NCBI GenBank assembly: GCA_951799445.1
Contig: OX637295.1
Span: forward strand, 372,001 to 436,000
Length of the DNA stretch: 64,000 nt
Direction: 5' to 3'
DNA from: Pseudisothecium myosuroides
Taxonomy: Eukaryota > Streptophyta > Bryopsida > Hypnales > Lembophyllaceae
A program made the position numbers and the translations under genes. Within the stretch, counting starts at the first letter, position 1; the number at the start of each line of letters is the position of its first letter. Under the pieces are notes generated by a model that saw only the letters and a program-made list of their open reading frames with translations, ran no database searches and was not told the DNA's origin. Positions 1-64,000 of the stretch are shown one piece after another.

Positions 1-2
1 CT

Positions 3-779
3 GGCCTTGTGGATGAGGGCCGTAGACTTTTTCTGGCTATGACACAAAATTATGGCATCGAACCTACTGTAGTGCCTTGTACCTGCATGGTGGATGTTCT
101 TGGCCGAGCAGGACACTTGGAGGAAGCAAAGCTCTTGATTGACAACATGCCGGTGGAACCAAATGGTGCAACTTGGGGAGCCTTGCTTGGTGCTTGTAGA
201 ACGTACGGTAATGTGGAGTTGGGCAAACTTGCCGCTAATGAGCTCTTCGAGTTGGAACCGAAGGATGCTTCTGCATACGTGCTTCTCTCGAATATCTATG
301 CTGCAGCTGGCAAGTGGGAGGAGGTGTTGTGGGTGCGCACTATGATGCAGGAGAGAGGTATACGCAAGGAGCCGGGGCGTAGCTGGATTGAAATTGATAA
401 CAAGGTCCATGACTTCGTCGTAGGGGATACTTCTCACTCAGAAGCGAAGGAGATCTATGCTGAGCTGAGGAGATTGAGTGAGAAAATTAAGGCCGAAGGC
501 TACATTCCTGATACCCGGCTAGTGTTGCGGAACATTGAGGAGGAGGAGAAAGAGCTTGCTCTTTGCTCCCATAGTGAGAAGTTGGCTATTGCTTATGGAC
601 TCCTGCGGACACCCCTTGGACAGCCAATTCGGGTGTTCAAGAACCTTCGAGTGTGTTTAGACTGCCATACAGCAACCAAGTTTATCTCAAAGGTGACTGA
701 ACGAGATATTGTTGTAAGGGATGCTAATCGCTTTCACCACTTTCAAAATGGTGTGTGTTCTTGTGGTGATTACTGGTGA
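3..779 (+). CDS. PPR protein, E/E+ and DYW domains (3' end of gene)
   Basis: This is the C-terminal 258 residues of a pentatricopeptide-repeat protein of the PLS-DYW class. Such proteins bind organellar RNA and edit cytidine to uridine in plastids or mitochondria. The gene enters from the left edge, so the true start and targeting peptide are outside the window. Visible in order are a last PPR motif (MVDVLGRAGHLEEA), E and E+ motifs (WGALLGACRTYGNVELG; GRSWIEI), and a complete DYW deaminase domain. The domain has the zinc-binding HSEK motif, the CLDCH pair and the terminal GVCSCGDYW. No intron is seen, as is common for the family. The DYW residues needed for zinc binding and catalysis are present, so the visible part looks functional. 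The RNA target cannot be inferred. It is the only recognisable ordinary host gene in the left half. Confidence 0.95.
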   Translation, partial: GLVDEGRRLFLAMTQNYGIEPTVVPCTCMVDVLGRAGHLEEAKLLIDNMPVEPNGATWGALLGACRTYGNVELGKLAANELFELEPKDASAYVLLSNIYAAAGKWEEVLWVRTMMQERGIRKEPGRSWIEIDNKVHDFVVGDTSHSEAKEIYAELRRLSEKIKAEGYIPDTRLVLRNIEEEEKELALCSHSEKLAIAYGLLRTPLGQPIRVFKNLRVCLDCHTATKFISKVTERDIVVRDANRFHHFQNGVCSCGDYW

Positions 780-2586
780 TGAGGTTGGCAATCCTGACCG
801 ATTGTAGCCTATGTTGTTGTCTGGAGCTCTTCATTGGGATTTGTCATTAGCTGTGAATATGTTATGGTGTTGATCATTGATTGAAAACTGTTGTATTGGT
901 TGGAAATGACTCCAGGAACATGTTCATAGAGGTTGTCACTTCTTGCATTTCCTTCACCTATTGTTTTTGTGAAGAATACGAAATCAAAGGTTGGCAAATT
1001 TAGCTATAGAAATGATTGTAGCACTACCATTCACCTTACATCCTTTTGTTGGCAACATCAGAATCTAAGGATTCTTTATTGAGAAGACTGTTCTCATGGA
1101 AATATCAAATGATTATTTTGCAGTCTTTCCTTCAAGAAGAAGACTATGCAAGTTTTTATTTTTTTTCAATAGCAAGTTTACTCTAGTTGCTTCAACTATT
1201 GTGCTCATAATTAGGTAACTTGTTTTTTGATCCTTGCCTAGGTGTCAATTTTGGAAGTTAATCCCTATAGGATTGAGAGTACATTTAACAAGTTGTCAAA
1301 AATTATCATGTTTAAATGTATTGAGAAAAAATACAATAGAAAAAGTTTATGTTTTGAAATTTATTTGTGTGAAAGTGTACTACATGGCTACTATGGGAAT
1401 GTGGAAGATTTCAGCCTATTTGATTGTGTAGATTGCAAGCTTATAGAAGAAAAGGATTTTTTTGGACCTTGCTCGATAGGGTCAAAAATCTTTAACTTCT
1501 TATGAAATGAGATTTTTGCACTACATATTTTTTTTTACCATTGCCTATTATATCATGGTAGTTATATACATGCCAAATTTTAGTAACAGATGAGTTTTTT
1601 TTCACCAACTGTTCAAAGTTGCCCTTTTTGCTTAAGAAACTTCAAGCAACATAACTTTTAATTTGGGTACTTGATAAAAAAAATATATATGTATTTTGAT
1701 GAAGTTCATGTAAGTCCACATGTTGTTTTTAAATTTCACAAACATCCATTCTAAAATGACTTCTATAATACCAACCTAAATTTCTTGTTGTCCCTGTGAG
1801 GGACAATGGACCTTTAGGGGCTAATGTTGAAATTAGGTGATTCAAGTGTGTGCGACGTATATTGGTGTCACTATAAATTTAAGAATAATAGTTTTTTTTT
1901 GTTTTGGAATGTACATTTACTATAATTCCGAATTGTTTACGTGGTACTGTAAGGCCTTATTTGTTAAATTGAGACAAGTTGGGGTCTCATTTTAATTCCT
2001 TCTATATTTAGAATTGACTTAGTGTCCATTAAATAGAGATTCAAAAATGTCAAAATACTATTTTGTATATTTTGCTCATACTAAACCAACTAACCAATTA
2101 GCAAGAATCCACTACGAACATTTAGATTTTTTTTTAAATTATTAACATAAAACTATAATAGACCAACAAGTTTGAAAGTAGGAATTTTTTTAAACCTCAG
2201 ACTTGCTTGTGTAGAAACTAAAAATAATGTGTATACTTGATACTTGTGTTGTCAAACATTTCACATAAAATACAATAGAATAAAAAAAAAACATTCAATT
2301 GGAGTGAAGCAAAAATACTTTACATAAAATGCAAACACAAATAAAATAATATTTATTATTAATAGAATTCGAACATTGTGATATGGCGATAATATCCTGG
2401 ACTTCAAACGCTACAACATGAAACTGAAAACATCTAAATACATCTAAATGCAAAAGCGCATTCTACTTGAACACCAAGAATAATAATAAAATAACAAAAA
2501 TCTAAACTATTCCTCCTTTTTGTTGAGGACGCATTGTTGTTAGATTTAGCCAAAATCGCCGCCACTCATGACTTGATAATGTCAAA
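780..2586. other. AT-rich intergenic DNA downstream of the PPR gene
   Basis: Presumably the 3' UTR of the PPR gene followed by AT-rich sequence with poly-T and poly-A runs. I see no coding exon, repeat array or element terminus that I can support. Confidence 0.6.
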
Positions 2587-5399
2587 CTATGCTTTGGAAA
2601 TTTTGACATCTGGAAGAACTTGAGGTTGATCATTAACACCCCTTTTCCCACGCATCTTGAAAGCTGTCATGATAACGATTGTGCTTGACCAGATTGGTAA
2701 TATAGGTGTATCCTCGACCCACAAATTCCCTGATTTTGTATTCCATCCATCATACATTTTAGGATCAGGACAATGTTTATCAGTTGGCTTCCAATATTGG
2801 ATCTGTATCAATTTAAGATGCCTCGGATCTAGACTCGGATTTGTTAGTGCTCTAGAAAGCCAAAACGTCTTTGGATCACTACGATGAGGGCGCACAATGA
2901 CAAAATAACCGGCAAATACATCACGAGCGACACAAAAAGGACGTAGGCGGTCACACCTTCGGCCAACGAAGGATGGATCCTACGAAACTCTTCTTGCACT
3001 GCGCCATCTTCTCCCATTATGTCTTCCTATTCACCAACGATTCTAGAAGTTGGCCAAAATCCATCCTCCAATGTCTCGCGTGCAACCAGAGATGCATCTA
3101 GAGCGCTTCTCACACCTTTTCAATAACTATTTATAGATTCATTCATCCTCTTGAACTCTCCAGATTGGTCATTGTCCGCCATAGTGCTCCAATGCGCAAT
3201 GATATTGTTTAAACCCTTTTTGACATCATCAAGGAATTTTATTTGATGTGGAGGCAAAGGTCGCGGAACACCGCTCGCACCTTGGACCGGCCGTCTTCAA
3301 TCTCAGACCACAAGTGAATTCCTTTACCGTCCTCTGGCAGCCAATTCCTGTCAGTACAAAGATGCTTATACTCCATCAATGGCCATCCACTTGAATCCTT
3401 GTAGAACTTAAATTGTTGGGCTATAGAATGACCTTCCAGAAAGTTCCCACCTTTGCCCAAATACCTTTCTACAAAGCCCTTGAAATAAGGGACTTCTTCA
3501 ATGAAGTGAGGAATGACCGGATGGGTTTCACAGTCCATGAAGGATTTCATGAGCCTCAAAACAGTCTGGTAGTTATTCGTCTTCAACATGGTACTCCATC
3601 GACCAAAAAGAGCATCAATGTCTTCATGAGGGTGCCCAACAATGAGGAAGTTGATGTATATCTCACAGAAAATGCCTTTGAAAACAAGAAGAGAGCAGAA
3701 AGCAAAACCCATCGATTCTTGTTGTTGCATGACACATTGTCGAGCTGCAGAGTCAATATAGGGGGTAGAGGTTGAGCGGGGATTGGGTCTGCTGGAGGAG
3801 GAAGAAGGGAGTCCAAACACATTTCCGAGCCTTTCAGCACAGCCATCGTTAATGCGGATTGCCCATCCTTGACGACATGCAATTGGCGCGATGAATTCTT
3901 CGGCGGTCCCTCCAAATCACGCAACAACCTTGCAATGGACCCAATGGTGTAATTTGAGTTCATTGGAAAAGTTTCTAGCCCGTAGTGGGCGTACCAAACA
4001 TCGCCATGACCATGAGCAATCATACCTGTAACAGCAATGAGCATTTTAGTGAAAGAATCTGTCAATTTGGTCTTGGGAGAGAAATGTGGAGAAGTAGTCT
4101 TGGGTGATCCATTTTATCATGGATAATGGTGAGCATCTTCTCAGGGTACTTCTAAAAAATATGACGATATGAATAATAGAGTTCTCTGTGGGCCCTTTGC
4201 TCCAAAAGATGAGTTTCCAAAATTCTCCCCCACTTGTCTTGTGAGGTAGAAAGCGGTGTGCAGGCGCTCCTCAATTGTCTATACTGATCGTGCAGATTAC
4301 ACCTTGAAAAAAGAGTCCCCAGGAGCCTTCACAGTATACTCTAGGAAAGAAGTACGCCTAATGATATTCAAGCCACTAGAAGAAACGGGGGCAAATTCAA
4401 AGCGGCATTGGCCTCATTGATTTTTGGCAATTGGTTACTCCAATGAAATGCTGATGGTAATATCGTTGCTGGGATTTTCTCCCTGGTTTCCAACGTCTTA
4501 GATTTGTGTGGCATTCTATCAGCTTCACTTGCAACCAACGTTTGAAGTGTGGCTGCAGCTTGTACAGTATGCGTGCTTGGTTTCTTGGATCCTAAATTCC
4601 CGTGCGACTCTGCTTGCTTCCCAAATTTGGCCATGTGCTTGTACTTGTAGAAGGTAGTTTTTGAAATCCCGTGAATTGTCCACCACGCAACAAAATACAC
4701 CTCTGTGCTTTTCAAGGTTACCCACTCCTTACCAACATCATCTTTGTGCATCTGTCTATGCACTTCAAGAAGTCACTTCTTACAAGCATACACTTTGTCG
4801 ATTGCATAAAGTTGAGAACGCATGGCTTGAATTTCTCCACGCGGAAAGGGCTGCAAGCAATTCTTTTCGCAACAAGTCTTGGTGGACACTTCAATGATCG
4901 CTTGAGCAGAGAGAAGGGATTCCTTCTTCGGAGGGAGGCTGGGATCCGACCTCTCACAAGAGCTCTCATAAGAATGCACACCAACACAAAAGCGGCTGCT
5001 CATGGCCTTCATAGCTTGGTTGTATATATGGGTCTGATCTTGATCATTCAAACTAACATTGTTCAAGAATACTCGTTTAATGTCCCACGAGTGAGCTGAC
5101 TACATCCAAGCTGATGGGACTTTAGCTTCGCACAAAGACTCCGCAATTTGAACGGCAACATGATCATCACCAAGGGGCTTCTCGTCCATGTTGATGACAA
5201 GGTCCGCATCGACGCTCTGGCAAATGCCTTTTGCAACGCCATCTTCATCTTCGTTTCTTAGGGTGACATATCTTCTGATCCAAGCGGAACGAGGAATACC
5301 ATCGCAAACTACGATACCGACAGGCAATACTGGCTCCAGGTTGGCGAACTTGTCCGGACTATGGATATCCATCCTACAACCACAACAACAAGCAAACAT
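2587..5399 (-). pseudogene. DUF7869-type transposase-like gene, decayed
   Basis: Broken minus-strand pieces line up in the order of a DUF7869-type protein, a transposon-associated family of unknown chemistry. From 5' to 3' they are: an N-terminal Cys-rich segment near 5066-4773 (TCCEKNCLQPFPRGEI); a segment at 4763-4368 with KTTFYKYK and EADRMPHKSKTLE; a segment at 4065-3583 with LTLQLDNVSCNNKNRW; and one at 3820-3239 with the signature GHPHEDIDALFGRWS. A C-terminal piece at 2895-2587 has WSSTIVIMTAFKMRGKRG. The frame changes between the LQLDN block and the HEDID block, near 3.6-3.7 kb, and between other blocks, with stops in between. The protein is therefore no longer encoded. I found no terminal repeats or target duplication. 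The family call rests on the LQLDN and GH-HEDIDALFGRWS blocks and is fairly secure. Whether the source was an autonomous element is inference. Confidence 0.75.
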
Positions 5400-6480
5400 T
5401 CACATGAGTCGTAAAACAAAAAAACATATTCATTATATCTTCAAGTCAAGGATAAAAAGACGATCCTAAACCGCTAATGGATATTTATCATAAAAAATAA
5501 TAAATTATAACAATAGAAAATATCTATATATTATCTTTGCTCCGAAGATATATCTACACAACGAAAGAACCAAGTGCACACTGAGAATCAAACTCACGTA
5601 TGGGTCATTGCAAGAAAGACCTATCCTATTTACTAGTCACAATGAGAGTGATTCTCTTTTCTTTTGCTGTAACGTTTGAAGCAAAAGTCTAATGAACATA
5701 AAAAATTTATTGGAGATGTCTAAATTTATGGTAATCAGATCCCTTATTTTTTAGAAATTAAAAAAAATCATTTTATATTTAAATATCATTTTTGTTAATT
5801 TGTCACATCGTAAGGTTTAGGGTTTTTTACTACGTTAGGAGTCTCTAAATTTAATGATCTGGAGCTGAAATTTTCATGGTCTATTTGCATAGTAGGAAAG
5901 CATATTCCTACCAAAGGAAATCTAAAAATATATTATTTTGTGTCCTCCACATGAGTGCAAACAACACTCACATTGCATGCAATTTTTGAACAATGAAGAT
6001 GGTTCTAAGATCAATCTTTCGGTAAAATCACATCATTATGATCTCTTTCTAAATGGACAAATTTTAGTTTTTTTATTTATTGTTTTTCCTATTTTTTACA
6101 AATTAAAATGTGAAATTACAATGACCGGTCCTATTTTTATGAGATTTAGGGTTTTTCTAGTTCTCCTACTTAGAAATTTTTTCTATGCTTTTCCTTCCTA
6201 AGGTACCTTCTTCTTAAAGATGTATATATAAAATATATTTTTCATATTTTTTTTAAATTGATTTTCTAATTGTAAAGCCTCCCCGAAAGAAAAAATGAGT
6301 ATTGTGAAAAACGCTAAGAAAAATGGAAGGTCTTTCTTGCAATGACCCATACTACCATGATCCTATCAAGACAATAAAAATATCGTTGACCAGAAGAAAA
6401 ACTCCTCAATGGAATTTCCAAAACTCACCAAACACTAATTTCCACTCAATACATAAACATTACAGAAATTCTGTGCAGTG
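5400..6480. other. AT-rich intergenic DNA
   Basis: AT-rich sequence with no supportable gene. It contains scattered copies of 'tttagggtttt', which is common in plant intergenic DNA. Confidence 0.5.
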
Positions 6481-6487
6481 ATCACAT

Positions 6488-7182
6488 TATCTTCGATTCA
6501 AAGAAAGCCGTATAGTAGGATATTATTATGCGCAAACATTGTATAAAATAACAGACCACCATCTCATCCAAAAGGCCAATAACAAACTGAATATGGATCA
6601 GGGTCACACTAAGTAAATATAATCTATATATACACTAAAAAACATATGGCCTACAGTGACACAAAGCATAGAATTTTGTGTGTTGCCTAAATTGTCTTTG
6701 GCTTGAAGATAATATAACTCTATAATCAAAGCAAAAGGATATCGTGGTAGGATGGGAAAAACCCCAACACTACAAAGAAATTGTCATAGCGCAATGCTTA
6801 TCTTTGGGTCAAAGATAATCTTCTTTACATTTCAAAATAAAATATCTCCATTCAAAGGATCACTATTAAACAATAGAGAAGTTCTCTCCAGCTGTCACGG
6901 TTATCTTCAGTTCGAAGATAAACCAAAAAATCTTTCAAAATGATAGGACATCGCTAGCAGAGGGTCCATTGTCCTATACACCGATAATCACTCTAAAATA
7001 TAGAATTATCTTCGGGTCAAAGATAAGTATAAAAATATATAAAAATAAAGTCAATATCTTGATAAAAGATGCATTCTTCTCCAATACACAATTTATTCTT
7101 AAGCAATACGGTTATCTTTGGGTCAAGGATACTTAGTAATATATACCTTCAAACAGAATATTATCTTCGGCACAAGGATAAA
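6488..7182. repeat. Degenerate repeat, ~104 bp period, palindromic core
   Basis: An imperfect palindrome of the form TTATCTTCGGGTCAAAGATAA recurs at about 6488, 6691, 6797, 6901, 7005, 7111 and 7161. Four successive steps are 103-107 bp, the first gap is about twice that, and the last is about 50 bp. The sequence between cores is strongly diverged. This could be an old tandem array whose palindromic core has been retained, or a cluster of one binding site. No ORF overlaps it convincingly. Confidence 0.55.
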
Positions 7183-8436
7183 AACTTAAATAGTAACAAG
7201 GTCTAGAAGTTTTGTGTTTCCGATATTTGCGCCATAATTGTCGGAATTGCCAGTATTTTAGGACTATATGGAACTTAGCCAACAATGTACAAAAACGGCG
7301 ACACGGCAATACAAACAATCACAACGTGAAATAGAAGAACATCTATGCTTCATGGAAACGCTAAGTGATGGAGGAAAGTATACAACAGAAAACCTTCTTA
7401 CATAAAAAGGCAAGCAAAGAACTTGCTGTGGACACCGGTTAAGCTTATGATACCATACGCGCAACTCACTTATATGAACAACCTCGAAGCAATGCAAGTA
7501 ATCACGTCCCCGACAAGTCGCACAATAAGAGAGCACAGATCTCACGGGAAGACTGCAGAGGAGCGTTGTGTGGGAGGGAGCAAGGACAAGCGGCACGGCG
7601 GAACAACAATAGATGTCTATGCTACAAACACAAACTCCCGGCGTGAGGTTCCCGTTGACAAAGGAGGAATCTCCAGTTTGAGGAAGGAGTGGGAAAGGAA
7701 TGGTGCGAAGAAATATGAATTTGAATTATATTAGGAAAAAAGGTCCAAGGCCAACACTCCCAACAAGTACTTTTGGCAGTTTTCTAGTTGTCCATCTGAT
7801 TTTAGGGGCGCTTTTTCTCCAGTAGGGTCTTGAAAAGTTCCGCCTTTACATCTTTGTGTCTCAAAACAACATTCCTCCTTTTTTTAGTTGCCGCCTATAA
7901 ACGAACTTCATTGATTTCGCCAGCAAATGCAACGGTGTTTTCTTTTGAATCACATGTCTACGCCTTCTTTACGGAGATTCTTCCTATATGTCGCAGCTAC
8001 AAGAATGCAGTGCATTTGGGGGTACACAGTTACACTTTTCTCAAAGGAGTTACACCAATGTAACTTCTCTCGTGTAAATGCGTGTAGTCCTTTGTAAATG
8101 CATGTTCAGGGTTACTACGGGTGCTACCATCTACCTACCACTACATCTTGACAGGATTTAAACAAATTATTTATGACTACAATTAGAGGAGGTGCAATAC
8201 CTTGAACTAAGGGCTTTGGGTTTAAGTTATTAAACGAAAATTGTAAGTTGAAGCCCTCAATTGTTGGATCAAGTTTAGGGTGCTTAATTTATTAAGCCTC
8301 CAATAGAAGCCAACAGGTGTGTTTACATCTAAATTATAAAAAATGGTATCAAAAAATTGAAAAATGTCAATTCAATTGATTTAGGTACAATAGTAAACCA
8401 CCTACATCCTATAATTCTATTTTGTTCAAAGATAGG
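7183..8436. other. Intergenic DNA, no recognisable gene
   Basis: Mixed AT-rich sequence. Short open frames near 7264-7734 lie on both strands and have no recognisable motif. I see no element ends until the LTR at 8442. Confidence 0.45.
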
Positions 8437-8441
8437 CCTTT

Positions 8442-9698
8442 TGTCACGCCCCTATCTCCCCTTGGGGTGCCCGAAGTGTCTTGGTGAGCAAGGAGGACCT
8501 TGGGGTGACTCCCCAAGCCTTGCAATAGACTAGAAAGGGAGTTTTGTGAGACTCCCAATCGAACAGGGCGCAATAGCGCCCTGGATTTGTAATATGTGGT
8601 GGAGTGTCTTACATGCTTGGAAAGCCCTTGAGAATATGCATCCAACCGTCTTTAGAACGCGTGATTTGGAGTTGTGAGCTAAGAGTTATGGACGTTCAAA
8701 GTTGACTATGTTCCGGTGACGACCGGGACACTTAAGGGCTAGGAGTGAGGATTTTCAATGATTCCCTCAAGGAAGTATGGCATGTAGCATATCATTGGAA
8801 AGCTAAAAACACAAGGAAGCTAGAATGACTAGCATTACGAGGTTCTAAGCTATGAGACAAAAGTTATGGCCAAGAGAAGGGCCGTGGTGAAGGCGTGACG
8901 CCTCCCCCGGTGAACCCGAATCTTTGGAAGGCCATAACTTTGGGAGATCTTGTCCAAATGGGACGAGTGAAGAGTCCATTGGCATCTATTCGTCGTGTAG
9001 ATATCTAAAATGGTCTTGCATGTGGTATTTGGAGCTTTGACCGCAAAGTTACGCCGTTTGAATGTTCGGGAGTCCAAACGGTGACGAAACTTGGCCATTT
9101 CGGGTTGGAAATGGGTGGTCTTCCAAAACCCAAGTGGGTTTGGGGTGTACCTTCGACCCACAAGGGGGGGATCTGACGAATGCCATAGAAAGTACTATAG
9201 GAGGGGTTGGTCTCCCTCCTCCCTCCCTCTTAGAGCCTTGGTGAGTCCCGGTGAACTCAAGGTTGGTGATGTGACTTCATCACCGGTCCAAGGCACCATG
9301 GGACACTTGTGTGTGTGTCCCGGGGCACCGGTTGTGTGGAGTCCCGCTCCTTGCTAGGCCACACTCGATGTGTCCCGAGTTGTGAGTCTCGGTTAGACAT
9401 GTTGGAAAAGTAGCAAATGCAAGATGGGCTAGCATGGAGTGGGGTGACACTCAAGGGCGGTTAGGACCGTGGTGAGTATTGCCACCATGAGTCCTTATAC
9501 ATTGAGATGGAAGTTCCGCCCCATGTTACCAAGTGACATGTCGGGTGCCACGATTGGAGTGCGTGTTAGTAGTCCCGGTGACTGGGACTTGACAAAATGA
9601 GTTGGAAATGAAGACTAACTTTGTATGTGCTTGGCATGTGCAGTGTTAGGCAGTTTGTGACCCAAGTGAAGTTGTGAAGTGTCATTTGGGTCGCGACA
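8442..9698. mobile_element. Solo LTR, 1257 bp, TSD CCTTT
   Basis: The unit starts TGTCACGCCCC and ends GGGTCGCGACA, so it has TG...CA ends with a short terminal inversion (TGTC/GACA). It is flanked by an identical 5 bp target duplication, CCTTT, at 8437-8441 and 9699-9703. No primer binding site or second LTR is adjacent, so it is a solo LTR left by LTR-LTR recombination. It is markedly less AT-rich than the flanks. TGTCAC starts are common in plant Ty3/Gypsy elements, but the family cannot be fixed from the LTR alone. Open frames inside it look like chance. Confidence 0.9.
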
Positions 9699-9703
9699 CC
9701 TTT

Positions 9704-12700
9704 AGAAGGTAATTATTTTTTGGATTTGCACATGACAATCTACTTTAAGGATTCAGGAACATTACAAATTATGTGTATAATTTCATCTAGCATATTTATT
9801 TTTAAAATCAATGTTCATAGGTATGCTAAATCAAAAAGACCAAATAACAATATAAAACCATTTGGACTCAAAACTACCATTTCTATTACAAAAAGGGAGA
9901 AAATCTAACCCTTTTTTTCTTTTGCACACCTAATCTTAAATTATTTCATCTAGTAGTATGAAAATGGGTGGAATAAATTTCAAAAACTTTGCCCACATGG
10001 ATTGCAAAATATCTACAATTAAAGGGTAGAAAATAAGCTTTTTAGAATACATTGTAGGGTTTAGGGTTTTTTGACTTTGAACCTTTTTCACTTAAATTTT
10101 TTCACTACAAAGTTTAGAAGTTAAAAGCTTTAGGGTGGAGGATTCAATTGAGGGCCTTGGGGGAAAAAAGTAGCAAACAAACCTAATTTGATTCCTAAGA
10201 AATTGTTTAGGACAACTGTGTATATGGTAGGGAGAAAATCTAAATTTTTTGTATTTCTAAATTAGAATTAAAATGCACTAACTCCGATAGGAAGATGTTC
10301 CAGAAAGAAAACTATACCATGTAGAATTGTATTTAACCCCTAAAGGACCAAACATCGTTTTTTTGGCAACATACCAATTTTGGACAACTCACTACAAAAG
10401 GAGTTCTTATTTTCTTTCTTTGTAAATTTCACACAATATATGCCCGAGGAGTAGCTTTGAGGCCCAACAATTTTCATAACTTTTGACTGCATGATTAAAA
10501 AGTTATTGCATGATATGTCATTTTCATTGGTTTAGGGCAACTCAAAAAATTCTTAAAAAATCACTTTTTTCAAAAAAAAAAATTGAAATTGGTTTTATAG
10601 ATTTATGTATATGTGGAAAGCTTTGAATCATTTGGTTTTGATTAATGAGACGAATGGTTTTCATCAGTTATGAAGAGATTTAGTTTGCGGGCAGTAAGGC
10701 TTTTTTTTCTGGCAAAATTTCGCCAGATTCTGCCAAATCTAGCCACTGTCGCTCTGTCCCTCCAAAAACTGGCCTGTGCAGTGAAGCCACAAGCAGGGAC
10801 ATAGGTCCAAAAAAAAAGTAGGGCAGGCAATTATGGAATCTCTATTCTAAAATAAACTTTGAAGGCCTTTATTTAACTCAATTTTCAATATTTTGGAAAA
10901 ACAATAAAAACATTGGGTGTAGATTGTTTATTACAACATTACAACCATTGAGATTGGCATTTTTCAATTCTATAATTAAATTCTTAACAATTTAGTGTTT
11001 TGAATCATTCTCTACTTCTTTCTACTTACTATTTTTTTCCTATATGTTGTACAATTCCAAATGATTTGAAACTTTTCAAGCATATAAACAACTTGCCTTG
11101 AAGAATGAATCCAATGAGTAAACACCATTCTGGACATTTTGTCATACAAAATTGAGCTTGTGAAGTGTTGCTGCCCAGTTTTTTGCACTGCCAAAAAAAG
11201 GGTTTTTGTCAATTCAAACACTAATATATTGCAATCTATATGGTGGAAAATTTTGAATTTTTTTCCACATCTTTGCAAACCAGCATACTACAAGATCCTA
11301 TGGTTACATGTGTCAAAAAATGTTTTTTGCAAATATTTGGTATTTGTACTAGAAATGACAGTTTTGGAGCATTTTTGGTTTAGGCATAGTCTTTGACCTT
11401 GCGGGGATAACGTGAGAAAATTCTACAAATTGAACTACAAGGTATTTTTTGAAAAAGGGTTTACTAATTGCCTAAACAACAAGAGTGTCCATAACTTTCA
11501 CATCACCTATCCAAATGAAATGAATCAAACCTTTTCATTTAGACAAAAATATAATCTATCTTGGAAAATCAAATTCAAAAAAATGAAATGAAATGAATTT
11601 TCATTTTCCTTCTTGGTCTCCCCTATGTTGAGCTTAGTTGGGTATAAATTACTAAATCATGTTCTTAAACACCAAGTACAAAATTTGCTAACAGACTTGC
11701 TATGCACTTTGACAATTCTAAGGTAGTTGTAAAAAAATTACTTATAAATAGTATAGGTTACATTTAAAGAACCCAAACAAGAAATTATAAATACCAATAG
11801 GGTGCCCAAAAATACTAACATTTAACATTATTTAAAAAAATACCATGTATTGTGATCCATTCTATTAGGTAAATAGCCCCCCATAAAATAGGACATTATT
11901 GCACGCCATTGCATTTTCTAAGAGGGAGTGACCTCCCCAAGATGTGATTATATGATGTTAGATTTCAATTTACAATATGTAGGGTTCAAAAGCATCTTTT
12001 TTATTGTAGTAATTGACCTTTTATTTTTTACCCGTAATAATCCATCTAAATTAAAGAGACTTTCCATAAAAACAATATTACTAAAATAATTTAACAACTA
12101 CCAATTGCAGTTTTAGAATAAGTTAGATTTTCAAGTTGAATACAAAAATTGGGTCATTTTTTGGGTTTTGGGTGATGGCATTAGAAGTAACTATTTTAAA
12201 GTATTTTTGGGTGAAAAAATGTCATGTTAATATTGAATTAGAAATCTTTACATTTTAAAATTGCATATTGACTTTTTGTGATTTGCTTGGAGCTATCGAC
12301 ATGTGATTTCATCTCTACAAAAATCACTTATAAATTGTGAAGAAATGGAGGATGTAAAGTGAGGCTTTTAAGTTTGACTAATAACAAGTAATAGACTTCG
12401 TTTGATATGGGTTAATCCCTAAGTAAATGCCCAAGGCCTTTTCACTAAGAAAACACCAAACTCGAAAAAAAAAATCATCTGCATGCATAACCACCAATAC
12501 TTAATCAGGCTTTTGTCAGAAATCAAGTCAGGTCAAGATCCCATCCCATCTTATAGATCTAACTTCAAAGCTTACCAAAAATTAACCGACTTGACAAATG
12601 ATTTAAACATCTATTCCTCTCAATTGAAGGCATTGTTCAATGTCAAAAAAAATTGGAAAGTTGTTTACCAAAGTAACTCTACTATGCTACGGTCAGATTC

Positions 12701-13312
12701 ATAAATAATATTTGTGATAGCAATGATAGATTTAACCTGACAAATAAAACTTAAAACTCAAAACCTACAACTTTTATTCCTAAATCAACCCCAAATTATT
12801 CTAAAGTTACATTAAACAAAGGATCCTTGAAAATCTTCAACATAGGAGAAGGGTACAAGCCTACAAGGGATAGCAGATTGATGAGCAACTAATTAACTGG
12901 AACTGTTATAAACCAAACTATACACAAAGGATAATTGTCCAGGAATGCATACCGTAGCAAATGAAGCCCGGTAATAAGGGAAGGCAAATATAATGAATAG
13001 TTCATTACTCATCATGTCGGAACAGCCTCACTAGAATTTGAGGAAACATGAGAAAGAAATGAGCAATCGTATTTGATAACCACCTTGCTTCCATGGCCGC
13101 AGAATCTTCTTTGGATATCAAATTGACAATCACTATAAAGTTGTAAAACTAACCAACATCCTCAGCTAGTTCAAGCGTGAATGAGGCCTTATGAAATTAC
13201 TAATACAACAATAATGTATAGACAATGAATCTACAACATAGAACAATACTAACAATACTAAACCATCATAATAGAACTCAAATGACTAAATATTGTGTAT
13301 AGGAAAAGGAAT
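9704..13312. other. AT-rich intergenic DNA
   Basis: About 3.6 kb of AT-rich sequence. Open frames such as 12483-12704 have no recognisable motif. I see no supportable gene, tandem array or element end. Confidence 0.5.
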
Positions 13313-14128
13313 GTGCACCTATTTTGCCAAGTTAAGTGATGTGTAACCTAGTCGATATTGCTCAACCTTCAACTGGAAAACACCATACACATCTGGAATT
13401 TGAAACTCCGTGAAATACAATCCCTGCACCATAAAACTGAAGGGATATGAGTTCAAAATCTGGTATCGCATCTAAAAGAACTTATAGAGGTAACAGCGTG
13501 GAACTGAGTGGATTGCTATATATAAAATTGAGACAAGCTTGGAGTGAGGACATGGGAAGACAGTGATAATATATATAAGCCTTTCCCAAATTATTCTAGC
13601 TTTCCAGCAAGGCTCATAACCACAAAATTGGAAACCAAAGATTGATCTAAAATCCGGAAAACAATAAGAAAAACATCCCCATGTGATTTAATTTGACATG
13701 AATGATAATCTTGTTAAATAAATAAACATGCTCGGATCCTAACAAGGCAAAGAAATCAATACCTTGCTATCCTGAGAAAGAGTCTTGAGAACATATGGAT
13801 TCATCATGTAAAACTGAAGTTGAACGTCATCGGCTTGATATGGCTGCCACTTCTTGTCATTCCATTTGTGTATCTCTAAAGAATACCTCTGGAGACACAA
13901 ATGAAGAAAAATATTAGGTCTGGTTATAAATTTTGGTTGGTGAAAGGTGTATAACAAACACAACAAGGACACCAATGGCAGGCAACTTTGTCTTGGAAAC
14001 TAAAATCACTTGCGGTTGAAACTTCAGATCATTGCCATGTGAAAAGGTTAAAAGATCCCCTGAACTTACAACATTGTCAGTAATCCGATACATAGAAGAC
14101 TCATTGGTCTCTCCAATCTTGTGGTGAT
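13313..14128 (-). pseudogene. OST48: OST48/DGL1-like pseudogene, three exons
   Basis: Three minus-strand exons match the C-terminal half of OST48 (plant DGL1), the 48 kDa subunit of the ER oligosaccharyltransferase that transfers N-glycans to nascent proteins. Exon a (14070-14128) encodes DHHKIGETNESSMYRITDN. Exon b (13763-13888) encodes [20 protein letters not shown]. Exon c (about 13313-13423) encodes [20 protein letters not shown]. Splice sites are good and the exon a/b and b/c phases agree. Exon a is cut on its upstream side by a CACTA-like terminus at 14129. Exon c ends at a TAG where a glutamine is expected before the next exon, which suggests CAG to TAG. I cannot find the conserved N-terminal half or the membrane-spanning C-terminus nearby. 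It is therefore a truncated remnant, either a gene relic or a transposon-captured fragment. Confidence 0.8.
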
Positions 14129-14357
14129 CACTACAAGAGGGAGGGGTGCTGTAATTGTGATTTTAAGGCAAAAAAACCATGTTTAAAGGTCATGTACTTT
14201 AAGTAAATATGTGCTTAAAAACATGTGCCTAGGACTTACCTTAATGTACATACTGAAGGGTCAGGACACGACCTTCCAGCACAAATGCATCTGACTTTTA
14301 AGTACACAGTAACGACATTCCCTTGTGACAACATATTCGTCACTGTGAAGGATTATT
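14129..14357. mobile_element. CACTA-like terminus inside OST48 exon
   Basis: The sequence CACTACAAGAGGG begins exactly where the OST48 exon homology stops, preceded by GAT as a possible 3 bp target duplication. CACTACAAGA is a typical CACTA-transposon end. The opposite end was not found with confidence. A CTTGTAGTG at 14461-14469 is followed by AAC, not GAT. Confidence 0.45.
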
Positions 14358-14545
14358 ACAACCAAGTGAATTGTTTAGATTCAACTGTTTCCCACATCTT
14401 GACACATGGCAAAATGTTGACGGTCTAGATGGTTCATGTTAGTGACGGCTAGGTGAATTGCTTGTAGTGAACTCTTAGCCACGTCTTGGCACATGGCAAA
14501 ATCTCGTCGGTGAAGATGGCTCATAGGAACGGTACAGCCAATTGC
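14358..14545. repeat. Two-plus copies of an ~85 bp direct repeat
   Basis: Blocks starting near 14358 and 14447 share 'tgaattg.tt', 'cttg.cacatggcaaaat' and 'gatgg.tcat', followed by a partial third start near 14536. They probably belong to the subterminal region of the CACTA-like element that begins at 14129. Confidence 0.5.
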
Positions 14546-16572
14546 TCGCCAAACCAGAATTCCAGAATTCAAGCATTCCAACATCCACGTGTCCTTTTTA
14601 CAAAAAATGCTTCAAGTAAAAACATTCAACGTTTCCGCCTCCTTTCTTTAAATGTTCTCTCATTCTCAGTCATGTCCAGAGAACTAATCACTGCTTACTT
14701 CTATGAATATAACAACTAACTCATTTTGCACTCATGGAGGTCAACGTCTTCCCCTTCACTAGTACAAGATAATAAGTCTGCATAGATAGAAATCTACTAC
14801 CTGTACACTCCAGTGATTCTGATGACAAAGAACATTGCAAGCTTTTCCATTCTGCAATTTCTGTTATGCAACGCTATAATCAACAACTGACATATAATTT
14901 TGAGGAATCTCATTACACGTCCATGAGCCTTGTAAGAAGCATATCTGGCCACACTATACTTCAACCATTCACTTCCTTCACGGTCTGATTCTTCAACTAT
15001 TCAGTCCATCCAGATGGGAATGGACATATTTTGGATGATCCAGTCGATGTGCAGGATGTCACTTTTATGCAGCGCCAACCTTTGGGAATCTCTTTCTTCG
15101 CATATTTAGAACCTGCCAACCCCATGACAATAGCCTTCCCAATTTCTTCCTTTCTCCCCCCAGTGAAAGCAAACACTTTGACGACATCACCACAGTCCAT
15201 CTGCAATATTGAATACAAACCTCACCTTAGTACCGACATTACAAGATCATTCAATCTGACCTGACGGAATTACATACTGGAATATAAGAAATGAAATAGC
15301 TACAAAGGAAATGCCATATAGCATTGAAGTCAACCAACATCCACAAAAACTGAACCGGCATCCACAGAAACTCATTCATATCTAATCCAACCTACAGAGT
15401 ACATTTCACATCCCTAGCCTAGCGTTACCATCACCACCCAGCAGCATGAACATGAAGATTGCATTGCCTTGAAACAAAGAGCTTCTGAAATCACTATCCA
15501 CTATAGATAGAATGTAATGAATACGCGACCCCTCTCTTAATTTCCCTACAACTTCTGCAAACAAGTTTTCTATACTGTAATGGTGACTATAAACTCATTT
15601 CAAACAGACTGCTTTTCCATGATTCTCATGCAAGAAATTTGAATTAACAAATTAACTTCACTGCACACTCACATGTGTCTCTTGCAAGTCCTCCCTTGAT
15701 TCCCGTTCACGTACATTTGACACTTGCTCCAGCAGATGGAACGACCTTTTTTTGTGTGATACGCAAAGCACCGTCTCCTCTGATTGCTTCTTCTCTGCCG
15801 TTCTTTCTCCAAATTTTTGTGATTCATGTTGATGTATATTCCCGTCTTTGGGCTTTATGTTCTCCTTCATGTTTTCCAAAACTTTCAACAAATAAGTTAC
15901 TGCGGTTAGTTTAAATTAAAAGTACATGATCTTCAAATATTCACTATTCCATTCACCAACAACATTCGCCCTCCACTGTACGAAATCCTTGCTCAATATT
16001 CAGGAGTTCCAATTTCTATACTCACTGTCTGCACACTGATAATTTTGACTGCCATGCTCGAAGAGCTCATTCCTTATTCGTTTATTTTCCTAGTTAAACA
16101 GCTTCAATCAGTGATTACCGGGAATTGTATTACTAATCTAGAAGCTCGCAATTATCCTTCAGCGAAATCAAGAAAATAATGAAAACAATTCAACCACATT
16201 CACTGGAAACATCCACATTACCTTATCCATTTTCCTTTGAGACTCACATCCAGTATGAAACACTAAACCTCTCTGACCTACATTACAAGAGCTATACCTC
16301 CAATAAACGAACATACTAAAGCTCCCTTTGTAGAAAACACCGTTATGATTCGTCGCCAGACATTGTTCGTCTTCACAAATTGAATATTAGCAACAACTAC
16401 AGGCAATACAAACATGGAACATCCACTTCCGAACCTACATGGGCAGTGGACCCACGACGTTGACGATTCCCAAACATGAATACACGTTCATTGACATCAT
16501 CCAATGATAGCGACTGTGTCTACTGTCAGTTTGTCATCCACAATCGAAGTTCTAATTCGCCTAAATTCTTAC
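14546..16572. other. No identified gene; one possible exon on minus strand
   Basis: A minus-strand open segment near 15205-15031 encodes a plausible protein piece (MDCGDVVKVFAFTGGRKEEI) next to a possible acceptor. I do not recognise it. Another open segment at 15891-15658 (-) is charged and unrecognised. Nothing else is supportable here. Confidence 0.35.
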
Positions 16573-17681
16573 CACTACTAGAAAGATGGGCCCTAATCAG
16601 CATGTTTTTTGTTGTTTACAATTAATTTCAACACTATTTCATGTGGAAACGGATTTCACGTCCTAAACGATTTTTGAACTAACTAAGATTTCGTGCATGT
16701 GTTGATTTCAACTACGAGGCATGGTGTAGGCCCGATTTGGCATTGACAGAGTGGGGCCCTCTGATGTATTCCACCAAAGTGCCATGTGGATTACTCTCGA
16801 AGATTACTGCTATCGTAAAAATGACCAGTGGTAACTTCAGGCTTCCTCCCAGCCTTCGAATACATGCGAACTCAGAGAAGGAAATCGACTTATCCACTTT
16901 TCGAGAAAGCTGCCTTACACTTCTTTACTGACACCTGAAGATAATTGAATCGCTTATTTTAAGCTCAACCTCTTTTTCTGGCATACTGTTTTACACTTGT
17001 TTTAGCTTTCCAGAAACACAGATTCACTTCTATGCAAACTTTCAAAGCGCGTTCCATGCACCAAAATTCATCCGGCCCATACATATAATAAGACAGTTTA
17101 TTTTAATCTTATTAATCTCATCATTTAAATACCATTGAAGATGTATTTTTGAGACTTCCATTATAACATGCACCCATACAATCTTCTCAAAAAGCACAAT
17201 GACAGCTATTGCAACGCCTTCTTATTTCCAGAATATAAAGCCAGTCCTGAATTTTCATTCCATGATATCAGTATCATGCGTACATGGCTAGCATGGCCAT
17301 TTTTGTCCACGCTCAATAGAGTGACAGCCCTTGTCATTCTAAAACACCGTGTACCTCAAGGACCTTCAACAACACAGAAATCTTACCCATCCCATTACCA
17401 ATACCCCACCTCCAATTACTAGTCCAATTCTGTACTTAAAGAGAATTGACCGTGTCTAATTCATTCTGAAACCATGACTTCCTCAAACCTCCCTCCCATT
17501 ACAATAAAAAACCCACCAGGACTGCATACAACTGCAGTTACGTGGCTGGATTTACAACACTCCAACCAAAAGGCTAATACACACAACCACAATGTCCAGA
17601 CCTCTGAACACAGGGGACAACACCTCGCACATCCGACGAACCTCATAACTTGTCGACATATTCGCCCCCGGGTTGCAAAAC

Positions 17682-18764
17682 CTAGTCTTCTTCCTCGGAA
17701 GATGCACCCGACTCCCCTAAGTCCAAATCCGGCAGTGGAACCTCCTGAAGCCACTTTGCCACTGGATTGTCGCGCTGAATTGTCCTCCTCGTTTGCAATG
17801 GAGCGTCGTTCTCCTCTGCAATGATCTGTGGCGCACGGAGTCCCTTGTGGTCCGCATCTTCCCCTATAGCGAACAGTCCAGCGTCTTCATCAGCACCAAC
17901 TTTGCCGTGTACTCTGCAACCTCGGACCTCTTTACGGAGAACGACCTTCCATCCTGGATCCTCTCTTGCGTCCACAAAATAAACTTGTTGCACATGCATG
18001 GGAAATGCAAACGACTCAGCTCCGAATGGTACTAGCTGACGAAAGTTTGCAAAAGTGAATCCCCACTTGTCCTTCTTCATCGTGGCGTTGCTTCCTCCAT
18101 AGTTCGCCTTCACCCAGTTGCATAAAAGTACTATCACGCAGAGGCCTCCGTAATTTCATTCCACAATTTCCTCGAATTGACCCACGTATTCCACGTCTGC
18201 AACCACTAGATTCCGATCTTGTACACCCGATCTCCAGGGTCAGCAAAAAGTAGCAGCAACACCCAAATCACAAGTCCTCAAATGGCCCTCCACGCCGGCT
18301 ACACGCAAGTGATTCCCAAATGCCCACATGCTTCTATACTTTGTGGCAAACTCGGAAGGAAGCTTTGACAAACATACGACATCTCCACTCACCTCGTCCG
18401 GGTTGGCACGTACCTTTTCTAAGATATGCTCTTCCAACCACTTCGAAAAAGGCTTGGATTGCCTTAGTTCCACATGATACCGGATGTTGCGCTAACCACG
18501 TCGACGAGGATTCATGATCCTAAACTGTCTCTGCTCTTCTGCAAATGTCACGAGGTAATCCTCGTACAGCCTACAATTCCACAACACGTACTTATCAGCC
18601 GCAGATAGCACATCCATTTAATTTTCAGTGGCTTCCCCTGGATACCATGAGTACATACTAAACAAACAATGACTGCGGATTTGAAGAAATGACCATCTGC
18701 ATGTCCACTTAACAAGTTTGAAGCTTGCTTAGGAAAAAAGGGGGACGTCCAACATGTAATAATT
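17682..18764 (-). pseudogene. CACTA TNP2 transposase, C-terminal part (DUF4216-like)
   Basis: Reading right to left, the pieces are: FFPKQASNLLSGHADGHFFK near 18.7 kb; a segment near 18.6 kb with VLWNCRLYEDYLV; one at 18473-18240 with LRQSKPFSKWLEEHILEKV; and one at 18137-17682 with KKDKWGFTFANFRQLVPFG and AFPMHVQQVYFVDAREDPGW. The last is the DUF4216-type C-terminal block of CACTA TNP2 proteins. The ending is acidic (SGASSEEED). The pieces are in different frames with stops, so the gene is inactive. Its left end is cut at 18764 by the LTR that begins at 18765. Confidence 0.75.
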
Positions 18765-18993
18765 TGTCGCAATGTGAATTTTTGGTTTTTTGTAAGTTAT
18801 CTAAATCTTGGAACGGAAACCGTGATCTGGTATCCGGATTCAAGCAAGAGCTAATAGGAAACCGGAAATTAGTTACGGAACGGAAGAAGGTGACAATCCG
18901 GATTTGATCTGAATTTAAATCGGATTGGAGTTGGAGCGGATCTGAGTTGGAACGGATTGGGTCAGGAACGGATTTGGTCATGATGACAGATCA

Positions 18994-19005
18994 GACTATA
19001 TATAG
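18994..19005 (+). promoter_or_regulatory. TATA box 1 in family 1 LTR
   Basis: ACTATATATAGG lies about 280 bp upstream of the LTR ORF. The same box is kept at the matching position in the copies at 28305-28316 (ACTATAAATAGG) and 47347-47360 (minus strand). It is placed to drive the LTR-internal ORF. Confidence 0.6.
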
Positions 19006-19282
19006 GCTGACCAATCCAGTGACCACTCTTTTTCAATCTTCATTTGCGGAAATCTCGCTCCAGCTTGTACTTAGCTTCCCTCCCCAGCGCTTCACTCCCT
19101 TGTTTTGTGAGTTTGTTTGTGTGTGCGTGTTAGTGTGTTAGAGCGCACAGCGCTTTAGCGTGTGTTGCAGGTTTAGAGGTATTCCGGTTGAGATCGGAAG
19201 AGCGAAGGTGAGAAACGAGACGTGCGGCTAGGAGAGGGAAAGGTAGCCTCAGTGAGAATCCGGTTTAGCACAGCTCGTGTCC

Positions 19283-21049
19283 ATGCCTCAGCTCCGCAAG
19301 AGTAGAGCAGGGCCGTCCAGTTCCTCCGCAGTAGAAGTGAAACTCCGGAAGGTGTGTCCGATCATTCCAGCAGACGAGAAGGAAAAGGACAACCTGATAG
19401 AGGATCTCGCCAAGATGGGTTGCGGAGGACTGATCGATAAACCCTGGGGGTTTAGGGAGGAACGGATGATTCGAGAGCTGTTGGGAAAACTCTCGAATCA
19501 GTTCGACAAGACCATCCGCGGAATTCCGGGCAGTTGGACGGAAGAGATGTGGAAGGCGGTGTACGAATTCCGGTCCGGAGGTCGAGGGATGGCCTCCTCG
19601 AAGGAAGGATACACTCGGGGGAAGTTCCGGAGCGACGTGGACTCGAAGGATGGGCATGCGGTCGCGGATTGTCTGGACGACCGGCATCGAAACCTTTTGT
19701 AGTTCCTGGTTCCGATCATCCACCCGGAGAAGCCGACGAGGGTGACCATCGCCATCGGGAACCTCATTTTCGGAGCCCTGAGCGGGGAACGGAAAGTAGA
19801 TTGGGCCAGGATTTTATTCGATCTGGTCAACCGTTTGATTCCTAAGATCGGAAGAAGTAGGCCGACTCCGTTGAGTCCCTACATCTTCCATCTTTACAAG
19901 CACAATCAACTCCTCACGGATACGGAGGAGAAGGAGTGGAAGACTCACGAATCACTCCTAAAGTATGGAGAATCGGAATCGGAAGAAGAGCAGGAGGAAG
20001 TATCCGGTTCCGAGGAGGAAGAAGAAGAAGAGGAGGAGCAACTCCGGCCGCAGCACAAGCGGCAGAAGACGACGCCTCTTCACCGGAGAGGAACCCCAAC
20101 CCCTCCGGGTGAGACCTCCAACCTTGGGAAGAAACCGGTTTATGAAGAACCGGGTCCTTCCGGATCGGATCCGACGGATCCGTTCAACCAGCTGATCAAC
20201 ATCCTGAGCGATGTGCGAGCAGACTAGACAGTGAAGAAGCTGGTTCTGAACCAGATCAGCGAGCTGGTGGGAGCACCAGCAGACAGCAACCTTGCAGGAG
20301 TGGTTGCAGATTTTATCTCCAGCCCGGATGAGATCCGGAAGCAAGAAGCGGAGATACGACGACTCCAAGAGGAGAATGAGTTGTTGAAGACGGAATTGTT
20401 GCTCCTCAAGGAGGACATGGCTACCACACGGGAGATGGCAGAGGCTACCCGGAAAGTAGCCGAGGATGTGAAGGCCACTTTCGGGACAACCGGAGAGGCC
20501 GTCACCAAATCCAAACTGTTTGACGAGGGAGTCCTCAAGGAGAAGAAGATATCCGGAACCAGGTTGGTCCGGATCTTGACGGACTACTCCGAGAAGGTGG
20601 ATTTGGTGATGATGGAAGCGCGAGAAGCTGCAAACTGGATGGAGGAGAGCAGCCGAAAGCTGAACGGAGTGACATTGTCACGGTCGTTCCATCTGTCCGA
20701 TCTTTCAATGCCAGGGTCTTTTCCGAACGTGGGCATTCAGACGGAAGGAAAGGAGGGAACTCCCCAGTCAAAGAAGAGTGGGAGGAAGCTCGCGCACACC
20801 ATCAACTTGGATTCGTCACCGAATCTCCCAGAACGTGAAACCGGGGAGCGGAACCGGAACTTGACGGATGTCTTCGAGTAGCTGGGAACGGAACCGCCTA
20901 GAAGTCCCACACTGAACCCGGGGAAGGATCAAAGTATGGATCTAACCCCAGATCAGGGTGAGGATCAAGATCAGAGCGTGGACCAAGGCGAAGACCAAGT
21001 CATGGACGAAAGAACGGATCAAGGAGTAGATCCGGTTATGATAGGGTAG
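19283..21049 (+). pseudogene. LTR-internal ORF, copy A (589 codons, three TAG stops)
   Basis: One reading frame runs from ATG at 19283 to TAG at 21047-21049, interrupted by in-frame TAGs at about 19700, 20225 and 20879. Other copies have CAG or TGG at these places, so the ancestral gene was open. The product begins MPQLRKSRAGPSSSS. It has a conserved globular part of about 220 residues (GNLIFGALSGERKVDWARI; SPYIFHLYKHNQLLTD), then a run of Glu/Asp, a basic stretch, a predicted coiled coil (EIRRLQEENELLKTELLLLK) and an Asp/Gln-rich tail. I do not recognise the family. The globular part faintly resembles plant transposon-associated domains near gag, which is only an impression. Coding sequence inside an LTR is unusual. 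Confidence 0.75.
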
Positions 21050-21210
21050 TTAGGATTTTAGTTGTAAATATTTGTTAGTTAGGACCGGACCGGATTTGGT
21101 CCGGTGTGTCTGGTCTGGATCGGATGTTTTCCGGTCTGGCCGGCTCGGCAGGGACCGAAAGTTCCGCGCGGACTTTCTGGGCCCCTTTTTGTTGACTTTT
21201 GAGTTTTAAA

Positions 21211-21227
21211 GTGTATATTAGTCAGTC
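21211..21227 (+). promoter_or_regulatory. TATA-like box 2 in family 1 LTR
   Basis: GTGTATATTAGTCAGTC lies after the LTR ORF and about 1 kb before the LTR end. It is kept in copy B (GTATATAAGTCAGTC near 32978) and copy C (near 45104-45125, minus). It would suit the start of the genomic RNA (start of R), leaving the ORF inside U3. This role is inferred from position. Confidence 0.5.
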
Positions 21228-22259
21228 TCTGCGAAGGAGACTGGGTGTCTTTTCCCTTGAGTTTTTGTGCATTCTCTATTGATTTCTTGTTGTACGTCTC
21301 TCCCGCGCGTGGCAGGGCTGTTTTGGTGAGGAGTTAGGAAGATGTATGCAGATTCTGGAGAGATTTCTCCCCTTAGTGTGTTTGTTTTTCTCTTATGTGC
21401 AGGTGAGTGGGTATTCTAAGTGTTGGGAGTGGGTTTCAGTTCCTCAGCATCTCTGCAGTTCACGGTTCCGGGCGAGAAAACCGTTGTTAGGCTAGGCGGA
21501 TAGGGAAGGAGCCCTTAGTCGCGCTAGAACTCCTGGATAGGAAATCCGGTTGAGTGTCCGATCTCCCGTGAGGTCTCGCTGTCCTAGATGGTAAACGGAA
21601 GGACTTTAGTTGATGTTGGAACGGACGAGTTCGCTTGTAACCACCTAACTTTGCACGGAGGGAACTTGGCATCAAGGTCGTTGTAGTATGAGAGGATCGT
21701 ACGGGGGGTCTTTGTGTGTCCTGCAAACCGGATCGTTGTCCGGGTGGCTGTGAGAGATCAAACCGGATCCGCGCTAGTGTAGGAAGTAGTGGATTAGAGA
21801 AGTGGGTCTTCAGCCACTATAAGTCACGGAAGGAGTGGCGGGCCTGCCACTCTCAAAAGCAAGCGGCGAACCCTCTGATGGTGAAACAGAGGCAAAACTA
21901 AACCGAAGTGGAGTGAGGGTACGTGTGAGAGGACCGGATCGGATCGGTCCAGAGGAGTTCCAGGATCTGAAGTTGTAGGATTCTGGGTTGTGAAAGTTTT
22001 ACAGGACCGAATAGCTTGACAGGCCGGAAGAAATAGAGAGAGGTCTGGTCGTTGTTTTCGGTGTGTTGTTGTTTCCGGTTTTAGATCTAGGACCGAAAAG
22101 TAGAAATTGGATACTGGCTGAGCTTAAGTTGGGAATAGAGCTAGACACTTCACAGAATCTCGTGGGTTCGATCTTTAGAGTCATTTTGTTATGCTTTAGA
22201 GTGATTTTTGGGAGTATAACAGGGAATTCACTTACTCTGTGCTGCGACATGCAAAAATC

Positions 22260-22280
22260 TGGCGTCGCTGCCGGGGATTC
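22260..22280 (+). other. Primer binding site (-)-strand start
   Basis: TGGCGTCGCTGCCGGGGATTC starts 11 bases after the LTR end. It begins TGG, complementary to a tRNA CCA end, and resembles the arginine-tRNA-type sites of plant Tat/Ogre-like elements. The exact tRNA was not checked. Confidence 0.7.
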
Positions 22281-22391
22281 TAAAGCTGTCAGTGTTTATT
22301 CCGAGTAGCGAAGTCAGTAGTTGTTTTATTTTCCTTCTTGTCTTTTCCAGATCGAGTTTTGGTTTTTGACGAAAAACCGGATTTCGCATTC

Positions 22392-24413
22392 ATGAGAAGA
22401 AATACAGGAAGTGAAAGAAGGTCTGAATGATTGAAGAAGAATCAAGGAGAATCGTCTGGACCTGGTTTTAGTGATCCGGATAACTTTGATCCGGGTGACC
22501 AACCGATCTTTGTACCTGCGCCTGGAGAGCAGATCGAAAGTCCGAGATCGGGAAATACTCCGTCAACTTCTGAACGAGGTTCTGAACCGGAAGGGGAAGA
22601 ACCGGATTCGGAAGAAGAAGAAGTCATGACCCGGTTAAGGTACAAACGTTACAAGGGCGACGGTAGCCAAGATGCGGATGAATGGCTGTGCGAGTTTGAA
22701 TCGACTGCACTCGCCAACCAAGAGAATGAGGCGGCCCAGCGAAGAATCTTTCAAGGATTGCTGAAGGGAGAAGCTCTCAAATGGTACCAAGATGTTCCGG
22801 ATCTGATCCGGGATAACTGGGATCAGCTGAGAACGGACTTTCTGCAAGCTTTCCGGGAAGTTGGTGGAGAAGCCAGAGCTTTGGGCCGGTTGAGCACATT
22901 GACGATGAAATCGTCCGAATCCGTGCGAAAGTACGGGCAGAGAGTGAAAGCTCTCATGCAGAAGTTAACCACTGAGATTGCTCCGAGTTTGCAGGTGGAG
23001 TGGTACGTTGCCGGATTACCCGAGTCAATGGGATTCCTGATCCGACAAACGCGCCCAAGAACGCTCAGAGAGGCCATGGATGCTGCAACCAATTACGAGA
23101 ATTCAGCGCAGTCACTCCGGAAGTCCCTGAAACGAAGCGAAGAGCAAGCCAGAGGGAAGGGCAAGAAAATCGACCGGAAATTGAAGCATCGAAAGAAGGT
23201 CTCAGACTCGGAAAGTACTTCTGAGTCTACCGGATCGGATATTTCCGATCGGAGTTCATCCAGTTCGGATACGGAACGGAGTGTTTCACCTCCCCGACGT
23301 TCATCCAAGAAGGGGCAGAGTCAAAAGACCGTTGTGAAAGTGAAGGCAGAGGAGACGGATTCTAAGAAGGCAATCAAGAAACTCCAAGACACTTTGGAGG
23401 CGATCTAGGTCAACATCGCAGAGAACCGGAGACCAAGACGGATCGTGCCGACTTCCCGATCCAACGTCTGGTGCGGAAGGTGTGGCGAACCGGGTCATTA
23501 CCCGAGCGAGTGCCAAAGAACCAACCCGAAGCACGTTCACTTCGTGTATCCAGAAGAAGAAGAGGTGTACTACACCATGGCACCTGAGGAAGAGGAGGAA
23601 GTTTACCAGATTCAGCCGACTTATGCGAGAGGAAAAGGGATTGCTGTTCCAATCCGTTCCAACATGCTGAACCAGAATTTCCTACCCGGTCCTAGTCAAG
23701 GCGTCATGATGCAGCAACCGATGCGAGCGTATCCGGATAGACAAGTGGTGATTTGTTATGGATGTGGAGAACCGGGACACTATTCCAGTAACTGTCCTAA
23801 CAAGGGAGTAGCACAAGGTGCGCCACGGATTCTTCCATGCCAGAATTGCCAGGAGTATGGACATCCGGAGGATCAATGTCCAAAACCAGTACAGCTGCGA
23901 CCGGTTTACAAGCAAGTCCAGATTCTTCCCAGGGAGCAGACCGCACTCAATTACGGTCACTCTGCTGGAACGGAGAATCCGGAGAAATGACGGTGCGGGG
24001 TGGAGCTGCCAGGAGGAGCGGAGAGCGTGGTCAACCGAGTATCGACCCGCAGTTCCACCAGGAACCAATCCGGTCGTACCATTAGGAGAAATAAGAAGAA
24101 GTCGAGAAGGAAACCGGAATCGAGTAGCGATTCGGATTGTCCTTCTCCAGAGCCTAGACCGGAACCACAGTTAGTTCACTCTGAGGAAGGGATAGGCAGT
24201 AACCGGATTTCGATAGATATCAGCGCAGAGATCCGAACGGAAATCTCTGGACCGGATATATTACGGAATCAGAAGAAGGTTAGTTTTAGTGACACACCAG
24301 TGATCATTAATCCGGTTGTAAATACGCATGAGTATAACATCATCCAGGATATAAAGGATCAGAAGGCGAATGTCACAATCGGGCAGCTCCTGCATGACAA
24401 CGTGATGTACTAG
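22392..24413 (+). pseudogene. gag: Gag of family 1 Gypsy element
   Basis: The frame opens at ATG 22392 and continues as one frame into pol, broken by TGA (22428), TAG (23406), TGA (about 23988) and TAG (about 24411). It carries the retrotransposon gag domain at about 22630-23110 (DADEWLCEFE; RIFQGLLKGEALKWYQDV; GLPESMGFLIRQ). A basic/serine-rich stretch follows, then three CCHC-type zinc knuckles between 23470 and 23890 (CGRCGEPGHYPSEC, CYGCGEPGHYSSNC, CQNCQEYGHPEDQC). Gag would form the particle and bind genomic RNA. The stops fit C-to-T changes of CGA or CAG codons. The single gag-pol frame with only such stops suggests a fairly young but silenced copy. Confidence 0.85.
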
Positions 24414-24455
24414 AAGCTGATCCGAGACGCCTAGACCCGGAAACGGAAGAAGAAG

Positions 24456-26400
24456 GTGAAGCTGCCAGCGGTTGCAGTTAACTTTTCTCAACTGGAAGAT
24501 TCCGGAGCTCCAGAGGTCACTGTGGAGATAGAAGGATGTGCGATTCCCAAGGTTCCGGTCGATGGCGGATCGGGAGTGAACCTGATGTTGGAAGATACGG
24601 CATTTGACTTGGGATTCACCACATTCGAAGCCACGGAACAAGTTCTCAGAATGGCGGACCAGTCACGAGTAAATCCGGTCGGGAAACTTTCACAAGTTCC
24701 AACCCGGATTGGAGGAAAAGACTACCTGCTGAATTACGTTATTATACGTGTTCATAAAGGTAGACCTTTTCCGATGTTACTCGGTAGACCCTGGTTATAT
24801 TCCGCTCGAGTACTTGTGGATTGGGGAGCCAAGGAACTAGTGGTAGGGAAACCTTCCAACCGGATTCCTTGGATCACTGAGAAGCATTTAGGAGAGACGA
24901 GTGATTCGGATGGCTACACGACGGACTGGTCGGATCCGGAAGATTCCGCCACCAGTTATTTCGTAGATCCATTCGAGCACCAGTTCGAGACGAACTATGG
25001 ATTTTCCGATGCTGTGTTAGAGCATCATCCGGAAGAAATCCAGAAACCACTGGTAGAAGATCGATCTCTGGGAGAGTCGAGTGTTCCGCTCACAGCCGAG
25101 TGGATCGCTCAACAGATCAGGACCGGAAATCTACCGGTCAGTCAGAGTGAAACAAGAGAATCCGGTTGGGGTAATTTAGCTTCCTTTCCTGAGGAAGTTT
25201 ACGAGGAGAAAGTCAAACCGGTTGTTTCACCCACTGAGTACGAGAAGGAGAGTATTGAATCCAACAGGAGTTTTTACCTTAGTAAACTCTTGAAGGATAC
25301 GGAGAAATCCGGTTATACTAAACTTTTGAAGGAATATCTCGACGTTTTTGCTTGGGAGCCATCCGATCTGAAGGGTATTCCCCCTCATTTAGGAGAACAC
25401 TGCATCGACCTAACAGAAGGATCTGTTCCGGTTCGACAGCGACAGTACCGGCTCAACCCCAAGTATTCGTTGATGGTGAAGGAGGAAATCGATCGGTTGC
25501 TGGAAGCAGGATTCATTTATCCGGTCCACAACTCTGAATGGGTTTCTCCTATTGTGGTGGTTCCAAAGAAAGTTGGAGCGGATGGGAAAGTCAAGATCCG
25601 AGTTTGTCAAGATTTTCGGAAATTGAACGCAGCCACGAAGAAGGATTACTTTCCTCTTCCGTTCACCGATCTTATTTTGGATCACGTTGCTGGCCATGAT
25701 TGTTACAGTTTCTTAGACGGATTTTCCGATTATAACCAGGTGTTCATCCGGTGGTGCGATCAGCTGAAGATCACATTCACAACGGAATGGGGGACTTACG
25801 CTTTCACCCGGATGCCGTTCGGCCTGTGTAATGCACCCGAACGTTTCAGCGACTGATGATGGATATTTTCAAGGATTTTCTTCGACATTTCCTTGAGGTG
25901 TTCATAGACGACTTTGCGGTTTTCAGTGACCGGGAAAGTCATCTCGAGTGTTTGAGGAAGACATTCCAAAAATGCCGAGAAACCGGTTTGAAGCTACATC
26001 AGGGCAAGTGTTTTTTCGGAATGGGATCCGGAGTTTTACTTGGTCATGTAGTGAGCAAGACCGGATTACAGGCTGATCTGGAGAAAGTGAGAATGATGCT
26101 CACTTTGCTACCTCCAACCTGTGTTAAAGAAATCCGTGGATTTCTTGGATGTGTAGGATACTACCGGCGGTTCATCGACGGATATGCCAAGAGGGCTATT
26201 CCGCTCACGGAACTTTTGAAGAAAGATACGGAATTTGTCTGGACGGAAAAGAGACAGCAGGCCTTCGAAGATTTGAAGACCCAGTTGGCTAAAGCTCCGA
26301 TCCTTTCCATTCCGGATTGGACCAAGGAGTTCCATGTTACTCTCGATGCATCCGGTTGGTGTCTGGGTTTGATTCTCTGGCAGTTCGACTCAGAAAGGCG
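24456..26400 (+). pseudogene. pol: Pol: protease, reverse transcriptase, partial RNase H
   Basis: The protease spans about 24540-24870, with active-site motif DGGSGVNLM and the flap-proximal LLGRPWL. A linker follows, then reverse transcriptase at about 25390-26100: YPVHNSEWVSPIVVVPKK; VCQDFRKLNAATKKD; SFLDGFSDYNQV; MPFGLCNAP; and catalytic FIDDF near 25900. The connection and RNase H start are visible (GFLGCVGYYRRFIDGYAKRA; LDASGWCLGLILWQFDSE) before truncation at about 26400. A 1 bp loss near 25840, just after the MPFGLCNAP block, shifts the frame, so the RT is split. Integrase is absent. DGGSG protease and FIDDF are features I associate with the Tat/Athila side of plant Gypsy elements. Confidence 0.85.
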
Positions 26401-27754
26401 TGAAACGAAGCCTTCTCCCCGGGGATGAGTATTGTCAGCGATATGAAAAACTTCTTTGCTACAAGCCATGGAGGCAAATTATAAATTACCATAAGCACCA
26501 GCCACATGGAGTATCTGGTGCTCTAATTTCTATACGGATTCCCTCCATCTGCCACCATGCCCATGTACAAATTATTTTCCTCATCCGCAAAAGTGGGATC
26601 AATATCACCTACAGCCACCCACTGCGGACTGTCGACTACGAAGCGCATATGGCCATCCTGCGATTTGTTGGTAGCATGCCACTTCATTAGGGTAGACACC
26701 TCAGGGCATCGAAATAGCCGTTGAAGACGCGAAATGATGGGAAAGTACCGCAATACCTTCATCGGAATTCGTTCTGAACCGTTGATATATCGAGAGATGC
26801 CACAGGTTGGGCAAGCCGTTACATCTTCCGTCTCTGGCCCTTCGTATAAAAAGTGACCATCAGGGTAGCAGTGGATTGACTCGTGCTCCAAACCCATCTT
26901 CATGATCATCTTCTTGCTTTCGTACGTGTTACGAGGTAAGCAATTGGATTGCGGAAGAAGATCAGTCGCTACGAAGCACAACAACTCATCCATAAACGTG
27001 TTAGACATGCCATACAGATTTGCCATGTTCATGAACACGATGCTAGCCTGCAATCTGTTGACCGTGCAACCTTCGTACAAAGGCTGGATACTTTCTTCAA
27101 TCAACTCTTCCATGTCTGCCATGTTCAATTCCACCAAATTCTCCAGTGGATCTACATGGTCCTTGGGAACATGCGCTCCATCATTGCCAGCATCGTGGTC
27201 GTGGAGTTGGTCAGCTCTTGCAAAAGCATCCTGTACCATATTCTCGACCTCTACCTCCGTTCGGCGAGGCCAGACAAATACTCCTCCTCCTGCGTCTTGC
27301 CCTCCTCGGGCATATTCCTCCTCACCGTACTCAAGACGTTCTGCTGGGCCACGAATATTCCGTCCATCCTCAGTTTGTAAGGTAAGGCATGCAAACACAA
27401 GTATTCAGATGTAGTCATCTATGGTCCAACCTTGAAATCAAAAGTGCAATTCCAATGACTTGAACATTATTTTTGATTGCAAGCAGTTGCAATCAGACAC
27501 TTGGGGTTGCGTGACCTTACCAAAACTGAATACGGAAGGTAGGGGTCGCGGCCATAACGTCTGTGATGCGTTGCAACAAGAGTAGTGCTCTGAATTCTTG
27601 CACCGTGACATCTACTGCAAGCACATGGGTACTCTGGAAAGCCTTGACGTAAAGCAATTGCACGTTCGATATGGTATGCCGCTCCATGACGTCTTGGCCT
27701 CATTGTACAGAACCCGGAATCTGCCAAGTATTTCAAAAAATTTAGCACAACCAT
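26400..27754 (-). pseudogene. CACTA TNP2 transposase, N-terminal part
   Basis: Minus-strand TNP2 sequence runs from about 27754 to 26400. One segment (27754-27467) contains VATHHRRYGRDPYLPYS. The main one (27398-26523) contains YPDGHFLYEGPETEDVTACP, KVLRYFPIISRLQRLFRCPE and ADEENNLYMGMVADGGNPYR, matching the conserved core of TNP2 (Transposase_21 type). After a stop the reading continues with YNLPPWLVAKK and LTILIPG, the next conserved TNP2 blocks, right up to the junction with Gypsy sequence near 26400. The product would cut and join CACTA ends. This copy is inactive. Confidence 0.8.
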
Positions 27755-28071
27755 TCACTTAGTTTTCATTTGGTTAGGTGCACTTCCAATTTAATCTCAA
27801 GCCTTTGGAGCACATTCGCTGTAGTCATGTGCCAAAACAAGTCAATTGCTGTGCGAGTAATTTAAAAAATTTGAATTCCTCAGGCCCAACTGGGATTCAG
27901 AGTTCCAATTTCAATAATAATAATTGATTATGGAAGTTCACGTGATACACCTGCTCATGTCATCCAATAATCATAGAACGTAGTAATAAAATTTACACTG
28001 TATTATATTGCCCATACTAACACAGCATACAACAAAAGTGAAACAAAATGTCCTTCATGTTTTCATTTATG
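27755..28071. other. AT-rich spacer between CACTA remnant and solo LTR
   Basis: About 300 bp of AT-rich sequence with no ORF or repeat I can support. It may be the upstream part of the CACTA element. Confidence 0.4.
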
Positions 28072-28588
28072 AAATTTGTCGCAGTGTAAATTTTTGGTTT
28101 TTCTAAGTTACCTAAAATTTGGAACGGAAACCGTAAACAGGGATCCAGATTCGAGCAGGAGATAACGAAAAACTAAAAATTAGCCACGAAATGGAAGTAG
28201 TGGACAATCCGGATTCAATCGGAAGCTAACTTGGATAGGGTTGGAATGGATATGAGTTGGAACGGATTAGGTCAAGACCGGATTTGGTCATGATGACAGA
28301 TCAGACTATAAATAGGCTGACCAGTCCAGTTGCCACTCTTTTTCAAACTTTGTTTGCTGGAGGCGTTTCTCTGCGTGTATTTAGCTCTCCTTCCCAGCGC
28401 TTTGCTTTCCTGTTTTGTGAGTGTGTGTGAGCGTGTTAGTGTGTTAGTATATAGGCGTGTGCAGCGCGTTAGTGTGTGCTGCAGGGTTAGTGGTTTTCCG
28501 ATTGAGATCGGAGGAGAGAAGTGAGGAACGGGACGTGCGGCTAGGAGAGAGAAAGGTAGTCTCGGAGAGGATCCGGTTAGCACAGCGC

Positions 28589-31500
28589 ATGTCCGTGCCT
28601 CAGCTTTGCAAGTGCAGAGCAGGACCGTCCAGCTCCTCCGCAGCAGTAGTGAAGCTCCGGAAGGTGAGTCCGGTCATTCCTTCCATGGAGGAGGAGCAAA
28701 CCAACCTCATGGAGGATCTCGCCATGATGGGTTGTCAAGGGTTGTTAGACAAACCCTGGGGATTTAGAGAGGAGCGGATGGTGAGAGAGTTGTTAGGGAA
28801 ATTATCAAATCAGTTTGACAATACCATCCGCGGAATTCCGGGCAGTTGGACGGAAGAGATGTGGAGGTCAGTATACGACTTCCGGGTGGGAGGCGTAGGG
28901 ATGGCCAGCCGGAAGGACGAATACGTCCGGGGAAAGTTTCAGAGTACCGTAGACTCGAAGGACGGGCATGCGGTCTTGGATTGTTTGGACGACCGGCATC
29001 GCAACCTTCTCCAGTTTCTAGTTCCGATCATCCACCCGGAGAAACCGACGAAGGTGACGATAGCCCTCGGAAATCTGATTTTCGGAGCCCTGAGCGGGGA
29101 ACGGAAAGTAGACTGGGCCCGGATCTTTTTCGATCTGGTAGGCCATCTGGTTCCAAAGATTGGAAGGAGTAGGGCTACACCACTGAGTCCCTACATCTTC
29201 CATCTTTACAAACACCACCAGCTTCTCACTGACACGGAGGAGAAGGAGTGGAAGACTCAAGAGGTGCTCCTGAAATATGGGGAATCGGAAACGGATGACG
29301 AGCAGGAGGACGGATCCGGTTCCGAGGAAGAAGAAGAAGAGGAGGAGCTACACAAGCCACTGAACAAGCGGCAGAAGAGAATGCCTCCTCACCAAAGAGG
29401 AACACCAACACCCCCAGGTGAGACTTCCAATCCTGGGAAAGGACCGGAAGTTGAAGGACCGGGTTTGGATGAATCGGATCCGAATGATCCGTTCAACCAG
29501 TTGATTACCATCCTCTATGGCGTGCGAGCGGATTGGGAGATCAAGAAGATGATTCTGACCTAGATCGGAGAGTTGGTGTCTTGGTAAATGCGCCAGTAAG
29601 CAGCAAACTTTTGACAGTGGTGGCAGAATTCATCTCCAGCCCGGATGAGATCCGGAGGCAAGAAGCGAAGATTCGTCGACTTCAGGAGGAAGTCGATTCA
29701 TTGAAGGCAGAACTTTTCACCTTCAAAGAAGACGTAACCGCCACTAGGGAGATGGTGGAAGTAACACTACTAGAAAGAGGTACCCTAATCAACAGGCAAT
29801 CAACACGATTTTGTTGATTTGGTCAAAAAAAAATTTGTACAGTTGATTTGGCAATCCTCTAAATATCAATCAACACAAGTAACAAGACTATGTTGATACA
29901 TGATGAATGGAAGGTGACATGGCATTTTGGAATGCCAATTTGGCTGATGTGGCAATTTGGATGTATTAATTAATATATGCATTTTAAAATTATGAATTTA
30001 TCTTTTTACAAAATGAACATATTTCTAAAATATGCAAAACCTAAAGGAGCCTTTCCCTTTAGGTTTTCTCACGCCGCCATGAGAGACTGCTACAAGCTTC
30101 AGTGTTAGGTTTCGTAAAACTTCAGTAAGCTTATCTCTGTCTTGATCAATGTGCTGCTCTCTTTTTGGTTCTCCATCCTTTGCAGCTGTAAGGTCAGTTC
30201 TGTTTTCAAACTCTAGGAAGCTTTGCCATTTTGCAATGGAAAACTGGTGGAGGAATTTGTGACGGTTTAGACCTTTGGCTGCGATAGAATTCCTTTTTTA
30301 GAATGCGAAGAATTGAGAGCAATTGGATCAGATGTAATGTTGGCTATCTGAATCTAGTGCAAGGGCAATGTGGTAGAGGCCAGTGAGGGTGAGGCAAAGG
30401 TGATTCTAGAGTGGCGAGATCTGATTGTACAGAAACTCTTCACAGAAGCTGAGATTCTATCCTCGATTGCTAGCTTTAGCGCTCTCGTTTGAACTATTTA
30501 AGATCGCAGTATAGCTCGAAAGCACTTGTAGATTCTCAACTACCAAGCTTTGATTGCAAATGCGCTTGGTGTTGAATCTGTAGATCCCATGTCAAGGAAC
30601 TAAGGGATTTTGTAGCTGTTGATTTATGAGTTCATTAGAGGCCTAGGCTATTGCTTAAATCCTGTCAACTTCTGTGTATATTGCAAACCCTAAACACATC
30701 TGTGCCACTATTAGGTCGTTGGAAAATTTTGAAGTGTGAAATTGCTGTCAAATTGTAGGGTTTATTTTTTCTAAGAATATGCTCACTTGTATTTGCATGC
30801 ACATCCGTGGGCTTGCAGGATCAAAGCGTGAAATACGAATCCCAATCGTCTGAAAGCCTGGCTAGTCAAAACCATCTTCCACGATTTTACAATGCGTGCA
30901 ACTCATCACGTTTGATTTCTAAAATTCTCTTTACCTCAATTTCTGGGCTTTTTGTGTTTGCAAGTGCATGTGTATCATGGTCTGGTATTTCTATTAGACT
31001 AAGAGATAAATTAATCAGCTTGGTTTGGTCTTGCAGGACTTGAGGCAAAGCTTGAGATGATTGTTGCCTTTGTTGGAAAAGAGGTGGGATCTCTTTTTCT
31101 TTGTCTACTTAATTTCAAGTAATAGACCCTCGGTTGTGAGTATCTACTTTCATATGTTTAAAATGTTGATTTAAAAATTGGGGAGGTAGTTGTTTGTAGT
31201 TCTTTCTCTGTCAAAAAGATGATGTGACAAGCTCACTCTTGTTCCTCGACATTCAGGTGATCATCTGCAACTCCAGCCCATGTGATGTTTAGATGCTTAT
31301 ATGTAATTTACAACTATATAAAGCATTTGGATTCATCATTTATTTCATAAATTCTAACCGTGTGACTTGACTTTGTATCATTTATTTCTTGTTCATCATT
31401 CTTGGGTTAACAAACTAGAATTTGTATTATAATTGTGATATATTGCTTCTTGCATTGCTGGTCCTTATTTTAGATATGTGTGAATTGCAGGCCTATATTG

Positions 31501-32812
31501 TTGGAAGGAAAACTTCAAGAGATCGTTGTTTTGTTGTGACTTTATACTACAGTACAAGGTTTCATTTTTTGATGTTAGATTCTAAGACTTTTGTTACTTG
31601 TTTGTTGCAGGGAAAGTATTATAGAATGTGAAGGAGATGGACCATCTTGCAGTCTTTAATAGACTACCAAATACATTCAAATTTTTCATAGATTTAGACG
31701 TTTCTCATAGATTTGAATGTTTTCATAGAAAGATTTAGACATTTTCATAGATTTCATAGATTTCATAGATTTGATTTCTTCACAGAAATGAAATGCCTTA
31801 TTGATTTGGCTTTCTTCAATGTATAAAGTTTTACAAGATATTAAAGATGTCAACACATTTTGGTACATTTTATAATCTTTCACATTTCCAAATTAAAACC
31901 CCAAAAATGAAGATTTAACATTCATTCTACATTTTGTACATTTTAAAAGCATTCATTTATGTACATATAAGAATTCTTAATTTATGTACATTCTGAGATC
32001 TTCAAGAGACTTTCTACTTTTCTATGTCAAAGTCCACGTGGAAGCTCATAATGACATGGCATGCTCTCAAGAAAAGTGAATGCTGATGTGGCAAGTATCA
32101 ACAACATTGTGTTGATTTTTGTCCGAATCAAGCTCTCCTAACCAACTGGTTTAAGTAACATACTTTTCTTGATTTTTCTCTTGATTTGGACATCAATTTT
32201 TCTAGTAGTGTAACACGGAAGGTAGCGGAGCAGGTGAAGGCCACTTTTGAAGAAATCGGAGAGGCCGCCGCCAAAGCGAAGCTATTTGACGAGGGGGTGC
32301 TTAGGGATAAGAAGCTATCCGGAACCCGGTTGGTTCGGATTTTGACTGACTTCTCTGAGAAGGTAGAAGTGGTAATGGTGAAAGCACAAGATGCGGCAGA
32401 CCGGATGGAGGTGAGCAGTCGGAAGCTGACCGGATCCGTGTTCTCCAGAGAGATCCATTTGTCGGACCTCTCGCTACCAGAATCTTTTCCGGTTGGTGGC
32501 ATTCAAAGGGATGGAAAGGATCGGACTCCCCAGTCGAAGAAGAGTGGACGGAAACTCACGACACCCATTAACTTAGATTCGTCGCCGGGGTCTGATGTCC
32601 CTGAACGTGAAGCCGGGGAGCGGAACCGGAACTTGGCGGAAGTTTTTGATTAGCTGGGGGAGGAGGCCAAAACTCCTACACTGGACCAAGGTCAGGATCA
32701 AAACATGGATCAAGCCCCAGATCAGAGTATGGACCAAGGTATTGACCAAGTTTTGGACCAACATATGGACCTAGGTCCGGATCAAGGAGTAGATCCAGGT
32801 ATGGTAGAATAG
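28589..32812 (+). pseudogene. LTR-internal ORF, copy B (interrupted by CACTA insertion)
   Basis: This is the same unrecognised LTR protein as at 19283-21049. It opens at ATG 28589 and is continuous to a TAG at 29561-29563, where another copy has CAG. After a short damaged stretch the coiled-coil region resumes and is split by the CACTA-like element at 29765-32210. The C-terminal part (32214-32812) includes FDEGVLRDKKLSGTRLVRIL and the Asp/Gln repeat tail. The position corresponding to 19700 in copy A keeps CAG here. Confidence 0.75.
29765..32210. mobile_element. CACTA-like non-autonomous element, 2.45 kb, TSD TAA
   Basis: Ends are CACTACTAGAAA and TTTCTAGTAGTG, a 12 bp terminal inversion, with 3 bp duplication TAA at 29762-29764 and 32211-32213. 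No transposase is seen inside. The interior has several intron-like boundaries (TTGCAG acceptors near 30820, 31037 and 31490) flanking short open segments, one encoding AYIVGRKTSRDRCFVVTLYY. This suggests captured host-gene exons. Near the right end, 'catagattt' repeats (31680-31770) form a subterminal array. The 3 bp duplication and ends place it in the CACTA superfamily. Confidence 0.85.
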
Positions 32813-32995
32813 GTAGGATTTAGTTTTGTAAATATTTGTTAGGATGGACCGAACCGGATGTTGATCCGGTCTGTCTGGTTTGGATCGGGTTTTATCCGGT
32901 CTGACCGGATCGAATGGGACCAAAAGTTCCGCGCGGACTTTCAGGGGCCCTTTTTGTTGACTTTGTGATTTTAAAATGTATATAAGTCAGTCTCT

Positions 32996-33212
32996 CACTA
33001 TAAGAAACCCACATTTTAAGTGACAAGCCCTAATTTTTCTTGACGGATTTTAGTGGACATCCAATGCAACCAACCCATGTTTTAATGTCAAAATTGATGT
33101 TACATTGGACGTTTTTGTTGACACAAAACATGGGTTTGTTGCATTGATTGTCCACTAAAATCCGTCAAGAAAAATCAGGGCTTGTCACCTAAAACGCGGG
33201 TTTCTTATAGTG
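32996..33212. mobile_element. CACTA-type foldback MITE, 217 bp, TSD TCT
   Basis: CACTATAAGAAACCC begins the element and its complement GGGTTTCTTATAGTG ends it. TCT flanks both ends (32993-32995, 33213-33215). Almost the whole length is self-complementary, so a transcript would fold into a long hairpin. It sits just after TATA-like box 2 of the host LTR. Confidence 0.9.
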
Positions 33213-34239
33213 TCTGCGGAGGAGACTGGGAGTCTTTTCATCTGAATCTTCTTGCGTATTTTATTTGTTTCCTGTTGTACATCTTTCCCGAGTTTGGCAG
33301 AGTTGTATGGTGAGGAGTTAGGAGGGCATAAGTGGTTTTGGGAGTGATTTCTCCCCTTGGTGTTACTGTTTTGTTCTTATGTACAAGTGAGTGGGTAGTG
33401 AAAGAGTTGGGAGTGGGTTTTCAGTTCCTCAGCACTTCTACAGTTCAGGATTCCAGGTGAGAAAGCCGTTGTTAGGCTAGGCGGATAGGGAGGGATTCCT
33501 TAGTCGCGCTAGACTTCTTGGGTGGAAAATCCGGTTGAGTGTCCGATCTCCTGTGAGGTCTCGCTGCCCTAGTTGGTAAACGAAAGAACTTTAGATGATG
33601 TTGGAATGGACGGGTTCACTTGTAACCGCCTAACTTTGCAAGGAGGGAACTTGGCGTCAAGGTCGTTGTAGTATGAGAGGATCGTACGGGGGTTCTTTGT
33701 GTGACCTGCAATCCGGATTGCTATCCGGGTGGTTGTGAGAGATCAAACCGGATCCGAGTTAGTGTAGGAAGTAGCAGAATAGCGGAGTGGGTCTTCAGCC
33801 ACTATAAGTCACGGAAGGAGTGGCGGGCCTGCCACTTTCAAAAGCAAGCGGCGAACTCTCTGATGGTGAAACAGAGGCTAAATCAAACCGGATTGGAGTA
33901 AGAGTACGTGAAAGAGGACCGGAACGGATTGGTCCAAAGAAGTACCGGGATCGGAAGTAAGAAGATCCTGGATTGTGGTAGTTTTACAGGATCGGATCAT
34001 TGGACGGACTGGAAGAGATAGAGAGAGGTCTGGTCGTAGTTTTCTGTGTTTTGGTGTTTCCGGTTTTAGAAGTAGGACCGGAAAGTGAAATTTGAATACT
34101 GACTGAGCTTAAGTTTGAAATAGAACTAGACACTTCATAGAATCTCGTAGGTTCGATCTTTAGAGTCATTTTGTTATGCTTTAGAGTGATTTTTGGGAGT
34201 ATAACAAGGAATTTACTTACTATGTGCTGCGACAAAATT

Positions 34240-34853
34240 CCATTGAACAAATCAGACAAGCAAATTTTTCTTTTGATGGGATTCAACAAAGCCTTGGCGT
34301 TGTCCGGTGCTACTTTCGGAACACCTTCATTCGACAATGCAACCCATGCAGGGTCTGCCTTTGCTTCTATTGCTGGACTGTCTATCATGAACTTCTCTAC
34401 CTTTGACCGGTAACTAAATGTGGGTTTCTTGGGTTGTGGCACTGTAAACCCACTCGGTAGCAGAGGTCGTTCATTGACAGCCTTCGATGCCTCCAAATGA
34501 TTTACAAGTGCTTCATCACATGCAATGCCAAACTCTGCTCGCATAGCAACAGACTCTTTTTGCATTTGCTCTACCAAAGTCCGGTAATTGACTTTGGGCT
34601 TACTATTTTTTGGTACCGGCACTACGTTTGGTACCAAAAGGTCATCAGTGACCGCACTAGCTAAGTCCAAATGATTCACTTGCTCTTCCGAGGATGTAGC
34701 CATACCATCCATTCTTTTTGCCTCTAGACCTAGTGTCATGTCGATGGCAAGTTTAGGAGGCACATTTATCTCTTCTTTTGAATCAGAGCTATAAGTTATG
34801 CGCCTTTTTCTACGGAAGAGAGGTGCAACTCTCAGAACCCTGAGTTTTGGCAT
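34240..34853 (-). pseudogene. Unrecognised ORF fragment cut by solo LTR
   Basis: A minus-strand open stretch beginning MPKLRVLRVAPLFRRKRRIT is continuous to the solo LTR edge at 34239 (ending KRKICLSDLFNGI). It has two internal near-repeats with the pattern 'VNHLDLASAVTDDLLVPNVV' and 'VNHLEASKAVNERPLLPSGF', each followed by a KP.(V/F)(N/S)YR motif. Beyond the LTR, at 28071 downward, the frame meets a stop almost at once, so it may have ended or spliced there. I do not recognise it. It could be a CACTA accessory ORF or a host-gene relic. Confidence 0.45.
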
Positions 34854-35836
34854 GGCTTGAAGGCTTGATAGAATCTGTATATAATTCGAGGTGGAAGTTG
34901 GAAGACTTGTAATGTCAGTGGAAGTAATGGCATGTGGGGTAATTGAAACTGACCTTCTTCTTTGGATTCAGGTAATGGACTGAACTCTTTGGCTCCCCCA
35001 CTTCAATATCCGTCACCTACTTTCCCACACTGATGTTGATCGATGTCCCTGAATGTCAGAGAAAAAGCTCTGAATCCTCACCTGCCAATAGAGAAATGGC
35101 TTGAGTTAATATACAAATTAACTTAATCAAATCCATAAAAAGGGGTGGGAAAAATTTTAAAAAATCATAAGCCCAACCTGAAATTTGTTGAAATGGATGC
35201 TGAACATGTGCTTTGTTGAAGAAATATTGCCTATTATTACAGATATCTTGAACCATTAATTCAAGTAACTAAACTCAGCCATATAATCTCACATGTTCAT
35301 TGCCAAGAAATTATAGGTTGTCCCATCGGATGTTCAAAGGAGTCCATGACATACCAAAATCCACCGTACCCGGTTCCGTTCATGAACTTACAAGAAAACT
35401 TCAAATTCCTTTTCGTTGACGGGTTTAGACCCACCCCACACTCAACCATTGATTTAACAGGAGACATGGTTTTTTTCAACAAAAAAAAGGGTTTTGTGTG
35501 GCTTTCAAGCTTCAAGACCTGGTTCTTTTATTTATTATGGATTCAACGTTCGTTTCATTAACTAACCTGCTATTCATAGACGGGGTTAAACAAGTGAAAC
35601 TCTATTGAAGCAATTCTTACTGTCACACACTGTGGGAGATTTAGTGAGAATGAAATGGTAAGTGTAACACTGTACGTGCATCCAATCATCCTTGACACAG
35701 ACAAGCTGACGATAGACGGAGACGTTGCTTTCAATCTCTCTAACTACGACAGGAAAAGAGGGACGTCTTTGAAGGTGCAAGTGACGGCCTCCTCGGAGTC
35801 TTTTCATTCAATGGTATTCATGTGCAGTTAACTGGG
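34854..35836. other. Possible minus-strand exon relics, unidentified
   Basis: Upstream of the fragment at 34240-34853 are minus-strand segments that look exon-like. One near 35075-34960 lies after a TTGGCAG acceptor and encodes an FRDIDQHQCGKVGDG-type piece with one in-frame TGA. One at 35515-35297 encodes KFMNGTGYGGFWYVMDSFEH. They may belong to one decayed spliced gene with the 34.2-34.9 kb fragment. No family is recognised. Confidence 0.35.
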
Positions 35837-36419
35837 AAATCTGTCGGAACCTAGAAAACAAGATTCTAGTTATTTAGGATAGAATTAGGAGTAAGGAATC
35901 CATTTTTAGTAAATTTTTTCGATTTTGTGGGTCAAAAGTAGAAGAATTAGTAAAATTATCTATTAGCAAAACATAGGATTTTTTAGTAAGATAAAATGGT
36001 TAAAGAGGAAAATTTATTTTTCGGCCTAAATTGAAAACCAGAACTTGGAACCCGAAATCAGAAAGAGCTGACACGTGTTACCTAAGCCTCATCAAGTGGA
36101 AGCACCTCCAAAGCGGCTGAAGTGAGCTGCAATTATTTTAGGAAGGAAGTAGGTAGGTGGTTTAGAACTAAAGTTCTTTTGATTTAGAAAGTTACTTGCA
36201 AATTGCTTTTTGTTAGGAGGAACCTACACACCCGGATCCGGATTTGTCGGATCTGAGATTCACTTTTTGTGGGTGGGACCAGAAGTAGATAGGAAGTTTC
36301 TTAGGATAGACTTAGACCAGTAGGGCTATAGCCGAAGTTTTGGATAGGTAGGAAGCTATTAGCCAGCTACTTTTCAGTTGGATGTATTTGGACTTCACTT
36401 TCCGGGTTTTTCGGATCTG

Positions 36420-39400
36420 TGTGAGCCCTCAAGTTAGCACTTGGAGCTCTGGGTTTATTTTTCGCGATTTATTGTTAGTTTTTAGTATAAATTCATGCAA
36501 AATAGTATGAATTAGTAGTTGAGAGGAGTTTGGTAGAAGTCCCTACCAGATTAGTGAGGGATTGTCCTAAAATCATGGAAAGCACAAAATACTTTGCTTT
36601 TCTATGTTTAGATCTTAGTTTAGTGTCTTAGAGTCCATATTTACGTGTTAGAGAGATGTGAGGATGTGAGAATTAGCCAGTTCTAGTGTCCATGTAAAAC
36701 TCAACATGTGAGCACATGTGACAGCCTGACTAAATCATAAGAGTCTATGTTCAAGTTTAGAAGTGTCTAGATCCAATTCATGTGGAATTTGGGCTAGTTA
36801 TGTGAAAACCTGCAAATGTTGAAGAGTACAAACCAGAATGCAAAGTAGAAGGAGGGCGAGGTGATTGAAGCTTATAAAAAGGTGCTTTTAGGGTAAAAGC
36901 ATGCCAAGAGATCAACAGAGGAGCTAATCATCCACGACAAACCCTGGTACCAGATTAATTTTCCCCTCGGGCGGAAATTATTAAGGAACTGCTAAAATTA
37001 GCAACCTTATTGGAGGTTTGGTTTTGCTCTTAGCTTTTAGACACTTCCTAGAAGATTGCCCAAAAGTTTCGGGATTTTACAAAACTCCACGATGACTCCA
37101 TGAGAAGTCAACCGCTTTTGAAACTGATAGTAATTTCCTAGAAATTGCCCAGAGTGCGGTAAAATCTCACTAAAAATTAGATTAAAGTTTTATATATTAA
37201 ATAAGTGACCAGTTAAGTTTGAAGACTTTTCGATAATCAGAAGTACCAAAATCGACAACGACATCGAATTTAACAAGAATTTACAACATGGCGGCGGGTT
37301 GACCGACGAACCAGGAACTGGCGGTGTCCGAATGTCGCAAACAAGGAATGTTTTTTTACTCTCGCGAACCTTCCAGGCAACCCAAGCTGATCAATTTTCT
37401 CGGGAAATTCAAATTCCATTAGTTGGGATTTTGACTTTTCTTTGAAGTTACCATTAGTGGTTTATACGAGTATTTACAGCCTGGAAGTGGGGGGTACGGG
37501 GTCCGCTGAACTCATTGGGGTCTTCTGAATGCGATGGCGCAATTGATTTTCAATTTGGAGTTGTTTACAAGAAGATAGGAAGGGTTCAGCCGTAACGTTG
37601 ATTTTTTTAGAGTAATTAGCGGTAATTCAAAGTTATTTCACAAAATATCTTGGTTAAAGTCGAAGATTGGATTTAGTAAAGATTTCAAATCTTTTTTGTA
37701 ATAGCCAATTTAGATTAAATTAAGAATATTTGGAAATATCCTAGGATTAATTGCGAAATATCTCAAGGTCAAAATAGTTAATTTCCTAAATATCTTTGGG
37801 AAAAATCTTAGATTTTATTTGGACAAGATTTCCTTTCTAATTAAGGCTTGTTCTAGAAAATTCTAAAGATTAAACAAAGATTATTTAAGAAATATCTTAG
37901 GGTAGTTTAGGATTTAACGTAGGGTAGTTTTTGAGTAAAAGACCAAATATCTCATGGTAAACTAAGGTGGCGGGGCCTTCTAGCGAGTATATAAGGTCCC
38001 CCTCCGAAGTTTCTCATACCCCATTTTGTTCATTATTTGCCTACCGACACTTTGTCGGAGTACAGACACTCTTTCTTTGTTCCATTTGCTTACCGGCTTT
38101 GTCAGAAGCAATTAAGCTAGACCAAATTTTGGTCATCTTTGCTCATTTTTGTTTTTCTTTGCTTCCTTTGGTGGAGGATTTGGTAAAGGATTCGGGGTTT
38201 CCTTTCCACCTTCACAACCACACTAAGTTCACACTTTTGGGAGGTTTCATCCCCCAACACTTGCATACCTTGTTCACATACTAATTTCGTGTTTTTTGCA
38301 ACAGCCATTAAGCTAGAATTCTTAAAGCGGTGAAGCTAGTCTTTACCAAAAGATTCTAACATTCAAAACACCGGCCAAACTTCGTTGTATAACAAAGTTT
38401 GGTTTGACTTGATCTCTAATTTTTGGTTTAAACACTTTCATGTGTACCTCAAGTAGGAATTAAAACCATCTGATATCTTGGGAATCATTTTAATCCTTAA
38501 TGTTCGGTTTAAACACTTTCATGTGTACCTCCTTTAAGAATTAAAACCTCCCTACAGCTACTTGGAACCATTTTGACAAGTTTAGCCTGGGGTTGCTCCC
38601 ACACGGAGAAGCTTTAACCTTAAAACAATTTACCTTAAAGGGAGAAAGTTTGGGAAAAAACCTTGGTCGTTGGGCTACTTAAGCCAAAACATCACATCAA
38701 GTGGTCCCTTTTCTTCCGCCATACTTTGCTCAACTTTGCTTTGTTTCGCTTCCATTGCCAGATTGCAAATTTTGTGACAGTTTATCCTTGCCTTAGTTTA
38801 GTTTATCTTTGTTTTAGAATAGCTCACTCGATTAGTATATCCCAAAAAACCCAAAATATCGCTTAGATTAGTTGTTGCTTAGTGAAGTTTCCCAAAAATC
38901 ATCATTTAGTTTAGTTTGTTTTGCTAGTTATCCCAAAAATCCCAAAAATCATCATTTAGTTTAGTTATTTGCTTTGTTATCCTAAAAACCTCATAAGTTA
39001 GTTTAGCTTGTTTTGCTAGTTATCTCCAAAACCCAAAAAATCATCATTTAGTTTAGTTATAGTTCATTTTAACCCCTATCCAGTTAGTTTAATTTTAGTT
39101 CTTGTTAGTTTTCCAGGACCAGTTTACAAAAGCCAAACCAGAACCAGTGTACAAAAGCCAGAATTGAGAACCAGTTTACAAAAGCCGAACCAAAACATTT
39201 TACAAAAGCCAGAACCAGAACAGTTTACAAAAGCCAAACCAGACCAGCATCCATATTGGAAAGGGAAGGGGAGACAGGACAGCGCCACATAGCAAGGGGG
39301 AACGAGGGTTTGGAGGTCGCTGGGTTTGAAGGTCGCTGGGTTTGGAGGTTGCTGGGTTTGGGAGGTCGCTGGGCTTGGGAAGGTCACTGGGCTTGGGAAG

Positions 39401-41387
39401 GTCGCTGGGGCTCCAGGGAGTCCAAATTTTGGAAACTCTAGATCAAAACTTGGAAAAGAAACTCTCTCCAACTCACACAAAAAAATCAAATACTTTAAAG
39501 GTTAGGTCGTTGCTCGCCACACCAAACCAACTTTAATTTTTAGTCCAAAATCTTGGTTTAAGACAACTACAAATTCAACTCACTTAGAACACTCACGCTC
39601 TCATCTCAAACTCCATAGCCACAACAACAATTGACAACTAAACTCGAAGAAGAAAACCACTTAAAGAAGACAAAGTGGCGGCTTGGGAATAATTAGATTA
39701 AAAAACTAGTTTTCCTAAAGAATCTCACTATTCATGTTGGCTTGATGTTTTATTTTTCACTATTCCTTTTGGATTTGGCGCGGTTTTTTATTCTTTTTCT
39801 ATTCATTTGTTTTGTTTTGTTGCGCTTTTCCTATTCATTTTAGATTTGTTTTGGTTTTTATTCCGTTACTATTCATCTACTATTCATTTGAGACAAATTA
39901 TTTTTGTTTTTCTACTATTCATCTACTATTCATTTAGAATAGTTCTTTGGTTCTATTCCTTTTACTATTGAAGAATTGGTTTTTTCTATCAATTAGTATT
40001 TTTAGAAGGAATTATTTGGTCTTGTTGACTTGGGTTTTTGTTTTATTGGCCTAATAAGCCAAATAGAAAAAGACAAAAAGTCAACAAAAACAATAGATTA
40101 ATCCAACAAAAATCATAAACTAATGAATAACAATTAAAATCGACTATTCATTGGAATATTATTAATTTGGAAGATATTAATCTTTTTAAGTTAATTCTTA
40201 AATTAAAACAAATATTCAAGGTGGTTAGAAATAGGGCCTTGAAGTTATTTTAATTCAAAGAGTTATTTTAAAATCAACTAAAAACCATTAGAAGTTTAAC
40301 GTAAATTCCTAAAATCAAATGAATCAAGTTAAATACTTAGACTAACCCATTTATTGTAGGAAATCAGTTAGAAGAATGTAGGAAAAGAATTTTTCCACAC
40401 ATTTTGAAATTAAAACTTTCATCGACAGACGGAGTACCCATGATGGAAGACGACGGTTATTTTGAGTCCATTATGTTGGTGATCTGCGATGACGGGACTA
40501 TGGACCCAGAGGTATGTTAATTTTACCCTTTGCTTTTGCTTTGTTTTTGTTTTCAAATTAAAGTTAGAATTTTTGCTATTAGAAGTTAGTTTTTAGATTA
40601 GAATTTAGAATTTAAGTTAGATTTAGAACCTAATAACTAAAGTAATTTAGGAGTTATAAAACCAAATCATACTTAAAATTTAACCCAATAATGAAAATTA
40701 CCAATAAATTAACCATAACCCCCATTGGATGATAATTTAAGATTTTCATCCAAAAGAACCTTTAAGGAATCTTTTTAGGTAGGAATCAGATAAAAAATCT
40801 ATAAAGATTCCAAAATTCCTTTTTACTTTTGAAAATACTTTATTTTTGAAGGATAAAAGGTTGGATGAAGTTTGAAACCAAATTTGGATGAAAAACATCC
40901 AATTAGGTCAAAACTCCGATTAGTCTTAAAAATCCGTAACTTAAAGGAACTAATAACTTAACCTTAGAATTTAGAATTATTTTGGATTGATTTGCTATTT
41001 TAGATTAGTGGATGAAGGTTAGCACAACTAAGGGGCCAAACGTACCTCGTGGTAACTTTTGCTAGGAATCTTGGAATCTAGTTTTCTTCACCATTCTGGG
41101 TAGAGAAATTTATATTCTAAAAAGCTACTTAGATACAATTTTATTTAGATTAGATTTTGTTTTCTTTCTTTGTTTTTTACCTAACCATAACGTTTAATTA
41201 ATTAACCCATAGCTTTTCTTAGAATTAGTGGAATTTTACAAGATTATCAGTCACAAAAAGTGTCCATTGCTTGGAAGGCAAACACTTACTTAGGAACCAC
41301 CCAATTAGGAGTAAAATCTCCAACGAAACTGCCGCTAGAGCCCGTGTGTAACTTTCTGACTCAAGGGTGGAGTTAGAAATACTCACA
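36420..41387. mobile_element. Solo LTR of family 2, 4968 bp, TSD ATCTG
   Basis: Starts TGTGAGCCCTC and ends ACTCACA, with ATCTG at 36415-36419 and 41388-41392. It is related to, but well diverged from, the solo LTR at 56905-61408. Shared landmarks include 'cggtaaaatctcactaaaaatt', 'atggcgcaattg.ttttc.atttggagtt', a TATA box (AGTATATAAGG near 37986) and 'tccattgcttggaaggca' near the 3' end. No long ORF is present. Most of the length is AT-rich with tandem repeats. Confidence 0.88.
38870..39420. repeat. Tandem repeat clusters within family 2 LTR
   Basis: There are three adjacent clusters: 'cccaaaaatcatcatttagtttag' units (38895-39060), 'gtttacaaaagccaaaccagaa' units (39119-39245), and 'gaggtcgctgggtttg' units of 16-18 bp (39310-39412). 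All are inside the nested solo LTR. Confidence 0.65.
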
Positions 41388-42282
41388 ATCTGAGATCCAC
41401 TTTTTGCAGGATTGGCCGCGTGATAGGAAGTCAACGTGTTCTGGATCAAGAGAATGTGACCTGTCATTCTATGGTTTGTTAGTTTAAATCCTTGGGGGCT
41501 TTTAGGGTTCCCGGGGTGTTAGTTATTTAGGAGCTATTTTTTAGTTGGATGCACCTGGACTGTACTTTCCGGGTTTTTAGGATCTGAGATCCGCTTTTTG
41601 CGGATCGGATGGGATGGTAGGAAAGTCAACGTGGAGGATAAGGAATGACAGGTGTCATTATCTGGTCCTCTGGTTTTGTTCCCTGGAGCCTTTTAGAGGT
41701 TCCTTAGGGTTGGTATTTAGGGGCTGACTTTGGTTTGAAGCCTTGGGCATTTCTTTCTTGTAAATTTCAGCAATTTAGTAAAGTCATTTAGATTTCCACT
41801 TCCTAAGAGTTGCTCTGAAAAGTCTTGACTCTGGATTGGTATGCCGGAAATGCTAGAACCATTGTTTAGTGCGGGTAGCTACTTTGCTAGTGTTGGGAGG
41901 GAGGAAGAGTTCCCCCGGATTCTGTATGAATCCGGTTCCGGGAGTTGAAGTGAGCTGGTTGAAGGGACTGTGTGTACTGGGAGTGAAATTTAGCTACTAT
42001 AGTTACTTGGACGCTTCTGTGTGGGATAGCCGCTCTTAGATTGGGTGCATTTTATAAGAGGCAGGTGTATGCTGATGGAAGTGTTGATGAGGTCCTACTA
42101 TAACCGGAAGTGAGTGATGTGCAAGTGGTTAGGATTGCCTAGTTATCTGGTCACCAGATTCTGCCTTAGGAACCAGATTTGGATAGGTATGTCGTTGTAG
42201 TAAGAGAGGATTGTGGGGGTTTCCTGAGTGATCTGCTAGTCCGGATTGACCTCCGGATCAGTTGTGAGGAAGAATCCGCATC

Positions 42283-42551
42283 CACTATAAGAAACCCCCG
42301 TTTTAGGTGACGGGCCCTAATTTTTTTAACAGATTTTAGGTGATGTCAATGTTGACAATCCAAAAATTTTATGTCAACAAAAATGTACAACGTAACATTA
42401 ATATTGATGATCCAATGTTTTTATGTCAACACTGATGTTATATTGGACATTTTTGTTGACATAAAATTTTTGGGTTGTCATCATTGACATCACCTAAAGT
42501 CCATCATAAAAAATTAGGGCTCGTCACCTAAAACGGGGGTTTCTTACAGTG
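42283..42551. mobile_element. CACTA-type foldback MITE, 269 bp, TSD ATC
   Basis: CACTATAAGAAACCCCCG at the left pairs with CGGGGGTTTCTTACAGTG at the right. ATC is duplicated at 42280-42282 and 42552-42554. It is the same family as the MITE at 32996-33212, sharing ends and the GTCACCTAAAA block, and is likewise nearly fully self-complementary. Confidence 0.9.
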
Positions 42552-43071
42552 ATCCAGGTTTTGTGTGTGTGTTTTATGTTTTCTTTAGTGAACCTTCATT
42601 CACTCTGATCCTTTGAAGGATAGGGTATACGTTCCCTTCCTTAAATCCAAGAGCGGACCCCTCTGATATAGAGGTTAAACTATAATATTGGTTACTTTGC
42701 TTACTGGATCCGGATCTGGGAAAGGTACAGGATCAAGACACTCCTTCCGGTTCTGCATTTAGTTAAGTAGGATACTAAGTTACAACTACTAGTGGATAGA
42801 ATGCAGACCTATTCTATGTGGTTACGTAGTATGGTGATTTGTAAGAGTTGAGAGAGAGAAGATTTTGAGGATACGGACAAGAACTTGTAGTTTTTGGTTC
42901 CTAGTTCCGGATTCTTTTGTCTTGGGTTTGTGTTCCGGATCCTGTTCCGATAATTTTGAGGAAACTACGAGTTGAAATCCTGTGGGAACGATACACGAGT
43001 CATCTAAGGTGTTTTACACTAATTTAACACCTAAAGGAGGGATTTATGCTTTCACGTGTTACGACAAAATT

Positions 43072-44080
43072 CCATCACAATCGACCAGTATAACTTACAA
43101 AATCTTGTGGAAGACTAGACGTGGATCCACGTTCCTTCCTTGCCTCCTTTCTCTACCCCGTGATCGCTTCGTGATTATCAGAACTCAATAGTGCATCTTG
43201 TTTACACGCTTGGCAATGTAGACACCTGAATGCAAAGAACATTTCCAAAAAATATGTCAGTTCAAAGTTTAGCCGGACATTGTAAACGGCTGTGTGTGGA
43301 TCAGAGAAGAAAAGCTTGAATACAATAAGAAATTCTACCCAGCGTGTAAACATTTGGGACAGAAGTTTTCTAGCGGAAGCATAGACAACCTCATGATTCA
43401 CCAAGATGTGTAATATCATCATCACCTTTAATTCAGACGGCAATGACTATGACAACCTTCTGCAGGCTAGTAAATACCAGAAACAGAAATTGCCGGCAAT
43501 GTATCAAATCAACAATAACGCCTCCCCTTCTCCAGCTCCTTCATATGTGCTCAGTGGGCAGGCGCACAAGCACTGTACAGGCGTTCAGAGAAGATGTTAG
43601 AGCTCTCAGTTTTGTAGTTTTGAGAAGAGCGTGGAAGACTTAGAAAATTACGGGGAATTCTCCCCTGGCTAATACTCCGCTACTTTCAAGACGAGGGGAA
43701 AAGCTCATGAGTTTTGACGAACTGATCTGTATGGCTGACCAAGTTCCGTCAATTTTAGCACCTCCGAAGACTCCGTAAGTCATTGCCACTTCCTGCACAC
43801 GTCGTTAAATAGAAGGCTGGTTCATAAAATTCATGAAGTTGCAAAGTAATCTGCAGGTAAAAGTTTAATATATCAAAGATCTGGCATTCTGTGCGTTTGA
43901 AAACGTGAAGTGCGGGCTCGGTGGACTGACAGTCATAACTGCAATTGTTCTTTGCATTCCACATTTGCCAGCCGTCAACCCCATTTGCGTATTTTTTTAG
44001 AATGCCCTTTTTAAGTACAGGAATGAAACTCTGCAATGCATGCTGAATACCCTAAACAAAGCAGAATTAGATTAGTGGCT
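43072..44080. other. Spacer with unidentified open segments
   Basis: Minus-strand open segments at 44036-43755 (GVDGWQMWNAKNNCSYDCQS) and 43443-43153 look protein-like, but I do not recognise them and find no supporting splice structure. They could be relics of an older element between the two solo LTRs. Confidence 0.35.
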
Positions 44081-44085
44081 GCGTG

Positions 44086-47000
44086 TGTCGCAGCACAGAG
44101 TAAGTGAATTCCCTGTTATACTCCCAAAAACCACTCTAAAGCATAACAAAATGACTCTAAAGATCGAACCCACGAGATTCTGTGAAGTGTCTAGCTCTAT
44201 TCCCAACTTAAGTTCAGCCAGTATCCAATTTCTACTTTCCGATCCTAGATCTAAAACCGGAAACAACAACACACCGAAAACAACGGCCAGACCTCTCTCT
44301 ATCTCTTCCGGCCTGTCAAGCTATTCGGTCTTGTAAAACTTCCACAACCCAGGATCCTACAACTTCCGATCCTGGAACTCCTCTGGACCGATCCGATCCT
44401 GTCCTCTCATACAAACTCTCACTCCACTCCGGTTTAATTTTGTCTCTGTTTCACCATCAAAGGGTTTGCCGCTTGCTTTTGAGAGTGGCAGGCCCGCCAC
44501 TCCTTTCGTGACTTATAGTGGCTGAAGACGCACTTCTCTAATCCACTACTTCCTACACTAGCTCGGATCCGGTTTGATCTCTCACAACCACCCGGATAGC
44601 GATCCGGTTTGCAGGTCACACAAAGATCCCCCCGTACGATCCTCTCATATTACAACGACCTTGATGCCAAGTTCCCTCCGTGCAAAGTTAGGTGGTTACA
44701 AGTGAACTCGTCCGTTCCAACATCAACTAAAGTTCTTCCGTTTACCAACTAGGGCAGCGAGACCTCACGGGAGATCGGACACTCAACCGGATTTCCTATC
44801 CAGGAGTTCTAGTGCAACTAAGGACTCCTTCCCTATCCGCCTAGCCTAACAACGGCTTTCTCGCCCGGAATCGTGAACTGTAGAGGTGCTGAGGAACTGA
44901 AATCCACTCCCAACACTTAGAATACCCACTCACATGCACATAAGAGCAAAACAACAATACCAAGGGGAGAAATCTCTCTAGAATCTGCATACATCTTCCT
45001 AACTCCTCACCAAACAATCCTGCCACGCGCGGGAGAGATGTAAAACAAGAAGTCAATAGAAAACACACAAAAACTCAAGAGAAAAGACTCCCAGTCTCCT
45101 CCGCAGAGACTGACTAATATACATTTTAAAATTCAAAGTCAACAAAAAGGGCCGTAGAAAGTCCGCGCGGAACTTTCAGTCCCTGCCGAGCCGGTCAGAC
45201 CGGAGAACATCCGATCCTAACCAGACAGACCAGGTCAAATCCGGTCCGGTCCATCCTAACAAATATTTACAAAACTAATTTCTATCTATTATATCACAAC
45301 CGGATCTACTCCTTGATCCGTTCCTTTGTCCATAACTTGGTCCACACCTTGGTCCACGCTCTGATCTAGACCTTGGTCCGCACCCTCATCTGGGGTCAGA
45401 TCCATACTTTGATCCTGTCCCGGGTTCAGTGTGGGACTCCTGGGCGTTTCCGTTCCAAGCTGTTCGAAGACGTCCGTCAGATTCCGGTTCCGCTCCCCGG
45501 TTTCACGATCTGGGAGATCCAGTGACGAATCTAAGTTGATGGTGTTCGCGAGCTTCCTCCCACTCTTCTTTGACTGGGGAGTCCGATCCTTTCCTTCCGT
45601 CTGAATGCCTACGTTCAGAAAAGACCCGGGCATCGAAAGGTCGGACAGATGGAACGACCTTGACAACGTCACTCCGTTCAGCTTTCGACTGCTCTCCTCC
45701 ATCCGATTTGCTGCTTCTCGTGCTTCCACCATCACCAATTCTACCTTCTCGGAGTAGTCCGTCAAGATCCGGACCAACTTGGTTCCGGATATCTTCTTGT
45801 CCTTGAGTACTCCCTCGTCAAACAGCTTTGACTTGGTGACGGCCTCTCCGGTTGCCCCAAAAGTGGCCTTCACGTCCTCAGCTACTTTCCGGGTAGCCTC
45901 CGCCATCTCCCGAGTGGTGGCCATGTCCTCCTAGAGGAGTAAAAGTTGTGTCTTCAACGACTCATTCTCCTCTTGGAGTCGTCGATTCTCCGCTTGGAGT
46001 CATCGATTCTCCGCTTCTTGTTTCCAGATCTCATCCGGGCTGGAGATGTACTCTGCAACCACTCCCGCGAGGTTGCTATCCGCTGGTGCTCCCACCAGCT
46101 CACTGATCTGGGTCAGAACCAGCTTCTTCACCGCCCAGTCTGCTCGCACATCGCTCAAGATGTTGATCAGCTGGTTGAACGGATCCGTCGGGTCCGATCC
46201 GGAAGGACCCGGTCCTTCAAAAACCGGTTTCTTCCCAGGATTGGATGTCTCACCCGGAGGGGTTGGGGTTCCTCTCCGGTGAGAAGGCGTCGTCTTTTGC
46301 CGCTTGTTCTGCGGCCGGTGTTGCTCCTCCTCTTCTTCTTCTTCATCGGAACCGGATACTTCCTCCTGCTCTTCCTCCGATTCCGATTCCCCATACTTCA
46401 GGAGTGTCTCCTGAGTCTTCCACTCCTTCTCCTTCGTATCCGTGAGGAGCTGGTTATGCTTGTAAAGATGGAAGATGTAGGGACTCAACAGTGTCGGCCT
46501 ACTTCCTCCGATCTTTGGAACCAGACAGCTGACTAGATCGGAAAAGATCCTGGCCCAGTCCACTTTCCGTTCCCCGCTCAGGGCTCCGAAAATCAGGTTC
46601 CCGATGGCTATTGTCACCCTCGTCGGCTTCTCCGGGTGGATGATCGGAACCAGGAACTGCAAAAGATTGCGATGCCGGTCGTCCAAACAATCCGCGACTG
46701 CATGCCCATCCTTCGAGTCCACCGTGCTCCGGAACTTCCCCCGAGTGTATCCTTCCTTCGAGGTGGCCATCCCTCGACCTCCTGACCGGAAGTCGTACAC
46801 GGACCTCCACATCTCTTCCGTCCAACTGCTCGAAATTCCGCGGATGGTCTTATCGAACTGATTCGAGAGTTTTCTCAACAGCTCTCGAATCATCCGTTCC
46901 TCTCTAAACCCCCAGGGTTTATCTATCAGTCCTCCGCAACCCATTCTGGCAAGATCCTCTATGAGGTTGTCCTTTTCCTTCTCTTTTGCTGGAATAATCG

Positions 47001-47587
47001 GACACACCTTCCGGAGTTTAACTTCTACTGCGGAGGAACTGGACGGTCCTGTTCTACTCTTGCGGAGCTGAGGCATGGACACGAGCTGTGCTAACCGGAT
47101 TCTCACTGAGGCTACCTTTCTCTCTCCTAGCTGCACGTCTCGTTTCTCACCTTCGCTCTTCCGATCTCAACCGGAATACCTCTAAACCTGCAACACACAC
47201 TAAAGCGCTGTGCGCTCTAACACACTAACACGCACACACAAACTCACACAACAAGAAAGCAAAGCGCTGGGAGGAAAGCTAAGTACAAGCTGGAGAGCGA
47301 TTTCCGCAAACGAAGTTTGAAAAAGAGTGGCAACTGGATTGGTCAGCCTATTTATAGTCTGATCTGTCATCATGACCAAATCCGTTCCTGACCCAATCCG
47401 TTCCAACTCAGATCCGCTCCAACTCTAATCCGGTTTAGATTGAGATCGAATCTGGATTATCACCTATTCCGTTCCGTAGTTAATTTCCGGTTTTTCGTTA
47501 CCTCTTGCTCAATTCCGGATACCAAATCACGGTTTCCGTTCCAAGATTTAGATAACTTACAAAAAACCAAAAATTCACACTACAACA
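44086..47587 (-). mobile_element. Solo LTR of family 1 (copy C), TSD GCGTG
   Basis: In the minus direction it begins TGTTGT (one or two substitutions from TGTCGC) and ends GCGACA. GCGTG is present at 44081-44085 and 47588-47592. Length is 3502 bp with no large insertion, and no internal element sequence is adjacent. It is the cleanest copy of the LTR-internal ORF. Confidence 0.92.
45289..47076 (-). pseudogene. LTR-internal ORF, copy C (596 codons, two stops)
   Basis: From ATG at 47076 (MPQLRKSRTGPSSSS) the frame is open to about 46000. It meets a TGA within the coiled-coil start (CGA expected from a neighbouring repeat unit) and a TAG near 45930, then stays open to TAA at 45289-45291. A 24 bp duplication (LQAENRR-type unit) lengthens the coiled coil relative to copy A. 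It confirms that the TAGs at 19700, 20225 and 20879 in copy A correspond to Gln, Trp and Gln codons. Function is unknown. Confidence 0.78.
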
Positions 47588-47592
47588 GCGTG

Positions 47593-48045
47593 AAAAAGCC
47601 GTGTTGAGTGGATCTGCATAATTAAAGGCACAGAAACGAAGGCAATTTTGGATTGCTACGTAGACGCATGCGCATGCGCATGTAGTGGATTGAAAGTTTT
47701 ACTTCTTAGATCAAAATAGTGGAAGTATTTTTGGCATACAATGCATCATGTAGCATTGACTTATAACCTTGTTTCCGGTAGGGGTAGAAAGTGGTAAATA
47801 TTGTTGAAGTTAACAGTGGAAGGATGAATAGAGAAAGAGAGGCTCACTAAATTTTACTGAGTTCCGCTTCCTTTGACTTTGCAAGCAGCGGTGGCGCACC
47901 GTGCACAACGGGCGCCGGAGTCGAAGAGGGGGTGTCAGCCGTCGGAGATGCGAGGTTTGAGCACACCAGCGTGTTAGGTATTGGTCCGCCAGTGGAAGTT
48001 GAAAAGAATATTGAAAAAGGCGGAGACGTGGGTGGCAGCATCGTG
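47593..48045. other. Short spacer with possible minus-strand exon
   Basis: A minus-strand open stretch from the LTR edge (about 48050) to 47847 encodes a Pro/Ser/Thr-rich piece (PPFSIFFSTSTGGPIPNTL) ending in a stop. It may be an exon interrupted by the LTR at 48051. No family is recognised. A short GCATGC repeat lies at about 47668-47681. Confidence 0.35.
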
Positions 48046-49123
48046 AACTTTGTGAGCACTTGTTTACCCACCCTTGGTAAAGAAGCGAGCACAACCAGGC
48101 TCTCGGTAAATAACCGTTCTGACTCGATCTATGGGTGTCTAGCGCCAATCCATTGTGCCTTCCAAGCAATGGATCTTTTCTATGCTCTTAAGACTCGCTA
48201 ATTCGGATAATGAAGAAAACAAAACAAAACAAAACCCTAATTGAAATTGTTGTAACTGCTAAGTCTGAATTCAAGCCCCAAAGGGCTTGGTGGTTTGGGA
48301 GAAGAGTTAATCTTAGTCTAAACTTATCTATCCTAAATGGAAGAGTACCTCATGCCATTTCTAAAAGTATAAAGCTTGTTTGATTTGGACTCTCCTAGAG
48401 AGAGTTATGGACGAATGAAGTTTGACCGCTACTCGGTCCCTCAAACTTCATCCATGCTTTTCTATGGACTCCAGATTTCGATTTGACTTGGGATTTGGGC
48501 TATGAGCCTGACCCCCTAATGTTAACCTAATTACCAAGTCTTGACTCAAATGGATGAAATCTTCTAGGGTTCATCCATTACTTGTTCCAAACTTCATCCC
48601 TTTTTAACTGCTTGGGGTTTAGGTATTTCCTTAAGCTAGGTTTAGTTTTGGGTTACCCTAAACTTGTTCTAAGATGTTCTAAATCTATACTTAACCTAAC
48701 CTTAATTTTAAAAGCCCCTAATCCGCCTTCTAATCTTACTTAAGGATTTTAAGTGTGGTTACCAATGTACTAATCGTAGAACTTAAGACTTGTTCCGAGA
48801 AGATCTTGATTTTAGCTTTCTACTTTGACTAATCACATTAGATTTGAGTTTTCCTATCAAAAGTTATCCATGGATGAAGTTTGACCGCTAATCGGTCCTT
48901 CAAACTTCATCCACTAATTATGGCTAGCCCTAATTTCAACACTAAATTCTAATTTAACTTTCGGTTTCTAAATTAATCCCTCTTTTTATATTAGCTTTCT
49001 TGTTCCTCTTGGATGAAATTTGTTAAGTTTCATCCGACATGACTCCCTAACTTCATCCGCTTACAACTTCTTCGTTTTGGCTCGGATTTGGATGAATGAG
49101 GACTTTTTGGAATCCCGTGAACC

Positions 49124-49565
49124 TCATTAGAGAAAATCTGGGGCCTCCGGAGGGCTGCTCCACAGCCCTCCGAAGAACCCTGAAATTTACTTTTTTTTTG
49201 CAAAAAAATCAATTTTTCCCCTATTTCCGCGCAGCAGTTTCTGCTGCGACAGTGGCGCAGGAAACGAATATACGAGTAAAAAAAAAAAAAAAAAAAATTT
49301 TTTTTTTTTTTTTTTTTAAGTCTTAAGAAAATATTTAAAAATTAAAAATTAAAAAATTCCGATTTCGGTGAGCAGTCAACTGGCGAGCAGTCAGCTGGCG
49401 AGCAGTCAGCTGGCGAGCAGTCAGCTGGCGAGCAGTCAGCTGGCGAGTAGTCAGCTTGGCTGACTGCTCACTGAGGGCCAGTTCTGCAGTGACAGGCCAA
49501 GCATTTTAATAGCTTGGCATGTCACTACGGAGCAGCCCTCCAAAGAGCTGATTTTTTCTCTAATG
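49124..49565. mobile_element. Foldback MITE-like insertion, 442 bp
   Basis: The insertion is absent from the paralogous LTR at 56905-61408. Its ends are inverted repeats: CATTAGAGAAAATC...GGAGGGCTGCTCC at the left and GGAGCAGCCCTCC...GATTTTTTCTCTAATG at the right. The interior holds A20T20 (49278-49317) and a 15 bp tandem array. The target duplication is unclear. Confidence 0.7.
49368..49473. repeat. 15 bp tandem array with inverted tail
   Basis: About six copies of GAGCAGTCAGCTGGC, followed by TGACTGCTCACTG, which is complementary to the unit. The array can form nested hairpins. It is located inside the foldback insertion. Confidence 0.8.
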
Positions 49566-50997
49566 TCTAGTTTCTTCCTCCTAACCTAAATCTAACCTGA
49601 CCCATGGTCTATGCTACTCTAGCTCTCGGCATCGTTTTGATTACCTTAATTAAAACAAATTTAAACAAAGAAGAGTGGGTTTTTAGGGGCCCACCTCATA
49701 TTGGATGTCCTGGATCAAACGGTCGAGGTTCCCCCCCTCGGCCATGTCCCTTCCTCTTGGATTCTTGGCTCCTTGAGTGATTCTTGAATCGGAGAAGATT
49801 TTAGAACGGAGTGGTAGATGCGGCGGGATTTCTTTCTTCGCCTTCTTTACGCCCCTTCTTACACCAACCGACTTATCTTCCAAAGTTCTTACACGTTGAC
49901 TTCGTTCTTACACTTCTTACACCTAGGTCTTCCCAAGTGCTTACGCGTTGACTTTTCTCTTACACCCTAAGGGCACGCTCTTTGTTACTCTTACGCTCAC
50001 CCTTTCAGTGGTCCAAATTTGTTAGTTGAGATTTCCTCCAATCCATCCACTAGCACGCTCTCTCCTATTTCATCTTCCTCCTTGCTTGTGATGCTCAAGG
50101 TTTTTGGTTATGGTGTGTGGAGAGCTTGGGTGAGTTGTACGTGGAGTGATTGTGTGAGCTTTTGCAAGTGTTGTGTGTTTTAATGACAATTCCTACTACA
50201 ATGTGTACCCCCGAATCTACTTTCCTAACTTTCCTCCTTTTACTTTGAGAATATCTCTAGTTCTACTCTGAGAATATCTCTACTTCTACTATCCTATTTT
50301 CCCACTTGCACTATCCTAATTTCCTATTCCTACTATCCTAATTTCCTATTTAGTCTACCCCCTTTTTTCCCATTTTTTCTTCCTAAAAAGGAGAATCAAA
50401 AGGAAGTCCAAAAAAAAAACACCACCACGAATTGGCCTGGAGGCGCGGCCTGAGCCCTTGTGACTGCTCCCGTGGGCTGCCGGGTATCGGGCTGGGGTAT
50501 CGATTGGAGATCGGTTGACTGCTCCCATAGGCTGCTAGGGTATCGGGCCGGATATCGGTTTGACTGCTCCCGCTGGGCTGCTGGAGTATCGGTTGACTGC
50601 TCCCGCTGGGCTGCTGGGGTATCGGTTGACTGCTTCCGATGGGCTACTGGCTCCCGATGGACTGGCTGGGGCTGGCTCGGAGTCCTTTTTTTTTGTTCTT
50701 CCTTCGATGTTTTTTTTGAATTTTTTGTAAGTGCCGAAAAAATGACCGAGGCCACTTTAACCAAGGGAAAACCTTCAAAGTTTAGTTCCCAAGCAAGTTA
50801 GTGCTTCAAACAAAGAACTTCAACTGACAAGTTAGTGACCAAAGTGACACAAAAATAAGCCAAATAATACCCAAGAATACTCAAAACTCATAGACACAAA
50901 GGAAGAAGGACCCCCAAGACCTTCAAAAGCTGAAAATAGAACAACAACGGAGCACCACGTGCTCAAAATACCGTGGAAGTGCCTCTGGCTAAAATCA

Positions 50998-52427
50998 GGG
51001 TTGCTAGCGTGTGAGCCTGTAAGCGTGAGCCTGTGAGCCCGTGAGCTTGTGAGCGGGAATTTTTTTTAAGAAAAAAATTGATGATGGACCTATAACCGTG
51101 GGTGTAAGTAATTTTCATTTTTCAGAAAAGCGACTTTATTTTCCTAAAACTTTAGTCACTTCCAACCATTTTATTGAAACTCGGGGGGGTCACTTAGAGT
51201 GTCCATTAGAAAATACGTGCGAACAAAACTTTGGACCTCCTATATTATATCCTAAAATTTAAATAAAATGAAATAAAAAAAATATGACTAGATTTTCCTA
51301 CTTCAAAAGTTTATGTTTTGAATTATTGATATTTTTATTTGTTAATGATAATTAGTTACAAATTTTTGAAGTAATTAGATACACTGTACAACTAAAAAAT
51401 AACTTTCACACCCCTATATTATATCCTAAAAAATTGTCTAAAAAATGAACAAAAAATTCCTAAAAATAGCTCTCTATTGAAAGTTCATTTTGAGTTGAGT
51501 ATTGATGCAATGGTCATCTAAATGTGATCTCTATAAATATTTGAGTTGAAAAACATGCCGTTTTAGGCCATTTTCAACCTCTTGTACAAATCATTTCAAC
51601 TATTATTTTAGTTTGAAATTTTGGCAATAGAAACCTATAGTCATTATTAAGCAACCCTCAAAATTTTAAGTTGAAATTATAGTTCATTAGAAACCACTTG
51701 TTCGCACGTGGTTTGTAGTAAAATACTAGGTGCCCTCCCCGAGTATTGAAATCTTCATTGCAACAACTAATTGGACATCACTAGAATTAAATGTCTAAGA
51801 ATTTATTCCAAAAAATACATCTTCAATTTTTTTTTTCTAGTATGAATAAACAATTAAAATCAAAAAGACATTGGCCATTTTAAAGGACTTTGTAATAAAT
51901 GATTTGACAAGAAATTGAAGCCAGCACCACTTCTAATTTTTAGAAGTGGTTTAGGGTTTCCTATTTGTATAAATGGAGAGGATATTAAATAATGTATTTT
52001 TACATACCCCGTGTAAGGAACATGTCCACCTGCTACAGACTTTGACCATAGAAATTTAAGTTCAAGGGTTATAAAATCATTTTCTCAAAACTATAAGAAA
52101 CTCTTACACCCGAGAATGTGAGAGATTAACAAAATTAGCTTTCAAATACATTATGATCTTCTAAAATTCTTGAAAATAAAAGATACAAAATTGAAATAAA
52201 AAATTCTACAAACTGGTTCTCTGGTTACGATTTAGGATTAAAAATTTATAACATTGAATAGAACTAAGATTTCCAAAACACTACAATATGATTATTCATA
52301 TGAACAATCCAAAAGTGCATAGAAAACAAACTGACACACAATATGTAGCCATAAAACACACAAGTCAAATCATAATAGAAGTCAATACATAGTAGTTTGA
52401 TTCATGAGATATGTCAATCTCATGAGT
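50998..52427. other. AT-rich spacer between truncated LTR and next gene
   Basis: A short GTGAGC-rich repeat lies at 51009-51057, followed by AT-rich DNA with no supportable gene. The right end should hold the 3' UTR of the minus-strand gene ending at 52428. Confidence 0.45.
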
Positions 52428-54875
52428 CTAAGTGACGGTGGACTCGGTCGCAGAATCCTGCGTCGTAGACGACTCAGAAGTCTCTCCACCCTCGGATGCT
52501 GACTTATCTATAAATTCTAAAACATTTAGAGCGTATTTATCTTTACAGGGTCTGGGTTGAGAGCAACCAAACTCCACAAACGCTGATGCTATCTGCTCGG
52601 CGTACACGGGAAGATCAAAAGACTTCTCTGGACTCAACACAAGATTCTGTCTCTTCCTCGATGCATGTGCATCCTTCACTTCTTCACGTCTGAAAATACA
52701 AATAAAGAATGTCAGACTCATACAATTCAAAAAGTATCATGCACAAAAATAATTTCAAAAATTTTGAAACTTACTTACTAGTTCTATCCTTCCGAATAAA
52801 CTTCCGAGGCACCACGATCATGGCATTGGGATCTTGTGAAGATTTAAGTGTCGGAGGCGCTTTTGTGACTTTAGCTATTGCCACGGCCGGAATGATTTTC
52901 TTCATGGGTAGAAGGATGGCATCAAAAATGGCTTTGTCCGCCTCCAAAGCCACAATGTGACGTCCGGTGCCACGACAGGCTTTAATGGATGCTCCTGCAA
53001 TAATGAATATGAAATTCATTAGTTCAATTTTTTATTACATGTATTAGAATTTGAATGCACAATTATTGAATTCAAATCTTACCCGTAGATGCTGTGCAAT
53101 CCAAAACCAAATCCCCTTCCTCAGTCGTCCCTTCTATGAAGAATTGCAAGAACCTAGCATCCTTTTCGCGAGCCCCACGCCACGGCATGAAAGTCGCTTC
53201 ATTCATCAATTGGGTGTCCTCGTTGGTGTAATTCATATAAATGTCATCCTTTTGAAGGTCCACTTTTGCCTTCGCCATTGCCTTTGACTGATGGTATTGG
53301 AACCTTGCTTTCCCTTTCTTGGTAATATCCTTCACCAAGACGGTGATTCCAAACTTCAATGTCTGCAAGCATAGGAAACAACGGACGTCAGAACTAATAA
53401 CATTAGAACAAATGCCAAATGTTAACCATCTCATATATATTTAAGAAAACTTTACCGTGCTTTTAGGGTGGAAGGGTGACGTCAAGTGCATTCGGTTCAT
53501 GCCCAACCAATCTTCTTTTTCTACCAATGTTGGATACAATAAACACAATCCTGCAATGTCGCTCTTTGAAGCGCCACAGCGTGAATGAAACACAATTAAA
53601 CAGCCATGGTCCTGCAAGTGCTTCTCTGCAAAGAGAAACACATTATGCAAGGCCTCACATTCCTTGTCCAAATTCCACGCAGGTATTGCTTCCATTGGAT
53701 ATGAGATCTCTAAAACGGGCAAGTTCTCAGGGCAATCGAAGAGAATGAGATCCACTCCCGGATGGCTGTTCACTACACCGTCATAAGTGTGAGGCTTCCC
53801 CACCGCCATTTGCAACCATACAATTCTCCAATCGGTTAGACATTGCCAAGAACTTTAATCACATCATTCAATAATACTATCCATTTCAAAATTGTAAATA
53901 ACAAATGATTACCTTCGTTAAGAAGTCCATCATCTCGGTGTAGCAATTTGGCCCATCTTCTTCTATTTTATCTTGGACATCAATAATGGAGACATTTAGA
54001 ATCAAGTCCTCGGAGGTGACGTCATCATCATCACCAAGGCATATTACTTGAGTGCCTTGTGTGATCACGTCCTCCGTTAGCTCTGGAAGTACTGCCTTCT
54101 TCTTCATTCCACTTCGAGCTCCGCCTTGCATCTGGGAACTCTGGTCAACAGTAGAAGAAGCTGGAACTTGGCCACTAACTTCAATTTTCTTCTTGCCTTT
54201 GCCTCTCCCCTTCCCCTCCTTCTCCGCCGCTTTCTCCTTCTCCGCCAACTTCACCAAGCGCTCCGCTTCCTTTTTCTCTTTATTAGCCCGATTTTCTTGT
54301 TCTTTGATTTCTTTCTTCTTGTCAGCAACCGACCTCCTCACAATGGCCCTCTTCTTCTGTGTGTCATTCAGCTTAGCGAACTCGGGAACATCCAAGTTAA
54401 GAACACCAAGCCCCTCCAATGATTTATGAAGCGCTTTTTCGGATGGATGAGTGAATGTTTGTGGACAATCAAGGTACCACCCTCCAGCGGAAAGATGCGC
54501 TATTGTGAAGGTCTTCAGTTGGATAGAGGTATACATGCAGTCGTCGGAACTCCGGTCAAGCCATGTGGACAAAAATGGAGGAAGATCCTCTCGAGCAATG
54601 GCTCTCTTTGGTAGAAGCTCAAGCTTGAAATAACTGCAAACAAAATAAGAGAATTCATTAGTAAAAACATCGCAATGAATGAAACCAAGATAAATAGACT
54701 TTAACATTGCTAGAAATGATGACACATTAGATACAAATGAATCAAACATTCTATGGAATAATTACATAAATTAGATCAGAAGCTTTGATCTAGAAGTCAT
54801 TATTGTGGAAAAAAATTTGGACAAAGAAACATAAATTCAATACCAAACCAAAAGTAAGGGTACCATGAGGTAGTC

Positions 54876-54909
54876 AAAATACCCCCGTCGGATCCGACGG
54901 GGGTATTTT
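54876..54909. repeat. 34 bp perfect palindrome in intron
   Basis: AAAATACCCCCGTCGGA is followed directly by its exact reverse complement. It lies in the intron 54634-55042 of the ParB/methyltransferase-like gene. 'ggtac' and 'gtacc' also occur on its two sides, so a small element is possible. Confidence 0.85.
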
Positions 54910-57900
54910 CAGTACCTCTCAGTACCCCCACTTTTCTAATTTTAAATGGAAATCACCAAAAGAAACTAGCAACTTGAAATTCCATAAGCAATGCCTTCTA
55001 ATGAATTAAGCAAGTAAACATTGCTACACATTGCTTACGTACCGAAAAATGACTCTTTGAACGGCCTCGTCCGATCCCTCCCAGTTCAAAAAGGAGTCGC
55101 TCTTCTTGAAAAAATTTTGTCCCCTCAAATATGGACCAAATGCTTGATCCCAAATTCTAGTCCGCCACCCTTCGATGTACTCTGGCAGATACTCCGGTTC
55201 AAGTGGGGTGGCCATATTGATTGTCAAATTATCTTTCTTCACCACATTGTCAAAATACTCTGTAGCAGCGTCCTCAAGCTGTATCAAGGCCACATTATTT
55301 CAATTCTTACCAGTTGAAAGGCCAATGGACATAAAACTTGAGAAATCCTACACATATAAAAGTGAATTACAAGATTTTCAACACATATAAAGTGATCTAC
55401 AAAACCACATACATAACAACTTACCCCCGCCCACCAAACGCACTTGTTGAGAAAGGTTCCCAACTTATCTTCAACAACAGGCTTCACTGGAAATTGCCTA
55501 GCATCTTGGGAGGGTGTTGAGGAATTCCACCACTTCAAGAACTTTGTTTTGTGCAATGCTGTTGTGTTACATGTTGCAATCAATTGCAATTTTTCCAACG
55601 TCATCTCAGCAACTTTGTTGGTTGAATATTGCTTCTCAACCTGCAAAATGAGGTCATATTATGTTATTACCAAACACAACATGTACACAATTACAAACAA
55701 AAGTGTTATATGACTTCAAAACAAAATGCACCTCTTCGAGAAATCCAGGACCAAATGCCGGATTCGCAACAGCCAAGAACTTCCCCGTCTTTGTATACAA
55801 TTTTGCAACCTGAGCTTGTGCAGCAACCCTCATGGCGTTCGCTACCCCTTCCTCATCTTTTTTCTCGAATTCGGTCGTGTCATTGTACTTTCGTACTGCA
55901 GCATCAGCTGCTTGGGATATCTCTTGCTGCATAGGCCAAAGAAAATTTAAATTCTGAACTTGTACACGCAAAGAAGCCAACAATGGAGTATGATCAATTC
56001 AAATGGCAAATATTCAAGATCTTCCATGAACTCAGATTCTCACCCTGAAAAGAAATGCCGTGAAAACCTCTTGGGGCAAGGAGTACCAAGCCTTTCTTGT
56101 TTGCATAGGACCACATTGTTTTCTTTTCGAAGGTCTCAACATTTCTTCAAAACGCTCATACGGTAGCAGTCCATATTTTTGCACCCGGTACAAAGTGTAT
56201 ACCAAATTGGTCTTCACGTGAGAGTCCTCCGTGGATCTGCACATCAAAAAATCATGAGTTCAATGACTTCCACAATGTAAAAAGATTAGATTACATCAAG
56301 TTCTAATTAAAAATATATAAGAAAAGAAGGACAATCTCATGCCACAAAAAAACTCACTTGTTAATGTCGTGCATTGTTTACATGACAAGCTCAATTCTGC
56401 CCTTCGTATCCAAAACGATGCAATCAACTGCATTGTGAAACCTTGGATCTTCTGAATACTTCCTGTCAATGAGGTTCATCCACGCCACTCGATGGTGGTT
56501 TCCGTCGCACACATAGAACTTTACGTTCCTCATGAACTTCAACTCCGGCACCGACTCCACCTGCTCATTGAACTCATCATTCAACTTCTTCCACAATTAA
56601 CCCCAACCGTTGATTTCATTCGCCGTGAATTCGGAACTTTCACCCGCTTCGTTTGTGGTAGAAACATAGAAGACCGCAGCTCCTTCTTGATACCCATGAG
56701 CAAATTCGTTCTCCAGTTTCTTAAGATCAGAAGATAATGTGGGCCTCACCATTGGCATTGTCACTAATCTTATTAGTGGAATACGCAATCGTGAGTGCTT
56801 CTCCGGCTTAATCCTCAAATTGGCGATGGTGGCAACGGGGTGGATGCATGGTTGAGTGGACCAAAGGTGGCGGAAGTCCATATCCATAGAACTTAATATA
56901 AGGCTGTGAGCTCCCAATTCGTCACTTGGGACTCATAGTCTTTTTTTTTCTTAGATGGTGCAATTTATATCGTAATTATACCCAAAAAGCCCTAAAAAGA
57001 GTGTAAAACCAGAATGGACATGTTACATAACAATATGCCCTTTGGTCCTAAATAGCCTTTTCTCCTTAAAATAGTCCTAAAACCCACTTGTAAATAGGTT
57101 GGAGCCATAGAAGTAGTGGGAACTAGAAGGTTTGAGGGTTCTTACCCAAAATAGCCTAAAATCACTATGCAAGTGACCAAGCTGGGCTAAATTGGTCTGA
57201 GGGAAGTCTAGGGAGATTCTTAGGTAGATTCCCCAAGAGAGGTTTCAGTTTTCCCATCCCATCGACGAATAGTAGAAACCCCAATTGTTAGCTTGCAGGT
57301 GTCACTTTCGCAAGACAGGCCAGTGGAGGAATCTACGGTCACCGGATTGTGATCTTGGATCTAAACCATACCGGGAAGTCAAAAGCGAAATCCATTCGCC
57401 AAGATTCCCCCGTATGCGGAAGATTCCCTGACTGTCGGTAAACCAACGGAGGTATCTTTTTGCCCTCCGTATCAAGACATGCAAGATCAAGATGTGAACT
57501 TGCAAATCTCTTGGGAAACCCCATGAGAGGTTCCCCAAGAAGTTTTGGAATTTTCTGGATTGAAGAAATACTCCTTCCGGACGGTCAACCGCCTAAAACC
57601 ACAATGGGAAATTCACGATAATTACCCAGGTAGCGGTAAAATCTCACTAAAAATTGGGATAGTTTTTTTATGCTAATAACGTGCCCCGACGAGTTTCGTG
57701 GTGTTTCGATAGCGGGAGACGGCCGAATCACCGACATTCCTTCGAATTATCCACGTGGCGGGATTTACGTGGAGTTGACCGGCGTCCCGGGAGCACACGA
57801 AGTCGGAACGAAGTCGACGAAGGGTCTTTTCTTACTCCCTAAGACCTCCTAGACCACCCTGGCTAGTCACCTTTGTCAGAAAAGGTAACCTCCAAAAAGT

Positions 57901-59108
57901 AGATTTTTACCTCTTTTACTAACTCTAGTTGGCGATAGCTTACGGTGGGATTTTGGCGTTGGAATAGGGGATTGGAGGACCTCAGGACTAAAAATGGCCT
58001 TTTGAAGCCAATGGCGCAATTGGTTTTCGATTTGGAGTTAATCTCCAATAGTTAGAGTGTTGGACCAGCGTAAAACCCAAACTACGTGAAAATCCTAAAA
58101 GATAAGGATGAAAATCCAAGTTGATAGGGTTACCTAGGTTAAAAGAGGGGAGGTGAGGGCCTTAGGAAACCTATAAAAGGGCCCTCATTTCTCTCCAAAA
58201 CCACCCCCATTCATGTTTTGGGTCCGTGGGTTCAACTTATGTTGGATTTTTTGGCGATTTTAGCCAAAGGCACTTCCACGGTGTTTTGAGCACGTGGTGC
58301 TCCGTTGTTGTTCTATTTTCAGCTTTTGAAGGTCTTGGGGGTCCTTCTTCCTTTGTGTCTATGAGTTTTGAGTAGTCTTGGATATTATTTGGCTTATTTT
58401 TGAGTCACTTTGGTCACTAACTTGTCAGTTGAAGTACTTTGCTTGAAGCACTAACTTGCTTGGGAGTTCCTTGAAGTTTTGTCCTGATCCTAAAGCTCCC
58501 CCCGCAGCGCCTTGGCTTTGCCGCCTACTGGGGGTCTTTAGTGTTTAAGAATTGTGTTTTCTAACCCGCGTGTCTAGATTAACCTCCGAGTGTTTCTCTC
58601 CCAGTCGGGGAACTCTTTTGCTTTCTCTAAGAACCCTTGGCATGTGGTCCTCCCCCCCGTACGGTGGAGTTGTGGGCCCCCCAGGGTGGTTATGTCTTAA
58701 CGGTTTTCTTCCTCTTTTGAAATCGTTTGTGGTCACGTGAGTCCCCCTTGTTGACGGCGAAGCTTTGACTATTAACCCCCCTAGTCCTAGAGTGCGTGTT
58801 AAAAACCCGCCATACGGCGAAGCTTTGAACCTACGGGCAAGGAGAAATCCTAGAGTTGGTGTTAAACCCAACTCGACGGCGAAGCCTTGATCTCCCCAGA
58901 GAACTCGGTTCAAAGTTTAGTTTCCAAGAGGTTCTTGGAAACCTTCAAAGTTTAGCATCCAAGAACTTAGGAAAACGTTATAGGCAAAAGTCCATGTAGA
59001 ACTAGGATTAGTTTTGGCTTTCCCTTGGTTTAAGTGGCCTCGGTCATTATTTTGGCAGTTACCAAAAGTTCAGAAAAAACGTCCGGAAGAAGGAAAAAAA
59101 CCGCGGGC

Positions 59109-59385
59109 CGAGCCAGCCCAACAAGAGCCAGCCCCAGCAAGAGCCAGCCCAAGCAGGAGCCAACCCAAGCGGGAGCCTGCCCAAGCGGAGCCAGCCCAAG
59201 CAGGAGCAGCCCAAGAAGGAGCAGCCCAAGCGGAGCAGCCCAAGCAGAGGAGCCGGTACCCGCAGCCCAGTACCCGTAGCCCGATATCCGCGCCGGTACC
59301 CGAGCCCGTACCCGTACCCGCAGCCCGTACCCGCGCCCGATACCCACGCCCGATACCCACGCCCGATACTTGCGCCCGGTCCCGT
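59109..59385. repeat. GC-rich minisatellite in family 2 LTR
   Basis: There are two sub-arrays: 'agcccaagcaggagc' type units (59109-59250) and 'cccgtacccg' / 'cgcccgatacccacgcccgatac' type units (59265-59385). They give Pro/Ala-rich open frames that look like chance coding. The matching part of the copy at 50440-50700 has a different repeat pattern. Confidence 0.65.
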
Positions 59386-59487
59386 GCTTGCAGCTGCGCC
59401 TCCAGGCAACGCCTCCGGCCAGTTCGTGTTGGTTTTTTTTTGGTTCCTTTTGATTCTCCTTTTTAGGAAGACTAAAGGGGGAAAGGA

Positions 59488-59615
59488 GGGGTAGAATAAA
59501 TGGGAAATTAGGGTGGTAGAAGTAGGAAAGAAAAGGGGTAGAATAAATGGGAAATTAGGGTGGTAGAAGTAGGAAAGAAAAGGGGTAGGATGAATGGGAA
59601 ATTAGGATAGTAGAA
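59488..59615. repeat. 47 bp tandem repeat, about 2.5 copies
   Basis: The unit 'gggtagaataaatgggaaattagg.tggtagaagtaggaaagaaaa' is repeated. A degenerate counterpart lies at 50280-50350 in the inverted copy. Confidence 0.75.
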
Positions 59616-61631
59616 GTGGAAAGCTAGGGTGGTAGAAGTGGAGATATCTTCCAAGTAGAAGGAGGAAAAGTAAGGAAAAAGACTTGGGGGGTACACCTTG
59701 TAGTAGGAATTATCATAAAAAATACACAAAACCTTGCAAAAGCTCACACGATCACTCCACGCACAGCTCACCCAAGCTCTCCACACACCATAACCAAAAA
59801 CTTTGAGCATCACAAGCAAGGAGGGAGATGAAATAGGAGAGAGGCATGCTAGTGGATGGATTAGGAAAATCTCAACTAACAAATTTGGACCACTAAAGGA
59901 GTGAGCATAAGAGTAAAAAAGAACGTGCCCTTAGGGTATAAGAGAAAGGTCAACCACATAAGCACTTGGGAAGGCCAAAGTGTAAGAGGTGTAAGGGCAA
60001 AGTCAACGGGTAAAGAACTTTGGAAGACAAAGTCGGTTGGTGTAAGAAGGGGTGGAAAGAAGAAGGAGAAAGAAATTCCACCGCATCTACCACTTCGTCC
60101 CAAAATCTTCTCCAATCCAAGAATCACTCAAGGAGCCAAGAATCCAAGAAGGAGGGACATGGCCGAGGGGGGGAACCTTGACCGGTTGATCCAAGACCTC
60201 CAATATGAGGTGGGCCCCTAAACACCCCACTCTTCCGTGTTTAATTTTGTTTTATCAAGATCACTAGAAGGAGACCGAGAGCTAGGGTAGGCAAGAAGCA
60301 AAGTCAGGTTAGAATTAACTTTAAAATCTTATAGTAGAGGGCTAGGGGTTTCCGAAAACCTAAAACACGTCCAGATCCGAGCTAAAACGAAGGAGTTATG
60401 AGCGGATGAAGTTAGGGGGTAATGTTGGATGAAACCTAACAAATTTCATCCAAGAGGAACAAAAAAGCTAACATAAAAAGAGGAATTAATTTAGGAACCG
60501 AAAGTCAAATTAGAATTTAGTTTTGGAATTAGGGCTAGCCGTAATTAGCGGATGAAGTTTGAAGGACCGATTAGCGGTCAAACTTCATCCATGGATAACT
60601 TTTGATAGGAAAACCCAAATCTAATGTGATTAGTCAAAGTAGAAAGCTAAAATCAAGATCTCCTCGGAACAAGTCTTAAGTTCTACGATTAGTACATTGG
60701 TAACCACACTTAAAATCCTTAAGTGAGATTAGAAGGCGGATTAGGGGCTTTTAAGATTAAGGTTAGGTTAAGTATAGATTTAGAACATCTTAGAACAAGT
60801 TTAGGGTGAACCAAAACTAAACCCAGCTTAAGGAAAGACCTAAATCCAAAGCAGTTAGGGAAGGATGAAGTTCGGGGCAAGTAATGGATGAACCCTAGAA
60901 GATTTCATCCAAATTGAGTCAAGACTTGGTAATTAGGTTAACATTAGGGGGTTAAGCCCATAGCCCAAATCCCAAGTCAAATCGAAATCAGTAGTCTGTA
61001 AAAAAGCATGGATGAAGTTTGAGGGACCGAGTAGCGGTCAACCTTCATCCGTCCATAACTTCCTCTAGGAGAGTCCAAATTGAACAAGCTTTATACTTTT
61101 AGAAATGGCATAAGGTACTCTTTCATTTAGAATAGATAAGTTTAGATTAGAACTCACTCCTCTCCCAAACCACTAAGCCTTCGCAGGCTTTGATCCAAAC
61201 TTAGTAGTCACAGCAATTCCAATTAGGGTTTTGTTTTGTTTTCTTCATTTTCCAAATTAGCGAGTCTTAGGAGTATAGAAAAGATCCATTGCTTGGAAGG
61301 CACAATGGATTGGCGCTAGACACCCATAGATCGAGTCAAAACCATTGTTTAACCGAGAGCCTGGTTGTGCTCGCTTCTTTACCAAGGGTAGGTAAACAAG
61401 CACTCACAAAGGCTGACCCGCAGTATGACGTGGCAGAATATGGCTTTGTGATTGGGTGAGATTAAAGTGCGTCAGAGAAATCAGCCCATTCAGAGCTGGC
61501 TTGGCGGCTTCAGTGCCCGCTAGTTGAACTGGCCATAAAGTAGTTAATGGGCCGCGTGGTTGGAAATCTGACCCGTCCATTTTGAAGTTATCGCATCCGA
61601 CGATGATCGGAGCTGCTGCTGACGCCGACAT

Positions 61632-61777
61632 TGGGGGCTTCGTTCCCGTCTGTCCGTCATGCTCCTTCTCTGTCTGTCCCCGAAGCTGGCCCGCGTGCCC
61701 TGCGTGACAAGTTTAGGACTCGAGTGTTTTTGTTAGCAACGATTTAGGAAAATCGTAAGTCGTATTTTACGGAAACA
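61632..61777. promoter_or_regulatory. 146 bp shared upstream region of divergent genes
   Basis: Only 146 bp separate the ATG of the minus-strand ParB/methyltransferase-like gene (61631) from the ATG of the plus-strand gene (61778). Any promoters must overlap each other or the 5' UTRs, which suggests a bidirectional promoter. No clear TATA box is seen for either side. Confidence 0.5.
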
Positions 61778-63256
61778 ATGAGTGATACAGAGGTCTTCGA
61801 GGAAGAGCAGGAGTCTCCGTTGGGGAAGGTTTCGCGATCAGTTAGGAAGAAGGTCAAGGTTGAAGGAGCAGCTTGGGTCGACCCTTTGTACGCAGAACAA
61901 CCCACAATTACGTGGGACAAGTTGACACCATTGAAGCGGGGGTATTTTGCAGAGGCTTTTGGTTTGTGTAATGAGGGTTTGGCTCCAAAGCGGCTCAAAT
62001 ACGGGATTCATTTGCTAGAATCAGACGTAGAGGCATTGTTTGGAGCGAAGGTCAATTCCAGCGGTTACGCTTACTCGTCGTTGGAAGATACCAGCTTTGT
62101 GGAGAAGGTGGAAAAAATATGGATGCTTACCCACCAACGCACAAGTGTTCCAAACACACGGCTGATCAATGTTGCTAAAGCTAAAGGTTTGGCATATGAG
62201 TTATTGCCGAACAAGAAGACAAATTGGTGTCTTCATGCTGAGTGGACCTGCCGCGACCAGCTGCGAAGATTTAACCTGGAGCGCGATGAGAGAAAAAAAT
62301 GTGTTTTGACTGCTGGTTGCAAGAAGGAGGGTGCGGTGGATGTCATCGACGTTGGGGTCGAAGGTGTCGAAGCACAGCCGAGTAGGAGCGCACAAGTGAC
62401 TGATAGCGGATTAGGGCTAGAGGGGAAATCAGGTGAGCACACGATGTCTATAGTGGAATGGCAGGAAGCGCTGTCTTTGTTGAACAAGGAGTTCCCAATG
62501 TTGGAGGGACTCGTCAAGCATCGTTGCGAAGAAAAGGACGCAGCAAAAATTGAACTTGTGAAATTGGCTACTCAATATGAGTATGGGCGATCTCTGCTTG
62601 CCACTGCTGATTTGCGGCTGCAGACATTGGAGGGTGAATGCTCCCTAGAAGACGAGAAGCTGACCACATTGAGGGCAGAATTACCAGAAAATGAAGCTGA
62701 GATTGGGGCTGCGGATTCTAGGGTGGCAGATTTGAGATGCCAAGTCCAGGCACAGAGAGGGGTTATGGATCATATGCGGGTGATGTTTGGTTCTGGAGAA
62801 ACTGGATTTGAGGACGCTGCAAAGAAGACTGCAGTAGCTGAAGAAGCGTATGGCAGCGTGGCATCAAAGCAAGAACTTTGGGGGCGTCATAGGACTGTAC
62901 TGATGGCGCAGTTGAGGGGCATGAAGGCTGGATACCAACGCCCAGGCTGTTTCCCAGTGCCCTTGCCTTTTTTTTATCTTTCTTGTGAGGAGGATGTGGG
63001 GGAAACAGTGATTGTGGAGATAGCTCCTTGCCCGTTTTGTTGTAAAGGATTTGATCCAATGTGGGACTGCAAGTTTGCAAGTTGCCAGCATGCTTATCAC
63101 TCGTGGTGTGCGGTTTCTCATTTTTCAAGTTCCACAAGCTGTATGTTTCACGGTTGTGGCAAGGAAATGCACAAAGACTGGTGGATGATGTCTGGTATCA
63201 AGAAGCCGGATGGTGATAATGCAAAGGGGTTACAACATGAAGGGTGGAACCATTAG
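61778..63256 (+). CDS. Coiled-coil protein with C-terminal RING-H2-like zinc domain
   Basis: A 492-residue protein encoded in one uninterrupted exon. The ATG at 61778 is the first in frame, and the N-terminus is acidic (MSDTEVFEEEQE) then basic (RSVRKKVKVEG). The first half (to about residue 200) is globular with no motif I recognise. Residues about 225-370 are heptad-rich and likely coiled coil (LEGECSLEDEKLTTLRAELP). At 418-460 is a Cys/His cluster, CPFC...ASCQHAYHSWC...CMFHGC, with spacing C-x2-C...C-x-H-x2-H-x2-C...C-x4-C, close to RING-H2 except for the last pair. RING-H2 domains usually act in ubiquitin ligases, so a role in protein turnover or as a zinc scaffold is possible. It lies head-to-head with the ParB/methyltransferase-like gene. 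Unlike that neighbour it has no stop or frameshift, so it may be expressed. No family name is claimed. Confidence 0.75.
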   Translation: MSDTEVFEEEQESPLGKVSRSVRKKVKVEGAAWVDPLYAEQPTITWDKLTPLKRGYFAEAFGLCNEGLAPKRLKYGIHLLESDVEALFGAKVNSSGYAYSSLEDTSFVEKVEKIWMLTHQRTSVPNTRLINVAKAKGLAYELLPNKKTNWCLHAEWTCRDQLRRFNLERDERKKCVLTAGCKKEGAVDVIDVGVEGVEAQPSRSAQVTDSGLGLEGKSGEHTMSIVEWQEALSLLNKEFPMLEGLVKHRCEEKDAAKIELVKLATQYEYGRSLLATADLRLQTLEGECSLEDEKLTTLRAELPENEAEIGAADSRVADLRCQVQAQRGVMDHMRVMFGSGETGFEDAAKKTAVAEEAYGSVASKQELWGRHRTVLMAQLRGMKAGYQRPGCFPVPLPFFYLSCEEDVGETVIVEIAPCPFCCKGFDPMWDCKFASCQHAYHSWCAVSHFSSSTSCMFHGCGKEMHKDWWMMSGIKKPDGDNAKGLQHEGWNH

Positions 63257-63779
63257 CCTAATGATCTTGGCACAGATTTAGGAGGTGAGTTCACAGTTTG
63301 TATCTTCCTGCATTGATCTAGGAGAACAGATTCAAGTTAGGGTTTTGACCTTTGTCACATCTACACTTGTTTTGCTAGTTTAGAGTTCTGTCAATCCACC
63401 AAAGTCTGCTTTTGAATTGGGAACAATGTTACAAGTCTTCAAGTCACAGAGTTAGTAACGTCCATTGATTTGGTATTCTGTGAATTGAAGCTCTATGGAC
63501 TTGGGCTTGCACAGTAGGTATATTTCGGCCATGGATCACAAGAATGTACTTTGGGCTTTCAAGTAGTTCATTTGTACTTTCGAAGGAGTCAGTCGGTGGC
63601 AAAGAGAGTGGCAAAGACTACACAGGTGTTCTTGAATGAAAACAAGGGCTGTGCATATCGGAGAGCCTGCTAGTTATACAGTGTATCAAGGAGTTCATTT
63701 AAATGGAATGAGTCTGCTTGGGGTGTCTTACAATTGTTACTTCAGGGACTTTTTACTCTGGATGGGGTTATAGTGTATA
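63257..63779. other. 3' flank of the RING-H2-like gene
   Basis: Probable 3' UTR and intergenic sequence. No further ORF, repeat or element end is supportable before the LTR-like start at 63780. Confidence 0.5.
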
Positions 63780-64000
63780 TGTGGGAGCACGGAAACTTAG
63801 AATAAAGGAAGATAGCGTAGAAATAGGTTAGGAGTTAGTTAAAAATTTCAAAACTTTGGTAAGAAGTAGGAAATTAGATTCGAATACAGATATATTCCGG
63901 ATAGTTAGAATCCGAGATTGCAGATCCTGTAAACCGGGTTTTTCCGAGAACAGGAACGGATCTTAAATCCGAGTTAGGTCGGATCGGAACGAGCTACGGA
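63780..64000 (+). mobile_element. Probable LTR start, runs off the window
   Basis: TGTGGGAGCACGGAAACTTAG at 63780 resembles the start of the family 3 LTR (TGTCGGAACCTAGAAAAC) and is followed by similar 'ggagttag', 'gtaggaa' and 'ccggat' motifs. The right end is outside the window, so this is tentative. Confidence 0.4.

Follow-up and report, generated by a model that had tools for sequence, protein, structure and literature searches.

Probable remains of a permuted methyltransferase-like gene and a head-to-head RING-like coiled-coil gene in the moss Pseudisothecium myosuroides

The window analysed here (the whole stretch of 64,000 nucleotides) contains a multi-exon gene on the minus strand and a long open reading frame on the plus strand, placed head to head. 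The exons of the minus-strand gene are as follows:

56358-56887, minus strand: exon 1, first in-frame ATG at 56887, carries CDGNHHR, in-frame TAA codons at 56597-56599 and 56378-56380
56044-56236, minus strand: exon 2, AG/GT sites, phase fits
55732-55926, minus strand: exon 3, splice sites and phase
55425-55640, minus strand: exon 4, splice sites and phase
55043-55278, minus strand: exon 5, start at 55278 preferred to 55347
53913-54633, minus strand: exon 6, charged, lysine-rich region
53456-53809, minus strand: exon 7, methyltransferase-like domain (first half), motif IV DCPENLPV, acceptor TTGCAA
53083-53362, minus strand: exon 8, motif X region and beginning of motif I (VLDCTASTG)
52775-52994, minus strand: exon 9, remainder of motif I, then GRHIVALEADKAIFDAI
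52428-52689, minus strand: exon 10, includes the stop codon

The multi-exon gene ending at 52428 that an earlier note on this DNA had claimed was borne out by these ten exons (56887-52428), the in-phase join of which gives 1,068 codons with two internal stops. All nine donors are GT and eight of the nine acceptors are AG. A relative search with the whole spliced protein found none, and the exon chain outside exons 7 and 8 is therefore based on splice sites, frame and codon usage, exons 7 and 9 (2/10) scoring higher in another frame. Two variants were dropped: a start of exon 5 at 55347, which creates an apparent third stop (TGA) that the start at 55278 removes with good phase, and a frameshift at the beginning of exon 7, better explained, judging by relatives, as intron sequence before a changed acceptor.

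The profile search of the spliced product for which the earlier note had called returned methyltransferase matches of about 1e-7 from PHROG and PADLOC. The C-terminal domain matched the DNA methyltransferase families phrog_3008 (E 1.4e-7), phrog_18293 (1.8e-7) and phrog_6952 (3.2e-7), a PADLOC type II methyltransferase profile (5.4e-7) and NCBIfam CcrM (4.9e-4). Pfam N6_N4_Mtase (PF01555) was matched by the domain alone (E 1.7e-4, 22.0 bits) and by the whole protein (0.0029, 18 bits), neither of which reached the curated cut-off of 26.7 bits. Exons 6, 7 and 8 taken singly matched no Pfam family, and pattern scans with exon 7 revealed no relative in viral contigs or prokaryote genomes. Comparison by hhalign with a mycobacteriophage enzyme gave 91% probability over motifs X-I. 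A 7-row profile, of which row P0021 is misaligned across motif IV, placed DcpeNLpv opposite DPPYNISV of DpnA and then VLDCTASTG opposite VLDPFMGSG (E 0.012 for the whole chain; the pieces taken singly are weak, with independent E values of 240 and 1.2). The order claimed previously, motif IV and then X/I, was thus confirmed by the DpnA alignment, X/I also being present in the profile matches. These comparisons support a relationship, at the sequence level, between the C-terminal domain and the amino-methyltransferases of bacteria and phages, within an intron-bearing gene.

Cofactor motif I and its neighbouring strand are present in the DpnA and hhalign alignments, and the profile matches cover motif I. 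The catalytic motif IV, (D/N/S)PP(Y/F/W) in the pattern listed in the available part of PMC8885841, is absent: DCPE stands in its place, and DCPENLPV is invariant in the six sequences covering the motif (the window copy and five relatives). Ordinary catalysis is doubtful, because the motif is altered identically in all six. The nearest relative of the methyltransferase-like protein has 84% identity. Like DpnA and CcrM (PF01555), which are permuted bacterial and phage N4/N6 amino-methyltransferases, the window gene has its motif IV half ahead of the cofactor half (X-I), and the cofactor half is clearly similar, although DpnA has DPFMGSG at motif I where the window gene has DCTASTG, and motif IV of the latter is DCPE. 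Unlike these enzymes, the window gene has introns and a long N-terminal part. Its original product would have been about 1,070 residues long and would have ended in a domain related to the permuted, S-adenosylmethionine-dependent amino-methyltransferases (catalytic half, then cofactor half). Relatives that are still intact, if any, would be expected to bind S-adenosylmethionine through their C-terminal half. Since motif IV reads DCPE rather than (D/N/S)PP(Y/F/W), poor or unusual methylation, or a role as a cofactor- or DNA-binding module, would be likelier for this family than that of a standard 4mC/6mA writer.

The ParB label attached to the N-terminal part was taken from a single motif, CDGNHHR. 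The best family for this part was DUF6551 (three cuts of the sequence gave E 0.0057, 0.036 and 0.019, each under cut-off), which was missing from the scan of the whole spliced protein; in that scan, the 697 residues ahead of the methyltransferase-like domain matched no Pfam family at E up to 1. Searches of Pfam, PHROGs and NCBIfam to E 10 and of PADLOC to E 1 gave no family named ParB, with the HMMER filters discarding most matches above ~0.1. The N-terminal part gave zero matches to PDB and one to phage records, with an E value of 10, and its single-sequence fold (mean pLDDT 35.1) was too low for use. The phage enzyme Amgine gp37 was of no use as a ParB-fusion comparison, because it has no ParB family match itself. 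According to the available parts of PMC12704722, a survey of the ParB-CTPase fold, methyltransferase fusions are phage-enriched and Srx is the commonest eukaryotic representative. The window gene resembles these phage ParB-CTPase-fold/N6N4-methyltransferase fusions in having a possible ParB-like motif before an amino-methyltransferase-like domain, but differs from them in lacking a ParB family match. A literature search brought up no description of a plant ParB-methyltransferase gene among the papers surfaced, and the term "ParB" was not found in the accessible portion of a fern genome paper (PMC9477723). What stands of the proposed ParB-methyltransferase fusion is the DGNHHR motif, and not membership of a ParB family in the four collections searched.

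The minus-strand copy is very probably a pseudogene, because exon 1 carries two in-frame TAA codons, exon 7 has probably lost its splice acceptor and a 4,504-bp insertion lies upstream. Around the first TAA, the coding score is z 3.41 in frame, versus -0.90 to 0.73 in the other frames. An in-frame GT-AG intron of 189 nt that would excise this stop, the likeliest by eye of 88 possible pairs (16 with a donor-like start), was set aside, the stretch scoring as coding. The acceptor of exon 7 reads TTGCAA, not AG, and LQ precedes the first residue of the exon in 4/5 relatives; the loss of the acceptor is probable from these translated relatives, in which Q could also be CAA. The repeat copies and the proposed first exon are as follows:

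56905-61408, plus strand: solo-LTR-like insertion of 4,504 bp, ends TGTGAG...CTCACA, with AAGGC at 56900-56904 and 61409-61413
48048-50996, minus strand: inverted second copy of this repeat family, lying beyond the gene's 3' end, in pieces 80-97% identical, no outer end found
61404-61631, minus strand: first exon proposed in the earlier note, coding status unsupported

The insertion has the hallmarks of a solo LTR (TG...CA ends and a 5-bp target duplication, AAGGC) and lies 17 bp upstream of the first ATG of the minus-strand gene. Homology to the second copy stops within 3 bp (≤3 bp) of the insertion's right end; TGTGAG was searched for at the outer side of this copy and none was found, and the bounds 51653 to 48075, the sole TG/CA pair found, were disregarded, their ends being unlike those of the insertion. 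The proposed first exon (61631-61404) has no coding signal above background: its score (z 1.79) is lower than the score of each of the three frames on the reverse strand of that stretch, and is reached by 32% of 624 frames elsewhere in the window (assumed to be mostly non-coding). Moreover, the insertion intervenes between this frame and the next exon; at the empty site, with the insertion removed, the frame runs through the joint without a stop, but differs from that of exon 1. The 146-bp gap, and with it a shared promoter of that length, depends on this exon and is therefore unsupported; with the insertion taken out, the ATGs of the two genes are 381 bp apart. The two stops, the changed acceptor and the insertion would very probably have ended the output of working protein from this copy. 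That the window holds a working, domesticated 4mC/6mA DNA methyltransferase and its RING-like partner, as originally proposed, is scarcely credible: the fold homology (Pfam, PADLOC and PHROG profiles) and the acquired 4mC methyltransferases reported in bdelloid rotifers and Marchantia (PMC8885841 and PMC12344493, available parts) speak for it, whereas the two stops and changed acceptor of the window copy and the catalytic motif, altered in 6/6 sequences covering it, speak against it.

The plus-strand neighbour has the following features:

61778-63256, plus strand: RING-like coiled-coil open reading frame of 492 aa, stop at 63254-63256
63284-63289, plus strand: possible splice donor GTGAGT, just 3' of the stop; relatives appear, from their residues, to read on to a comparable place

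The long open reading frame claimed at this position was confirmed. Its product belongs to a diverged family, of which 15 relatives were found (35-88% identity), characterised by a coiled coil and, C-terminally, a RING-like region. The stop is premature with respect to 10/10 relatives reaching that point. (The earlier note did not mention this early stop, the two in-frame stops or the altered acceptor of the minus-strand gene.) RING-H2 proteins have the consensus C-x2-C ... C-x-H-x2-H-x2-C ... C-x2-C. The Cys/His spacing was found in 11 of the 16 sequences searched, the remaining five ending too early; the first six ligands of the C-x2-C and C-x-H-x2-H-x2-C core, shared with RING-H2 proteins, fit in 10/11 (in P0012, C replaces the first H), but the last cysteine pair is C-x4-C in 11/11, unlike the C-x2-C of the consensus. 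Profile searches with this protein and its family gave zf-RING_2 matches, all weak (E 0.1 or lower in 7/16 members, 0.0021 at best; 0.7 for the window protein), and the best PDB RING chain by profile had an E value of 0.3. With the structure model (pLDDT 64.2, pTM 0.32), Foldseek returned 926 matches up to E 10, of which none reached 0.001, and coiled-coil and helical chains lead the best 50 of the 926. Pattern scans of viral contigs found no relative. The RING-H2-like Cys/His pattern described previously was thus confirmed. The product, which combines a long coiled coil and a RING-like site that may bind zinc, could plausibly be an E3-ligase-like scaffold.

An inverted repeat of 17 bp flanks both genes:

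51378-51394, plus strand: left arm (GATACACTGTACAACTA), outside the gene pair
63671-63687, minus strand: right arm (GATACACTGTATAACTA), outside the gene pair

This repeat, matched at 16/17 positions between 51378 and 63687 and reached by 1/100 shuffles, is a weak hint of mobility, and was noticed post hoc. It would fit a DNA transposon with short CACTG-type ends carrying both genes, hence their multicopy families: the ends read CACTG...CAGTG with TA as the outer two bases at both sides, the RING-like relatives are numerous and diverged, and there are several transposon remains in the neighbourhood. Such a module is nonetheless unlikely. The TA flanks count for little, because TA belongs to the palindrome; short subterminal words are not enriched (12 shared 7-mers, fewer than the shuffle mean of 27); and neither gene matched a transposase family. 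An Rfam search gave zero matches at gathering scores. An extended version is highly improbable; in it, an undescribed DNA-transposon module would carry a eukaryotic permuted methyltransferase-like family (catalytic site changed to a fixed DCPENLPV) together with its head-to-head RING-like coiled-coil partner, and the methyltransferase fold would serve to recognise or mark DNA in a new way.

A chance arrangement of two unrelated genes that form no unit is a reasonable possibility, somewhat short of an even one. In its favour, the relatives of both proteins are known as isolated protein sequences and the 146-bp gap is unsupported; set against this are the 381 bp between the ATGs and the nearest relatives, which are about equally close (88% for the RING-like protein and 84% for the methyltransferase-like protein), a similarity that says little because the sources differ (lgn and jgi). 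A working two-gene unit is unsupported at the window, since the methyltransferase-like gene has very probably lost its function here and the shared promoter needs the unsupported exon. We consider it likely that the locus holds the remains of two head-to-head genes, a decayed permuted methyltransferase-like gene and a RING-like coiled-coil neighbour.

The available parts of PMC8885841 and PMC12344493 describe acquired bacterial amino-methyltransferases in other eukaryotes: 4mC enzymes in bdelloid rotifers and Marchantia, and 6mA enzymes in early branching fungi. The rotifer N4CMT is, in PMC8885841, a permuted amino-methyltransferase of bacterial origin in a eukaryote, which the window gene resembles, but has SPPY and a chromodomain, whereas the window gene has DCPE and no Pfam chromodomain match. 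The Marchantia 4mC enzyme is likewise of bacterial type in a plant (PMC12344493, PMC8885841) but, compared by its description in PMC8885841, has no extra N- or C-terminal domains, unlike the window gene. The interest of the locus lies with the unusual methyltransferase-like family rather than with a two-gene unit at work in the window; the window copy, as a decayed member, serves chiefly to point to its relatives. A further family, diverged and with its catalytic motif altered in a conserved manner, would raise the question of whether the fold has been kept while its chemistry was lost or exchanged for another.

The window probably holds the remains of two head-to-head genes, the minus-strand copy being a decayed methyltransferase-like gene, a reading held at slightly lower confidence because the Pfam score of the whole protein is weaker than that of the domain. 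Ten exons were assigned to this gene on the basis of splice sites and reading frames.

Exons of the methyltransferase-like gene (each assigned by splice sites and frame)
56887-56358, minus strand, exon 1
56236-56044, minus strand, exon 2
55926-55732, minus strand, exon 3
55640-55425, minus strand, exon 4
55278-55043, minus strand, exon 5
54633-53913, minus strand, exon 6
53809-53456, minus strand, exon 7
53362-53083, minus strand, exon 8
52994-52775, minus strand, exon 9
52689-52428, minus strand, exon 10

Exon phases match, the introns measure 85-409 nt and the spliced product has 1,068 codons, followed by the stop codon. Codon usage was compared on a model in which exon 5 began further upstream; there the in-frame reading ranked first of six frames in eight of the ten exons (exceptions: exons 7 and 9). 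Intron 5 contains an 86-bp imperfect palindrome (54850-54935), with two 43-nt arms, 84% complementary, and no loop.

The methyltransferase-like motifs IV and I placed at the C-terminus by the earlier note were confirmed. Spliced exons 7-9 matched PHROG DNA-methyltransferase families (E 1.4e-7, 1.8e-7 and 3.2e-7), PADLOC type II methyltransferases (E 5.4e-7) and NCBIfam CcrM (E 4.9e-4); Pfam N6_N4_Mtase was matched below its family cut-off (E 1.7e-4 for the domain, 0.0029 for the whole protein), and exons 7 and 8, each scanned alone, matched no Pfam family. These profile matches are carried mainly by the cofactor half. A seven-row profile found DpnA (PDB 5hek) with a chain E-value of 0.012. DcpeNLpv was placed opposite DPPYNISV, and VLDCTASTG, further on, opposite VLDPFMGSG, so that motif IV precedes motif I as in permuted enzymes. 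Neither piece is strong by itself (independent E 240 and 1.2), and in one profile row (P0021) the alignment is wrong at motif IV. An hhalign comparison with a mycobacteriophage methyltransferase reached 91% probability across motifs X-I, and in a tblastn search 283 phage records had E-values of 1 or lower (lowest value among the 20 matches listed, 2e-3). Six relatives were found among 61 candidates: motif IV, DCPENLPV, is identical in the window and in all five relatives covering exon 7, and the sixth, spanning motifs X-I, reads DLVLDCTASTG. Pattern scans of viral and prokaryote collections yielded no relatives of exon 7, and none was found for the spliced protein (query residues 1-1000 of 1,104; 7,993 candidates scored).

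The ParB label given to the N-terminal part fared less well. The motif CDGNHHR is present, but the best family, DUF6551, was matched only below cut-off (E 0.0057, 0.036 and 0.019 in three cuts) and not at all when the whole protein was scanned. This part matched no PDB sequence and a single phage record (E 10), and its single-sequence fold prediction was uninformative; ParB identity is a lead without support. One survey reports ParB-N6N4 fusions as phage-enriched, and Srx as the most common eukaryotic representative (PMC12704722).

This copy of the gene very probably no longer functions. Exon 1 contains in-frame TAA codons at 56597-56599 and 56378-56380. The first could be removed by 88 in-frame GT-AG pairs, 16 with a donor-like start; such an intron is disfavoured, as the stretch over the stop (189 nt, the intron judged likeliest by eye) has a coding-like score in the gene's own frame (z 3.41, against -0.90 to 0.73 in the other frames). 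The exon 7 acceptor was probably lost, because it reads TTGCAA whereas the other eight end in AG, and because four of five relatives have LQ, the translation expected of a TGCAG acceptor, directly before the exon (the fifth starts at its own methionine). C-to-T or G-to-A changes could lie behind all three lesions.

The 146-bp gap between the genes depended on a first exon proposed at 61631-61404 (minus strand), for which coding support was not obtained. Its codon score (z 1.79) is beaten by each of the three frames on the reverse strand of this stretch, and 32% of 624 frames taken from two further parts of the window, assumed to be mostly non-coding, score at least as high; in the empty site its frame is open across the joint, yet differs from that of exon 1. 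The gap is therefore unsupported. The proposed exon adjoins a 4,504-bp insertion (56905-61408), which separates exon 1 from the RING-like gene and resembles a solo LTR, with termini TGTGAG and CTCACA and AAGGC flanking both sides. By our estimate, a search of this extent would turn up about 0.5 matches of the TG/CA/5-bp type by chance; chance is far less likely here because the 6-bp termini match and the right end is fixed by homology, similarity to an inverted copy (48048-50996) breaking off no more than 3 bp away from it. With the insertion and one target duplication removed, the ATG codons at 56887 and 61778 are 381 bp apart. Pieces of 36 and 44 bp within 57620-58039 have equally spaced matches at 37143-37562, which may be another fragment from this repeat family.

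The plus-strand RING-like ORF (61778-63256) encodes 492 residues and has at least 15 relatives (35-88% identity), scored only among the 7,998 candidates with the most words in common, so that more are possible. Eleven of 16 sequences carry the pattern C-x2-C-x14-C-x-[HC]-x2-H-x2-C, and the remaining five end before or within it; the last cysteine pair is C-x4-C (11/11). Seven of the 16 match Pfam zf-RING_2 with E-values no higher than 0.1 (0.0021 for the best; window protein, 0.7). The description "intact" is doubtful: all ten relatives reaching the stop of this ORF read past it. Several continue to residues compatible with a GT donor, and the window has GTGAGT at 63284; for these reasons the ORF is probably a shortened first exon. 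In the predicted model (pLDDT 64.2, pTM 0.32), an N-terminal region of moderate confidence is followed by a long helical central part and, at the C-terminus, a small domain; none of its 926 Foldseek matches at E up to 10 reached 0.001, and coiled-coil and helical chains lead the best 50.

The window contents (Ty3-type gag and reverse-transcriptase ORFs, Tnp2 and DUF4216 matches, and DUF7869 ORFs) fit a transposon-rich genome of a eukaryote, probably a plant. Three repeats, each at least about 3.5 kb long (18765-22249, 28236-34234 and 44086-47587), two direct around the gag/reverse-transcriptase ORFs and one inverted, probably represent the very long LTRs of one Ty3-type element plus a solo copy; they carry stop-to-stop ORFs of 371 and 388 codons (28448-29563 and 46000-47166) with no Pfam match at E up to 0.001. 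Matches slightly under cut-off to DUF4216 (17685-18155, minus strand; E 1.3e-6) and Tnp2 (26526-27404, minus strand; E 3.4e-6) are perhaps CACTA-type remains, and two overlapping DUF7869 ORFs in different frames (3242-4113, minus strand; E 2e-22 and 1.2e-11) may belong to one copy that is frameshifted or spliced. Both genes are flanked by a 17-bp inverted repeat, GATACACTGTAYAACTA (arms 51378-51394 and 63671-63687), found post hoc, reached by one of 100 shuffles and lacking subterminal support.

The earlier note had rightly spotted an unusual gene; the well-supported part of the finding is a family of methyltransferase-like proteins whose unusual motif IV is conserved.
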